The translations under genes were made by a program, and so were the position numbers. DNA of 64,000 nt from Fragilaria crotonensis (Eukaryota > Bacillariophyta > Fragilariophyceae > Fragilariales > Fragilariaceae), in assembly GCA_022925895.1 (NCBI GenBank), contig JAKSYS010000001.1, positions 662,434-726,433 of the forward strand, read 5' to 3'. The notes under the pieces were generated by a model. It searched no databases. It was not told the DNA's origin and saw only the letters and a list, made by a program, of their open reading frames with translations. Positions 1-64,000 of the stretch are shown in pieces. Every line of letters begins with the position of its first letter. Positions within the stretch are counted from its first letter, which is position 1.

Positions 1-1726
1 AAGAGGAATTCATTCAATGCATCCAACACACTTTCAACAGAACTACCAATTTGGTCATGGACAATCTTTCTTCTGAGCACAGATCTCAACTCACCAATGG
101 CACCCCATCATTATTTGTATCCCTTTTGAGTGACTATGAACCTGGATCCTTTGGACATGAATGCTCCCTATCCATCCTTTATGCCTTCAAAATGATGTAT
201 CTCATCCACCTTTATATTCAGGGACAAACATCTTCATGCCCTCATCAACCTCCTGAACTTGCTGATATCATTCGCAATATCCCAACTTTTGCGACCGCTC
301 TACGACTTTTCCGAACCGAAGTAACTTCAGAGATGTCCCGCGATTCATTATCAAATTCTTCCAAGATCAGCAACTGTCTCCCAGTCCCTATGATATCACT
401 TTGGACAGCACCAGGACTTCCCATATTCAAACTCCTACACATTTGGACTCTGCATCCCTCATTGCATTCACTCATTCACCGCTTGTCAACGGTTTTGGAG
501 AACCTACAACTGGAATATCTCCATCTGCTTCCCATGTTGCCCGTGTCTTAATCTCAGCAACACTTCGCCAACATGCAACTTTGACTGCCAAACTCACAAC
601 TGGAGATGACTTACATTTGCAACCCTCAAACATCTGCATTGGTTCCCTCCCTCCTGTTGATCTACTCATGAATCACAATTGCTCAGCCTTCCCAATGGCC
701 ACATTACCCACACCTGAACAGTTATCAATCATGGATTCAAAAGCCACTGCTATTGCCGTCAATTTTGTCATCTGCCGTCCGCTCACTTCCAATGATCTTC
801 AGAACTTCACCATCCCAATTGGAAACTGTGATTATGCAACCCTTAAGTCCAACTTTGACCCCATCAAGACAGATACCATCAACCATTCCATTGATTTTCT
901 GCCAGATCATGAGTATACCATGTTCAGAGTTGTCTCAAACATCAATGTCACTGACCCTCAATGTGTCCTACCTCAAACACCCTTGCCAACCAAAGTCCTT
1001 ATCTACCAAGGCAACACCCAAGAGCATCAGTCAACTCCTTCCTACACTCCAGGATCCCCAACTGAGCTTCCTATTCCATTGCCAAGTGCTCATACTTTCC
1101 CTATTATCTACAACAAGGAGAACAAACCAATCATCTTTCACCAACACAATGGGACCATCAAACCTTACACAACAACAACAGTCCAACAGCTTTTCAATGA
1201 CCAAGCTTGCATTCCAATGAACACCTGTTATGCTGCCAATCCCTGGACTTGCCCCAACAATCCTAGCCAACTTTGGCGCCAACCAAACCCTGTTTATCAT
1301 GTCATTGATGATCCCAAAACCATTCCCTTGTCTCTTGCAACTCGCCTCATCCAAGTGATTACTACAAAACGTGGATCCACCGATGTTTATGGATCCTGGG
1401 CTCTCCCACACCTTGAGAATGCCCTCAGCAACCCATTGTCTCAGATCACTCACAATCCTTTTTCATATTATTGGCAACAACACAATCATCCTGAATATCC
1501 TTTCATCAAAGCCTCTGAACCCAATATCTTGAGCAACCCCCCTGGTGAGTCTGGTGTGAACACTAGTCTCTTTAACAACCAGGTTACTACTTGCAACTTA
1601 CCTGATCCTTCTTGCCTGTACAGACACATTGGTGTAAATGCTACAAGAATGGACAGCAGTAATTGTAATGTAGTAAGATTTCAATTGGACAAACAAGAAT
1701 CATCTTTTTGTGAACACACAGCCCTT
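1..1726 (+). other. Open reading region upstream of gag in the copia element
   Basis: Frame 3 is open from the window edge to 551 and reads plausibly as protein until about 330. From about 332 frame 2 takes over and stays open without a stop into gag. The most likely reading is one upstream coding segment with a one-base slip between about 250 and 340. The product is rich in Asn, Thr, Pro and Ser and shows no domain I recognise, no signal peptide and no membrane segment. Copia elements normally begin gag shortly after the 5' LTR, so more than 1.7 kb of coding-like sequence before the likely gag start (ATG at 1727, Met-Val-Val-Arg-Thr-Arg-Arg-Ser) is unusual. It could be an N-terminal gag extension, an extra ORF, or captured sequence. 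Confidence 0.5.
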
Positions 1727-2842
1727 ATGGTTGTCCGCACCCGTAGATCGTCTCTTCAAGAAGAAAATCCCCCTGAAATTGAACCAGAAACTGCAGATCC
1801 AGATACTTCTGACAATTCTTCCGAAACTGACATTTCCCGACACGAAACGCCAAATATTGATGCAAATCAGCCATCTTCTGACGTCCAAGCTCAAGAAATT
1901 GACACACCTGCCGAAAACCCTTTGAAACGCCTTTCACGAACTGTAACACAAATTCTGTCTCCAAAATCTGTGCAACCAGACACCCAAATTGAAACATCCT
2001 CTTCACCAAAGACAGACAATCCCTCCAAACCTGCAGCAAAAGAAAAACCTGTAAAACATCCAACTTTTGCCTATCCTCCAATTCATGAAACATTCTTTAC
2101 TGATGATGAAGATAATGAAGACCAACAGGATGACCCTCCTCAGATCCCTTTGCAATCCCCAGATGCACTAACTTCTTCAACCAGAACTGACTTCACTTAT
2201 CCACCCATTGAAGATTTAACTAAAACCCTTTTGAAATATGCCAAAAATGCCAATCTCCGCAAACTTTCTTATCCAACCGATCTTGTCGCCCGACGCCGAC
2301 AATTCAATGCCTTCATGGATAACCTCCGCATCGTTTGTAACATCTCTCCCTGGACACGCCAAGTCTTTGATCTTTGGCCCAAACAGATTTCCTACTCCCA
2401 TCCCTTCATTGGCACTGCAATTTACAACCTAATCTTTACACATGTTTGTGACCCTTGCCAGAAACACATTATTGATGGCCCACCAGATGCCAGAACTGCA
2501 ATCTTTACTCTCCGCCGACATTGTGCCCCGCTTACTCCAGATCATGTTGAACGCACAAGAGAAGCCTTTTATTCAATCAAACAAGGCCACAATGAAGTTG
2601 CAACCTCCTATTTGAATCGCATCCGAGTTTTGACGCGCGACTGCTACCACGCCGGCATTCCCAATACTGACGCAGATCTTATTAAAAGAGCCATTCGCGG
2701 TGGAAGCAATCACCATTTTTATGCTGCCTCTTACCAACGTTTTGATGCCGACCTCCGCAGAGCCGAACTTAACGATGAAGAATTGCCCGCTTTCTCCGAA
2801 CTTGAGAGCCATCTTTTGAATATTGACGAATCCCGCGGCTAA
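1727..2842 (+). CDS. Copia Gag (capsid part)
   Basis: Gag forms the virus-like particle that packages the element RNA. The ORF is open from about 332, but the Met at 1727 followed by a basic stretch and an acidic Ser/Thr/Pro-rich linker is the best gag start. The capsid-like region covers roughly 2220-2840 (YPTDLVARRRQFNAFMDNL, then SIKQGHNEVATSYLNRIRVL), matching the UBN2/Gag-polypeptide type of copia capsid. The reading frame stops at TAA 2840-2842. The zinc knuckle that should follow lies in the next frame, so the gag C-terminus is split off by a -1 change between about 2827 and 2842. Confidence 0.75.
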   Translation: MVVRTRRSSLQEENPPEIEPETADPDTSDNSSETDISRHETPNIDANQPSSDVQAQEIDTPAENPLKRLSRTVTQILSPKSVQPDTQIETSSSPKTDNPSKPAAKEKPVKHPTFAYPPIHETFFTDDEDNEDQQDDPPQIPLQSPDALTSSTRTDFTYPPIEDLTKTLLKYAKNANLRKLSYPTDLVARRRQFNAFMDNLRIVCNISPWTRQVFDLWPKQISYSHPFIGTAIYNLIFTHVCDPCQKHIIDGPPDARTAIFTLRRHCAPLTPDHVERTREAFYSIKQGHNEVATSYLNRIRVLTRDCYHAGIPNTDADLIKRAIRGGSNHHFYAASYQRFDADLRRAELNDEELPAFSELESHLLNIDESRG

Positions 2843-2844
2843 CT

Positions 2845-5800
2845 TTGCCATCACAAAATCAACGCAATTATAACCAACATGCCAATGCTGCCCGTCAACA
2901 ATTCCATCGTCCTACCCATCGTCCGACTTTCCAGAAACAATTCACCCCGCGACAACATCAAGCTCTCAGCTCAATTTTGCGACCTTATACCCAACAAAAC
3001 AGCAGCAGCAATCGGCCACCAATCAGACCCCAGAGCAACCAAAATCAGCATTCAAACCGTCCGAACAATCACCAAAACAATCGTCGCAACGCTCCGCCAC
3101 CTAGACCGACTCATGGCAACCGACCGCCCTTGCGACCAACCTCATCAAATTCCAATAACCAGCGTCGACCGCAGAGCAATTCCACCCCATTTCGGCAAAA
3201 TCCTTCACCCAATAATGCCACCAACATAGTTTGTAACAATTGTGGAAGAACTGGTCACTATGCAAGGCAATGCCCAACTGCAACTAACAGACCTCAGAAC
3301 ACCAATAACAGAAATGGAGGAAACCCAAGATCACCAACCAATAATGAGAACACTGCTCCTAGAAATCACAGAGCTTATTTTGTCACTGATTCATCTTCAC
3401 CTCATGCTGAAACAACTCATTACCATCAAGCCTTCCTTGCTTCATCAAACACCAACCCTGTCTTTAACAATGGACCACCAACAATCTGGCCTGATACCAA
3501 CTTGCCCCAAATGGAAATCAACCCATCACTGACTGACAATGATTTTGTACCCTCCATGTCACACTCACCTCCCAGCACTGATGCAATTGAATATTTTCCA
3601 GATGATCCCATGTCTGCATATCAGCGCTTTGGACCACCAGATCTTGATAATTGGCTCCCTGACAGTGGTGCCACAAGTCACTACACTCCTGTCTTCAGTG
3701 ATCTCCATGATGTTGAACCCTGCCATGTACCTGTTTCCCTTGCTGATGGAACCACCAAGATATCCACTTTCAAAGGCACAACTGACTGTTTCTTTACAAC
3801 CACAGAAGGACAGAAAGCTATCCTTGGTCTTGCTGATGTTTACTACATTGAAGGTCTTAGTCACCGTCTGCTTTCCCTGACTGCCATCTCTGCCACCCAA
3901 AACTTCACAGTCATCATCCAGAACAGAGCAACCACAATCCGTTTTCCCAACAACTCAACATACACATGGCCAACCATTCTTCAAGAGCTACCCTCTGAAC
4001 AAGCTTTCTCCATGACTTCCCAACCTAACACAACTTCTGATGACACTTCAAACCCTCCTGCCATCACTTTTGAGCAACACTTGGACACTTCAACCAATCC
4101 AAACCCAGACCAACCCACTGCAACCTTGCCACTTGAGATCACATCCCGTCGCCTTGCACATCGTAATTTCCGCAATCTTATGACTGGATCCCTTCACCAT
4201 GTTTGGAATGATCACATTTTGTCACCAGCCACTGACACTCAAACTTGGCCAATCAGAATTTCAATCAGCCAAAAACGCGCCAGAAGCAAAGTCCCACTCC
4301 GCCAAGGTTCAGAACCATTCCATCAACTTCACCTTGACCTTCTGAGAAACCCATTCCGTTTGGCCTGACAACTAACACTAACTATTCTGCCTACCTTTTC
4401 ATTGTGACAACCCTGGCAAACTAACTGGTTGGATTGGACTACCCACTGAAAGCACCTTATCCATTCTCACTGCCCTGCAATCTTGGCTCACACAATCAGA
4501 ACTTCTTGGCGCACCCAATCTGTCCGCTTTATCCGCACTGATGCTGGAACAGCATTTACTTCTGCCAAATTCATCTCAACTTGCACCAATCTTGGAATCA
4601 AAGTTGAAGCTGCAGCCCCTGAACATCAAGAAATGAATGGAATTTGTGAAGCCAAATGGAGAGAAGTCCACAACATTGCAAACACTCTGCTCAACACTGC
4701 CAGACTTGGAGGTGCCTTCTTTCACCATGCTCATGCCTATGCAGTCCAAATTGTCAATGCTTGCCCTGCAAAGAATGTTACTGATCAAGATGGAAATCCT
4801 ACAACTCCCTTCCACTATAGTTATGGCCAAAAACCCAGCCTCATCAACTTCCGCGTATTCGGATGCCCAGTCTATTTCAAACGTTATGAACCGACTTTTC
4901 GAAACAAGTTAATCACTTATAAACAACAACTCCAACGCGCATCCCGTGGAACTTTTATTGGATTCCCTGAAAACTCTGCTGGCTGGCTAGTCTATTCCCC
5001 AGACCATCCTCAACGAATTATCACAACCCGTGACGCTTATTTTGATGAAGATTTCAGCTCTGCCCTTGCTTTTGACTCCAAACCCTTTGCTGGAGCCATT
5101 CCCATCCGCTCCCACATGGACCCTAATGGACTTGAAAATGTTGAGAATTCTGAACCCACCATCATTCACCAGACTGGATCTGTTGCCAACCTTGGAATCA
5201 ATCCCTCTTCCTTCATTGAAGAACCCACTAACAATGATGAGCATCCCCTTCCCATTGAGACTATTGACAATGATGATGACACTGATGATGATGATCTACA
5301 ACCTGGTCCAACACCACCTGCACCTCAATTGCTCAACCTCACTCATCACCAGAAGAGACACACACCCCTTCAGAAAGAGATGACACTTTACTTCCAAGAA
5401 TGTGCTGAATCACCACCATCCATTGACCCTATCCACACTGCCATGCTTACCCTTGATGCCTCTGCTGACACATCCACAGAAAATGATGATCCTGTTGATA
5501 AATACTTGCCAGAACCCCAATCTTTTCAAGCTGTCCTCAAACTTGATGACGACATCCGCTCTGCCTGGCTTCATGCAATCAAAATGGAAATCAAGAACCT
5601 CATTGATCATGGTACCTTCATCCTTGGCCAGAAACCCCATGTAGATGAATTGATTATCCCAGTTAAACTTGTGCTCAAAGCAAAGCAAACAGCATCTGGC
5701 AAACTTGACAAACTCAAAGCCCGCCTTGTTGCACGCGGCGACATGGAAAAGAGAAGAATCAAGAAAACAAAAGCAAAGTACCAGCAGCAACTACTTAAGC

Positions 5801-7335
5801 AAAGAGAAAAGAATACCAATAAAGTTAAGAAGTCTAACACAATCCCAATTGAGATCCCTCAACCTTTTGAAGACACATGGTCACCCTGTGCATCTTCAAG
5901 AGGGGTCAAGCTCCTCATATCCAAAACCTGTGCTTTCCGCCGCATCCTTAAAGGTGCTGACTTCATTGGAGCCTATCTTCAAGCCAAAGTTATTGGACGT
6001 CACTTTGTGATCCTGCCACTTTACCTTGCTTACCACTTCCCAGAATATGCCAAATACTTTGGAGTCCCACTTCTTCTTGACAAAGGAATCTATGGCCTTG
6101 TCTACTCAGGCAAATATTGGAACATTGAATTCTCTGAATGGCTTTACTCTCAAGGATTCATTCAATCCCAAGCAGAACCATCCTATTTTGTTTACTATGA
6201 CAAACACAACCAATGGCTTCGCCTCCTATTCTTCGTTGATGACATGCTTTATGTTGGAAGCAATGATTCCATCGAGAAATCTTTCGAAGATTCCGTCCGC
6301 AACCGCTTTGACGTGAAATTCCTTGGTCCTGCACAATGGTTCCTGCAAATGCGCATCCACCGCCACAAAGATTCCACCTACACTCTAGACCAACACCGTT
6401 ATGTCTTAAACGCTCTCCAACGTTATGACCCAGATTCCGAATTCCCTGAACGCGAAACTCCCTTCCCACCCGATTACGTCTTCACCAAAGATAACCGCCC
6501 TGTCACCGATCATGACAAGTCTATAATTGAGAAAAGACATTCCCGCCTCCCGTTTCGCTCAGCCGTATGCACCCTACTTTATCTAGCATATAACACACGA
6601 GCCGATATCCTTTTTGCAGTCTGCAAACTTGCAAAAGCCTGCATCTGCCCCGGTGAACTTGACTTCCGCGCCCTTATCTGGTTATTTGGCTATCTCAGAC
6701 GCCGACCCAGCTATGCCTTGAAATTCTATCCTGATGGCACCTCTAACCCAATCTATAGTATCTGTGCCCAACACAGCATTCCATACTCTGACCTGACTGT
6801 CTTCTCTGATGCCAGCTGGCAAGATTGCCCTGACACTGGCAGATCAACTGTTGGATACATGATCTTTCACAATGGTGCCCTCATTGAAGCTAACTCAACT
6901 ATGCCTACACCAATTGCAATGTCAACCTCTGAAGCTGAATACATGGCAGCCTGCTCTGCAACTATGGCTACTGCCCACATCAGAATGCTTTTATATGACA
7001 TGACATACCTTGGCACTAAACAATGGCGCGAATCATCCCAACGTTTACCTACAATCCCATCTGTCCTTATGATTGACAATGAAGCAACTGTTCAAATTGC
7101 CAAGAATGGCAAACTAACTCGCAAAACTCGCCACATTGAAAGACGCTTTCACTTTGTCCGCCAAGGCCAACAAGATGGCACTCATCAACTCTATTGGATC
7201 CCTTGTGACTCTCAACTTGCTGACATCCTAACCAAAACTCAGACATCCTCCAAGATTGATCCTCACCTTGACAAAATCTTTTGCAAACTCCCTGATCACC
7301 TACTTTCTCCATCACCAATTTCTACGGAGATCTGA
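2845..7335 (+). pseudogene. Copia zinc knuckle-protease-integrase-RT-RNase H, frameshifted
   Basis: In order: a Gln/Asn/Pro-rich basic linker; a CCHC knuckle (CNNCGRTGHYARQC) near 3232; the aspartic protease motif LPDSGATSH near 3657; a GAG-pre-integrase remnant near 4150; an integrase core with DD-E residues (HLDLL, RTDAGTAF, EMNGICEAKW); an RT with the catalytic FVDD near 6235 and KGIYGLVYSGKYW near 6080; an RNase H with FSDASW near 6802, STSEAEYMAA and the RHIERRFHFVR tail. The frame is open 2845-4368 and 4483-7335. Between these the integrase reading passes through at least two single-base shifts (about 4355 and 4415), with stops in the main frame. RT and RNase H are otherwise intact. Confidence 0.9.
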
Positions 7336-7346
7336 TTCAAGAGGGG

Positions 7347-7729
7347 TGACAGACTTTTAGTACCGCTCCTACGTATTTTTACTATCTACATTATTCAGTA
7401 CAACACTTCACATTAGGCTAGTAAACAGTATACGTCGTATCGTTACTGTCGTACGGGAATCATATCCCACTCCGAAATTGTAACGATCGTTTTCATGTCG
7501 TTCGTTGCATAAACGACCATTTTCTCGCCCAACGCTCGGCCTCGTACGACCTCTTCAGACGTACACCTTTTCAGACGTGCACTCTTCAGACGTGCACCGT
7601 TTCTTTTGTGATCCTGAGTGTTCCTGAAGAACACTCATCAAAAAGAAGTTGATCATCATTTGATGATCAACAATTTCTCACAAATTTGTCCCTGTAAATA
7701 TATTTAGTCCGGCCCCATTTTTCCACAAT
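7347..7729 (+). repeat. 3' LTR of the copia element (right border approximate)
   Basis: The purine-rich tract aagaggggt ends right before TGACAG at 7347, the expected polypurine-tract/LTR junction. Inside lie three near-identical 13-bp repeats, TCAGACGTRCACY, at 7555, 7571 and 7586, typical of transcription-factor sites in an LTR U3 region. A perfect 11-bp-arm inverted repeat (GTTGATCATCA, TT loop, TGATGATCAAC) sits at 7648-7671. The end was placed at a CA near 7729. With no second LTR in view this border is uncertain. Confidence 0.55.
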
Positions 7730-7758
7730 GTACAATTTTCGTAGCAGCGTAACTGACC

Positions 7759-8259
7759 ATGACGACTTTTACCCGCCGTCGTCACGATTCAGTCCCCTGT
7801 AGCGATAGCCAGTGTACTAGTACCCACTTGGCTACCGACGTCACCGTAGGACTCCACCCACGTCCACATACTGTAGTGTCACCTACGCGCAACGTAGCAC
7901 CATCTACTTGCATCGTACCTACAGATACTAGCACAGTTGCTTCGCCTACTAGCACTGTGTCTACGTCTACATGTACTGTAGTTACGCCTAGTCATACCGT
8001 AGCTCAGTATACCCGTCCAGTAGACTTCCACGCGTATACCGTCGCGTTTGCTACTAGCACTCCCGGTTCCTCTGCCGCTAGCGTAGCATCCAGTAGTCCT
8101 GAAACCGTAGCACCGGCCAACGTTCGTACTGTAGCGACCGATACCGTCACCGTGACGTCACCACCTGCCTGCGACCCCGGTCTGGCGTGCGCCCGATTTA
8201 ACCATGGTCTGGCCTCCACTCCGCGCTCGCACGCAGAATCTATCACTACTACTCTGTAG
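7759..8259 (+). CDS. Hypothetical Ser/Thr/Val-rich ORF, doubtful
   Basis: A 166-codon open frame directly after the copia LTR. The product is low in complexity, built of loose TV(A/S)-x-(S/P)-T repeats and rich in Thr, Ser, Val and Ala. It has no signal peptide, membrane segment or known motif. The repeated codons come from a loosely periodic GTA/TAC-rich DNA tract, so the frame may be open by composition alone. No independent sign of expression or conservation is visible. Confidence 0.15.
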   Translation: MTTFTRRRHDSVPCSDSQCTSTHLATDVTVGLHPRPHTVVSPTRNVAPSTCIVPTDTSTVASPTSTVSTSTCTVVTPSHTVAQYTRPVDFHAYTVAFATSTPGSSAASVASSSPETVAPANVRTVATDTVTVTSPPACDPGLACARFNHGLASTPRSHAESITTTL

Positions 8260-8416
8260 ATAGGTGTCATGTGTCCTGTGAGTTTAACGTTCAGAGGGCC
8301 ACGTCACCCTTGTTTCTGGACACATGCTGGCATCCAACAGATCAGAACAGGATATCAACTTCAGACGCTTTTTCTTTGTGGGATATCATGCGGCACATAT
8401 TCGAGTGCATTCGAAC

Positions 8417-9436
8417 ATGATACGACGACTCGTGCCGGCAGTGTCAAAGGAGTTCAGTTTGTTGTGCATCCTCCTGACGCTCCTTCCTTCCGTCCATCAT
8501 GCCTTTACAATAAGCAGCCAAGTTGCCCGACATGAACAACAGCGTTCGTACAGTACGGTGCAATACAATTTTTGGAAAGGTCTCTTTGATTCTGCATTTG
8601 AAAATGATCCATCACTAAGTACAGTAGATCAACGCAAGGGGATGCTTGAGGGTCCCAACAGCAGTGACAATGACAATGATGTCAATACTAGGGTTCCTCT
8701 TACAGATGTTCAACGCGCGTGGAGAGAACGACAGATGCAAACACAATCATCCTCCAATGCTCCTCTCATTGCCAGTTTGTTACCAAATTCTCTCGTGACA
8801 TTGGATTTTTATTTGGTGGGTGTCCCCTCCAAGGACCCATCCAATGATTTATATGGTTCTCGTGTCAATATTAGTAACCGAAATAAGGAATTGGGACTCG
8901 ATGTGCCATCAGAACCCAATGGTGGGTCAATCGATTTACGTTTTTTACCCGATGGACGTTGTCAATGCACATCGGTCGAATCACCCTTTGCCGATGCCAC
9001 CCAAGATGGACAATGGAAATTGTCAGACGATGGAACACAATTGAGATTTAGTTTATATTCCTTGGGATATTCACGAACGATTCAAACCAAGGGAAGTATC
9101 GAACGTGTCTTTTGGTCCGATCAACCAGAAGTAACAAGACAAACGTCATCACAATACTCCATCCCACCCGGTTGGGTCTATGGTGATATCAAGATTAAAA
9201 TTAGCACATCTCGACCTGGAACACTGGACCTCAAGAGTGGTGGGTGTGGAGTTCTGCGGGTGGAGCAAGCTGTGGGTCTCTTGGGAGCCGCCAGCAAACT
9301 TGTGGCATGTGGTACGTTTGATGCCAAAGTCAAATATGATGATAGTACTACACCATCGGCGACTGGTACTACTACTGGCAGTCGGCAGCAACCATCACCC
9401 GGCGCGACTGGTACACCAAATGGAGGTACGTTGTAG
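8417..9436 (+). CDS. Putative plastid-targeted protein of unknown function
   Basis: The frame is open from 8324, but the Met at 8417 is preferred because it begins a clear signal peptide: a basic start (MIRRLVPAVSK), a hydrophobic core (LLCILLTLL) and a cleavage site SVHHA/FTIS. An Ala/Phe junction followed by a Ser-, Arg- and Gln-rich stretch is the known bipartite presequence style of diatom plastid proteins. The mature part (about 300 residues) has an acidic Asn/Asp linker and then a soluble beta-rich region around residues 110-310, with DLRFLPDGRCQC and GVLRVEQAVGLLG. I do not recognise the family. The tail is Thr/Gly/Ser-rich and disordered. No frame break is seen. The only nearby host gene is the convergent monooxygenase 70 bp downstream. 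Confidence 0.7.
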   Translation: MIRRLVPAVSKEFSLLCILLTLLPSVHHAFTISSQVARHEQQRSYSTVQYNFWKGLFDSAFENDPSLSTVDQRKGMLEGPNSSDNDNDVNTRVPLTDVQRAWRERQMQTQSSSNAPLIASLLPNSLVTLDFYLVGVPSKDPSNDLYGSRVNISNRNKELGLDVPSEPNGGSIDLRFLPDGRCQCTSVESPFADATQDGQWKLSDDGTQLRFSLYSLGYSRTIQTKGSIERVFWSDQPEVTRQTSSQYSIPPGWVYGDIKIKISTSRPGTLDLKSGGCGVLRVEQAVGLLGAASKLVACGTFDAKVKYDDSTTPSATGTTTGSRQQPSPGATGTPNGGTL

Positions 9437-9508
9437 AAACATAGGTCGTTCACAAGAATATAAAATTAGAAAAGACTTTCCCACATTATGTACGACTACA
9501 CTTACTGT

Positions 9509-10726
9509 TTAGATTTGTGCCAACAGTGACGGTTCTTGTGGAGGTTCACTCGGTGCATCCGGTCCGGCAAAGATCCAATCACGATACGCATCACTCCAAG
9601 GCGGGATGCTGGCACCTTTTCTGTAAAAGGACTCGGATCGCATCGTTTGATCATCAGATATACTCCTAACTCGTGGAAGTCGTTGCTTCTCAAATTGTCG
9701 CAGAGCGTCCACCACAGTGTTGTCATTGTCGTTACGATTTGGATGTCGACTTTTCATCGCTGCACTCTTGGCCAGTAGACGCGAGAGCACGACCGCGTCT
9801 TCGAATGCTACGGCACCTCCAAGGCCACTGTAGGGACGGACCGCATGGGCGGCATCGCCAATGAGTGTAATGCGACCACTTCCTCCCCAACCGCTCTTGA
9901 GATCAATCACGGAAAGTTCTGACGAACACGTCAAATCGATTTGGAGACTATGTCGAAAGATTTCTCTGGCAGTTTCGATTTTTCGTCTCTCGACATCATT
10001 GTCATTTACCAAATGGATGGATTCTTGCAAATACTCCTCCAAAATATCCATCGGGGTTGTGACTCCAGGTATGATACTTTTCGATTGCGTCCGAGCCGTC
10101 CACGCAATGGTTCCCGGGAGAGTATCATGAAAATTAAAGTAAAACAAGAGCAATTTGGACCCAAACACGTCACTTGACCCAATGCGAATGTCCAATAGGT
10201 GTTGCAGTGCTGGGATGTTGGTGACATTCATCCGTCCTCGCCATGTGAAGGTTCCCGTCGGCACCGCGGGTGGCAATCCCAATATTTCAGTCCGTATCTG
10301 TGACCGGACTCCATCGGCACCAATCAAAACATCTCCTTCCAATACCAAATCCGAATGTTGAAAATTGACCGTCACACCACCATCATGTTGTCGTACTTGA
10401 TCAACTTGCATTCCCATATGAATGGCAATCCGATCTCCATGTTGACGTGCCTCATTCAGGAGTGAATCATGGACCTCCCACCAGGGCAACATGTACCCAT
10501 TGGAATTCTCCATGGGGATGCCCACGGTCTGCAAATGTCGTAACGCGTCGGGACACAATTCTCGGAGTGCCACTTGTCCATTGGGAGCCAGTCCAAAGGT
10601 CGCACCTCGTCGATCAAATTGAGAACGCTTTTCAATAATGTTGACGCAAATGTCATTCTGTTTGGACACAAGGCCCAAGGCAACGGCAAGACCGGCCAAG
10701 CCGGATCCAAAGACAATAATGTTCAT
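9509..10726 (-). CDS. FAD-dependent aromatic-ring-type monooxygenase (copy 1)
   Basis: A 405-residue flavoprotein monooxygenase of the UbiH / salicylate-hydroxylase class, which uses FAD and NAD(P)H to hydroxylate small, often aromatic, substrates. The start chosen is the internal Met that begins the Rossmann fold directly (MNIIVFGSGLAGLAVALG, GxGxxG); the frame runs 21 codons further upstream. The second FAD/NADPH motif is GADGVRSQIR and the third is LIGDAAHAVRPYSGLGG. All three are intact and the length is typical. No membrane anchor or organelle signal is visible from this start. A close full-length paralogue lies at 26603-27835 and a relic at 23316-23405, both in the same orientation. The substrate cannot be inferred. 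Confidence 0.85.
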   Translation of the reverse strand: MNIIVFGSGLAGLAVALGLVSKQNDICVNIIEKRSQFDRRGATFGLAPNGQVALRELCPDALRHLQTVGIPMENSNGYMLPWWEVHDSLLNEARQHGDRIAIHMGMQVDQVRQHDGGVTVNFQHSDLVLEGDVLIGADGVRSQIRTEILGLPPAVPTGTFTWRGRMNVTNIPALQHLLDIRIGSSDVFGSKLLLFYFNFHDTLPGTIAWTARTQSKSIIPGVTTPMDILEEYLQESIHLVNDNDVERRKIETAREIFRHSLQIDLTCSSELSVIDLKSGWGGSGRITLIGDAAHAVRPYSGLGGAVAFEDAVVLSRLLAKSAAMKSRHPNRNDNDNTVVDALRQFEKQRLPRVRSISDDQTMRSESFYRKGASIPPWSDAYRDWIFAGPDAPSEPPQEPSLLAQI

Positions 10727-11008
10727 GTAGTATATGTAAGAATACTCCCGGGGTAGTGGATCAGTGGTGTGACAAGTAGGAATGGACAATGTTGTTCAAA
10801 AAATGAGATCAAGTTGTTGTTGTTGAGTGTAGAATAGTCTCGTGGCTTGCCAAGCAAGCAAGGAAGCAACAAAGGAAGCAAAGATATGGTATATTTGACT
10901 GTGTGTCCTTGTCCATGCAGCTCCCAATGTTGACGTCACACGTAGACAGCTCACAACATGCAAATACAATGGCAGAAATGTACTTCAGAGAACAATTGTA
11001 CTTCCAAT

Positions 11009-11060
11009 CAGCACTCAGCACTCAGCACTCAGCACTCAGCACTCAGCACTCAGCACTCAG
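11009..11060 (+). repeat. Tandem 7-bp microsatellite, CAGCACT x 7
   Basis: Seven perfect head-to-tail copies of CAGCACT plus a partial CAG. The lack of mismatches suggests recent slippage or active instability. It lies in the spacer upstream of FAD monooxygenase copy 1 (about 280 bp from the chosen start codon). Confidence 0.95.
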
Positions 11061-11880
11061 TAATTCACTTGGATACTCCGATTCTCAATTCTCAATGACA
11101 AGGGTTTCACGGTACAGTACTGGAGAGTGTGTGTGTTTGACTCTAGAGTTATTCCCCGTGTATCAATGATATGACTTTGTGATCCCTACACAATGTAATG
11201 GTGAACGACAAGATCGATGCACACGCCGCACACCTTCGATACACAGCATGCGGGAGAAGCAAATTGCGGATCACAACTCACAACAAGAGAAGACTGTGTA
11301 TGATATGGATTATGGATTAATTATGCGAAAATGAGGGCACGCAACGCAGAACATACTGCACACACACATGAGACATGAAGGTGACGACAGGTGGAAGGCA
11401 TTACAAATTACAAGTACACACCTACCTGCTGGTACTATGTGAAAACGGATCGTAATCAATATACCGGTAGTTGTCGTACCAATATGCTGGAATTGGAACA
11501 TCATATGCATACATGATGATTTATTATGATACGACGTACTGTGTACCAGGTACTGGAGTACTACGCGCTGTACAACACTAGTCTACGCACTGCATACTGC
11601 ATACTGCACATACTGCATGGCAAGCAATGTACCGTCGAAGTCAGACTACATGCATCAGTACTCAGTACACATTACACCAGGCCTCCTAGCTAAGAATATG
11701 GATATCCAGAAGATAACAAATAAGCATTTAATTTATGGACACAAGCCTGCATATTTTATGGATTTCCTTATTTTAAGCCCCCCCCTGCTGGGTCATTAAA
11801 CGCTCTCTAGTAGACTCCAGAGGGGGGACAATGAGTGTGTGCACTGCCTTGACTGGAGAACACCCTCCACTGTGAGACTG
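11061..11880. other. Intergenic spacer rich in GTA/TAC words
   Basis: No convincing gene. The tract is dominated by short GTA/TAC/CATG words (for example around 11530-11660). The part near 11510-11600 resembles 23430-23560, extending the duplication that also left a monooxygenase relic at 23316-23405. Confidence 0.5.
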
Positions 11881-11881
11881 G

Positions 11882-12316
11882 TCATGGACGACCAAAACTT
11901 GTCCATTTCCTATTTAAGGACAGAGAAATCTGATTCAACGAATACTGTGTTTGAGAACAAAGATCCCAATCCTGCAACAAACTGCCTAAGATATGCAACA
12001 CCCCGTTGAAGGCAACCCAGTTACATTGAATATTGTTCCATGATCCTAAAGTGCATTTTTCTTTGAATCCAACCTTGGTATTGAACATGGCATGCACCTC
12101 TTGATGGCCCTTTTCAATCATATCAAGAATCTTGTCAATGTGCTGCCATACTGCAATGTGTGTTGTTTCATGTGGTGACAATTGTATAGTAGTTTGTTTG
12201 ATCAGCAAAAGATATCCCACATCATGATGTTTGCCACTTGCTTGTTGGTGCTTCGCTGCTTGACCACGATTGTCCTCTGTGTCAATGCCTGGCATTCCTG
12301 AGCTCCAAAATTTCAA
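11882..12316 (-). CDS. Unrecognised ORF, probably part of a decayed element
   Basis: A 144-codon frame with ordinary amino-acid composition (Trp, Cys and His all present) but no motif I recognise. It sits just outside the relic at 12600-13489 on the same strand and may be its downstream part, or another relic. There is no clear promoter or signal peptide. Function unknown. Confidence 0.25.
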   Translation of the reverse strand: MKFWSSGMPGIDTEDNRGQAAKHQQASGKHHDVGYLLLIKQTTIQLSPHETTHIAVWQHIDKILDMIEKGHQEVHAMFNTKVGFKEKCTLGSWNNIQCNWVAFNGVLHILGSLLQDWDLCSQTQYSLNQISLSLNRKWTSFGRP

Positions 12317-12599
12317 ATCCTGAAATTCAATGACTCATTTTTACTAGATTCTGAGTGGAATTGATGAGATCTTGGACTCAAAATATATGAACTATAGCTA
12401 CCAGTTCTTCATTTATGTTCATGAATTTCAATTCCTGAATTTGGCATCCGAAAAGAAGAAGTTTGCTGTGTAGTGCTGTATGAAGTAATCACCACAGTAG
12501 TTATGCGCTGACATTGTTCATATAATTGATCTAATTGTTGCTCATTTTCACCAGATTAGTTTTAATGTGTCTATGGTGCGGTTTTGATGAAGCATTCTA

Positions 12600-13489
12600 C
12601 TATTTATTACTCACCCTCTGGTCAATTCTAAACGGCTTCCTCTTTCACTTCACCATACACAAATTCAGAAGTAAGATGCCTGGAGTAGTTATCATTCTCC
12701 TCATCAGAGTCGTCATTTAATTCATCCATGCACTTGTGGGGGCATTTTTTACCCTTGTCATGAAACTGTTTCTTGACCCCCCAGCAGCCAGACTCCTTTT
12801 CCGTCTTAACAGAAACAGTTTTAGTAGTTCCTGGTTGAATGTTGGGGCTGATTTCTTTCTAACATTCTTGATGGCCATGTATAATTCATCGTATTTCCGC
12901 ATTCCAGCCTGTTCCAAGAGAAGGTGTAAAGCGGTGGCTGTGGAACATGGCACTGCAAAGATTGCTTTGAATCTAGGATGTGGTTTTTTCATTTCATTCA
13001 ACCACAGCCTCCCCCATTATCATGAGCACCCTTGTTCCTAGAGAATGTGTGAAGTGGTGGCTGCGGAACATGGTATTGCAAAGATTGGTTAGAATCTAGG
13101 ATGTGTTTTTTCACTTCATTTATCATAGCTTAGCTACCGGTAGGTTTTTGTTGTCCTCATCTGCTGTCCATGTACCAATTTGCTGTGTTCAACAAGTGAT
13201 AACAAAACAAGTCAGTTCCTTGATGTTTGTCCTGGACAAACCATTTGGATCTTCTTTCCATTTTCTCTGCCTTAACTAGTTCCGCAAACCACCTCTTCCC
13301 GTAGTTGATCAGGCACAGCAAAATGAATGCTTCATCACTTATGGACAGGATTTTCTTGCTCCATACTTTCTTGTCAGTTGTTGCACAGTGGGTCTCCATG
13401 TTGACAATGTTATTCCACTTGCTGCTGCCGACAATGCATGGGGCATAGGTGTCTATGATTTGGGCATAGTAGCAGATATTATCCCTCAT
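12600..13489 (-). pseudogene. Relic of a mobile-element accessory gene, related to 52525-53322
   Basis: Two open pieces on the minus strand (13157-13489 and 12717-13001). In the second, the reading shifts frame near 12780 into an acidic tail that ends at about 12602. The first piece carries ISDEAFILLCLINYGKRW, which aligns with VSDEAFALLLYENYIEKW in the 265-residue protein at 52525-53322, also followed by a charged linker and a shared C-terminal region. The second piece contains a Lys-rich segment and a DDSDEEND acidic tail. This is likely an old, diverged copy of the accessory gene carried by the giant element at 52-64 kb. The function of the family is unknown to me. Confidence 0.55.
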
Positions 13490-13663
13490 CTTGTGGAGGT
13501 AAGTGATTTCATCCTCACATCCACTGTATAGACTGTGTCAATATGTTCCTATATAAGAACTGAATCCATCTGGATGCAAAGTGTTTGATGTTGAAAGCAA
13601 GTAGTTGTGAGTATGCTTGGGACTTTGCAAAGTACACTCACTTCAATTCCTTACCGTTGAACA

Positions 13664-14345
13664 TGCCCCATGTGTGACGATGCTGAAGACTTCCAACACT
13701 TTCTTACGTGTTGCTCCCCACGTGCTCTTCGTATCCGTTATGACGCTACGTCCGTTCTTCGGAAACAACTGGGGAAGACTCCAGGCACAACGGCCCTCTA
13801 CCGTGCTATCCAAGCATGGACAGCTGAGCCGGATGAACCTGTTCATATTAATCCTGGGGCTCGAACCTATGCGACCTCGGAACACGATGCAATCAAAAGT
13901 CAAACAATGATTGGATGGACGCATCTGTTCCGCGGATTTGTTAGTACTGCGTGGGGAGCTGTCTATTCGCACTCTGATACAACTCCGCTGGAAGTTAGGC
14001 ACACCGTGGCCATTCCTCGTCTGGCTACGATCATCGGAGCACTGCAGGACTACTCTCTTGCCCTATAGATTGGACGGAATACGATTCTTCATGAACAGAG
14101 TCTGCACAGCACGGGCATTGTCCATGCTCAGTTGAACCATGATATCACTCAGATGTACAATCTCAGCCCGAGTCTCTCAGATCACCTTCGGAGTTACTTC
14201 AGTCAACCTTTGGAAGCTCGCTTGCTCCAATCTCCTCGCCAACGCCTACGCTGTTTACGCCTTGTTCGGTTAGCGACATCCCATGCATCTTCCACGGGCT
14301 CGAGTCAACAGCTGATATCTTTATACTTTCCGTTTGTGGAGGCTG
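13664..14345 (+). pseudogene. 3' fragment of a LINE ORF2 (zinc finger and C-terminal domain)
   Basis: The fragment starts with a retroelement zinc finger, CPMCDDAEDFQHFLTC (C-x2-C-x8-H-x3-C), and continues with MIGWTHLFRGFVSTAWGAVY, which corresponds to NVIGWRQIFNGRFSNEWSI in the LINE at 41.6-42.5 kb. A frame change near 14065 joins it to the following piece up to about 14345. The upstream RT is missing, as expected of a 5'-truncated LINE copy. It belongs to the same general family as the full LINE but to a clearly different subfamily. Confidence 0.7.
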
Positions 14346-14794
14346 ACAGCGCACATCAGCACACTCCAACGCATCCTCTTCTCGCCAAGGGATCGGAAGG
14401 GACAGCCAATGCCTACTCCTCAACTACATCTCCGATCAGACAACAATCCACGATACTGTCTTACTTCATCAGTACTACCGGCCACAAAGCGTCAAGTACT
14501 ATCTGTGCGTCTCCGCTACTTACACCATCTCCAGTACGTACTGTACCACCTTCACGGCTTCCTACAGATGGCTCCCGCAAACCCACTTCCGACATGAGGA
14601 CTGCTCCAATTCAAGTATGAGTAGCCATCTTTTGATAAACCGGTCTCCGGTTTCACAATGTTTCCTTAGTCCCTAACCAATTCGCCCGCCAAAACTGGCC
14701 AGCACCATGAAATGCCGCCGCCTAGAGATAGACGTCTGATAAACATGGCTAGAAGAGATTAGTATTTATACCTATTCTGTGGTTCTCAAAATGC

Positions 14795-15147
14795 CAGAAC
14801 ACCATTGAGTCATCCAGTTTCGGCAGTGAATCTGTGGCTCTTAGTATCGCAAAGGAAATGATCGTCGCACTTCGATACCCCCCAAATTACGGATGTTCGG
14901 AGTACCCATTATTGGTCCGGCAAATGTCTTCTGTGACATAAAATGGAGTGGTGAAAATACGAGTATGCCACAATCGACCCTCATGAAAAAGCACAACGCA
15001 ATCAATTATCATGCCATCCGTGAAGCAGTGGCTGCTAAGATACTTCGAGTTGGCAAAGAGGATGGAATGACAAACCTAGCAGACCTCTTTGCGAAGATCT
15101 TGACCGCTGATAGACGACGTGCTCTTTGTCGCCATATCATTTACTGA
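14795..15147 (+). pseudogene. Ty1/copia RNase H C-terminal fragment
   Basis: A reading from 14795 gives SSFGSESVALSIAKEMIVAL, then after a frame change near 14880 LRMFGVPIIGPANVFCDIKW and MTNLADLFAKILTADRRR, ending at 15147. These are the terminal blocks of copia RNase H: the S-x-GSE motif, the bait-like CD-x-K/E segment and the LADxFTK tail. No other copia domain lies beside it. It differs in sequence from the copia element at 1-7.7 kb, so it comes from another lineage. Confidence 0.8.
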
Positions 15148-15862
15148 ATCGCACGAACCCAAGGTTATTGGTGGGTAGCATGGGCACTCCCTCTTACCTC
15201 CTGGGCGGCCACCGAGCCGTGGGTACATACACCAGGTATTAGTTAAACTAATTTCTCGGAGATTTGTACTGTACCCCTCACATTCCTGTACCCACCACTC
15301 CCAAAATTATGTACATTTTCGAACCACTCGACTCAAAAATGAATGCCGATTTTTTATCCTTTGGCAGAAAAATCCTGGCATTTCATTGAAACGTCAGGTC
15401 ATTTGAATTCCACTCGCTGAAAGCTAGCTATTCATGTATAACTCTAATAATCAGAAGACAAGCTTAAATGTTCACTTTCCGTCTTTTCATTCGCCAGCGC
15501 GACATTATTTTTCCTCGGATTCCCTTTATCCATCTGACATTTTTGATGATGATTTGGTGGGATTCCGGCACCCCTCGATGTACATTTGGTGGGTACAAAT
15601 CTAGGATAGTCTTGATGGATCGTTTACGACTTACGGGGACCGCGAGAATCCGAAAGCTCTGGTCACGGTACTGGCACGGGTGCCCGTATACTACGCTACG
15701 AGAGTAACTAGGAAATATAATAACGCAGGATGTTACCGTAGGGACCGGTACAGAATGCACGTAAGCGACAATCTACTCCAAGACTTCGTAATTCGTAAGT
15801 CTCTTGTCTCATGTCATGTGTTCCAAGTGCCCAACTCGACAGATACTATTCCATCATCACAA

Positions 15863-16562
15863 ATTGGACCGCAACTTCTTCAATTCTTGTCTGTTTCAAG
15901 AATTTCGAATTGATCCAAGGCAAGAAAAACATTTTAAAGCTTTCTGTCTACTCAGATTGTTCCCATGGTGGTGGCTTCAAATTAAAATGTACCTCTTGCA
16001 CCATCACAACAGGGCATTCGGACTCTTTAATATACCACATATTGGACCGTAACTGGATCAATTCTTGTCTGTTTTGAGATTTCCGAGTTGATCCGAGTCC
16101 ACAAAAGCATGCTCCGACTGATGGTCAACTCAGATTGTTCGAAAGTTGGTGGCTTAAAATTCCATTTTCCTCTCGCATCATCACAACTTTGCATTCGGAC
16201 TCTATTTCTCTTCCACATATTGGACCATAACATAATCAATTCTCATCTGTTACAAGAATTTCGAGTTGATCTGAGTCCAAAAAAGCATGCTCAAACTGAT
16301 GGTCAACTCAGATTGTGCGCAAGTTGCTGGCTCAAAATTCCATTTTCCTCTCGCATCATCACAATTTCGCATTCGGACGGTATTTCCCTTCCACATATCG
16401 GACCATTACTCGACCAATTCTCGTCTGTTTCAAGAATTTCAAGTTGATCCAAGTCCACAAGAGTATGCTCCAACTGACGGTCAAACCAGATTGTTCGCGG
16501 GTTGGTGGCTTAAAATTCCATTTTCCCGAAACGATAATTTTGAATACCTCTCGCAACATCCA
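15863..16562 (+). repeat. 178-bp tandem array, about four diverged copies
   Basis: The anchor word ATTGGACC (ATCGGACC in the fourth copy) occurs at 15863, 16041, 16219 and 16397, exactly 178 bp apart each time. Between the anchors the same blocks recur in order: TTCAAGAATTTC-AGTTGATCC, GGTCAACTCAGATTGTTCG, TGGTGGCTTAAAATTCCATTTTCC and CATCATCACAA--TTGCATTCGGAC. Copies differ by many substitutions but hardly by indels. Frames translated from it are broken and shift between copies, so it is not a coding repeat. It looks like a short satellite or a decayed array. Confidence 0.85.
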
Positions 16563-16871
16563 TGTGTCAGAAGTACACCGAATACTAAAATGCCGCGAAG
16601 GTAAGGACATGACATCTGGAGGTAGTTTTCCAGATGTGGTGGCAACTCAGGTATCAAGCAGTGTTGCCAAGCTTCAAAACCGAAACCGACGAGGAACTTG
16701 TTTCCGAAGATTCAACATTCATGATCCTCGGGTGTCGAATGTTTTTCTTGCCACTGATGTTGCAGGTGACATCCGGGATACCACCAAGAGAGTGTCTTTC
16801 AAGTAACGTTCTACTTATGGCACAAGTAACATCTCGGTACCATTTTTGAGTACCCACAGTGTTACCGAAAC

Positions 16872-16943
16872 ATCTAAAATACCCTTCAACTGGGTAGGAA
16901 TTCCACGTAGGAATACTGCTGTGTTCCGAGGGGTATTTTAGAT
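16872..16943. repeat. Inverted repeat with 16-bp arms
   Basis: The arm ATCTAAAATACCCTTC (16872-16887) is matched by GAGGGGTATTTTAGAT (16928-16943) with a single mismatch and a 40-bp loop. It may be a small MITE-like remnant or a hairpin. It sits 90 bp left of the Tc1/mariner-type element. Confidence 0.6.
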
Positions 16944-17034
16944 TTATGTAGACTGTCTCGTTGCTCTTGGTATCGGCCATCGAAAATCTACCAGCGTAAC
17001 GTTACTTTAGTAACATTTATGATCTAATACCGTA

Positions 17035-20000
17035 TGGCTGGGTGCATCGCAATGCTCGGAATAGTAGGATGACATAGAACTCGGTATAGAAAAAATTATG
17101 TCTACACATTTTCAAAGTATGACATCAGCAAATCTTTGTGAACAAAGAACGATTGCCAGATGTGCGTATGCATATGCCACAAAAAAAAATCTTTCCATTG
17201 TTCTTGTTGCTTTGCTCTTTGCAATGGTTGCTTCTCCTTTGCTTCTATCCTTCGTTCGTTAAGTCTATGAACGTTGCCTTGCAGAAGCTGTGGTCGAAAT
17301 CGAGGGCACAACGATGTGTTTTGAAGCGTTTGACAAGCTTCTCCGTCTTGATGGGATCTGTCGTGAGCGCACTTTCGTTTGTTCTGGCACTTTCTCTCCC
17401 CTGTCGTTCGCACCAAATCATGTAGTAAGCACAGATGTATGCCCGTGCTCGTCTTGCAAAAAGTCTGATTCGCTCCGTCACTAACACCCCGCCCTTCTCC
17501 CTCGACAGACACTCTCTGACAACGGATTTAAAGTTGTCTTTGCCTCGCTTCTGTTTCAAGGACACACGGCGGTAACTGTTTTTGGCACACCCCCAGGAAT
17601 ACTCGATTCCCTCTCCTGCAAGCTCGCAGTGGCATTTGGGTGTCCGATCAACAAGAACACCCATCTCCCTTCCCATTGACTGAAGAAGTGTCTCCTCCTC
17701 CTCGAAATCAAGGCAGCTGGCCATCAAAGACTTCAAGGCAAAGGTTTTGTCAACAACGCCGTATCCATTTTGCCTTCCATTGATCGTGTACTCTGAAAGT
17801 CTTGTTTCATCGACAATTCCGCGTTCCCAAAGAACCTGTAGGAGGCCTTTTGGTTTTCCCTCCCACCCCTCAACAACTATCTGTGATGTCTCCCGAATCG
17901 GTAAGCCATGCTCTTGTGCAATGGCTTGTATTGCTGCTTTCTTGCCTTTGGCACTGACTCCTCGTTCCTTCTTCAGTACTTTAAGCAGCTCGTCCTTCGT
18001 GAACTCTCGCGTTTTTTCCTCCTCAAGAATTCGATCATGGCGAGTTTCTTCCCGTTGCGCCTCTGTCATCCAAAAAGGACCGGCTTCCAATGGACTGAAC
18101 ACCATTGATTGTGTGTCTCCAACTTGCAGTTTTGGTGAGTGTGGACCGAGATATCCTTGACTTTGCTTTATCGTTGTCTCGCGCATTTTTCTCTGCGCTC
18201 GTCCTCCGAAGCTTCTCGACATCTTCTCCACATTCAACCCGTCCTCCCGTTGTCGATCGTGACCACAGGAGTGGTCGAATAAGAATAGGAAGTCGTACTG
18301 TGGATACTTGACATTGAGGATGTCCACGCAATCCTCAAGCTGCAGCACCATGTGCTGATATGTCCAGTAGCCGTCAGCATTTTGTCCGTACTCGAATTCC
18401 CGAATGAAAGGAGAAGTCGTAAGTGGTTCCTTGTATTCCGTTTTTCTTGTGTCCATTGCTGCTTGTGTGTCACGATACTTAACCCCTTGTCGACGTCTGT
18501 TCACTTCTGATAGGTCCGACTCCGTCGTATCAAGACCAAAACCAAACTCCCTGGATTGAAAAGCCGAAATCATTATCCCAAGACCATCATCCTTCGGACG
18601 AATGAAAGTTTCTCTGTTGGGGCCATACCATTGCTTGGACGGCATCAGGAACTGTTTGAATATACATTCGTCATGCCCGAAGATTATTAATGGCTTCAAC
18701 GATGAATCGAAGCGGACGGAGAGGTTACCACCGAAGTCAGTTGTCACTAGTTGCTGTAAGAGGGCCTTACTCTTTTCGGGTTCGAAGCTGTCGACATGGT
18801 ATTCTCTCATTCGATCCCCGCTGCTGTTAAGGTAAGAGTAGCCGCTTCCTTTTGGTAGCATTTCGTCTGTCTCAAGTTGTGCCGCCACAGGTTCTGTTAT
18901 TTGCACCCAGCGATGCATCCTTCTCTCGTATGATAAGTAGCGTTGACAAAAATCCCATCTATATTGTACCGTGGCAGGTCGTTCGTGACCATCGACATAA
19001 TATCCTTTGCGAGTTGGCTCATAGCGGAAGCCAAGGCGGACCATCCAACGGTAGACAGTTGAGGGACTTATGCAGGTAAGACCGTATCGCTTGAGGATAA
19101 TCCTCAATTGCTTGTTGTATTGCTCTTTGTTGTTTGCCATCATCGCTCTCACACTTTTCTCGGTCGCATCAAAAAGGTCCATCACTAGGATTGGTAAGAC
19201 TTTGTCGTGGATAAAGTCACTCAGCATTTCGATGCTGAGTGTGTCGAGGTGTCCCCTTGCGTATTCTTTTATATTCGTACAGATGTCTGGATTTTGATGG
19301 AGAAATGGCGGAAGGTTCTTCTTTGCTGGTTGCGGAATGACGAAGGTACGAGTCTCGCGGAAGCTACGGTACCACTTGGATACGGTCTCATGGCGAGTGG
19401 CAAGTGTCAATCCTTGCCTTTGTAATTCACCAATCGTTTTCTCACAACATTTTTGCCACGTCCACCCGTTCATGTTCTCCCTCGCCAGGTGGAGTGCAAG
19501 GGCGAGATATTGTGCTTTTTGTTGTATAACCCATTTTTGATGTTCCGTGACGTCGTCTTCGTTAAGCTCGTCAAGATTTCCGGCGACGGTGAGGAAAGCA
19601 TTTGAACTTTTGTTGACGTCGCGAAGGGCTTTGATCTGGTTTTCAATGGCATCAAGAGCAGTCGACTCTGAGGCGAGCGGTCGGAAAAGTAATTTGGCTT
19701 CGGGAGAGTCCCAATACGTTTCGAGAAAGGACGACGTGGAGATGCCAGCGATGAAGCAGTGTCTTCGCTACTTTCTATCATGGTGGCGACCTCATTTGTC
19801 ATACATTCTGAGGCTTCTTCTCCTCCTCGTTCTTCAGATGATGCCAAAACGGCATCATCGGGCGATGAAGTGGCGTCATCACTTGAGGATGATGATGATG
19901 GCGCCATGGAGCTCCCCCCATTCAACAATCTTCCGTGTTGGTTGCAACGTCGTGTCCTCTTTGCTGCTATGCTGCTGCTGAAAGTGCTAGGAGGACTGGT

Positions 20001-20744
20001 ACTACGGCAAGGAGAGGATGGCGATAGTTGTCGTTTTCTACTATCGTGCTGGTGAGGATTGCTGTCTAGTTCTACTATGTCGACAAGTTCAGCAGACCGT
20101 TGTCGGGTTGCGGGAGGGAGCAGCCGATTGACAGCAATCGCTGCTTCCCAAGCTGATGTATTGCCTGCCGTAGGAAGAGCTGGCGCCGTTGCTCCAGTCT
20201 TAGTTATGTAAAAGTAGTAGGACGTCTTTGTCTCGCCTTGTCGTCGTTGATGCTGGATGTACATGTCTAGCTTTGCTCCGTTGCAAACCTCAATGTAGTT
20301 GGCATTGTAGGAGCTGTTCTGGTATGCCTTGTTTATGCATCTCATCATGGCAACCAGGGTAAATTGAAGTCCATTGGAGCAGTACCGTTGATGTATGTAT
20401 TCATGCAAAACGACGGCATTCAACCATTTCTTGTGGAGCGAGGTTTCGCTGATGGCTGCATGAAAGGAAGTGAGAATAAAATGACTCATTCCTCGCCTCT
20501 CGATGTACTTAGGCAATATCTCGCTCATACTGTTGATTGATGAGCTATAACCGGTCGAGGTACGTCGAGCTGCATCAATCCTGTGGAGATATGGATGATC
20601 ATCGTCGGACCATCAAGGCACGAGAAAGTGCGCCATTTTTTTGATCTCATACATGAATTAAAAGATAAGGTTGAGGTTTTTGATGACGTTTTGTACCAGA
20701 TCTACGTATTTTTACTATAAAGTTTTGGCCCGCGCACCCAGCCA
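17035..20744 (-). mobile_element. Tc1/mariner-IS630-type DNA transposon with TA target duplications
   Basis: The left end TGGCTGGGTGC (17035-17045) is repeated inverted at the right end, GCACCCAGCCA (20734-20744). Each is flanked outside by TA (17033-17034 and 20745-20746), the target duplication of the Tc1/mariner-IS630 superfamily. The 3710-bp element contains a single minus-strand transposase gene with a matching DDE core, so ends and content agree. The perfect inverted repeat is short (11 bp); beyond it the ends diverge. Confidence 0.85.
17245..20528 (-). pseudogene. DDE transposase of the Tc1/mariner-IS630 element, one frameshift
   Basis: Two open pieces, 19470-20528 (N-terminal) and 17245-19473 (C-terminal). 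The second frame is open upstream of its Met, with a sensible reading from about 19665 (LDAIENQIKALRDVN), so a one-base shift near 19665 splits one gene of about 1080 residues. The N-terminal third is basic and Ser-rich. The centre has a helix-turn-helix-like stretch (SPSTVYRWMVRLGF). Catalytic residues: D in LIIFGHDECIF, D in FLFLFDHSCGHD, E in the CELAGEGIEYSWG block (the LNPIExxW of DDE_3 enzymes). The D2-to-E interval is very long and holds a SAP-like stretch (KDELLKVLKKERGVSAKGKK). The central motif EYGQNADGYW is shared with a fungal transposase family as I remember it. Confidence 0.75.
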
Positions 20745-20777
20745 TAGTACAAGGATTCGAGATCCCGAAGGAAAGAA

Positions 20778-20935
20778 TGCAACGCGAAGCCCTAATCTAA
20801 TGCGACGACATCGCTTATATACAGCGCTTATATTATTTGCAACGCGAAGCCCTAATCTAATGCGAAGACAGCGCTTATATTATTTGCAACGCGAAGCCCT
20901 AATCTAATGCGACGACAGCGCTTATATAATTACAC
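20778..20935 (+). repeat. Three direct repeats upstream of the subtilase gene
   Basis: The block TGCAACGCGAAGCCCTAATC, followed by TAATGCGAMGACAKCGCTTATAT, occurs at 20778, 20838 and 20885 (spacings 60 and 47). It ends about 180 bp before the subtilase start, so it could be part of that gene's promoter. It begins 33 bp outside the transposon's right end, so it is host sequence or an older insertion. Confidence 0.75.
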
Positions 20936-21113
20936 TAAATCGTTTTAGCATCAACAGATCTTATTATCTCCCTTATTACCTTTATCTATCCATTTCAGGT
21001 AAGATTTGTCACTCAGATCCAGTTTACACGCAAGAAATCACAATCTGACAGCAATAATCTGAAGTAGTTGTTGCTTGGGTTGTTTGCTTTATTGAGCGTT
21101 AAGTGAGGACAAG

Positions 21114-22823
21114 ATGAAGCTCTCATTTGCATCGTTGCTCCTGTTCGCCCTCTTGGGGCTCAAGACAGTCGTACCCGCCAATGGTCAGCCGGTGCAGCCC
21201 TTCGACGACGGCGGACAGCCATTCCACGACGGCGTCGGCATATTCGACGCTGCCGAAGAAGTTGAACAGGACAAGTACATTATAGGGTACCATAACCAAA
21301 TGGGGCTTGATAAGGCTAGGTCCCGCGCCAAAGCCGTCCGCCACAACTTCCCCAACTACAAGGCAATCGCAACAACAATGAAGCCGAACGAAGTCGAGGC
21401 CCTCAAACTTGACCCGAACATCGCATATGTTGAGCGCGACTACAAGCGCCATTTCATCGGTCTTCGCGGTGGCGGTACGAACTCCGTCCCATCGTCGCCA
21501 AACCACAGGAGGCTCGCCGAGGTCAAACCGTACGGCATTGGGATGGTCCAAGCTGACGAGGTATCCTTCAATACCACGTCCCCTATCAAAGTTTGCATTA
21601 TAGACTCTGGCTACAACTTGGGCCACGAAGACCTTCCCTCAAGTGGTGTCGACGGCATGTCTTATGTTGATACAGGTGTCTGGTCCCAAGATACGCTTGG
21701 CCATGGCACGCATGTCGCTGGGACGATCGTTGCTATCGGCAAAAATGATATGGGCGTCGTCGGCGTTAGTCCTGGCGTTAAGCTCCACATCGTGCGGGTG
21801 TTTGGCGATGTTGATTTCTACTCGTCCACCCTCGTTGCCGCTCTGAATACTTGCAGAGCTGCTGGTGCCAAAATCGTCAGCATGAGTTTGGGAGGGCCTG
21901 ATCGAAGCAAGACTGAATTAAATGCATTCAATGCTGCAAGCAAGGCGGGCGTGCTCTCCATTGCTGCCGCCGGGAATGAAGGAGACACCTCCTACTGGTT
22001 TCCCGCTTCGTACAGCTCAGTCGTTTCCGTTGCCGCCATTGACTCAAGCAAGACCATCGCATCCTTCTCCCAGCAGAACGATCAGGTGGATTTGGCGGCT
22101 CCGGGTGTCGATGTCCTGTCGACCGTGCCAATGGGCAATGGGAGGGCAGGATCTTTGGTCGTTGCCGGGATGAGCTACGAAATCAGGGCAATGGAGGCCT
22201 CTGCGATCAATACCGCAACCGGTCCCCTGTTCATATGCAATCATATCGATGGACTAGGCAGCCCAGGAGACTGTGAAGGTGCTTCCAACAAAGTTTGCGT
22301 CATCAAGCGTGGGAGTATTGCCTTTGCTGCGAAGGTCGAGGAATGCCAGAGTTGGGGGGGACTTGGTGTCATCATCTACAACAACGTAGAGGGCTTATTT
22401 TTAGGCACCCTCGGTGACCCCTCCACAGCAGTCATCCCTGCTGTCAGCATGTCCGACACCGATGGCGCAGCACTTGTCAATATGGCGGGCACATCAGCCA
22501 CTCTTTCTGTTGTAGTGACCAATTATGACTATTATGATGGCACTTCCATGGCGACGCCACACGTGTCGGGTGTGGCGGCTCTGGTCTGGAGCCGCTACCC
22601 TGCCTGCACCAAGCAGAACATCATTAACGCCCTTTTCGTCACTGCGATGGACCTGGGTACCGAAGGGCGGGATGACACCTATGGTTACGGCCTCATCCAA
22701 GCCAAGGCGGCCTCCGACTACTTGTCAAAGGGCTGCTGTACTGCAAAAGGTCGAACATGTACGGTTACCTTAAACTGCTGCAGTGGTACTTGGCAAGGAA
22801 AAAAGAAGAAGACTTGCAAGTAG
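21114..22823 (+). CDS. Secreted subtilisin-like serine protease with PA insert
   Basis: A 569-residue preproenzyme of peptidase family S8. Residues 1-24 are a signal peptide (MKLSFASLLLFALLGLKTVV, then ANG). Residues about 50-110 form an inhibitor-I9-like propeptide (KYIIGYHNQ ... NIAYVERDY). The catalytic domain has Asp164 (IIDSGY), His198 (GHGTHVAGT), the oxyanion Asn288 (AAGNEG) and Ser478 (GTSMATPHVSG), all present. A protease-associated insert lies at about 345-470 (KRGSIAFAAKVEECQSWGGLGVI), the usual place in plant-type subtilases. The C-terminal 30 residues are basic and hold six cysteines with two CC pairs. No frame break is seen. The product is probably exported; its substrate is unknown. 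Confidence 0.93.
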   Translation: MKLSFASLLLFALLGLKTVVPANGQPVQPFDDGGQPFHDGVGIFDAAEEVEQDKYIIGYHNQMGLDKARSRAKAVRHNFPNYKAIATTMKPNEVEALKLDPNIAYVERDYKRHFIGLRGGGTNSVPSSPNHRRLAEVKPYGIGMVQADEVSFNTTSPIKVCIIDSGYNLGHEDLPSSGVDGMSYVDTGVWSQDTLGHGTHVAGTIVAIGKNDMGVVGVSPGVKLHIVRVFGDVDFYSSTLVAALNTCRAAGAKIVSMSLGGPDRSKTELNAFNAASKAGVLSIAAAGNEGDTSYWFPASYSSVVSVAAIDSSKTIASFSQQNDQVDLAAPGVDVLSTVPMGNGRAGSLVVAGMSYEIRAMEASAINTATGPLFICNHIDGLGSPGDCEGASNKVCVIKRGSIAFAAKVEECQSWGGLGVIIYNNVEGLFLGTLGDPSTAVIPAVSMSDTDGAALVNMAGTSATLSVVVTNYDYYDGTSMATPHVSGVAALVWSRYPACTKQNIINALFVTAMDLGTEGRDDTYGYGLIQAKAASDYLSKGCCTAKGRTCTVTLNCCSGTWQGKKKKTCK

Positions 22824-23315
22824 TTCCCACCTCGATCCCGTTCAACAGTGTCTTTACGTTTCTTGCATCTTCACGATGAAAAAATGCGAAGCTTCCTTTG
22901 GGTCAGATGCCATACGTTAACAAAAGGGAATGCTTAACAATATCTATGATACTCACAATAGTTTGATTCCTTCTTGCCTTGTGCGCATCGTCGTGGGTCA
23001 TGAATCATGAGCTGTCGTCTCGGTCTGCGGATCGAAAGACTTTATTCAAAGAGATAGTATTGCATACTATACGGACTCAAGGGGATTGTGAAAGGGCATA
23101 CCATCAACACATTTGTCTGTGACCATTTCGTATGAATTCTACAACGTCTGCCTCCTACCATGTACAGCCCGTATCGCCCGACGAATGGCACAATGGTGCA
23201 TTGCTGTACTCTTCAACTCTAGAGCAGAAGATCATGGGTACAGATGCATCATCATTCGATGACGCCAGGAAAAAGCCACGTCCCAGACCGCGATCGATGC
23301 ATCCCAACCCACCAC

Positions 23316-23405
23316 TTGACCGTCACACCACGATCATGTTGTCGCAGTTGATTGACTTGCATTCCCATACGTATTGAAAACAGATCTCCGGGTCAACGAG
23401 CCTCC
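23316..23405 (-). pseudogene. Relic fragment of an FAD monooxygenase gene
   Basis: About 90 bp align with 10365-10455 inside FAD monooxygenase copy 1, at roughly 80% identity by eye. Shared blocks include TTGACCGTCACACCAC, ATCATGTTGTCG, ACTTGCATTCCCATA and GATCTCC. No further monooxygenase sequence flanks it, so it is a remnant. The next 150 bp resemble the spacer at 11510-11600, so the relic and its spacer come from a partly deleted duplication of the 10-11.6 kb locus. Confidence 0.75.
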
Positions 23406-23409
23406 TATA

Positions 23410-24300
23410 ACGGAAGTGGCACATTCTATTCATATCATATAATAATGATACGAGGGTACTGTACGCTGTATCAGATACTGGAACACTATGCGATGTACTC
23501 GGAGTACAACGGTACAGGTAGGCTGCACTGCATAAAATGTTCCCTACGCTCTACCGTAGTAGTAAACCCTAAAAGTATTTGACGCTGTACGACCAGTGGA
23601 CATTGGACAGCGGACTCCATGCATGATGCGCATGATTTTACGTGAGATATCTGTATTCTCTATGACATACTCTTCACAATACCACACTACAAACTACACA
23701 CTATACACCAATCTTCAATTACCTTATGGTGGTAGTGTGGTAGAAGGTAGAAGTAGTACTCCATGTGCAGTACTAATCGTTGATGTAGAGGCTCGGATAC
23801 AGACACACTGTGAGTTGTGCTGGATTACAACAACACCAAGAACCAAGACACCAAGTCCTGTCATATTCACACGGGCAGGATGACGATGAGCAATGAGCAT
23901 CGAAGTATGAATGAACAGACAATCGCGTGTGTGTGGACGCAAAAGTGTGTGTGATTCCAATCGCCAGCGACGTAACGACTATCTTCCAGTATTACCGGGG
24001 TACAAGTTGTACCGGTAGTTAGTATAGCACAAGGGAGGGAAGGATGATGTTTTGTTTTACAGTCTGCCATTGACGCTACCCTGATAACTTTCTGCCTACA
24101 CTAAGAAACCACAGCAGCATCCGAAGTCATTCGCCTTCTAACAACGAAACAACGCGGCAGCTGTGCAATCCGGCTAATAATCAATGTTACATTCGTCGTT
24201 AACGTCCTCTGGGACTCAATCAAATTGCGGATGTTTGGTGTGTGCTGTGAGTGGAAGGAACCATCAAGTTGCAAATCGAGATGGTTTACGCGTTCAGAGT
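23410..24300. other. Intergenic spacer with duplicated segment
   Basis: 23430-23560 resembles 11510-11600 (ATGATACGA-G-TACTGT, TACTGGA-ACTA-GCG-TGTAC). The rest is GTA/TAC-rich spacer without a gene I can support. Confidence 0.5.
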
Positions 24301-24311
24301 CTGGTCCGAAT

Positions 24312-25308
24312 CTATAGAAGTGTCTTCAATGCGTTGGCCACGCGGGCGCCGATGATGAGCTGCGACGCTTCGTCATAGTGTTTGTCACACGACAAATCGT
24401 CAGTCGGCACAAATGCAGTCTTGGAAGTGGACGCGACGAAACGTCGCTGCGCCTTCATCACTAAAGATCCGTGCAATGTCGTTTTCGCGACCCAACAACC
24501 CAAGCCAACAATGACAACCGGAATATCCGACGGTCGTTTGAAGGTGGTTGAGTCAACCTTGTACACCTCGCTCCGGACGTTGGCTATGAACTTTGTAAGG
24601 TCCGCTTGGTACCCAAAGGCAGTGGTGTTACTGTAGCTGTCGCTCTCTCCCTGAAACCAAACGATGGCCTTCCATTCCTCCGTATCAGTGTCGATGGTTT
24701 GTTTGATTCTTTTCACTAGTTGGGGCCAAATCAAACCATTCTCTCGAGACCAATTACGCCTGAGTGTTGTCCCACTTGCGACAAGTTTAATCATTCTGAA
24801 TGGACGACCAGAATATACATTGCGTAACACATGTCCACACATGGGCAGAGTTCAGGTCCAAAGATGGAACCGCATTTGGCATATGGACTCAGCGCAGAAT
24901 CTACTGTCCTGGTTTTCCCTTCGGTTCCTGCAACACGATAGTCAACGATACGGTCATACTCGTAGAGGGAGCACGTCACATTTGGAAGTGGCTTCAGGAA
25001 ATCAGATTTCACGTATCCTCCGCGTCGGTATTGAAGTAGTTGGGCAGCTTCGAGTTCGTACGTCGAAATTGGCGTTGGCGGCGACGAGACGGCAGTCTTC
25101 AAGTGATTCGACAAGTTTAGAAGAATCTGATCATCGCTTCCAGTTGACAAGAGACGATTCATCGTTTGATCGAATCGACGGGCAGTCATATTCTTGTCGG
25201 GTCAAAGTATCCCAGCATGTTACTTTGACCGACAAAGAGGAAGTGTGCCATCTTTGCTTCCACCGCAGCAGTCAAAGATAATAAGGCAGGCACCCAAAGG
25301 ATTAACAT
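24312..25308 (-). pseudogene. SASA-domain (sialate O-acetylesterase / CE6-like) secreted esterase, two frame breaks
   Basis: An SGNH-type hydrolase of the SASA family, which removes acetyl groups from sugars or polysaccharides. The reading starts at ATG 25308 with a signal peptide (MLILWVPALLSLTAAVEA), followed at once by the nucleophile block FLFVGQSNMLG. It shifts frame near 25195 and continues as 24835-25189 (ending SIFGPEL), then shifts again near 24835 into 24312-24842. The last piece carries IVWFQGESDS and the catalytic Asp-His block DKHYDEASQLIIGARVANAL. All family blocks are present and in order; only the two single-base shifts break it. It is either a recent pseudogene, an allele, or an intact gene with assembly errors. 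Confidence 0.8.
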
Positions 25309-25309
25309 C

Positions 25310-26600
25310 GGGGAGAATTCTCAATACAAGATACATTTCTAATGAAGAGGTCTGACGCTTATTGCTTCCTGTTTAGTTGCGTCAATTATTTGTAAGCATG
25401 TACCTTGGTGGTTTATCGTGGTAAAAATGAGGCATTCGTATTCGCGTGTGACATGCGTTCGCATCCCAGTTCGCTTTTTATTGGGTGTCACTGCCATGCT
25501 TCTGTTCATCAATCATCATGCCATTCAGCCGTACAGAGTATCATTGACATCTTGCAGTTGTCTTTATTCGTGTCCTTGTTCTTATCCTCGTTCTTCCCGG
25601 ACACGAACCCAGTTCCTCGTGCTCGCAGAATTGATTTCATTTCTCGGTGTGTGTGCCCCACTGCACGCGTTGCCTCCGCCTTGTTACAGGCTCTCGCCTC
25701 TTCTGTCCGTCGTCCATCTGGACACCTACGTGCCACCATGCTCGTCCAGAACACTCGGACCCGCGAAGGCTGATGGGACAGGAAGATTCTATGTGTATAT
25801 TATGACAAACAGACCCCACCAGCAAGTCGGCTCGAAGGTACCTCGTACACCAAGAGGCAGGGTATTTGTGGATGTGTGAGAGCTATTATACCTTTGGACT
25901 GCAGGGAATAACAGGAAGGATCGGGCCACGAGTTTCTCGTCGCAGTTTAGGTAGCAACTGGACTGATGAGTATACTCCGTTTGAGAATTGAGTGCACGTC
26001 GCACGTGTGACTGCCGATGGCCGTGTCTGGTGATGCTGAAACTGTTGGGGGGTTATTCACGATATTGAGAAATCTCCCACTTCAATAATCTGATGAAACG
26101 CCGTGTTGATTGCGTCACATTCGTCCTTGATGATTGCTGGTGTGACACTGAAGGGGCTGCCACTTCATCAGTCCCGTCGGCTTGAAGTCCGGCAGGAACA
26201 TGTTTTATGTTGGGGATTGGAAATCACAAGTAGTCCTGTCAACAAGAGACTACCGGTAGAGCAACTTATAACTTTCAATGTCCTCGCCCTAGTGCCGGCG
26301 AAATTACAGTAAGCGCTGCAGCTTTCTCGATTATTTACCGCTAGGTGCACTGTTGTTAGTTGGATAATGAATGTTTCAATGCATTCCGAGCGAAGGCCAT
26401 CACGGGCACAAGCGTTAAACCATCTGGTCTCAGCACCCTGCATTCCACATGACAACATGGCATGGCACGATAAGCAGGACCTCTGCATTCGCATTTTCTC
26501 TCAACTTTGATGCTCTGAAGTTCGATAGTGCACTTTTTGCGTATATTATAATCACAGTGTCATTGTGTCACAAACGATATCACTCTTGAATACATCGCTC
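25310..26600. other. Intergenic region without a supported gene
   Basis: Two overlapping plus-strand frames (25405-25773 and 25418-25879) are open here, but neither product resembles a known family and each would exclude the other. No mobile-element ends were noticed. Confidence 0.4.
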
Positions 26601-26602
26601 AC

Positions 26603-27835
26603 CTAGCTGGGTGGCTCATTCGACGCATCTGGGCCTGCAAACACCCATTCTCGATACATTTCACTCCAAGGTGGCATATCTTCGTTCCGGTACCTTGCTT
26701 CTGCTCGTCTGGACTGATCCTTGGATATACACTTGACGCGATTCAATCGTCTGGATTCGAATTCGCGTAATGCAAGAATTGCCGCGTCATGGGCGCTAGT
26801 CTCGTCAGTGCTCGATGTTGCGCCTTCATCACGTGCAGCAGCAGTAGCGGTGGCGCATTCCTTCAACAGACGAGACAGAATAGCAGCGTCTTCAAACGCC
26901 ATTGATCCACCTTGCCCATCTGTGGGACGTATGGCATGAGCCGCATCACCAATCAAGGTAATTCGACCCTTCCCTCCCCATTGAGTCTGCTGCTCAAGGT
27001 CAACTACAGACAACTGAGATGACGTGGCCAAGGCACTCAGTGGGCTTGCGTTGAAAACAGCAATGGCCGATTCAATATCGCCTTGGCGTGACGTATCATC
27101 GCCGCCGTTGTTCTTGGATTCTTCTTGGCGATACTCTTCGATCAAGTCTAATGGCGTCGTCACTCCTGCGATGATACCGGGAGCCATGCTGCTGACTGTC
27201 CATGCGAGGATACCAGGCCTTGTCTTGTGAAAATTGAAGTAAAAGAGGAGCAATTTGGATCCGAACACCACCAGTTTTGCGTCAGGAATTTCGGTCAAGA
27301 GGGAATTAAGCGATGGAACAGCAGAGGCATCCACACTACCCCTCCACACGAACGCTCCAGTGGAGACAGGGGGCGGGAGTCCAAGGACATGTGTGCGAAT
27401 GTAGGAATGGACCCCATCGGCTCCGACCAACACAGATCCACGAAGGATACGATTCGAGTTGGAAAATGAAACCCGGACATGATGATCATCCTCGATGACA
27501 TCTTGAATCTTCATTCCAAAATGGATTGCAATCCGGTGGTCTTGCTGAGCTGCCCTCAAGAGCGCATCTCTTACTTCCCACCAAGGCACCATGTAGCTCG
27601 TAGTGAATTCCATTAGAATTCCAATCTTTCGCACCTCCTCCAACACTTGTGGACACATTTCTTGCAGGGCGATCTGCCCGTTTTGAGCTAACCCAAAGGT
27701 CGCCCCACGTCGCTCATGGAGATCTTCGCACTTTTCGATGATATCAATTGTTATCCGATCGCCTTGTCCATTCGATAGTAAGCCCAAGGCACAAGAGAGT
27801 CCAGCTAGGCTGCATCCCACAATGATGACATGCAT
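26603..27835 (-). CDS. FAD-dependent aromatic-ring-type monooxygenase (copy 2)
   Basis: A 410-residue paralogue of the protein at 9509-10726. The Met at 27835 starts the FAD-binding fold directly (MHVIIVGCSLAGLSCALG). Other shared blocks are RRGATFGLAQNGQIALQE (RRGATFGLAPNGQVALRE in copy 1), the GADGVHSYIRTHVLGLPPPV segment and LIGDAAHAIRPTDGQGG. Both proteins end in the same way, WVFAGPDASNEPP here and WIFAGPDAPSEPP in copy 1. The first glycine motif reads GCSLAG instead of GSGLAG, so the second Gly of GxGxxG is Ser. This may weaken FAD binding or be tolerated. The frame is intact. Confidence 0.85.
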   Translation of the reverse strand: MHVIIVGCSLAGLSCALGLLSNGQGDRITIDIIEKCEDLHERRGATFGLAQNGQIALQEMCPQVLEEVRKIGILMEFTTSYMVPWWEVRDALLRAAQQDHRIAIHFGMKIQDVIEDDHHVRVSFSNSNRILRGSVLVGADGVHSYIRTHVLGLPPPVSTGAFVWRGSVDASAVPSLNSLLTEIPDAKLVVFGSKLLLFYFNFHKTRPGILAWTVSSMAPGIIAGVTTPLDLIEEYRQEESKNNGGDDTSRQGDIESAIAVFNASPLSALATSSQLSVVDLEQQTQWGGKGRITLIGDAAHAIRPTDGQGGSMAFEDAAILSRLLKECATATAAARDEGATSSTDETSAHDAAILALREFESRRLNRVKCISKDQSRRAEARYRNEDMPPWSEMYREWVFAGPDASNEPPS

Positions 27836-28604
27836 GATGAAGTGCTCCTTCTTTCAATTTGTGAGTGTTCGTGAATGTTGACGACTGCGTAACTACCACC
27901 AGAATGATTCGCAAGTGTCAACCTGGCGAAGCAACCAGCGTCAATGGCGAACAGTTCCTTTCGGATACTCTCAGTAATACGACATCTATGTACATACACG
28001 TTTCGAGTTTCGACCTACTTCGCCGTAGTCGGGGTCATTCCCGAAATGCACCTCTGTGTGTCTGGTATTGATTGCACCGAGCTGCCAACCCGGCTTTTAG
28101 TACATCAGCCACTTGAGTTTAGGGTGTGGCGATCTTGGATTCGTGGCAGTACCTGACGTCGCGCGCGAACCCCCTCTCGCAAGTACGACATATTCAGATG
28201 TGCATTTTCACGTACTGTACATAGACGAACATCTGTTCAGCATGCGACGACAGGTTAGAGTCAGCGATGCGACCGCACCCAAATGCGTGTCCGAGTTGTG
28301 CTACCTTTCCTTATATCCCATACACCATACCTGTAGAAGCAATATCTCAATGCAATTTTCAGCGTGACGCACAATATGGTGCCATGTTGTAGTGTTTACC
28401 GTAGTCCATGCTAGCCGATAGGCGATAATCCACCATGAGCTAGTTTTTCTAGTTTAGAACTAGTAGTGTCAAGGAAGGAATGGGATGAGAACCAATCTCA
28501 CAAACGTGGCGACTAACTGGAGCGCGCGCTTTGCAGCAACAAAACATTTTCTCAACATGGATAATGACAAGTCGAGACCGGACTCGCGTCGCGCTGTATC
28601 AATT
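27836..28604. other. Spacer between FAD monooxygenase 2 and the PhyH-like gene
   Basis: Short frames only; none supported. It holds the 5' flank of the monooxygenase and the 3' flank of the dioxygenase (both minus strand). Confidence 0.5.
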
Positions 28605-29750
28605 TTAGGTTCGAATGGCGGCGTAATCTTGTGTCTTCATGACCAATTCTGGAAAGAGACTGCCACCGGGCGGGTATGCACCGACATGTTTGGGATTCTG
28701 AATGGTAAAATACAAGAGCACGCGTCGAGTTTGTGATTCGTTGGCGCCGCCAAAATGGAACAATCGGGAATCCATAATCGCACAATCTCCTTTCCGTAAG
28801 GAACTTCGGCGGTATTGACACGTTGCCAACAATTGTTCCTTTTCGAATGGCGACTTTCCAAGCACGTCGTGGCAAGCCAGAGTATTGGTCCGGGGTAGAA
28901 ATATGGTGGGGCCCATGTCATTTTGAATATCTTGGAGTGCCACGAAGACCGTCCAGATCGGAGCATGTTCTGTGTAGCTGCTGTCGGGGTGTATGGATTG
29001 ACTGGCGGATGTTGGGTCACTAATGAGGCTCGAGAACTCATGAAAATTGCCCGTGAGTCCTTCCAGGAGAGATGTAAATAAGTCACCCAGAATGGAGCCG
29101 TCGTGTAGCATGGAAGCCAGAGCGAGTTCAAAGACTCCCTCGTTTCGAAGAAACATATCATATCGGTTTTTTCTGGAGAAGACATTTCCGAATCCCTCCA
29201 AATTAAACGTTTCTTCCTCGTTTACAGTCTCCACGTGGTCCATTGCTGTTGTCTCGGTTGTATCGGATCCCGACAGACGCACGTTGATGAGTTCGAGACA
29301 TTCATCGCACATGGTATCTTTCAAGACTCCATTAATGCGAACGACTCCTTCCTGTTGTAAAGCTTGAGCGAGACAATGGGTCGATACTGATGATACGGCG
29401 AGATCCAAAAGATGGCGATCTGCCACAATGCGTTCGTGTTGAGCGGCCAATTCTCCCTGTTGACGTTGCAAACGACGCATTGTAGACGCAATGACAGAGG
29501 AATCATCAATGTTGTCGTCGTCAACGTTGTTGTTTTTTATTGGGTCAGATATTGTCATCATCTCATCTTCACGCTCATCTTTGTTTGCGAAATGAGGTTC
29601 ATCGTCATAATCGTGATAGTTTTGCATGATTTGAAATTGCTGGAGCAAAGCAAACACATCGCTGGAAAGACCATCCTCGGCCGTAAGGAAATGATCTCCT
29701 TGTTCTTCACTGCTGCAGCTGGTGCAGTTCTCGTTGTCATTATCCTCCAT
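28605..29750 (-). CDS. PhyH-like Fe(II)/2-oxoglutarate dioxygenase
   Basis: A 381-residue protein. The first 110 residues are acidic and Asn-rich and then helical (RRLQRQQGELAAQHERIV). The C-terminal domain shows the iron-binding His254-x-Asp256 (SIHPDSS), a PhyH-style GPTIFLPRTN block near 281-289, the distal His332 (LFHFGGANES) and the 2-oxoglutarate-binding Arg342/343 (TRRVLLYF). This spacing fits the phytanoyl-CoA dioxygenase superfamily. No signal peptide is visible. The substrate is unknown; family members act on fatty acyl, small-molecule or protein substrates. The frame is intact. Confidence 0.85.
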   Translation of the reverse strand: MEDNDNENCTSCSSEEQGDHFLTAEDGLSSDVFALLQQFQIMQNYHDYDDEPHFANKDEREDEMMTISDPIKNNNVDDDNIDDSSVIASTMRRLQRQQGELAAQHERIVADRHLLDLAVSSVSTHCLAQALQQEGVVRINGVLKDTMCDECLELINVRLSGSDTTETTAMDHVETVNEEETFNLEGFGNVFSRKNRYDMFLRNEGVFELALASMLHDGSILGDLFTSLLEGLTGNFHEFSSLISDPTSASQSIHPDSSYTEHAPIWTVFVALQDIQNDMGPTIFLPRTNTLACHDVLGKSPFEKEQLLATCQYRRSSLRKGDCAIMDSRLFHFGGANESQTRRVLLYFTIQNPKHVGAYPPGGSLFPELVMKTQDYAAIRT

Positions 29751-30267
29751 GCTGCGTAATGTTATTGTGAAAATGACTAATTTTGTGTTGTTTGTCGAAT
29801 GTATTCATATTTATGCAGTGCAAAGGATGGCGATCGATCCAATTTCAGCAGCTGTTGCTTCCTGTTTTAAATTTGTTGGTAGATCGTGCTACGTAGACAA
29901 TCCATCAATCGTGTCCACGATGCAGTCTGCAATCTGCAATCTGTTCATTTGTTCTCTCTTGACATTTGACATTGTTGGATGGATGGTGGGAGTGGGAGTT
30001 GGGTGTGTGGTGTGTGCTGTTCGATGAAATTGATGTACAGTATTGTACCAGTACTACTGGTAACAGTATTGTGGGTGCAACACGAGTAACAGTTTGCAGT
30101 ACAGTGACACTCTACCCCGTCTCCCATCAAAAGAAGCTGCCAGCGTGATGAAAGGATGATTGACGAATTCGCCATGTCGTGCGCTGTCAATCGGTCACGT
30201 GTCGTGTGTGTCAATATCATGAATCATTTTATTTCACATCTTCTGCACGAGCTTCTCAGACCGTTCC
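29751..30267. other. Spacer left of the Harbinger element
   Basis: No gene supported. It contains GTA/TAC-rich stretches around 30030-30120, including TACCAGTACTACTGGTA-like palindromic words. Confidence 0.4.
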
Positions 30268-30770
30268 TTAACCTGACACACTGAGTCCGACACATTCGAT
30301 CGGTTTGAATTTTTCCTGCATTTTCGGCCGGCTCGCGGGTCGAGTGTGTCCATTCATCTTAACCAAAAATATTAAGTGTGTCCAACAAACGCAGGTGCGA
30401 ACACACTGGTTTCTACTGTAATTTTGAACAGTGGCAATAGATGCTAGTAGTTTATCGGCACTGTTCGTCATACAGTACCATATGAATGGTAGTAATTCGT
30501 TCGTATACATAGAGTGAAGATGAGCCGAGTTCTTGTTGGAGGGGGCGATTGAGAGAAGAACAATACGACAATAGATCACAACAAAGAACGACGACGACAA
30601 AACGAAGCAGGTGAACGTACGTAGCACACTCGGGATCTTGAAGTGAATTTACGGCGCGCGCCCGTGTTGATTCTACGACTGTTGGCTGGTATGCAGAAAG
30701 AATGGCGCACCAGCAAGAATAGATTCGTCTGAGGCGACCACTATTTTCAATCCAACCAACAGTTCATCAA

Positions 30771-31966
30771 ATGTCGTCTGCTGTTGAATCTGACGCTGAG
30801 GATGACGAGGAGAGGACTGGTGATGGCAACACCCTTCGTATTCCATCTGTCGAGGATTCTGATCCTTCTGGAGAAGAATTTTGGACAACTATGAAATGCT
30901 GAATCAGTTGATGGCGAGTATACGCTGAGTGAGAAAATGTGCCATTATGTGGGCGGTCACATCATGCCGGAACATTGGGTGGCATGCAAAGCAAGCAACC
31001 CTTGTGTTCTATGCAGGGTCAACGACATGCAAATTGGCCCCAACAACAAAGACGGGCAGGGAAGCGGCGACTCTTCAAGCCTACAACAATGCGATTGCTG
31101 ATCTTGACAAATCTCAATTCAATTCGAACGCAATTCTTTTTTTTCGCCAATCATTTAGGGATAAGGAAAAGCCAATGACTGGGTATGCATTGTACAGGTA
31201 CTATTTGGATTCGAGGAGCGCAATGAGGAGTACGATTATTCCATTATTCCCAACGAACTTCAATGAAATGAAGTCAGGAAGAGGTTTTCATGAGTCAGTC
31301 AATGCTGCCTTTACCAATATGTACCGAAAGGAGTTGACCACCAGGGTGAAGGACAGAATGACACAGGAAGAGGCGGATCAGGAGACTCCTCCTATGTTCT
31401 GGGAGTATAAAGAGAAGCCATGGTACTTTGGTCTGGCAGTTAAAGTGTATCGTCGTGATTTGCAGCTGGCGCCGATCACCAACGACGTTGCTGAAGATCC
31501 CTCGAATGCTCCAGTTTGTCGGGCCGTATTGAAACGCCATAAGCAATACAAGTCCCACGGTACTTGTATGGAAATGAAGAAAATGTCGGGCACGAAAAAG
31601 CTAGGAGTTCCAGCAAATGAGGTGCTGGTGATTGATGTCGATGCTGAAGAGGAGAAAGAACATAAGAAGAAGAGGAAGACTTCTTTGTTTGCCGCAAATG
31701 TGATGACTTCGAATCTGACCATACGCATGGGACAGATGCAAGAGTTGAAGGAGGCGCTGAATTTCCTGGACAGGATGCGCCCAATCATTGGTGATGAGGA
31801 GTATGCAAAATTGGCAAAGAAGTACTTGTCGTTCTTGCCTGATCCAGCAACGTTTACAAACGAGGTCACCAGTTCCAAGGATTTGGCAATGGCGATTAAA
31901 AAGGAACCCATGGACGAGGAAGAGGAGGGGGAGAACGATGACGAGGATGATGTTGAGTTGTTGTAG
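30771..31966 (+). pseudogene. Harbinger second ORF (accessory protein), frame-disrupted
   Basis: The long open piece is 30929-31966. Its best upstream extension starts at ATG 30771 (an acidic Ser/Glu/Asp N-terminus) and slips one base near 30893 into a Cys/His-rich segment. In that segment CHYVGGHIMPEHWVAC is followed by CVLC, a likely zinc site. A second slip near 31040-31090 enters the long frame. There a folded-looking region contains NAILFFRQSFRDKEKPMTGY, KPWYFGLAVKVYRRDLQL, a basic patch (KKKRKT) and a very acidic C-terminus. Harbinger transposons carry a Myb-like partner; no Myb repeat is evident here, so this may be a different partner type. Introns instead of slips cannot be excluded. 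Confidence 0.5.
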
Positions 31967-32152
31967 GGGGGTCCTTAAGTTCTAGTACTGGTTTATTTTA
32001 TGAATGATTGTATGGAAATGATAGTAGCTAAACGTTGTCATCCTCGGAGGACTACTACTAATTCATCATATACTAGAACTCGTACCTAGCAATTACGAAT
32101 GATTGCTTACATAGGATACACTACAAGTAGAAGTAGCTAAACGTACAACTAG

Positions 32153-33671
32153 CTAGTTCATTGCATGGAACTCATAGTGGTCAACAAGTTTTTGCAATTG
32201 GCATTCCCATAGCAATGAAAGGCGTTTCGATTCGATAGGACACTGCCGTCTCTCCTCATCCTCCATAACTAAATCCTCTGTATTGTCTTCTCCTCGACCT
32301 GTAAGGGCATCTCCCCTTGGATCGTCTGTGAACAACCTGCCTAGACGATCCTTGACCCCATTTAGATAGTTCGGAAGGTCTTCATCCAGCCATCCATCGG
32401 TTTCGAGTAGAATGTTGTGGATGATACAGCATGTCGTGAACGCATTGTCAATATTCTTCTGCTTTCTCATCCGATTGAAAGTTTTGAGATAATGAAATCT
32501 CTTCTTCAGTATTCCGAACACGCACTCGATGTCCTTCCTCACGGATTCCATCATCCCTGCCCACTTCGACAATGGGCTACCGACGGCTCCAGATTTGACT
32601 GGGAACATCAAGCATGGCCAACGATGGTAACCACCATCACAAATCAAATATAATCCTTTGCTTACCTTTGTTCTTCCACGGCGATCCTTGGTTTCCCATG
32701 ACTGCGAATTTAGCCATCCATTTCCGTCGAGAAGGGACATCACGGAGTTGTCAGTTCTAACAATATGTTTATCATTGCGAGCACCTGGATGACCAGCTGA
32801 AACTGACTGAATGAACTTTCTCGACGTGCAAATCACTTCATATGCGATTGAAGTGTATCCTTCTTTACCCTTGTGCATATTCGTGTATTGCACTGGGCAC
32901 ATGTCCCACCCAATGTGAACACAGTCGACACTTCCAACACATCCTGGCAGACCCATTGCTTTGTATTCATCCACGACAAATTTCAATTGGATTGCCTCTT
33001 GAGGCATGTAAATAAACAGCTCTTTAACACTTGCCATAAGACCAACCCACTCGACAAAGAATTTGCGATGAACTTCCTCGCTGATATTTGTTTGGAGGCC
33101 AACCGAAAAATGGTTTGCCCCCATTCCAAGCGTATTCAGACACCCCAATAACTTGAGTTCGAGGTTCCCAACGGGGCGTCCAAACGCATCAACCTTGTAC
33201 TCGTGCCACTCTGGCCACCACATTCGCACAGAGAAATCAAGAATCCTTTCTTTGAATACCATGTACGGAACTCGAAATGCTCGACGAAATGATGTCGCAA
33301 CCTTGCCATCAGGGTCGTTAAGTTGGATTGCTTTCGCCTCCTGTGACAAAAATGCCGTCCACCATGCACTAGTGTTCATTGGATTTCGAACATAGACTCG
33401 ACGAGCTCTCTTGGGCATTGGTATGGGCAGCCAATGCAATGTCCGGCACGTCTTCTTCTTCTTCTTCATCATCGTCGTCGTCGTCGTTGCTGTCCTTGCT
33501 AGTAGTATCATCTGAGTCCTCGCTTGCGTCGCCTGAGTCAGCAGTACTACACTCGCTGCTGTCAACACAGAATCTATTGCCAGAAGTTGACATATTCACG
33601 CCACCACCAACAGTTGGGAGGAACGACATGTCCACACCAACAACTTTCGGAAGAAGATCGTCAATCGTCAT
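32153..33671 (-). pseudogene. PIF/Harbinger transposase (DDE_Tnp_4 type)
   Basis: Catalytic blocks: D in CVGSVDCVHIGW, D in LICDGGYHRWPCLMFP, E in RKDIECVFGILKKRF, followed by a helical HNILLETDG tail. The main frame is open from 33568 to 32153. Its first 45 residues look like an out-of-frame artefact (Thr/Lys runs). The natural N-terminus is in the next frame, starting at ATG 33671 (MTIDDLLPKVVGVDMSF) and passing an Asp/Glu run, with a one-base slip near 33420. Apart from that slip the enzyme looks complete. Confidence 0.85.
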
Positions 33672-33803
33672 GACTGCGAATAAAGTATGAATCATGAGTG
33701 TACGAGTACAATTTGTATAAAATTGCGGCGCGGACAGCACACTCGTTTAAGTTTACTGTCACATTTTGTGTGACGTTTCATCTCGGAACGTTCGAAAATG
33801 TTC

Positions 33804-33884
33804 CAGTGTGGCCACACTGAAAGGCAGTGTGACTTCAAACCGGTCTCTGTGTGTGTCGATGGAGCAAACGAGTGTGGCCACACT
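33804..33884. repeat. Two subterminal palindromes in the Harbinger element
   Basis: CAGTGTGGCCACACTG at 33804-33819 is a perfect 16-bp palindrome, and AGTGTGGCCACACT at 33871-33884 repeats its central 14 bp. Both sit inside the right subterminal region. A plausible role is binding of the transposase or its partner. Confidence 0.8.
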
Positions 33885-34640
33885 GTCTCGATGTGGTCGA
33901 TGTGTAGACACGTAGGCCACCGCAAACTGCCTGAAATGGAAATGAAATGAAATGAAACATGTGTATCAGTGGGCAAACTGCCGAAGCACATGGAAAAAAT
34001 CGAATGTGTCCTCTAATGTGTCAGGTTAAGAGAGGGTCTCAAATACTGTTCTTCATATCACGGAGAGGAGAACGAGAATCCCCACATTCTCAAATGACAT
34101 CTGAAACACCTGTGTGTGCCAAAGCGGACGACGACGATATGGGTTTTGTCAAGGTTTGCATCAATCGCAAATCTCATTTCATAGATATATTCATACATTT
34201 ATTTTCAGATAAATTGCCCATACCGGTAGAAGCAAGAGCGATCCTACGGTACTGTAGTACTACCGAAATCCACTCTTCCGATATACGGTTTTACTAGTAC
34301 CGTAGTACCGATGATACCGACACACACAGATGTACAAGTAGCGATTTATGATATACAGTAATGCAGTACGAGTACTCGGGTCTCAAGCCAGTTCTTTGCA
34401 CGTAGTGTCTGGTTGGTCTACGGTAGACTACTCACTCGTACTACCGGTAGAGTAGAGCAGTTGATAAAAAGCTTAACTCAGATCTCGGAAAAAGGCGACC
34501 GAATAATCTTCTTTGGATTATCATTGCATCGTGAACACCATTGCTATGCAGTTCCATTGATCATAGCACTCACATTCATATTCATAATCATACACTCTCG
34601 CTCACAGTCCAACGACTTACTGACTGTATCAGTAACGAGA

Positions 34641-36812
34641 ATGGACCTATCATCATATTCAATCAGTGCAATTACGAGGCGTCGACCTCTCACTCCCTCC
34701 AATTCATACATCAACAATACTGTTGCTGTCGCTTCTGCTACTGTATCTGGCTCTGGAGTCAGAGATAATCTTAGTTTGCAACAGAATCAACCACAACAAC
34801 AAGAACGCGAGAATACTCCTCAACACAACAATAAACTACATCGTCACTTGACCTTGACGGACATTATCTTTTACGGCGTCGGTTGCAGCGTCGGTGCTGG
34901 TATCTATTCCTTGGTGGGATTGGTGTTTCTCTCGCTGGACCCTCCATTGCCCTTTCCTTTCTCCTATGTGGTGGATCCTGTATCTTTACATCACTATCAT
35001 ATGCTGAATTTGCTGCTCGTGTTCCATTGGCCGGAAGTGCCTACACCTTTACCTACGTTAGCTTTGGAGAATTGTGCGCGTGGTTGGTCGGATGGAATTT
35101 GACCTTGGGATATGCCGTCAGTGCCGCTGTTGTGGCACGAAGTTGGGCCGACTATGTCATGGGATTTGTACAGGGATTCCTTGTTGACAGCGACGACAAT
35201 ACCAATTACAACAACAACAGCTCAACACAATGGCTTACCAAGTTACGTATACCAATGGTATTTGGCGACGACTACACCTGTTGTCCACTATCAATGGTCA
35301 TTATTGGATTTTGCACTCTGGTGCTTGTCACTGGCGTCAAGGAAAGTTCCAGATTCCAAACGGCCATGACCGTTTTGAATCTTTCCGTTCTCGGCTTTGT
35401 CCTTCTTGCTGGACTTGGAACTGGAACAGTACGCGCCGAAAACTTGTTTCCCATTTTCCCGCATGGGATTGCTGGAATGGCACGTGGTGCAGGATTGGTA
35501 TTCTTTGCCTATTTGGGATTCGATATGGTGGCCTGTCTCTCTGAAGAAGTCAAGAATCCTGAACGAAACATGCCCATTGGTATCATTGGGTCCCTCGTCG
35601 TTTCCATGTCCATCTACGTATCGGTAGCCCTAGTCGTCGTCGGAATGGCGCCAGCCATACTGCTCGGTCAAGACATTCCAGTCACCAACGCACTCTTGGC
35701 CAACGCATGCTGTTCACCGTCACAACAGTTGCAACAGGACGCCGTCACTACATGCCTCTCGTACGCTACATGCGATCCCATTCTCCTTCCCATATTATTT
35801 GTCGGCAGTCGCATCATTTCCTTTGGTGCCATTTTCGGATTGACCACGGCCACATTTTCATGTCTCATGGGCCAACCACGCATTTTCTACAGCATGGCAC
35901 AAGATGGACTACTCTTCAAGATTTATGCTCGCGTCCATCCTCGGACGGGAGTGCCCACCATTGGAACCATCCTGACTGGCATCTTTACAGCACTTGTGGC
36001 GTGTTTCTTTGATTTAGAATCTCTGGCAAACGCGATATCGTTGGGAACGCTTCAAGTTTTTACCTTTGTCAATGCGGGGGTGATCTTGTTGAGAATGAGA
36101 CCATTGACAACCATTTCCGATAATACTACTGCCAGCAGTCCATATGCCAAAGAAACGACACCCCTGTTGGGTGAGCCCAAATCACCAATTGTCAGGGACC
36201 CACGAGCCGCCGCAGTGGTGAGATCCCTGGGTTTGATCAAGAAATCATCTCGTGACATTCGGACCTCCTTGGGACTTCGAGGTAGCTACTACAACGTTCA
36301 CGACAATGGTGCCAAACCAGTTTGGCTAGTGGTTATCTTTACCGCGAGCGCAATCCTTGCATCGGTTGGACTATCCAATTCCTGGTACAGCTACAACAAC
36401 AACAGCACTTGGCACATCACTATCATGATCTTTGTCGTTTTACTACTTCCCATCAGCGCCATTATGCTCGTGACACTGCCAAGGTCTTCTCCACCTGAAA
36501 CATTTGCGTGTCCCCCTAGTCCCCGTTATTCCTCTATTGGGAATACTGTGCAATTCCTACATGATGGGATCCATGCCAAGCACAACGTGGCTCGTTATAT
36601 CGGCATGGCTCATGGCAGGGTTGCTCTTTTATGGCATTTATGGTATTCATCATTCTGAATTGCGTGAGTGTGTCGACGGGAGAACGCCCGCTGCTGCTGC
36701 TACAACTGCTGCTACATCTACAACTGCGTCTCTCTTGGAAGCTGCCAATGGTGTTGTTCCATCGGTTCATCCGTTACTGCCGCCTTTTGCAGATTTTGGA
36801 GAAAAGTTGTAA
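34641..36812 (+). pseudogene. Amino-acid permease of the APC family (CAT-like), two frame breaks
   Basis: A membrane transporter for amino acids, probably cationic ones, similar to CAT proteins. The start is ATG 34641, with a cytosolic Ser/Asn/Gln-rich tail and then TDIIFYGVGCSVGAGIYSLVG (helix 1). A slip near 34912 moves to the frame 34883-36658, which holds the conserved GPSIALSFLLCG, YAEFAARVPLAGSAYTF and GFDMVACLSEEVKNPERNMP blocks and about ten further hydrophobic helices. A second slip at a CCCCC run near 36497 restores PLVPVIPLLGILCNSYMMG and the last helices, ending at 36812. The CAT-specific C-terminal block is thus complete. The gene is probably either functional with two assembly errors or a very young pseudogene. 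Confidence 0.85.
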
Positions 36813-36962
36813 AATCAAGTTGTTATTGCAGTTATCGTGAGAAATCTTATGGGCAGTGGGTTCAAGATGACAGAAGCACATGATCGCAGCCCACTCCTGC
36901 GTGAGATGGTCAGAACTCAATGTTTATGAATGCTAGTATTATGATGGCCATGATTCACAAGT

Positions 36963-38136
36963 TCAGTAGAAGATTGTGTTGACCCTGTGATGGGTTTTGA
37001 GCTCTCCGTGTTGATTCATTCGTTCGCCCACCTGCCATAGGTGCCAATCGAGTGTGACGGCCGTCATGCGTGGAACGACAGCAGCATTCTCATCAGCATC
37101 ATCATCCGCCTTGGCAGCGATCGCATCATTCACCATCCGAACAAGCTCATCGACACAAACGACAGTTCCAGCTCGAATGGATACTTCTTCTTGTGAGTTC
37201 AGTTCCATGTAACAATCTACCTTGTTTTCCAGCTCGGGACTGTACGCGAGGGCACCAAAGTGTCGCAACACTTGAGGGACGCGATAATCGGCAAAGGTAG
37301 TCAGGTGGTCCATATGGTCAAGGTTCAAATGGAGGGCAGCATTCAAATCTCCCACGGCGATTTGAGCACGTTTGTACAGCGCCACCCAACGACCACGATA
37401 CGTGGTTTCATCGCGAAATCCAGGAAAGGTCCGACGAGGCACGCAACCAAATTGGGTGCCGATCCTGTGCGGCAGTAATCAAGGAAAGTGCTGTACCTTG
37501 ATAGTAGAACAGTAAGCCGTGTCCAAGTTCGTTCCAGAGACGACATCGTTCTTGATTGTTGGGTAGATAATGGCCTTGCAATTCTGGTTCAAGAGCGGCT
37601 TTCATGTCAGGAACAGTTAGTTCGGAAAGATGATTCGGATTGAAAAAGTAATCGTCATTTGTAAGGCTGTTGTCGTCTCGTTCGGCTAACTTTCGAAGCG
37701 CAATGGCCAGGTGATCATACTCTAAACTGTTGCTGTAGTTGCTGCTTTCCCTGTCACTGTGATTATTATTGTGTTGTTCATCATCATGAGGCCAAAAGCA
37801 GAAATTGATGGCATCCAATGCCAGAACGTAGAGAGCCACTCGTTCCTGTCGAAGAGTATCATTTCCCTGAAATTGTGAACCCGCGTAATGCCAACCATCG
37901 GCATCCCACTCAGTCGCATGGCCACCCAAAGAAATGATTGACTCTGTCAACGCCACGAGTCCATCATGTTGAATTTGGACGTGCGGGTTGTCCTTCAGGA
38001 CCATCGAACAAGTGCGTCGCACATTGTTACAAGGGCATAGGGACGGTGGTAAGGTACTGAAACCAATTGTACTCGGACTATGAGAAGTATTATCACAATC
38101 AGTACTTCCATTCGTAGTACTTGTACTCATTCTCAA
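36963..38136 (-). pseudogene. QNG1: Queuosine 5'-phosphate N-glycosylase/hydrolase (queuosine salvage), broken frame
   Basis: Qng1 releases queuine from queuosine 5'-phosphate so that eukaryotes can reuse it for tRNA modification. The N-terminal piece (37408-38136) has HVQIQHDGLVAL, DGWHYAGSQFQGNDTLRQER and LALDAINFCFWP. The C-terminal piece (36963-37442) has TFPGFRDETTYRGRWVALYK, KRAQIAVGDLNAAL, LTTFADYRVPQVLRHFGALA and the end HRVNTIFY. Between them, at about 37440-37500, the natural reading passes through a third frame (GSAPNLVACLV), so two single-base shifts lie within about 60 bp. The fold is otherwise complete and about the length of animal Qng1. Cytosolic, with no targeting signal. Confidence 0.88.
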
Positions 38137-38783
38137 GTTCGGAGGCTATCAGTGAGTGTACAGTGAGAGTGAGGCGAAATGAGAGGAGGGATGCGATTCT
38201 TGGTCATGAGTCAATGATAAAATGATTAGTGCTCCCGAAAACATTCGTTAAAAACTTCTCGCCCATCATCGCGCCGTTAGCCAACGTGTTGACAAAATTG
38301 AGAAATGTGCTACCAGTTCATTGTACTGGAGTACTTGTCAATGAACAAAATGAGTGTGGACTGTGAACTGTCAACTACCTGTCCACAGCAGATTCGATTT
38401 ACTGGTAAAGAGAGCTAAATTTCTTGTTCGCTGGACCTTCCCTGTACACTCGAATCTATAGAGCATATGCTGATTTTTACCTCTCTTTAAGTTAAATTGA
38501 CCGTGACCCATCACATCGTGACACCTGACACCTGGCAATCAAATTCTATTCTTGCAGTTGCTGTTGCGGTAGGCAGTAACGACAACAATGTGTTGTGGAG
38601 CGAATCAAGTGACCGCCGGTGCTTTCAACTACAATGGGTGTTGTAACGCATGCATGCTCATTTATAGACAGTGTGTTTGATTATGTACAGTTTGTTTGAT
38701 TTTGTACAGTTGAATTTTCGTGTTCCCAATTCATAAGGAGCAACGATTCAATAGCGACGTTTATACATCAAAACGATTCCCCC
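38137..38783. other. Spacer between QNG1 and the small acidic gene
   Basis: No frame, RNA gene or repeat that I can support. Confidence 0.4.
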
Positions 38784-39260
38784 CTACTCAGAGCATTCAT
38801 TATCGGCTGATGACATGGTGCCCTGCTTCAATCTTCGTCGGACAGTAACTCTTATTGAATCACAAATACTGTCCTCATCTTCGTCATCGTCATAGGTCTC
38901 GCCATTATAGCTCTCCTCGTAGTCTTCGTCTTGAAGGAAGTTTATGTTGTCTGCAAAAGTGAAATGAAAACTGTGTCCGTCCTCGCATTGCCAGTTATCG
39001 GAAGAAACACCAATGAACTCTTGAAATTTCATTAACAACAAGCTGTCGATTGCTTGTGAGGCTTCACCTGTACCGCTACTCGGACAGTTGGCCTGATCAC
39101 GCTGCCCGAATTGAAATCGGCTCAGTTGAGGGGGATTCTTGGCACTATCCGTTCCAATCGAGATGAAATCATCATGCTTCAGCTGGTGAGTGGAAGACTG
39201 AATATCATCTTCATTGTTGCTAGTGCATGTGCTGTGATCCGGATTCATTTTATTGAACAA
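38784..39260 (-). CDS. Small acidic hypothetical protein
   Basis: A 158-residue ORF. The composition is strongly acidic (EDYEESYNGETYDDDEDEDS near residues 110-135) with a short basic tail (RVTVRRRLKQ). No known domain, signal peptide or membrane helix is seen. Non-repetitive sequence and normal codon variety argue for a real gene, but nothing confirms it. The Met at 39260 could be replaced by a second one five residues later. Confidence 0.4.
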   Translation of the reverse strand: MFNKMNPDHSTCTSNNEDDIQSSTHQLKHDDFISIGTDSAKNPPQLSRFQFGQRDQANCPSSGTGEASQAIDSLLLMKFQEFIGVSSDNWQCEDGHSFHFTFADNINFLQDEDYEESYNGETYDDDEDEDSICDSIRVTVRRRLKQGTMSSADNECSE

Positions 39261-40400
39261 CTTTGCCGTATGGGCGTATTCGCTTTCTCGTGGTCGTCGT
39301 CGAAAAGTGTGCGCTGAGATTCGATTGGGTTTGTGAGAACGTCAAAAAGCTGTCAAACCGCAGCCTGCAGACGAGTCATCTCTTCGACCAAATGGCCAGA
39401 GCAGAAGGGCTCTCTGATAATTGATACTCTTCTCATAGTAGAAAATCTATTTGTGCCATCCCAATCGTGCCTCAAAATGTCTAAATGTTGGCAAGTAGAC
39501 TGACGATTTCGTGCGTACTTTGATTTGTTGGGCTATTGCTCCTTCGTCCATCAGGACATCGAAGACATCGGAATAGGAGTTGAAGGTCGGAACAAGCGCA
39601 GTACCTTAATTTAGAGACAGAATGACTCTGACGATTCCCGTACGTATGAATCTTTATCTCACAACTATTTGTAGTTTATTCCTGTCCAATCAAACAATTT
39701 AATTATACGAGTATTCGCGATAGTGGTCGAGATTCGAGATGTCAATGACAAAATAATGACGTACTGCAGTACGTAGTACCAATGGTGCAATCATTGTGAA
39801 GCCCTGTGTCCCATTTCAATTCTCTCCTATTACACCGCGGATTTACAAATACTCCGAGTTGCGTGTACATACTACGTATGATATAGCATTCAACATACTG
39901 TAGTAGTATTATGTAGTATATTTATGAATGTATAAAATTCATACTTCCAGTTACGTTTCTACAGTACAAGGCCCTTCAGTAGTCCAGTAGCTCGACGTAG
40001 CTATGGCACCATCGCAACATCTACAAAGGCATGTCCTATAAATACTACACTCTTCTTCACATGTTTATCAGATGTCTATTTCAAGGACTGCGTTTCATGG
40101 GTTTGAGTGGACTGGGTCCAAAATTCCTGTCTCTGGAAGCTACCCAGAATACGCCACATGTTGATGATGCTGGAGATTTTGATGATTGTTGCCAGATTTC
40201 ATGTCTGGCTGCCATCATTGCTGTCTGATCTACAATGGTCTGCTCATCAACTCTGTCAATGACAGTGAGTGCTCAGGAGCATCATAATTGGCACCAATGT
40301 AATCTGGATCCAACTGTTTCCCCCCTTAAAGTCAATGGTCAGCCAGGTTGTGCAAAATCATGCAAGTTTACGCAAGTTTTGATTAGCTACTATTGTTATC
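39261..40400. other. Spacer, GTA/TAC-rich, with a possible element relic at its right end
   Basis: 39740-40020 is rich in GTAC and TAGTA words. A 65-codon plus-strand frame (40031-40228) with a DDAGDFDDCC tail is too short to judge. No host gene is supported. Confidence 0.35.
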
Positions 40401-40401
40401 A

Positions 40402-41083
40402 TTAGTTGCTTGGCGGCCCCACAATCGGCATCCAGCCAATAGTCAACACATGAAACCTGGCTTGAAACATTCCAAACGCTCGCTCAATTTCTTCCTTTTG
40501 CCTCCTGGGCAGGGGCAAACAACTGCATCCTTGTTTCCGAATAGAAGTACATTTTGAGAAAGCAAGCAGACCGCCCGAAGATCCCATCAGACAACCAATT
40601 AACATAACTGTACTTGTTTCCATTCAAAGTTAAGTTTACCTTTTGAGTTTTCCTTGTGACTCCATTGTTAAACAGAGGTGACCTGCTCTCAAGAATATTG
40701 ATGTCATTCCATGTTGCAGGTGAGCCAAAGTGCAAAATGTTGTTGAATGGCATCATGTCAATCCCGTATCCTGTCTCGCCATTAACAACAATTGTCAGAT
40801 CTTTAAATCTGATTGACAACGGCGCTGGAGGTTCTCTATTGTTGTTCATTCGACGATTCTCTTGCTGCTTGCGATCTTGCAGCCTTGAAGGATTGCTTGA
40901 TAAATAATGCCCATCTCTTTTTGAACAGAGGTTGCGTTTGGAAGTCCCGTGAGAATGAAAGATTTGTTTGATACTCCTGCATACTGAAGTAACCGTACAG
41001 TAGATCTCAAGCAAAAACATCCGTACAAAATGTTGCAGTAGATAGTCCTCCACTAACTCGCTGTTTCGTGGTATTGTGAGCAT
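40402..41083 (-). pseudogene. Decayed PIF/Harbinger transposase fragment
   Basis: Minus-strand frames give PATWNDINILESRSPLFNNG, VNLTLNGNKYSYVNWLSDGIF (the second catalytic block, normally GYYLADGIYP) and, after a slip near 40480-40500, RRQKEEIERAFGMFQARFHV (the third catalytic Glu block). The order matches the plant-type Harbinger transposase domain. The N-terminal DNA-binding part and first catalytic Asp are not recognisable. It is unlike the Harbinger transposase at 32-33.7 kb, so it represents another family. Confidence 0.75.
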
Positions 41084-41456
41084 AGTTTGTTTGTTAAACT
41101 CAATTGCAGGTCATAATACAATCAGCCAGTGATGAGAACTACTAACTCTCCAATCAAACACTAAAGCCTTTCTCAGTAGATTCCACACAACAAACCTAAG
41201 TCCTCTTTTCAAGTAGGTTATACCGTAATGCAGCAGACTTTCATTTCACCCACATGGATGCCTCCCTGGGTCTCTCAGAGTAACCCAGCATCCCAGGAAG
41301 TCCTCCTAGTCTTTCAGTCTTGTTCATCTTGATAATGCTTATCCATCCATCATCATATAACCCACCAGCAGCCGAACATAGACTAGAGCTACTGTCGAGC
41401 GTTGTGTACGGTACTGAAATCGATACAGTTGTACTCCTCGGCATCTCAACAGTAGC

Positions 41457-41474
41457 ACTGTAGCACTCAACACA
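41457..41474. repeat. Left copy of the 18-bp LINE target-site duplication
   Basis: ACTGTAGCACTCAACACA, identical to 50154-50171. It is followed by an A run on the plus strand. Confidence 0.85.
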
Positions 41475-41601
41475 AAAAAAAGACCTAAAATCGTTTAACG
41501 TGCTGCCGCTGTTCTCACTGACTAGAAAACTCGACTCACACGATTGAACAGTACTCTATACGGGTACTGTCCAATAAAAAGTGCTTCCACAAACAATCAA
41601 A

Positions 41602-44600
41602 TCACGTGGAGACAAAATATGTACGAATCGACCGCACTCCTTGAATGGCTCGTGACTTAGCCCGACGCATACTGTCTCTTAGAATTTGTGCATTGACAGC
41701 AAGCCAGTTTTGATTCACCCATGTAGGTCGCTGAGCATGGTCCTGAAGAGTAGGAAGCAACAAATGCTGGATCTGAGGTTCCAATTGATGCCGCTGGTCA
41801 TATATCTCTTCTAATCTCCGGTTTACCTCTCGGCGTTCAGCTACAGCGTGTGTTTGTTTATCAACTCCGTGCACGTCAGCGTTGCGGGACTTCCAAAGTT
41901 CATACCACCATTCCCATATGACCAAGATAAGTTGTCGCTGCCATCGGGCGCCGGTTCGCTGAGCTTTCGTGCCATGTTTCTTTGGGACCACTCGTCGGTA
42001 ATAAGCTTCCTGCCTGATGCTCCATTCGTTGCTAAATCGTCCATTGAATATCTGACGCCAACCGATAACATTCTGCTGAATAATGATTTCTCGGAGCTCC
42101 GTTGGGTAAAATATTGGTGACACCGTCATATTGTCTTCCGATTGAAGCCACTGGAGCAACGCCTCTTGAAGTAAATGCCGGATTAGAGGGCTAGTCTTCT
42201 CTTGATCATGAAAAGTGTTTAAGCGTGTAAACAGTTCACGTCTCCAATTCGACCGAGCCTCTGCAGGACATCGAATGACATGATCGCGCGTTTCCCGGTC
42301 ACAAGAACATAATGGACACGTTCGTTTACCCGAGTCGATTCGATTTCGCATGCTGTGTGTTGGAAGACAGTCGTGGACAAGTTTCGAGAAATGAATGCGT
42401 CGCTTGATGGAGCTTTTCATGGCTTTGGCGTGAGCATCCCAATTAATGTGACGCATGATTGTTTCATTCAATGGTTCTTGACTTTTATATATTCGCGAAG
42501 TCCAGGAGCGGTGGCTGCATACCGAATTACTGCGTCGAAGTTTGCAGTGACCATGCCGTCGTTTAGAAGAAGATATGCTCCTGCATTGGGTGACATTAAA
42601 ACATGTGGCCGTGACATCCCAAACTCTTCCTGATAACGAGTGGCCAGCTTGTCAGCATCAACATTGAGTTGAGACATGAGTGATAATCGTTGATAAGGAG
42701 TATCGTTGTCTTGATGTCCTTTAACGTATTGGAGTCGGATATCGGGTAGTCGACGTAGGGATGCTTGAATCTCGATGAGAAGATCCCATTCAGGTGTCAA
42801 GACATCCAAGGGTTGCAAATGTGTCGCAACATACTCCAATGGTTCTTGACCTTCTTTCTGTTTCCCGAATAACCGATCTAGTAAGCTTTGACTATCAGTC
42901 CCTATCGTGCCCGTCCACTCACCAAACATTTCAGAATATTCGGCCAAACGAATAAGAAAACGAAGAATTGCCAACATGCCACTGCACTCAGCACGATACG
43001 AATCTACCGTGGCCCCCCTGGAGGGTCCGTTTCCACTTGCCATACGTTCACCCGTCGGAGCACTAATCATCCACCCAAATGCACCCTGAGTGTTATGCTT
43101 TGACGATCCATCGCAGCCCGCGAAAAAGCCATCTTGCAACTCCAGAACTGTCATCCGAGGATCATACGATGTACTCGTATAACGAAGGAGATCTTCTTCC
43201 CATGGGTCTAATTGCGCAATAAATTGTTCGAACGTTCTCGGGATAGGAAGCGATGGCTTTTCGGTTCTTTGAGTCGCTTTACTGAGAAGTTCCCACTCAT
43301 CTGATGCTTCCAGCATTCGGACGGCAACCGAGCGGCAGATCTTGGAAGATGATTATAGGATAATAGCTTTCCTGTCTCTTTTAATTTTCCATTTGTTGTA
43401 TTGAGACATTCCACGTATCCATCAACAGTCCTAATGGCCACTTTGTTCCGATACCCATACGAGAAATACTCCATGCGTCGCTCTCGATGGTCTCTCAGAA
43501 ATGGTCCGAGGGGTTGTAATAGTTTTCCCGAAGAGTTACTCCACAACCGATTCGCCTTCTTCCATAACTTCCACGTCGGCGTAGACGGTTTATCCTGGTG
43601 AATTTGAATCCATCGAGTACGACTACTCTGCAAGGATGGGGCCCCTTCCACTTTAGACAAATCAAGATATGTCCCATCTACCGTCACCAGATCTGAAATA
43701 GTAACCACTTGAAGGAATAGACGACAGTAGTTAATGCGTCGGATCTCACCTGCCGTGAACTTTCCAGAATGAACAACCCAATCCATTATAAATGAATCAT
43801 GTTCACGTTCTAAGTGCGGAACGATTCCCGAATCAACATGAATACTCGCACGAATGTTTGCCAAATAATGACGCAGAGAAGCTATCCACTTGGAATCAAG
43901 GTGAGGAAGTGGGGTAGTAACGTCTTCGAGAATAGATATCGAGATACCCGCAGCATATTGACACCATTCCAACAAGATCCTCAACATATCGCCCACTGGA
44001 GTATTAGATCTCCAGTGACGAAGAAACAGTCGAATCTGTCCAATACCTTGTTGATCGTACAAGCGTCGAAAGTTTGATCCGCCGTATTCAAGAGGACCAT
44101 ACAAGATTTCTCTCTTCATGTTACGATTGTAACCACACTTTGCAAAAATAATCGACATAGCCTTGCGTTGAATTTGTGTTAGCTGCCGTTCAGTGAAATG
44201 GGAATTTGCCAATGGATAGCTCATACTTGGTAGATAAGTCGCGAAGTAGAAAGTCCATGATTCCTCACGAGTGAGATTTGTGGACCACAGAAAAGATGTT
44301 AACTCCTTACTTTTGTCCTGTAATTTCTTGAATTGCACTCGTTGGGTACCCGCAGGCTCTTTATAGTGTCCAAGAGTTTTATGCGCCTCATACGTGGACA
44401 AGTATTGGAGTTCTTGGTCTTCTCCTGCCAGTGCATCTGGGACCGTGACCGTACCATAATTTTCCCGATCGTTGTATAACACCGGCGAGCCTGATGCAGT
44501 GAATTTCCAGGTTAGGACATGATAGGAGCATTTAGAGTTCGAGTGATCCCCAGATACTGCCAACAATCTCGACCAAGCGGTTGCATTCGCTTTCATCTTC

Positions 44601-47507
44601 TGTAAGATTTGTTTCGGGGTATGTATCGTTTCTGGATCTTCAAATGCGTTCGTTTGTCCATTCGAATCGTCGACAAAACCTATCATCCCCAGTTCTGTTC
44701 GCCTTTCTCGATTTGGACTAAGATAGGCTGCTTTAAATGCGACTTCGTCATAACAATCATATAAGATACTTGACAAGAAACACCAAATGACTGGAGAGTT
44801 GCCACTACCCTGTCCTGTTCCGTATATTGGCTGGTCTGACGTATGTTGATAACCTTCCGTTGCAAGTCCCAATTCAGTACGAATCCGATAATCAGTGTGC
44901 TCTAACGTTCGTGCATTGGACAATGTAACTTCCGGGGACTCGAATCTCCGACTTGCCAACATAGCCAGATTGGGAATGATCCTATCGTAGCATGCGGTCG
45001 CATCATAATTAGTAAGTATCATAGTTTTCCGAGTGATACGTGACATTTCCAGTTGCAACTCCTCAAGAAAAACAGGATCAATAGCAGTCCGTTTCGGTCG
45101 CGAGCCGTACTGTCCACTGTTGAGTTGATCATATGCCTCCGCCTGTAGCAACGCAGATCGCCATTTCAAACCCAGCATCAAGTTGTAATCCGCCTCATAA
45201 ATGTGTATGATTCGAGTTCTGTGAATCTTTATATTCCCAGGCTCTTTGAATAAGACCGAATTCGCCACATTACGCCATCTCATATATGAATACCCACGCT
45301 CCAATGCATAGTTCATCAAAATAAGATGAACTCGGAGAATCTCGCTTTGCATGAATGTGAGTGCTTCGCGTTGTTGTTTGTGCTCCTCACTTTCATCTTC
45401 AAGTATCTCGGAGTAGGAATGCTTTGCAATCATTGCCTTGTAATGGCCTAGATGCATTCTGGACGGTGAGGTCACGGTAGACTCACGCCAAGCTTTCAAC
45501 TTTCCAACATAATCCTCTTTACTTATTGTAGGATATACTCGCATAGACGCGAGCTCGTCGGATATCTGTAAATGCTGTATCACTCGTTGCACGTCACTAT
45601 CCATCCCTGCTGGGTACTTGTAGCGACCGCTGAGAATATGATCTGCTTCTGGACCGTCACCGCAATATCCTAACTGATCACGCAACGGCGCTACCGTAAA
45701 CGGTGTTCCATCTGCCTGTCCAAAATGGCGACGATTCCTCTGCCGCAATTGCTCAATCACCTCCGTAGGAACATCAACTTGTCTCCACTCAGTACACGTT
45801 TTGGGGTCCTGGTCTGGGTGCACCGGAATTTCTATCCTGGATATTCCACTTCTCTCACTTTTCTCCTGAAGACGGCGAAGCTTACCAAACAACCTGTTCA
45901 ATGCCTCTGCTTTATGCAATTGCCGTAATACTTTGGCCTGTGCATGATCTTTACTTGATGTGGAGGCTTCGAGACACGTTATACGACTCATTCTTTCGCT
46001 GTCCCGACGTCCGTATTGTTCTGAAATTATGGATCGTACTTGCTGACGCGCCTCTTTTAATTCTCTGGTGCATTCTTTCTCTGTCACAGGTGGATCATTT
46101 GCAAGGCCAGCCTTGCTCCATGCAGTGCGGATAATAGCTTCATTGTTCAGACGAGTTTTGCCATCGACAGACATTTTGTTAATATCTGCGCTTTTGTCTC
46201 GCTTTGTGGAGAGCGACGGACCATGGCGCTGTACCAACTCGTTGAATGGATTTTTCTGCCGCAAGACTTGCTTCAACAACATCTTTATCCAACCTCTCGG
46301 CAAAAGCATGTCGATCTCCTAACCATGTCAATTGATCAATTCGTCGGAAAACATTATGATCTTCCAAAATTTTATACTTCCGTCGAATGTACGCTGTTAC
46401 TTGTTGGCGATGGTTGGAGCGGAGAATTCGCGGTTCCAATTTCGAGAGAGGCTGGATCATGGTTCCGAATAGACTCGTGACAGAGAAATCCACAAAGTAT
46501 GGTCTATGATCCGTGGTATATCTTGCGTTAAACGCTTCATATCCTGATTTGCGGACGGATTCCACAACCTTGGGTGTGGCAAGCGCATAATCCAAACATC
46601 GTGAACCTCGTGCATATGTTGCCGGCAACGTCGTTCGATGATGATGTCGCATAATATCAATCATACCCAAAGCGTTCATGACGCTTATCATGCCATCCGC
46701 TTCGCACCCGATCTCTTCATTAAAATCCCCCACCAAAAGAATCTCATGACCTGCCTGGCGACATTTTAGAAGGTATTTTTGAAGATCGCGCCGAAAAGCC
46801 TGTCGTGGATGTATAACGTCATCTTGCTCTTGGATGAGAAGGCTGTGTTGTTGTGAAGCCGCAGTGGTAAGACCTGGAGGGGAGTCTGTGACAACTTGGT
46901 ATGCTGACACGATAGTAATTACACTACCAGCACTGCCTAGGAAAGACTGGCTTGTCCAACGTCCCCATTTATCCCGAAATCGGTCTCGAACACGAGCACA
47001 CGTATCTCCAACTGTCAATACAAACGTTCCTCCTGGTTTATACATTCTCTGAAATTCCATTGGCGTGGTACTAAAATCAAGGCGAGAACGTTGCCAGTAC
47101 TGTTGTGTCGTATGATACAGTGTACTACGAACATATGCCTTTGTGGTATCCAAGTTGTGTTCTTGTCCGCATGACACATCGGCTTGCACTTCTTTGAGCA
47201 CTCGACAAAACATATCATACTGACCTCCCATTCGATCAAGTGTAAATCCATTCACATTTGCACAATAAACCCGAAAAATATCCTCTCCTTTGTCCTCCAA
47301 AGCGTCTCCCCATTGTACATTTGATTTCATATTAGAGTGTGTTAGGAAAATTTCCCGATTGACATTGGATTCGCTATGGCCACGTTCCGCAGCGAAGAGT
47401 CTTTTCCATGCCGCTTGAGCTGTTGCAAGACAAGCAGACTCCTGTGGGGCATTCTGGTTGGGTGCCAGAACACCCCTGTTCACGTTTACCTCGATGGGCG
47501 CACTCAT
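41602..47507 (-). pseudogene. LINE ORF2: APE endonuclease-RT-RNase H-zinc finger, three frame breaks
   Basis: Four successive open pieces. 46179-47507: AP-like endonuclease with ANVNGF, CGQEHN, LLVGDFNEE, RCLDYALAT and TTDHRPYFVDF. 43208-46309: reverse transcriptase with TNYDATACYDRI, GTGQGSGNSPVIWCFLSS and catalytic IGFVDDSN. 42468-43316: RNase HI with AGCDGSSK, RAECSGML, IGTDSQSLLD, KGHQDND and NVDADKLA. 41602-42471: zinc finger CPLCSCDRETRDHVIRC and a tail. The frame changes lie near 46190 (an AAAA run), 43325 and 42480. Each junction reads naturally after a one-base correction, so the protein was once continuous. All catalytic residues persist. Confidence 0.88.
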
Positions 47508-47512
47508 TTTGA

Positions 47513-50068
47513 CTACATAGGATTGGTCAGCCCACGAGATTCCGATCGGGCCAACCGGGTTTGATCCTCTTGATTAGGATATATCGCCTCTAGTCTCATC
47601 TCTGTGTGAGGTTCGGCGCTCGGGATCGACGTTTGTCGCGTATCTTGGTGTTGGGATGCAATATCTTGTAGCTCATCGCTACTAATGACGTCATCAGCTA
47701 GAACTCCTGGCGTTGATTCGTAATAAGAATGATGAATGGATGATTGCTCTCTATCGTCGGCAATTTGGCTCGAGTCAAACGACAACTCTTTGCTGCAATC
47801 GTGCAACGGGTGACTGGGATGGTCCGGATACATCGGGCTCGGGGGGTCTTGCACGTAGGGATTTTCTGGCGTCCAGACTGTAGAACGATGAGTTGACCGA
47901 GATCTGAACTGCTGTGTCGCTTGTTCTTCTGACATGTCTGATTCGGATTCTGCAGTTTCGGGAGGTAAAGAAGCATGCGGAGGATACATTACTGGAGACG
48001 CCTGTTGTTTTGCAGGTGATTCACGAATAAATTGCCGTTTACGGCCGCTCGTCAATCGCCTACCACGAACGTCGTGCACTTCCAGGTCATCTTCCGTGGT
48101 ATCGGCATGTTCACTGGCTCTTTGTACTGGATTAATTCCAACATTAGGAAAAGATGTCGATTGTTGCATCATTTGCATCACCATCTCGGTTAACATTTGC
48201 ATGTGCCGATTTTGAGCTGCCATAAACGTCCGAAAATCTGAGTCTGAATTTTGAGCAATGAATGATGTTGGCTGTTGACTCGGTCGCTGCTGGAGTATCG
48301 CTTCTACTTGCCGTGTGATTCGCGTATCCATCTCTTGCTGCTGAGTTGCAACTTGACGTTCAAATTCCTGTCTTTGGTTCGCCAATTGTCGTTCCATCTC
48401 CATACGCTGTTCTGCCACCTGACTTTCAAAAAGACGTTGTTGATCAGCCGCTTTACGTTCCAACTCTCGCTGTTTATTTTCTGCCTGACGTTCAAGCTCT
48501 AAGGCTTGTTGTTGCAGTTTTAAATCCATTTCGCGGCGTTGATGCTCGGCTTGACGTTCAAGTTCACGTTGATAAGACTCTTTCGACACTTCGAATTGAT
48601 GCAACTTCATTTTGAGTTCCTCTACTTCTGCTCGACTTGACGCCAAGTCAGACATGTACTCTTCATCGTATGTGGTTTGCGATGTGGAGGGTGCTTCAGA
48701 AACCGACGCTTGACGAGAGGTTCCCTTGACTCGTTGTGCCCATGTCTTCGAACGGGAGCTCGATCGATCACTTGGTTCTTTGGCTGTCAAGTCAATAATA
48801 GACGGTGCATTATCCGATGCTGAATCCTCCGACATTGTTGCTGCGTACGACATTGCAGTGTTGATACTCGATGACAAATAAGTACCTTCGCCACTAGAAT
48901 ATCCATCAGAAAACAACGGAGCAACTTCGGGGTCACGAAATCGCTCATTGATAAGTTTTGCATCAGCAGATACATGGGTTTCGAACCAATCTTGCAGTTG
49001 AGATATAACACTGTTTCGAGCCTGATGAAAGGCTGCCTTATTCACCAACACTTTGTGACGTCCATCGTGTACAACATTTGAACCTGCAATAACATCTCTA
49101 ATTCCAGGAACCGCTTTGATATGATCGGACATGTAATACATAGCATCTATACTCACGTTGTTCATGATGAAAACGTGATTGTCGTGCATGTGCTGTGTTT
49201 GTTGTCTGATAAACCGAACATAGGCCTCTGGATGCTTAGATCTCAATTGAAATGGAACGAAGTCATGTGTATCGCTATATGCGCGTTTCAACGTCTTCAG
49301 CAATTCCATCGAGTCCAGTTTTGAGGTTTCGATTGCATATGCTTTCGTCTTGATGGTCTTCCCGCGATGTTTGATCTGTGGAGTGGTGAAAGCCAATTGA
49401 AACTTTGGAATTTTTGTCCGGGCCGGCAATTTACTCTGTATGTCTTGTCGCAATTTTTCGGTTGCGGTTGCGACGTCATAAAACTGTGGGTCTAAGCCCA
49501 TGACAAATCCAAGTTGAGTGGTATCCCAGATATCCTCGGTCCATCGGTGCTCAGTAAGGAAGCAGTTGTTGTCTCGGAGAAGACGATACACTTTAGGTAT
49601 GTTTTTGATTTCGGAAAGGGTTACAGACGTCCGAATTCTGTGAATAATCAACGCGGAACCTTTCGGAGATGCGATATACTTCTGGTGTTCACCTTGGACA
49701 GTATCTCCGACTCTAGATCTTGAATTGGAGTGATGAATTTGAAACTGTTTGGAGTGCTGCCCTATGGTCCACCTCATAGTGTCTACAATAGGCATGGTTT
49801 GCCCATTGTTATTCATGATCTGAATATCTGCACCACAATATTCTTGGACTGCTTGAATCCAATGAAGATGGATCTTGGACGGCGACACTGGTTCTCCATT
49901 GTTGTTCAGAAGAAATCGGAATTTCACTGTTTTCTCGACAAGGTGTTGGACATTTGTCCTTCCACCACGTCCACCGGGTGGCGTAACATCTGAGGCATCG
50001 TCTGAGATTCCTCTCACAACCGATGGTACACTCCCATCTCTGGGAGAGCCGATGGGGAGGTCGGTCAT
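47513..50068 (-). CDS. LINE ORF1 protein (coiled-coil, gag-like)
   Basis: An 851-residue open frame. Residues 1-45 are a short acidic/Gly-rich head. About 45-370 is a folded-looking region with no domain known to me. About 500-620 is a long coiled coil with repeated QRELER, AEHQRREMD and ANQRQEFERQ heptads. Then follow a Met/Gln-rich segment and a Pro/Ser-rich tail with a basic patch (GRRLTSGRKRQF). No CCHC knuckle is present. LINE ORF1 proteins form trimers through a coiled coil and coat the element RNA; this shape fits that role. The stop TAG (47513-47515) lies five bases before the ORF2 ATG, suggesting reinitiation. Confidence 0.8.
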   Translation of the reverse strand: MTDLPIGSPRDGSVPSVVRGISDDASDVTPPGGRGGRTNVQHLVEKTVKFRFLLNNNGEPVSPSKIHLHWIQAVQEYCGADIQIMNNNGQTMPIVDTMRWTIGQHSKQFQIHHSNSRSRVGDTVQGEHQKYIASPKGSALIIHRIRTSVTLSEIKNIPKVYRLLRDNNCFLTEHRWTEDIWDTTQLGFVMGLDPQFYDVATATEKLRQDIQSKLPARTKIPKFQLAFTTPQIKHRGKTIKTKAYAIETSKLDSMELLKTLKRAYSDTHDFVPFQLRSKHPEAYVRFIRQQTQHMHDNHVFIMNNVSIDAMYYMSDHIKAVPGIRDVIAGSNVVHDGRHKVLVNKAAFHQARNSVISQLQDWFETHVSADAKLINERFRDPEVAPLFSDGYSSGEGTYLSSSINTAMSYAATMSEDSASDNAPSIIDLTAKEPSDRSSSRSKTWAQRVKGTSRQASVSEAPSTSQTTYDEEYMSDLASSRAEVEELKMKLHQFEVSKESYQRELERQAEHQRREMDLKLQQQALELERQAENKQRELERKAADQQRLFESQVAEQRMEMERQLANQRQEFERQVATQQQEMDTRITRQVEAILQQRPSQQPTSFIAQNSDSDFRTFMAAQNRHMQMLTEMVMQMMQQSTSFPNVGINPVQRASEHADTTEDDLEVHDVRGRRLTSGRKRQFIRESPAKQQASPVMYPPHASLPPETAESESDMSEEQATQQFRSRSTHRSTVWTPENPYVQDPPSPMYPDHPSHPLHDCSKELSFDSSQIADDREQSSIHHSYYESTPGVLADDVISSDELQDIASQHQDTRQTSIPSAEPHTEMRLEAIYPNQEDQTRLARSESRGLTNPM

Positions 50069-50153
50069 GGTCAGTTTCGTTCAGTACAAAACCTACCTAA
50101 GATTCACGTAGAAATTAGTAAGGGTCTTACAATTTTTCCTAAGTGAAAATTCT

Positions 50154-50171
50154 ACTGTAGCACTCAACACA
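50154..50171. repeat. Right copy of the 18-bp LINE target-site duplication
   Basis: ACTGTAGCACTCAACACA, identical to 41457-41474. It lies 86 bp upstream of the ORF1 start. Confidence 0.85.
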
Positions 50172-52122
50172 GATTCACCAATAGAAGAATTACTCTTACC
50201 TGCAATCAGCTTGGTTGCTTTTTGAAAGCCATCTTGAAATGGAGGTTGTAAGTTGTAAGCAGTGGTCTGTGTTCTCTCGTTTTGCCTCCAACCTTGCGAC
50301 GCTGGCCTTGTCTTTTCCTTGGTAAAGTTGTCTTGGCGGTTGTTTTTGAAGTGGAATGCTATCCTGCTGATTGCTGTCTTCCAGATGATCATTGTGCTTG
50401 TCGTGCTTGTCCACTGCAGCAGCATCAGACCATCATAGGAGCTGCAATGAGGATGATGACGACAAAGGCTTTGTCAAGGGGGGGGATGTCAATGTTGTTG
50501 CTGTCCCATCCTCTTCACAACCAGAGGTCTAGTACAAGAACATCAATGACCATTCCCTCCTTGCTCATCATGGTGCTGGGTTTCTACGCAGTGTTTACTT
50601 AGTAAGAATGCAGTTGCTGTGTTGTTAGGCTGGTGCCTTGTTGGAGATTGCATGCCCTGATTGTTTCACCAAGGTGAACCAAGCTTGTTCACTTTAATCT
50701 GCAAAAAATAGCATTACAGATTCTTGTTTGTGTAGCACAAGATTCCTTAGCAAAACTTCGACATGAAATGCTACCAAAATTCTAGCTAATCAAGCAATTT
50801 CAGACATCAGCCACTCTTGCATTGAAACTTTCCGTCTTTATGGCATTGTCATGATATGACTTAAGTGCTGGTTGTCCTGCTTTGTATGATAGCTGGGTCA
50901 TCATCAAAATGTTTTGCTGTGCCTTTTGCTTTCTTGAACACCGGGTCCAGTGGATGGACCATACAACACTGCAAAGTCTACTTGGTGCGAACTTGGCTGG
51001 TATGCGGCTTCGTTGCTCTTCCTTTCCCTTATACATACAATGTGAGGGAAGCGACACAACTGCAATTATTTATGGATAACCGATTGCATGAGAGCAATTA
51101 TCGCAAAAGTAAAGAAGCAGACTTCTCGTCTATCATTTCACAAACAGTGCCAGCCAACCGAGCAATGCAGACGACCTGGGAATCATTTGAGCTGAGACAA
51201 CAGCACTTCGAAGGCTGATGAAACCGGTCTAGGTGAAAGGTCATCAAGGATCAAACAATAGACGTGGTGGCAATAGCAACACTATCAACAAGTAGTACAA
51301 TCGAGCAGACAATATGGCCATGACAATATCATGGCATCATAACCAAGGCTCAAGACGGTAATCTATAGAACACACAGAACAGAACACACTGAACAAGCAA
51401 GACTCAATCAAGGGGGTACATGTTTTGGGCCAAGAAGAGGCCTCTATGAGATATAACATAAACGGATATTACCACCTTTGGAAGTTCATACAATCACAAC
51501 AGCAGTGGACTGATCCAGTGCAACATATGATCAATCTCGAGTTACTCGGGGATTTCTGTCCTCGTCTTTCGATTCGGGCGCAGGTCGCCCATACATAGAT
51601 CAATCTCGATCAATGGTGTAGTAATGGTAACAAACGATCCCGGGTGGCAACAATCAAAGCTGATACAATAGTAGGTGTATGCCCTTGCTGCAGGAAGCAT
51701 GGTGAGTCACCGCAACATGGCCTTTGTTGTACCGACAACTCCACACTTTAGTGAGGCATTAAAGGAACTAGCAAAACGACTGACGCCGTCAGAATTCCAT
51801 CTTGCGTTTCCGCTACTGAAACAAGAGATCATGGCAAGGTTTGCGGGAAAAGCCTATGAGCCTGACCTAACTGGCTTTCCGCAAATTCCATGACTCTACT
51901 ATTACGACAGCGCTCGCGGATCAAGAGCAGATTGGGTGGCATTAAAGGGTGTGAATGACCTTTCAACTCAAGAGGACAAAGGTATTTATACTCTAAAAAC
52001 ATCCTGACTCATGTCCAACAGGCAATACAGATCATTTGGAAAGCTTGCAATAGTAATGCACTGCACAACTCCTCCGGGGAGGGTCTTCAAGGCATCAAGA
52101 TCTGGAATTTGCAGAGATTAGG
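50172..52122. other. Region between LINE and giant element, short relic frames only
   Basis: 50196-50425 on the minus strand encodes a charged, His/Gln/Lys-rich stretch (KEKTRPASQGW) that may be a relic of the element into which the LINE inserted. 51675-51893 on the plus strand is a 72-codon frame (FSEALKELAKRLTPSEFHLA) of ordinary composition and unknown origin. Nothing else could be supported. Confidence 0.35.
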
Positions 52123-52524
52123 AATACCTCAGAGGGTTCCGGGTTGTACACCTACCATATGGTGGTAACTGTAAAATATTTTTTTGAGTCCGGTACAGAT
52201 TTGTACCATGGTTTTTTTGTGTATCAATTTTTGGTACACCTGAACAAAATAGTACTCCCCTACTAATTGCGTACCACAAAATGGTACAAAGGACTAATGT
52301 TTTTCGATTATAGTACAGCCTTGTCACACTGACTGTACAGTGTGTCACATCTTTGATCATGTGATATCTATGTTACGCTCTCTTCTTTGTATTCCATCTG
52401 TCACATTCACCGTACAACACACCATCTGATTGTACCGATGTACTCCCAGTAGTGCGTCTCTGTGCAATGTGTCCCTATAATGACAAAATTCTATATCGTG
52501 AGCATTTCATTGTTCTTGTTACAA

Positions 52525-54229
52525 TTACAATTCACAAAACGCCTCTACTGCTTCAGGCATAACACGCCGTCTCCCTCCTTCTTCCTCGGGGTCTCTCAGA
52601 ATGTCATTGTCCACGCGATCTCCAAATTTTTGTCTCCTCAATGCAAGGAGCACTTCTTCTTCAGCTTTCTTTGCATTAGCACTCTTTCTGTCCCTATCTA
52701 CAAGCATCGACAATTCATTGAATCTCGCAACTCCCTCCGCACTCCACCCTCCATACAGGCAGTGATCCATTACCGATGATGTGTATTTGCCCGTGATCTT
52801 CGTATCAGCCTTCTCGCCACGGCGTTCTGTGTGATACCGTGTTATCCATTTTTCAATGTAATTCTCGTAAAGGAGGAGAGCAAAAGCCTCATCAGACACT
52901 GTTACCACAAGTTCTTGACTTCCCTTGTCCACAACAGCTTCAGATACCCTGTAATAGTACTTTTTCCTCCCCCAAACTTTCTTTCCCGACACACATGCCA
53001 GAAACTCCCCAATAAACCACTGAAATGCTTTCTTGTCAAGTTCATGTTCTCCTTGCCTCAATTTTTCAAGTGTCTGCATTGAGTATGGTGGGTTAAGATC
53101 ATCTGCGTTGGCGTAATCAAGTTGACGAAGTAGTTCCTTGACAATCCTCCCACCTGCCTGCTCACAGGTACTTCTCTTGCCATTGATGCTGCCAACAACA
53201 CATGTCTTGTATATCCTCACAAATTCGTCCTCGTCATCTGGTTCTTCAGTTTCAAGAACAATCTTCATTGCTCTATTGAACATTGCCTCACTCGTAATGA
53301 ACTTCATCTTCCTGAATATCATTCCCTTTACAACGACTTGAATTCTATCAACGATGTGCTTCTTTGACTATCATGGGCAGTTCTGTATGACATAGCCTTT
53401 TTCGGATATTATCCTCACCAGTTTGTCCTCTTGATCGACGAGACAGAGGACCGTCATCGTCAGTCAAGGAAAATCCTGAATCATAACTGGATTCACTTCC
53501 AGACAAAGAAGCCTCATCCCTCCGACTCCATCGTCCTCGAGATCTGGCGCTACCACCTTCCCGCGGATGACAACGGTGGGATTCATGGGCACGTTGACGT
53601 TGCCACAATCTGTCAGCAGGACGACCTCTAAATGGAGTGTCATCCTGCACCTGATCATTACCTCTAAATGGAGAGCGATGATCAGGTTGACAATTATGTC
53701 GATGCCAATCATGAGGATTGTTTCGATATTGTCGAGATCCTGGGTTGCCACCTCTAGATGGAGAGCGGTGCCGATCATGAAGACCACCTCTAAATGGAGA
53801 GTGGTGATCAGTTGCGTTACCACTAGCTCCAGTGGGAGATTGGCTTCTTGAGTCATCAGTCCGTCCTTGATTTTGCTGGTTCCGCTGTCTCTCTTGTATT
53901 CCTTGTTGATGTTGGTGAGAGCCTTCATTACCACCTCTACTAGATGGAGAGTGGTGCCGAGCATGATGACCACCTCTAAATGGAGAGTGGTGATCAGCTG
54001 CATTTCCACTACCTCTAGTGGGAGATTGGCTTCTCGAATGATCTACCTGGTCTTGATTTGGTGCATTTGGCTCTCGTTCATTTCTTCCTTGTGCTGTGCC
54101 TACCTGACCTCCTTGTTTCTCTTGCCATTCTTGCCTCTTGTCCCTCCTATCCTCATTCGGGTCCACGTTCTCTTCATTTCCTTCATTGTCTTCACGTGAT
54201 CTCCTCTTCCTCCCTGCCATGATTCTCAC
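52525..54229 (-). pseudogene. Accessory gene of the giant element (repeat N-terminus, conserved C-terminal domain)
   Basis: Two pieces, 53348-54229 and 52525-53322, in different frames. The second frame is open upstream of its Met (HIVDRIQVVVKGMIFRKMKF) and continues naturally from ELPMIVK in the first, so a one-base slip near 53365 divides one gene of about 565 residues. The N-terminal half is basic, Arg/His/Ser-rich and disordered, with repeated SPFRGG, HHSPFRG and SQSPT units. The C-terminal half is a folded domain with FITSEAMFNRAM, VVTVSDEAFALLLYENYIEKW and LYGGWSAEGVARFNEL. A diverged relative is at 12600-13489. No known function; a DNA- or RNA-binding partner of the transposase is a guess from the basic N-terminus. 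Confidence 0.65.
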
Positions 54230-56408
54230 TCAGGTGTGTGATTCCGTGTTGCACAAAGTGATTTTGTAATGCTCTCCTACATGTGCTCGTGCTCCTTATA
54301 TTTTGTGTTGCTGCGCCATGTTTTCAAACACATCCACAACCAAATTTCAATATATTGTATATACATTACTAGTGCTTAACAATTTGTACATACATCACAA
54401 AGGCTGGTTGTACTTGTAATTCATATTTTATTCGTACTGATTACATTTCTATTCGTATCATACTACAAAGTGGTATGTAAATGCATTTCCGTTATGTATC
54501 CAAAAAAATGATAGTGTCTGCATTTGAATTTTTTTAGTCGTTCAAGGAATGCTGGTTCGAGTGCCTAAGAAGTATAGTACATTAGTCACAGTGAAGAACA
54601 GTACTAGTACACTTGTACCGTGTTCTTGTACTAGCAGGTACGGCGGTACTAGCATTGTTCATGTTCAGTGTAGTATGTACCTGTAGAGCACACTGGATTG
54701 TGCATGCTGTATTGCTGTATTGCTTTGTTCAATACGATGATAGTGTACGTATTACGTACCTGTACGTAGTTAAATTGTATGCATACACACAACGCTGTGC
54801 GAGCCGTTGGTCACACTGTACGCTGTAGTATGGCGAATGGCGATACTTCCTGTCACGTCGACGTTGACGCTGTTGTGCATTTGTACTGCACGTCACACCA
54901 TGCTTGCGCAGTATAGTACGTCAATGTACCACATATCAGTGCTGGTCTAAGTACGTTTGCATTACATGTAATTTTTGCGTGCGCTGTGACGTATGCGTGT
55001 ATTTTGACCGGGTCACGATGTGGTGATAGACTCTGTATCCGCATTTTACACCCTATCGGTCTCGTGTTACTACGGTGACGTTTTTCCGTTCCTCCATGTG
55101 TTTTGGTGGCAGTCATGCGAAAAACATTCGTGTAACTGCACGGTGAATAGTGCATATGATGCAACGATCGTGTCCACTCGTGTTTTTGCATGTATTAAGC
55201 CTATATACATCTGAATATATAACATTACATACAGTGTTTTCTTACATGCATTTTCGCCTGTATTTAAGCTAAAATCATCACAATATATATACGTTGCATG
55301 CGTACAATTAAATATAGTCTTTTCTATGTACACTTTACACACAAAAAGAAAATTAGCATACGTATTTTCTTAGTCTTACAAATTGTATGATCGAAAAGTG
55401 TAGTCCCAGGTAGTGTTTTGTGGGACTTTATTTCTTGGTGGACTTCTATGTCCTATCATTCCTATAGTGCGCGCATGCAGTCCCATTTCACGTCATGATG
55501 CTCGTGCGATAAGAGCAGTGGGAAGTGCACAAAACAGTCTCGAATGCGTGTTGATTGTTTCTTGCATCAATCACTTCGATCAATCGACTTCCATTAGAAG
55601 CCTTTGATCGAACTGTTTGATACCCGATCTGACTCGGGTTGTAACAAATACCATTGTAAGGAAGTAGATGCTCCGCGACAAGGACCTGGTGCCACATCAT
55701 TCTCTTCTAGCATTTGACTTCCATTAGAAGCATTTGTCTCGAAGTGGAAGATAGGCAACCTGCATCGATCAGTTTGAGCATTTGTCTTCAATTTGAAGCA
55801 TTTGTTTTCAAGTGTTGTACCTGATCGGACTCAATTTGGGACAAGTAGCTAACCGGCACTCCTTTGGGACAAGGAAGATCTGGTCTGCGAGGAGGTATTC
55901 CGCATCGATCTCTTTTAACAATTGTCTTCCATTAGAAGCATTTGTTTGGAAGTGTTGGAAACGGATTCTGACTCGAATTGAAACGAGAACTTGGTAGCAC
56001 TTGGTAGCACTTCGTGATTGACACAATTCTCAAGGACTACGAGTTCCTGGTTTTGCAGCGATCACTTTGTACAACAGTCTTCCATTAGAAGCATTTGTTT
56101 TGAAGTAGCTGTCATTTGGAACAGAGGGAACCAACTGCGATTGATAAGGATTGGCGACCACCACCAGTGAAACTGTAGTAGCTGTGGTAGGGTGTTCTCA
56201 TTGTTCACGCACTGTCACCTTTGACAAAGCAACTCTCACCATTAGTGGAGTTGCTGTGAACTTCGAGACATTCTTTGGTTTCGAAGCCTACAGTAGGGTT
56301 GACATTACTTTGAACTGGCTCACCATTTAGTGGTCATTTCTTGGTTGGTGTTTTTCTTTGCTTTGGCACAGTTCGAAGTTGTTGCACATCGTGACTACCA
56401 TCGGTTAG
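54230..56408. other. Non-coding interior of the giant element, with repeat array
   Basis: 2.2 kb without a supported gene between the divergent accessory gene (minus) and dioxygenase-like gene (plus), so it should hold both promoters. 54590-54830 is rich in GTAC words. 55587-56105 contains the repeats listed separately. Confidence 0.5.
55587..56105 (+). repeat. Dispersed 19-bp repeats in the promoter-side region of the giant element
   Basis: CTTCCATTAGAAGCATTTG or a close variant occurs near 55589, 55719, 55784 (CTTCAATTTGAAGCATTTG), 55926 and 56074. Each copy contains the inverted arms CTTC/GAAG. A second motif, TCTGACTCGGGTTG-like, occurs near 55628, 55829 and 55966. They end about 300 bp before the plus-strand gene, so a role as binding sites is possible. 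Confidence 0.7.
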
Positions 56409-59400
56409 TTGGTGCAGCACTGTCCGTTCCTGCTTTGTGTGCCTGTGTTGTGCACTACTGCCATACGCCCTCCCATGTCCCACCAAACTAAAGCCCATTC
56501 TATATGGGGTGGCGGTGCTGCAACAACAACAAAAGGGCTGCAGTATCGAGTTGGTGCCAATGTGGTTGGTGAAGTCGTGCGGTTCCGAACGTTTCCGAGC
56601 GAAACGTCCCGTCGTCTCATGGCAACTATGGCTTTGGCCATGGATATGCCCCGTGCTCTGATGAAGATGGAGGGTGGGGCTGTTGGGCATGTTGACATCC
56701 CACACGATTCTCCTGATGATGTCTCTGATGCTGACTGGTCCGATGCCGAATCGGAGGGCGGAGTGGAGGATGTGGAGGAGGTGGACGATTGGCTGGACAA
56801 CACCAAGGAGGGGGGCAAGAAGAAGCAAAAGCCTCGTACCATTTTCCATCCGTCGAAGATGCAGATGGCACGCACGATTTCGAAGTGTCTACCGAAGCAG
56901 GATGTAGAACAATTTGAACTCCTTTTCAAAACATTTCAAGGTGTTACGGAGTGTCCGTCTGGATGTGACAATTGTGGAACTGATGTCAATGCATTCATAA
57001 TCAAGACTAGAGTTGGCTGTATCGATACTCTGGGCACTTCAGCGTCTATACGGTGTGGGAATGTGGATTGTGAGATGTGTGATCAAATCAACAGTGACCA
57101 CCGGGATGGCAAGGTTTTCTTGAAACGTGACTATCTTGAGATAGTGATGATGGACGCTGTGTTGTCCCGTGTCTTGAATGCCCCAAGGCGTGTCAGCCAC
57201 TGGTAAGGAGACTGTTGACACACCGGTCAAGTTCAGAGCTGAAAGAGCAGAATATTTGGATGCAGAATTTGACTGGAGGTTTCGTGCCTTTCTTGCTGTG
57301 GTTCCTGATGGTGCAACGTATTATTGCCACCGTGATCGGCGGAACCGGGTATTGGGAAAGCAAATGAGGTTATTCCCATGGACACATCGTGGCTACGGGT
57401 AGTGAAGAATGTTGATCGTGACAGCAGTCGGTTTGCTGATGGCGGATATGTTTCTCGACTCTGGGATGGGCAACCATTCTGGAAATTCAAGATCTCGCGA
57501 GGTGAAGCGAATTTCCAGTTGAATCCCATTCCAGAAGAACCTGTCATGAATTTGTCCTGGAATGGAACCCTTCCGACGCTGCGTGTCATGTCAGCATATC
57601 AGTGTCCTGATGAATTGGGTCCATGTCTACCCCCCGATTTCATCAATGGAGAACAACATGATGGTGCCCAAAAAAAGGCACACCTGAGGCGTGTTTACAG
57701 GATGGCTCTCATGAGTTCGAAATCTGCGAGACGCGGGTGCCGTCACTATGCTCATGGCTATCTTCACCGCAAAATTGACCCAAATGAAACCTTGATCATA
57801 GATCCCGAGGATGGTGATATTGACATCCGGGTGGCCATCCAGATAAGACGTCCACCTTCGAAGGCAGACGCTAAAGATCCCACTAAGCATTGCGTTGCTC
57901 TATCTCGTGAGTCTGTGGTGCTGGTCCGTTACTTGCCACACTTGGGAAGCGGTGCCGAGAAGCTATTATCCAATATCAGGGATCACGCAAGTACTGTGCA
58001 AGGCCAAAACAAGCACTCTGCAAGGAACGGGCTTGGTGATCATGGTTCCATGTTTCCTTTGGGTTCACGCATCATGAAGGACAACATCACAAGAAAGCAG
58101 TATGTGACTTCCACGAGGTCAAAGCGGGAGCAGCGGTTATTGAAAGGGGCTGTCGTTGCATGCTCCAGGCTAGCAGCTGTAACCATCCCAGGAATTCTTC
58201 GGATTATGCAGGATGCTGAAGAAGATGGTGACATTCCTCCCCCTCACGGGGGAATGAACGGCGACTGCATGTTTTGTCGAATCTCCCATACAATGGATGT
58301 CAGTGTTGACCTTTCGAATTCAACTCACTATGATGTCAACGATGCGTCCCAAGGTTTTCCATTTGGACTGAGGATGAACCTGGAAGTACTCGCAATTGGT
58401 TCTTTATTCTCCTAACGTTTACGGCAAGAGGCCTGACGGTATGGGTGGGGAGAAGGGTGCGATGTTCCATGGAGTTGCTATTAGGCTGACCCATGGAGTT
58501 CTTATCAGTTGGGATGGTCGGGTGATTCGTCATGGCACATCGGTGATGGAGCGGACTAAACATGTGTATGGATCATTTTTTGCGGCAAAAGGTTCTGTTG
58601 TTGCATATGGCGCGCGTATGGCTTTCAGGAAGGAAGCCATCAGGCGAAGGCGATCGAAGCGGCGACAACGACAACAACGACACGATGGGCCTGGTGGATT
58701 GTTGATTTCTCCTGCGATCAGTGGATGTCGTGACAAGGACGATGGTGTGGATTTGTTATCGATCCCCATTGCCAGAAAGAGTAAGGCTTTCGGGGATTCT
58801 TCTCTGGTTGAAGCCAATGTGCTGGGAAACGATGATACGGATGAGGCTTTGGGCGATGATGTCATCTGTGGCAACGGCATTCTGGGGGATGACAATTCAT
58901 CATGGAGTAACCACAGCTATGCTGATGATGTCAACGACTCCACAAGTTGTGACATCGGCATGATACTTGACTTGACACCTGGAGGTGGACATGGATTGAT
59001 GGGAGGGCTCATGATCGATGTTCCGGATGATGACAGTTCTATTGAGAGTGACGCTCGCGATGACGGCTTTCACCAAGGTCGTCGTCCCCCAAATGATCGG
59101 TATGATAACTTGCAGAACAGAGGCCAGGAATATCCCTCTCCGAATGATGGGAAGAGACGATGGAATGACTTTTGCACTGACAGGGTTTCCAGTTATCCTC
59201 ACAACGGCGGCTTCCAACATGGACATGAACGTCGTCGTCCTCCGAATAATGATCGGTATGATAACTTGCAGAACAGAGACCAGGAATATCCCTCTCCGAA
59301 TGATGGGAAGAGACGATGGAATGACTTTTGCACTGACAGGGTTTCCGTTATCCTCACAACGGCGGCTTCCAACATGGACATGAACGTCGTCGTCCTCCGA

Positions 59401-60018
59401 ATAATGACCGGTATGATAACTTGCAGAACAGACAAGGCCAGGAATATCCCTCTCCGAATGATGGGAAGAGACGATGGAATGACTTTTGCACTGACAGGGT
59501 TTCCGTTATCCTCACAACGGCGGCTTCCAACATGGACATGAACGTCGTCGTCCTCCGAATAATGACCGGTATGATAACTTGCAGAACAGACAAGGCCAGG
59601 AATATCCCTCTCCGAATGATGGGAAGAGACAATGGAATGACTTTTGCACTGACAGGGTTTCCCGTTATCCTCACAACGGCGGCTTCAACATGGACATGAA
59701 CGTCGTCGTCCTTCGAATAATGATCGGTATGATAACTTGCAGAACAGAGACCAGGAATATCCCTCTCCGAATGATGGGAAGAGAGGATGGAATGACTTTT
59801 GCACTGATGGGGTTTCCCATTATCCTCACACTGACGGCTTCCAACGAGGACATGAACTTCGTCGTCCTCCGAATGATGGTTACTTCCGTGGAGGACAAGA
59901 ACATCATTCTACAAACCATGATTCTCTAAATGATAGAAAGAGGGCCTGGCGTGGTGATTGGCAAATCAGTCATGGTGATCGTGTTAACACCAGGGGGGGA
60001 TGGCATCATCGCTCATGA
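56409..60018 (+). pseudogene. Cargo gene with Fe(II)/2OG-dioxygenase-like core and tandem-repeat tail, several frame slips
   Basis: Pieces: 56409-57206, 57178-57402, 57378-58415, 58396-59360 and a repeat tail ending at 60018. The N-terminal part has an acidic linker, a basic KKKQK patch and a Cys cluster (CPSGCDNCGTD, then CGNVDCEMC). The centre has RRVYRMALMSSKSARRGCRH and a MFPLGSRIMKDN block. The core has THYDVNDASQG (HxD at 58326-58334), then in the next frame FSIWTEDEPGSTRNWFFIL, then in a third frame HGVAIRLTHGVLISWDGRVI with RHGTS (distal His at 58531-58533) and an Arg seven residues later. HxD and distal H about 68 residues apart with a following Arg fit a double-stranded beta-helix dioxygenase. 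The tail has five copies of a 52-residue hydrophilic repeat. The enzyme call is inference. Confidence 0.6.
59085..59890 (+). repeat. Coding tandem repeat, about 156 bp x 5
   Basis: The word GGTATGATAACTTGCAGAAC starts at 59099, 59255, 59410, 59568 and 59726 (spacings 156, 155, 158, 158), followed by a degenerate sixth unit. In frame it encodes 52 residues including YDNLQNRDQEYPSPNDGK, RRWNDFC and HGHERRRPPN. The units are nearly identical, but the spacings change the frame from copy to copy, partly at a TTTCC/TTTCCC run. Confidence 0.9.
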
Positions 60019-60258
60019 TTGTGGGCAACGGATGGGTGATAACATGCATGTACGCCAACATATGTACGCGCGTTGAGTCACTGGACGGGTGCAATTGAGT
60101 GAAGATGATTCTGACAATGTGGATTCTGATGATGGTTGGTAGTAGAGATGATTCGTATAACTAATTTATTTTGTACGAGACAAATTGATGCATAGGAATT
60201 CTACCAAGCTGATTACATTGACACATCAAGAGAGTCCATTGGGTCTGGCACTGATCGG

Positions 60259-63200
60259 TCAGTCTTCCTCTTCGGAGCTCTCAGCTACTCGATCGAGAAT
60301 CGTTTTCTCATACTGCCAGTCGATGAAAGATGTCCAATTGTCTGCCCATTGATCACGGCGGCGGGTCATGAAGATGTATGGACGAAAAGGATGAGTGATG
60401 CTCCATGCATTGTGCATCCCATAATTACGTGATAAGTCGGTGATGACAACAGTTGGTCCCACTATGGAATCCACTTGGATGATATACAGTTTTGGCAAGT
60501 GCCATGACTCAGGAAGCAGCGATAGTCTATATGACTTGAAAATGGGAGGATCTTTCTCCTCCATGACTTCAGCTGCATCTGCTGCTGGTGTGACTCTGGC
60601 TGCAACTTGGTTGCGTAGTCGCTTCTTACGACGGCGCTTCCTTGGAGAAACATGCATGGAAAGCTCCTTTGCAGCCAACTTGGCTGCCTTCTCCGCCACG
60701 GTGTCAATGGCATCATAAGATTGCACGATGATGTACAAACCTGGCTCTGGGATGAACGCAGATTGATGGGGGAACTTGATTTGGCAGTTTGGTTTCAGGT
60801 TATGAAGGTTGACAATTGAGAGAATTCTAGCTGGGGTGGCTATGTCATCCCAGTCCACAAGGCATGATCGTACCAGGGCTTGTCATCATACTTGGGGTGA
60901 GCACGGTACAGTACACCTTTCGGGCAGGTATACTCAGTTTGACATGCAAGGGTAGGAGGTTCCACAGACGGGAGCAAGTAGTCGACCATGGTTTGCAGAA
61001 CATGCTTATCGATTATAAGCTGAGGCGGAACTTCGTTTGCTTTCTTCCTGTCATTGGATCGCCATGAACATTGGGCAACGCCAAGGGGAGTTGTGGAAAT
61101 GGAATAGGACTTTCCAATCCATGGTCGGCGAACGCTGTTTCCTTCACCAATGAAGTCATTCTGTACGGTAACTTCGGTGGCAACCTGTCGATTGGCATGT
61201 GAGATGGCCAAGTTCTCGGCATAGCGGTGTGCCGCCTGAATCTCATAAGTTTCATTACGCTTCTGTGTGTTCTTGACGGTCTTCTTGGCGATTGGGATGT
61301 GTGCAGATTCAGCATACGCACTATTGAATATCTCAGGAACCCCAAAGTTTTCAATGTCCTCTGCCATGTGAAGAACCAAGTGCATCTTCACAGTATTGTT
61401 TTTCAGGCCATCATGTCGAGGTGCCACAGTCTTTAGCAATCGCAATAGATATGATGTTGCATAAATTGACCTCTTCACGCAACGACGGTCAATCTGTGGT
61501 TGCTTCATCCATGCCCACCACTCCAACAAGGAGGAAAGGAGAAGCTTCAATCGGCAATGAAGTTGTCATGACCGGGATGCTTGTCTACCTGACCACCTTG
61601 GACAGCTGATGCCCTTGCCCTATCAAAACCTCTCCATAGCGGGTGGTTTCAAAAGCGAGGAGCATGATCAGGAGAATGCCAGCATATTCGTGGCCTGGGA
61701 TGTTGGAAGCCGAGGAAAAGTCATTTGTTGTTGTACGTGGAATGTTGCGGTCACTCTGTCTTACCAGCTGTGATGCTATGTCTTGACAGAGTCGACTGTA
61801 CTTCCTGCCAGACACACTAGTCTGGCCAATTTGTTTGAAAAAGGATTTGACAACATACTTAAACCAACCAAGTAACACAAGATGTAAGATCTCGCCAGGA
61901 CAGGCACCGAAGATACCACGATCAGAATGCGCTCCAAATCGGACCTTGTCAAACGCATTTACAAGCATGTGCTGAGATTTTGATTGCAGAACATCAAAAC
62001 TCTTGGCGTGGACAAGTCTGTTGATCGCCAGGGGCTTCCTCTTTGCAAACTGCCGACCCTTTGACCACCCGCTTTTCATTGTGGGACACTCGCAAGCTCG
62101 GCATAACTGTGCGACACCACCGGTGCGAGACTTGTAATGACCACAAAGTGCATCGTGACCCTCTGTGTCCCCTATTATGAAAGGAATGTAGGGGTGGAGA
62201 ACTGTGGGGTACGACTTCCCCCTGTACTGTATGTTCCACTTGATGCCCCGCTCTTGCAGTGAAAGAAAGCCTGATTGTTGGAGGATGAAGTTGATTTGCA
62301 TGTGATACTCGTTTACTTTCCATGTTGCATTGGTACATCTCTTGTACATGGGAAGAGGAGCACTTGCGGCGAGTTCCACAGCAATGCCAGGTTCTGCGGG
62401 CTGAAGATCCTTTTTTAAGGGATGGATATACCCCAAAACACGCATTGCCTCAGGTTTCTTCCGAACATCATGTTGCATGAGCCCATACTGCATTGTAATG
62501 GGTTCCAATGGCAAACGGCCACTTCCACCAACATCACATATTGTCTTGTCGATTGCCAAAGGACATGCAATCAACATATCATGTGGGTTCTTGCAAAGGG
62601 AGCTGTGGGTTTTGAGATACGATCGACCAGTGTTTAAATCTCCGATTACACTACCATTGGGAACTGCATATGGATCGTGGTCGGGATTCCAATCACCGTC
62701 AAATATGTAGTTTGTGTCAGCATTAAGATGACGACAGGACAAAAGGTCAGCAAAAACAGCTGATGCGCTGAAATAAGCAACTCTAACTGACACGTCAGAA
62801 TAAGGAAGGTAAAGTGTCTCCCATACTGGGATCAGCCTATCTCTGTTGAGACGCTTTGTTACCCTTGACAATACTGTCTTTCGAGACGTGATTGCAGTGT
62901 CACGGAAAACGTGACCGCTGCGAACAGAACGATTGGTCCATTGCATAATAGCCTCGTATGCCTTCATTGGGGCACCAAGGTTGCTAAGTGTTTGAAGAAG
63001 ATCAATCTGAACCTTCTCCTCACGGGAAAATAGAGAAAGGTTAAGACCATTGTCGTTGACGGAATCGATGTGCTCCTGATAAGCTACCAGCATGGAAGAG
63101 TCGGAGCATCTTTGTCCTCAGATTCTTCCGCGGAGGATGCTGTTTCAAACTCGCGAATCGAGGAATCAGGAGCATCTTCTTGGTGGACTTCGCCTAAGAC

Positions 63201-63650
63201 AGTGGGTGTCGCTTCGTCATCCAGGACAGGGAAGTCATCACATGGGTTCTCTGATGCGGTACCAAAGTCATTAACCTCACCACGTTGTTCAGGCGTGATG
63301 GTGAGGCTATGACTGTCATTCCTCGAAACTGGGAAAATGGAGCGGCGAGAAGAACTCCGATGATGCAACTGCCTGGGGTGATGATCAGAGTCAACACCAT
63401 CGGAGTCGATATCTTTGGGGTCTGCTGTTGTATCCTCTAATCTCTTTCTACGCTTCCTGCGTCTGGCGTGGTTAGTGGCTGGACGTTTTCGTGAGCCTTC
63501 GATATCAACAGAACACTGGGGGTAATGGGAAAAATGACGTGACATCTGTCCGGCCTTGACCTCTCGACCACATGAGTAGCAGCGCTCCTTCTCTGGGGAT
63601 GAAAAGAGATGACTGCGCTTGCGGATACTTTGAGTGTGGTGTTCATTCAT
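60259..63650 (-). pseudogene. Transposase of the giant element (CACTA/Plavaka-like), several frame slips
   Basis: The start is the Met at 63650 (MNEHHTQSIRKRS), just before a zinc finger CYSCGREVKAGQMSRHFSHY ending in a further Cys, and basic and acidic linkers. Frames change near 63090, twice near 61555-61600, and near 60850. The core has YIFDGDWNPDHDPYAVPNGS, IIGDTEGHDALCGHYKSR followed by LCRACECP (D-x2-E ... C-x2-C), GACPGEILHLVLLGWFKYVV, KMHLVLHMAEDIENFG and FNSAYAESAHI. The last three correspond to the PPEILH, KIHLLxHLxxDI and FSTExFE blocks I know from Plavaka/CACTA-type transposases. The C-terminal region is rich in basic residues (SPRKRRRKKRL) and ends with an acidic SSEEED tail. The superfamily call is moderate; a KDZ-like relation is the alternative. 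Confidence 0.68.
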
Positions 63651-64000
63651 TGTTGGGGATGCTTTTGCATACAATAAACATAGGAAGGGAACATACACAG
63701 CAATACAATTGAAAGATGTACCGTGGTAGCCATCAGATTGAAAAAGGGATACAAATACGTTCCGAATGTGGAGGCGGGAAGCATCATCTTGGGGTACCTC
63801 AGTGATGTGTTCAGAGATAGTAGGACCATACATGTGCATCACTTCAAAAATTTGAACGACATCCAATTTATAAATAGAAATGTAAAAGTATGTCCATATC
63901 AGGAAAAATTGATACAGAAAAGTGTATAGATAACATACGAAACTGTTCTAAAGTATACCGTCTGTGTGTGGGTGTAAAACCCGCAAGGTTCTGAGGTATG

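Follow-up and report, generated by a model that had tools for sequence, protein, structure and literature searches.

The interval 52124-63999 of this diatom DNA raises two questions: whether it is one transposon, and what its genes other than the transposase might do. A preliminary description had read it as a large element with terminal inverted repeats, a Plavaka/CACTA-like transposase and two cargo genes. Our analysis of the window, by which we mean the whole 64-kb stretch of DNA, leads us to regard the interval as probably a degenerate copy of a cut-and-paste transposon, 11.9 kb long, whose transposase is a DDE enzyme of CACTA/Plavaka/RAG type. This judgement covers the transposon and its transposase; helper roles for the other two genes are less sure. 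We favour it because the ends align better than shuffled sequences, a 13-mer recurs inverted at similar depth inside both ends, three gene units lie between them, and the transposase-like protein carries its motifs in the expected order. The crowding of GTAC inside the interval, the HxD...H pattern of the middle gene and published elements with similar cargo in fungi and a brown alga speak for it too. A transposon with two cargo genes is thus still the best reading, with ends above chance, but all of its genes are broken.

Gene content and integrity

As had been described, the inverted repeats enclose three gene units, an accessory gene, a dioxygenase-like gene and a transposase-like gene (Table 1), and other elements lie outside, such as a LINE-like unit with an endonuclease domain (41602-50080). 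No tRNA and no Rfam match were found in the stretch analysed.

Table 1. Coordinates of features in and at the ends of the element
Feature	Position	Strand	Remarks
Left terminal inverted repeat	52124-52155	+	outer 10 nt ATACCTCAGA, identical in right arm
Left subterminal GTAC cluster	52146-52443		12 GTAC in 52124-52483
Inner subterminal 13-mer TGTATCAATTTTT	52220-52232	+	96 bp inside left end
Accessory gene as a whole	52525-54220	-	N- and C-terminal ORFs parted by at least one frame break
Accessory gene, C-terminal ORF	52525-53367	-	sub-threshold DUF4847 match
Accessory gene, N-terminal ORF	53348-54220	-	Arg/Ser/Gly/His-rich; repeated HSPFRGG-like units
Second GTAC cluster	54501-55000		16 GTAC in 500 bp; upstream of accessory gene
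Five dispersed 65-nt repeats	55555-56110	+	common GACTTCCATTAGAAGCATTTG; upstream of dioxygenase-like gene
Dioxygenase-like gene	56475-60018	+	7 frame breaks, read by eye
HxD of dioxygenase-like gene	58326-58334	+	putative Fe ligands; second His 58531-58533
158-bp tandem repeats, 5.1 copies	59078-59878	+	inside 3' part of dioxygenase-like gene
Transposase-like gene	60259-63650	-	4 frame breaks by eye; N-terminal Cys/His cluster
Transposase-like motif, E	in 61299-61319	-	read-through
Transposase-like motif, HxxxH	61368-61382	-	read-through
Transposase-like motif, CxxC	in 62086-62103	-	read-through
Transposase-like motif, second D	in 62152-62172	-	read-through
Transposase-like motif, first D	in 62533-62550	-	read-through
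Inner 13-mer TGTATCAATTTTT, inverted	63904-63916	-	83 bp inside right end
Right terminal inverted repeat	63968-63999	-	26/32 paired with left arm; window stops at 64000

Read through its frame breaks, the transposase-like gene gives a protein with D368, D495, C517/C520, H758/H762 and E782, which would be the catalytic residues. This D-D-CxxC-HxxxH-E succession is the CACTA/RAG order; 9 of 2000 shuffled cores match it as well, a count that is descriptive because the spacing windows were chosen after the protein had been seen. The Plavaka model is part of the profile library searched, and it gave no match to the transposase ORFs at E 1, nor to the read-through and its D-D-CxxC fragment at E 10; no Pfam family scored above cut-off with these ORFs, and none was matched by the read-through or the fragment; tblastn with the core in plasmids, a non-eukaryotic collection, found no relative. 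In DDE transposases of the CMCT clade (CACTA/EnSpm, Plavaka, Transib) a C(2)C and an H(3-4)H separate the second D from the last E (PMC12730594), as they do in the protein described here. The CACTA-like part of the earlier label is supported by motif order; membership in Plavaka is unproven, since no family reached its curated cut-off or was otherwise a credible match, and the termini fit neither Plavaka type.

None of the three genes matched Pfam or NCBIfam above curated cut-offs, or PHROGs or the PDB credibly. We take as chance the sub-threshold matches of the element's ORFs to BARF1_ig2, BRF1, Herpes_UL56 and a zinc ribbon, one to CoiA_N, three PHROGs of unknown function (E 0.04-0.05), chromodomain proteins (E about 1), and DUF4847 for the accessory C-terminal ORF (E 0.0085, 16.4 of 25 bits). 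Single-sequence folds of the transposase core and of that ORF were unusable (pLDDT 40.6 and 32.3). Scans for relatives found none in a viral contig collection and none among the matches listed from a genome contig collection (at least 81 candidate stretches per scan); these misses say little because the collections are not eukaryotic.

Frameshifts in all three genes were absent from the preliminary description. No gene is one intact ORF; by eye we placed 12 frame breaks, seven in the dioxygenase-like gene (three of them in its tandem repeats), four in the transposase gene and at least one in the accessory gene. We rejected introns as their source because the open frames, judged by eye, overlap or sit some tens of bases apart at the junctions shown. 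As it reads, and barring assembly errors among the breaks, this copy yields a full-length protein from none of the three genes. That the element is in fact intact and active, its frameshifts being assembly errors that persisted in repeats because short-read polishing fails there, is a serious though minority possibility, and one compatible with the other readings considered here. In the fewest-break reading the joined stretches hold no in-frame stop despite the 12 breaks, and 10 of these consist in the loss of one base (or the gain of two), in some cases within or next to a short stretch of C or T. Several presumed single-copy genes in the window (FAD oxygenases, a subtilase, PhyH) are open and the LINE-like and copia-like units fragmented, a contrast that is biased because the open genes were chosen as long ORFs. 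A Harbinger-like transposase (32153-33595), however, is a mobile gene and yet open, and the accessory gene has an alternative reading that needs three breaks or two stops.

The dioxygenase-like gene

The middle gene probably encodes an Fe(II)/2-oxoglutarate oxygenase, judging from residues in its read-through, and the HxD...H pattern on which this identity rests is a plausible basis for it. The read-through has HYD and, 71 positions on, the histidine of RHGTS, two of these positions being X; taken alone the pattern is weak, and it spans two frame breaks. The spacing is longer than in Naegleria TET, where the two histidines lie about 50 apart. Nine residues past the second histidine, by an eye count on the printed string, stands a lysine, where TET enzymes have an arginine. 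The TET/JBP model is part of Pfam, and neither a TET/JBP profile there nor a solved structure in the PDB matched the protein; RecQ_Zn_bind (E 3.6) and a laccase (E 0.048) were taken as chance. With tblastn, no relative of the oxygenase-like core was found in phages, again a non-eukaryotic collection. The name dioxygenase-like thus describes a pattern that is present, but one without a credible family or structure match.

A less likely account, which we nevertheless keep in view, also has a CACTA-like transposon but takes the middle protein to be some other accessory protein of algal transposons, structural or DNA-binding, the HxD...H being coincidental. The lack of a credible match for protein, ORFs and core in Pfam, NCBIfam, PHROGs, the PDB and phages would agree with it, as would the lysine in place of the TET arginine; in giant brown-algal transposons most accessory genes have, according to the available part of PMC12477816, no known function. 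Against it, the succession HYD...ISWDGRVIRH would fit the strand order of a 2-oxoglutarate double-stranded beta-helix. A missing sequence match is, moreover, weak evidence, because fungal PE-type TET/JBP proteins are likewise linked to known ones only by an HHpred E of 1.4 and by predicted structures (PMC12730594).

Ends and repeat clusters

The imperfect 32-bp inverted repeats reported some 11.9 kb apart lie exactly where they had been placed. The arms are 81% complementary with 11,812 nt between them, and the pattern common to both has no other match within the 64 kb at up to three mismatches. Aligned locally, the two ends score 23; shuffling the non-coding end pieces (1024 x 350 bp) 2000 times gave at most 19, and 1500 shuffles of 2 kb x 2 kb gave at most 20. 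A 200-shuffle run had the same outcome. When the end pieces were compared 50 times with real sequence taken from positions 1-50000, the best score was 18. When the inner ends were shuffled, 8 of 2000 trials gave a common word of at least 13; the first 12 bases of the inner 13-mer occur once more, at 28595.

Several observations weigh against the transposon reading. As a bare repeat over a 13-kb region the terminal pair is only moderately surprising: 1 of 10 shuffles of 51000-64000 yielded an ungapped 26/32 inverted match somewhere. A longer inverted pair (50 nt, 84%) lies elsewhere in the window, at 14721 / 40037. The termini, ATACC..GGTAT, are not CA..TG, the GTAC cluster at the ends is one-sided, no second copy was seen, and the single-sequence folds add nothing usable. 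The left flank is TTAGGA, and a single G follows the right arm before the window ends; these fit a GA or GGA target duplication, with a one-in-four chance of coincidence.

That two or three adjoining insertions merely happen to be bounded by a chance inverted pair, as the shuffles of the 13-kb region, the longer pair elsewhere, the want of a second copy or visible target duplication (with one base past the right arm in the window) and the abundance of mobile elements in the window might suggest, is improbable, given that none of the 2000 shuffles of the non-coding ends reached the real score, that the inner 13-mers lie at similar depth, and that, among the 10 inverted pairs of at least 20 nt listed for 50000-64000, no longer or closer pair bounds a sub-part.

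The preliminary description did not mention the repeat clusters, which lie next to the accessory gene or ahead of the putative dioxygenase gene. GTAC occurs 12 times in 52124-52483 (local shuffle mean 3.1, maximum 8; 2000 shuffles), and the second cluster's count compares with a mean of 6.1 and a maximum of 14 in as many shuffles. There is no cluster at the right end, with two GTAC in 63700-63999. Among the 128 bins of 500 bp in the window, the two richest (16 and 12) have their GTACs within the element; the next has 9, and the largest bin in 100 whole-window shuffles had 7. A GGTACA-palindrome pattern is weakly enriched (21 against 12.1 expected; 2 of 100 shuffles had as many). The GACTTCCATTAGAAGCATTTG shared by the 65-nt repeats is an imperfect palindrome, CTTC-N5-GAAG.

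Known relatives and a possible mechanism

In maize En/Spm, too, an accessory protein accompanies the DDE transposase and subterminal repeats are clustered, TnpA binding those clusters in Spm. In the diatom element, by contrast, the partner is a separate gene rather than a product of alternative splicing, there are no CACTA ends, and the cluster is one-sided, as it is not at classical CACTA ends. KDZ (Kyakuja-Dileera-Zisupton) elements, the comparison drawn earlier, can carry TET/JBP genes; their target duplications are 8 bp in Zisupton and Dileera and 7 bp in Kyakuja, and here one base is present past the right arm. Fungal Plavaka and EnSpm transposons with TET/JBP genes, already published (Kojima 2025, PMC12730594), are the nearer analogue; between the transposases of Plavaka and KDZ there is, according to PMC12730594, no sequence relationship. 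The fungal elements share with the diatom element inverted repeats, a CMCT-type D-D-CxxC-H(3-4)H-E and a co-travelling oxygenase or oxygenase-like gene; the diatom element differs in its extra partner gene and in matching neither a Plavaka nor a TET/JBP profile. Its termini differ from the fungal CAC..GTG, TGT..ACA or CATCA..TGATG; Plavaka ends are TGT..ACA (A) or CATCA..TGATG (B), and CMCT ends mostly, though not absolutely, 5'-CA..TG-3', with target site duplications of 2-5 bp (PMC12730594). The main text of that paper does not contain the words 'algae' or 'stramenopile', and cites Chlamydomonas CMD1. In a brown alga, the available part of PMC12477816 describes giant EnSpm and KDZ elements; many families have extra transcribed genes, and the transposase is frequently pseudogenised. 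Like the giant EnSpm elements of Ectocarpus and red algae described there, the diatom element exceeds 10 kb and has extra genes and a broken transposase gene, pseudogenised transposases being frequent among them; what that part highlights as cargo is the ParB-DNA methyltransferase protein of a Sola-1 element, as against an oxygenase-like protein here.

If the transposon reading is right, the terminal repeats would be the sites at which the DDE transposase binds and cuts, with the accessory partner and the oxygenase as helper cargo. The accessory protein is possibly an end-binding partner, its putative targets being the two GTAC clusters, one close to the left end and the other upstream of the gene that encodes it. 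The oxygenase could take off or alter methyl marks on the element, which, we propose, would therefore escape silencing; that it edits chemical marks on DNA is a guess. We suggest, tentatively and with more doubt than confidence, that an algal CACTA-like lineage gained, independently of fungi, a DNA- or RNA-modifying 2-oxoglutarate oxygenase and an end-binding partner as a self-contained anti-silencing cassette.

Passenger-carrying transposons as a kind are already known from fungi and algae, and transposons with their own epigenetic enzymes are documented, with TET/JBP in fungi (PMC12730594) and, in the available part of PMC12477816, methyltransferases in algae. If true, an oxygenase-carrying CACTA-like element beyond fungi would mean more than one origin for the strategy, and a comparison of the element's copies could serve as a natural experiment on whether enzymes of this kind shield the transposons in which they are encoded.

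Ends and coding content of the element

The 11.9-kb stretch bounded by ATACC and GGTAT is likely a real yet broken CACTA-like transposon with unusual cargo. The preliminary description had claimed imperfect 32-bp inverted repeats enclosing three gene units, with other elements lying outside; we located all of these (see table), with 26 of 32 positions paired between the arms and the outer ten bases of both identical (ATACCTCAGA). The right arm stops one base before the window's end. Taken alone, the terminal repeat is weak evidence, because one shuffle in ten of 51000-64000 also produced an ungapped 26/32 inverted match, and the window contains a longer pair elsewhere, of 50 nt with 84% complementarity. 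Within the non-coding ends, the place where a transposon's repeats must sit, local alignment of one end to the other scored 23. None of 2000 shuffles attained this value, the highest reaching 19, nor did any of 1500 shuffles of 2 kb by 2 kb, which peaked at 20; the end pieces against other real window pieces gave a top score of 18 in 50 comparisons. An inner inverted 13-mer lies 96 bp in from the left end and 83 bp in from the right; a shared word as long occurred in 8 of 2000 shuffles.

Features of the element and of the surrounding window
Feature	Position	Strand	Remarks
Left terminal arm	52124-52155
Right terminal arm	63968-63999
Accessory gene	52525-54220	-	within element
Oxygenase-like gene	56475-60018	+	within element
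Transposase-like gene	60259-63650	-	within element
Ty1/copia-like retroelement	266-7335		three ORFs; Pol_BBD, zinc knuckle, SH3, RVT_2
LINE-like unit	41602-50080	-	ORFs spread over several frames, first 855 aa; endonuclease domain 46179-47573; weak zf-RVT 41602-42651; right end ~2 kb left of the element
Harbinger-like transposase	30929-33595		Plant_tran/DDE_Tnp_4 transposase at 32153-33595; span includes its neighbouring ORF
50-nt inverted pair	14721-14770 / 40037-40086		84% complementary, spaced 25 kb
Plant_tran fragment	40484-41110		close to second arm of the 50-nt pair
FAD-binding genes	9509-10795; 26603-27853		related, both open
89-bp piece	23316-23404		82% like FAD-binding gene 9509-10795
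Amino acid permease gene	34362-36658		frame overlaps second long frame at 34835-35102; candidate intron or frame break
Overlapping 840-aa and 380-aa ORFs	17245-20612		no Pfam match

None of the three element genes is a single intact ORF; three-frame translations, on which breaks were positioned by eye, give 12 frame breaks in total. Counting as a loss one base fewer or two more, the oxygenase-like gene has seven (one gain, then six losses, the final three in its 158-bp tandem repeats), the transposase-like gene four, every one a loss, and the accessory gene at least one, a gain, with an alternative reading that takes either three breaks or two stops plus a single break. Random decay is expected to introduce stops as well as frameshifts, so some of the breaks may instead be assembly errors within a repeat: no in-frame stop was seen inside the joined stretches in the fewest-break reading, although these stretches had been picked for being open.

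Transposase-like and oxygenase-like proteins

The transposase-like translation, joined across frame breaks (1132 positions, four X), carries D368, D495, CxxC at 517-520 and HxxxH at 758-762, and its E782 follows the second His by 20 residues. This order is that given for the CMCT clade (CACTA/EnSpm, Plavaka, Transib) in Kojima 2025 (PMC12730594). The pattern was also found in 9 of 2000 shuffled cores, with spacing windows fixed after the protein had been viewed. An N-terminal Cys/His cluster resembles a zinc ribbon, scoring 13.2 and 16.8 bits against a curated cut-off of 30.8; Pfam, NCBIfam, PHROGs and PDB otherwise gave no credible match, the weak ones being judged chance. Nor do the termini match either Plavaka type (PMC12730594). 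Of the original "Plavaka/CACTA-like" label, the first half is not supported, and the second is retained on motif order, from which the protein is predicted to function like a CACTA/RAG-type transposase.

The oxygenase-like protein has an HYD motif and, 71 positions downstream (two of these being X), the second His in RHGTS, followed after 9 residues by a Lys, all within NWFFIL...GVAIRLTHGVLISWDGRVIRHGTS. In our reading, this layout fits the strand order of the 2-oxoglutarate double-stranded beta-helix. The pattern makes the "dioxygenase-like" cargo first proposed plausible; sequence and structure databases gave it no support (Pfam, NCBIfam, PHROGs, PDB, tblastn in phages). Such a lack of matches is compatible with an oxygenase, because PE-type fungal enzymes are linked to known ones, in PMC12730594, only through an HHpred E of 1.4 and predicted structures. 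We consider it somewhat more likely than not that the protein is an oxygenase; that its substrate is TET/JBP-like is less probable.

Accessory protein and repeat clusters

The N-terminal half of the accessory protein is rich in Arg/Ser/Gly/His, with repeats; the C-terminal half has DUF4847 as its sole family match, sub-threshold, and no match in PDB. GTAC is clustered at two sites. The left end has 12 copies within 52124-52483, where local shuffles averaged 3.1 and never exceeded 8 in 2000 trials. Upstream of the accessory gene, 54501-55000 holds 16, against a shuffle average of 6.1 and a peak of 14. The two 500-bp bins with these clusters are the densest among the window's 128. Five copies of GACTTCCATTAGAAGCATTTG (at most 3 mismatches; expected 0.00) lie upstream of the oxygenase-like gene. 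The accessory protein might be a TnpA-like partner that would bind the element end and a promoter at such repeat sites; the GTAC cluster is, however, one-sided, with no comparable cluster at the right end.

Neighbors, relatives and significance

Elsewhere in the window, an open 345-aa ORF without a Pfam match adjoins the Harbinger-like transposase on the opposite strand, and the 50-nt inverted pair perhaps marks the ends of short Harbinger-type copies. The FAD-binding genes and the 89-bp piece suggest a local duplication, and the 840-aa ORF gives the impression of an unclassified DDE transposase. No tRNA or Rfam match was found in the window.

No relative was found in the viral and non-eukaryotic genome collections scanned, nor by tblastn with the oxygenase-like core in phages or with the transposase core in plasmids. 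In fungi, TET/JBP genes are already known as cargo of both EnSpm and Plavaka elements (PMC12730594). Giant EnSpm elements have been described from a brown alga, and ones with accessory genes from red algae (PMC12477816); among the open-licence titles listed, none concerned an algal element carrying an oxygenase. The most interesting claim for this element, which we advance as a hypothesis, is that it may encode its own epigenetic enzyme.
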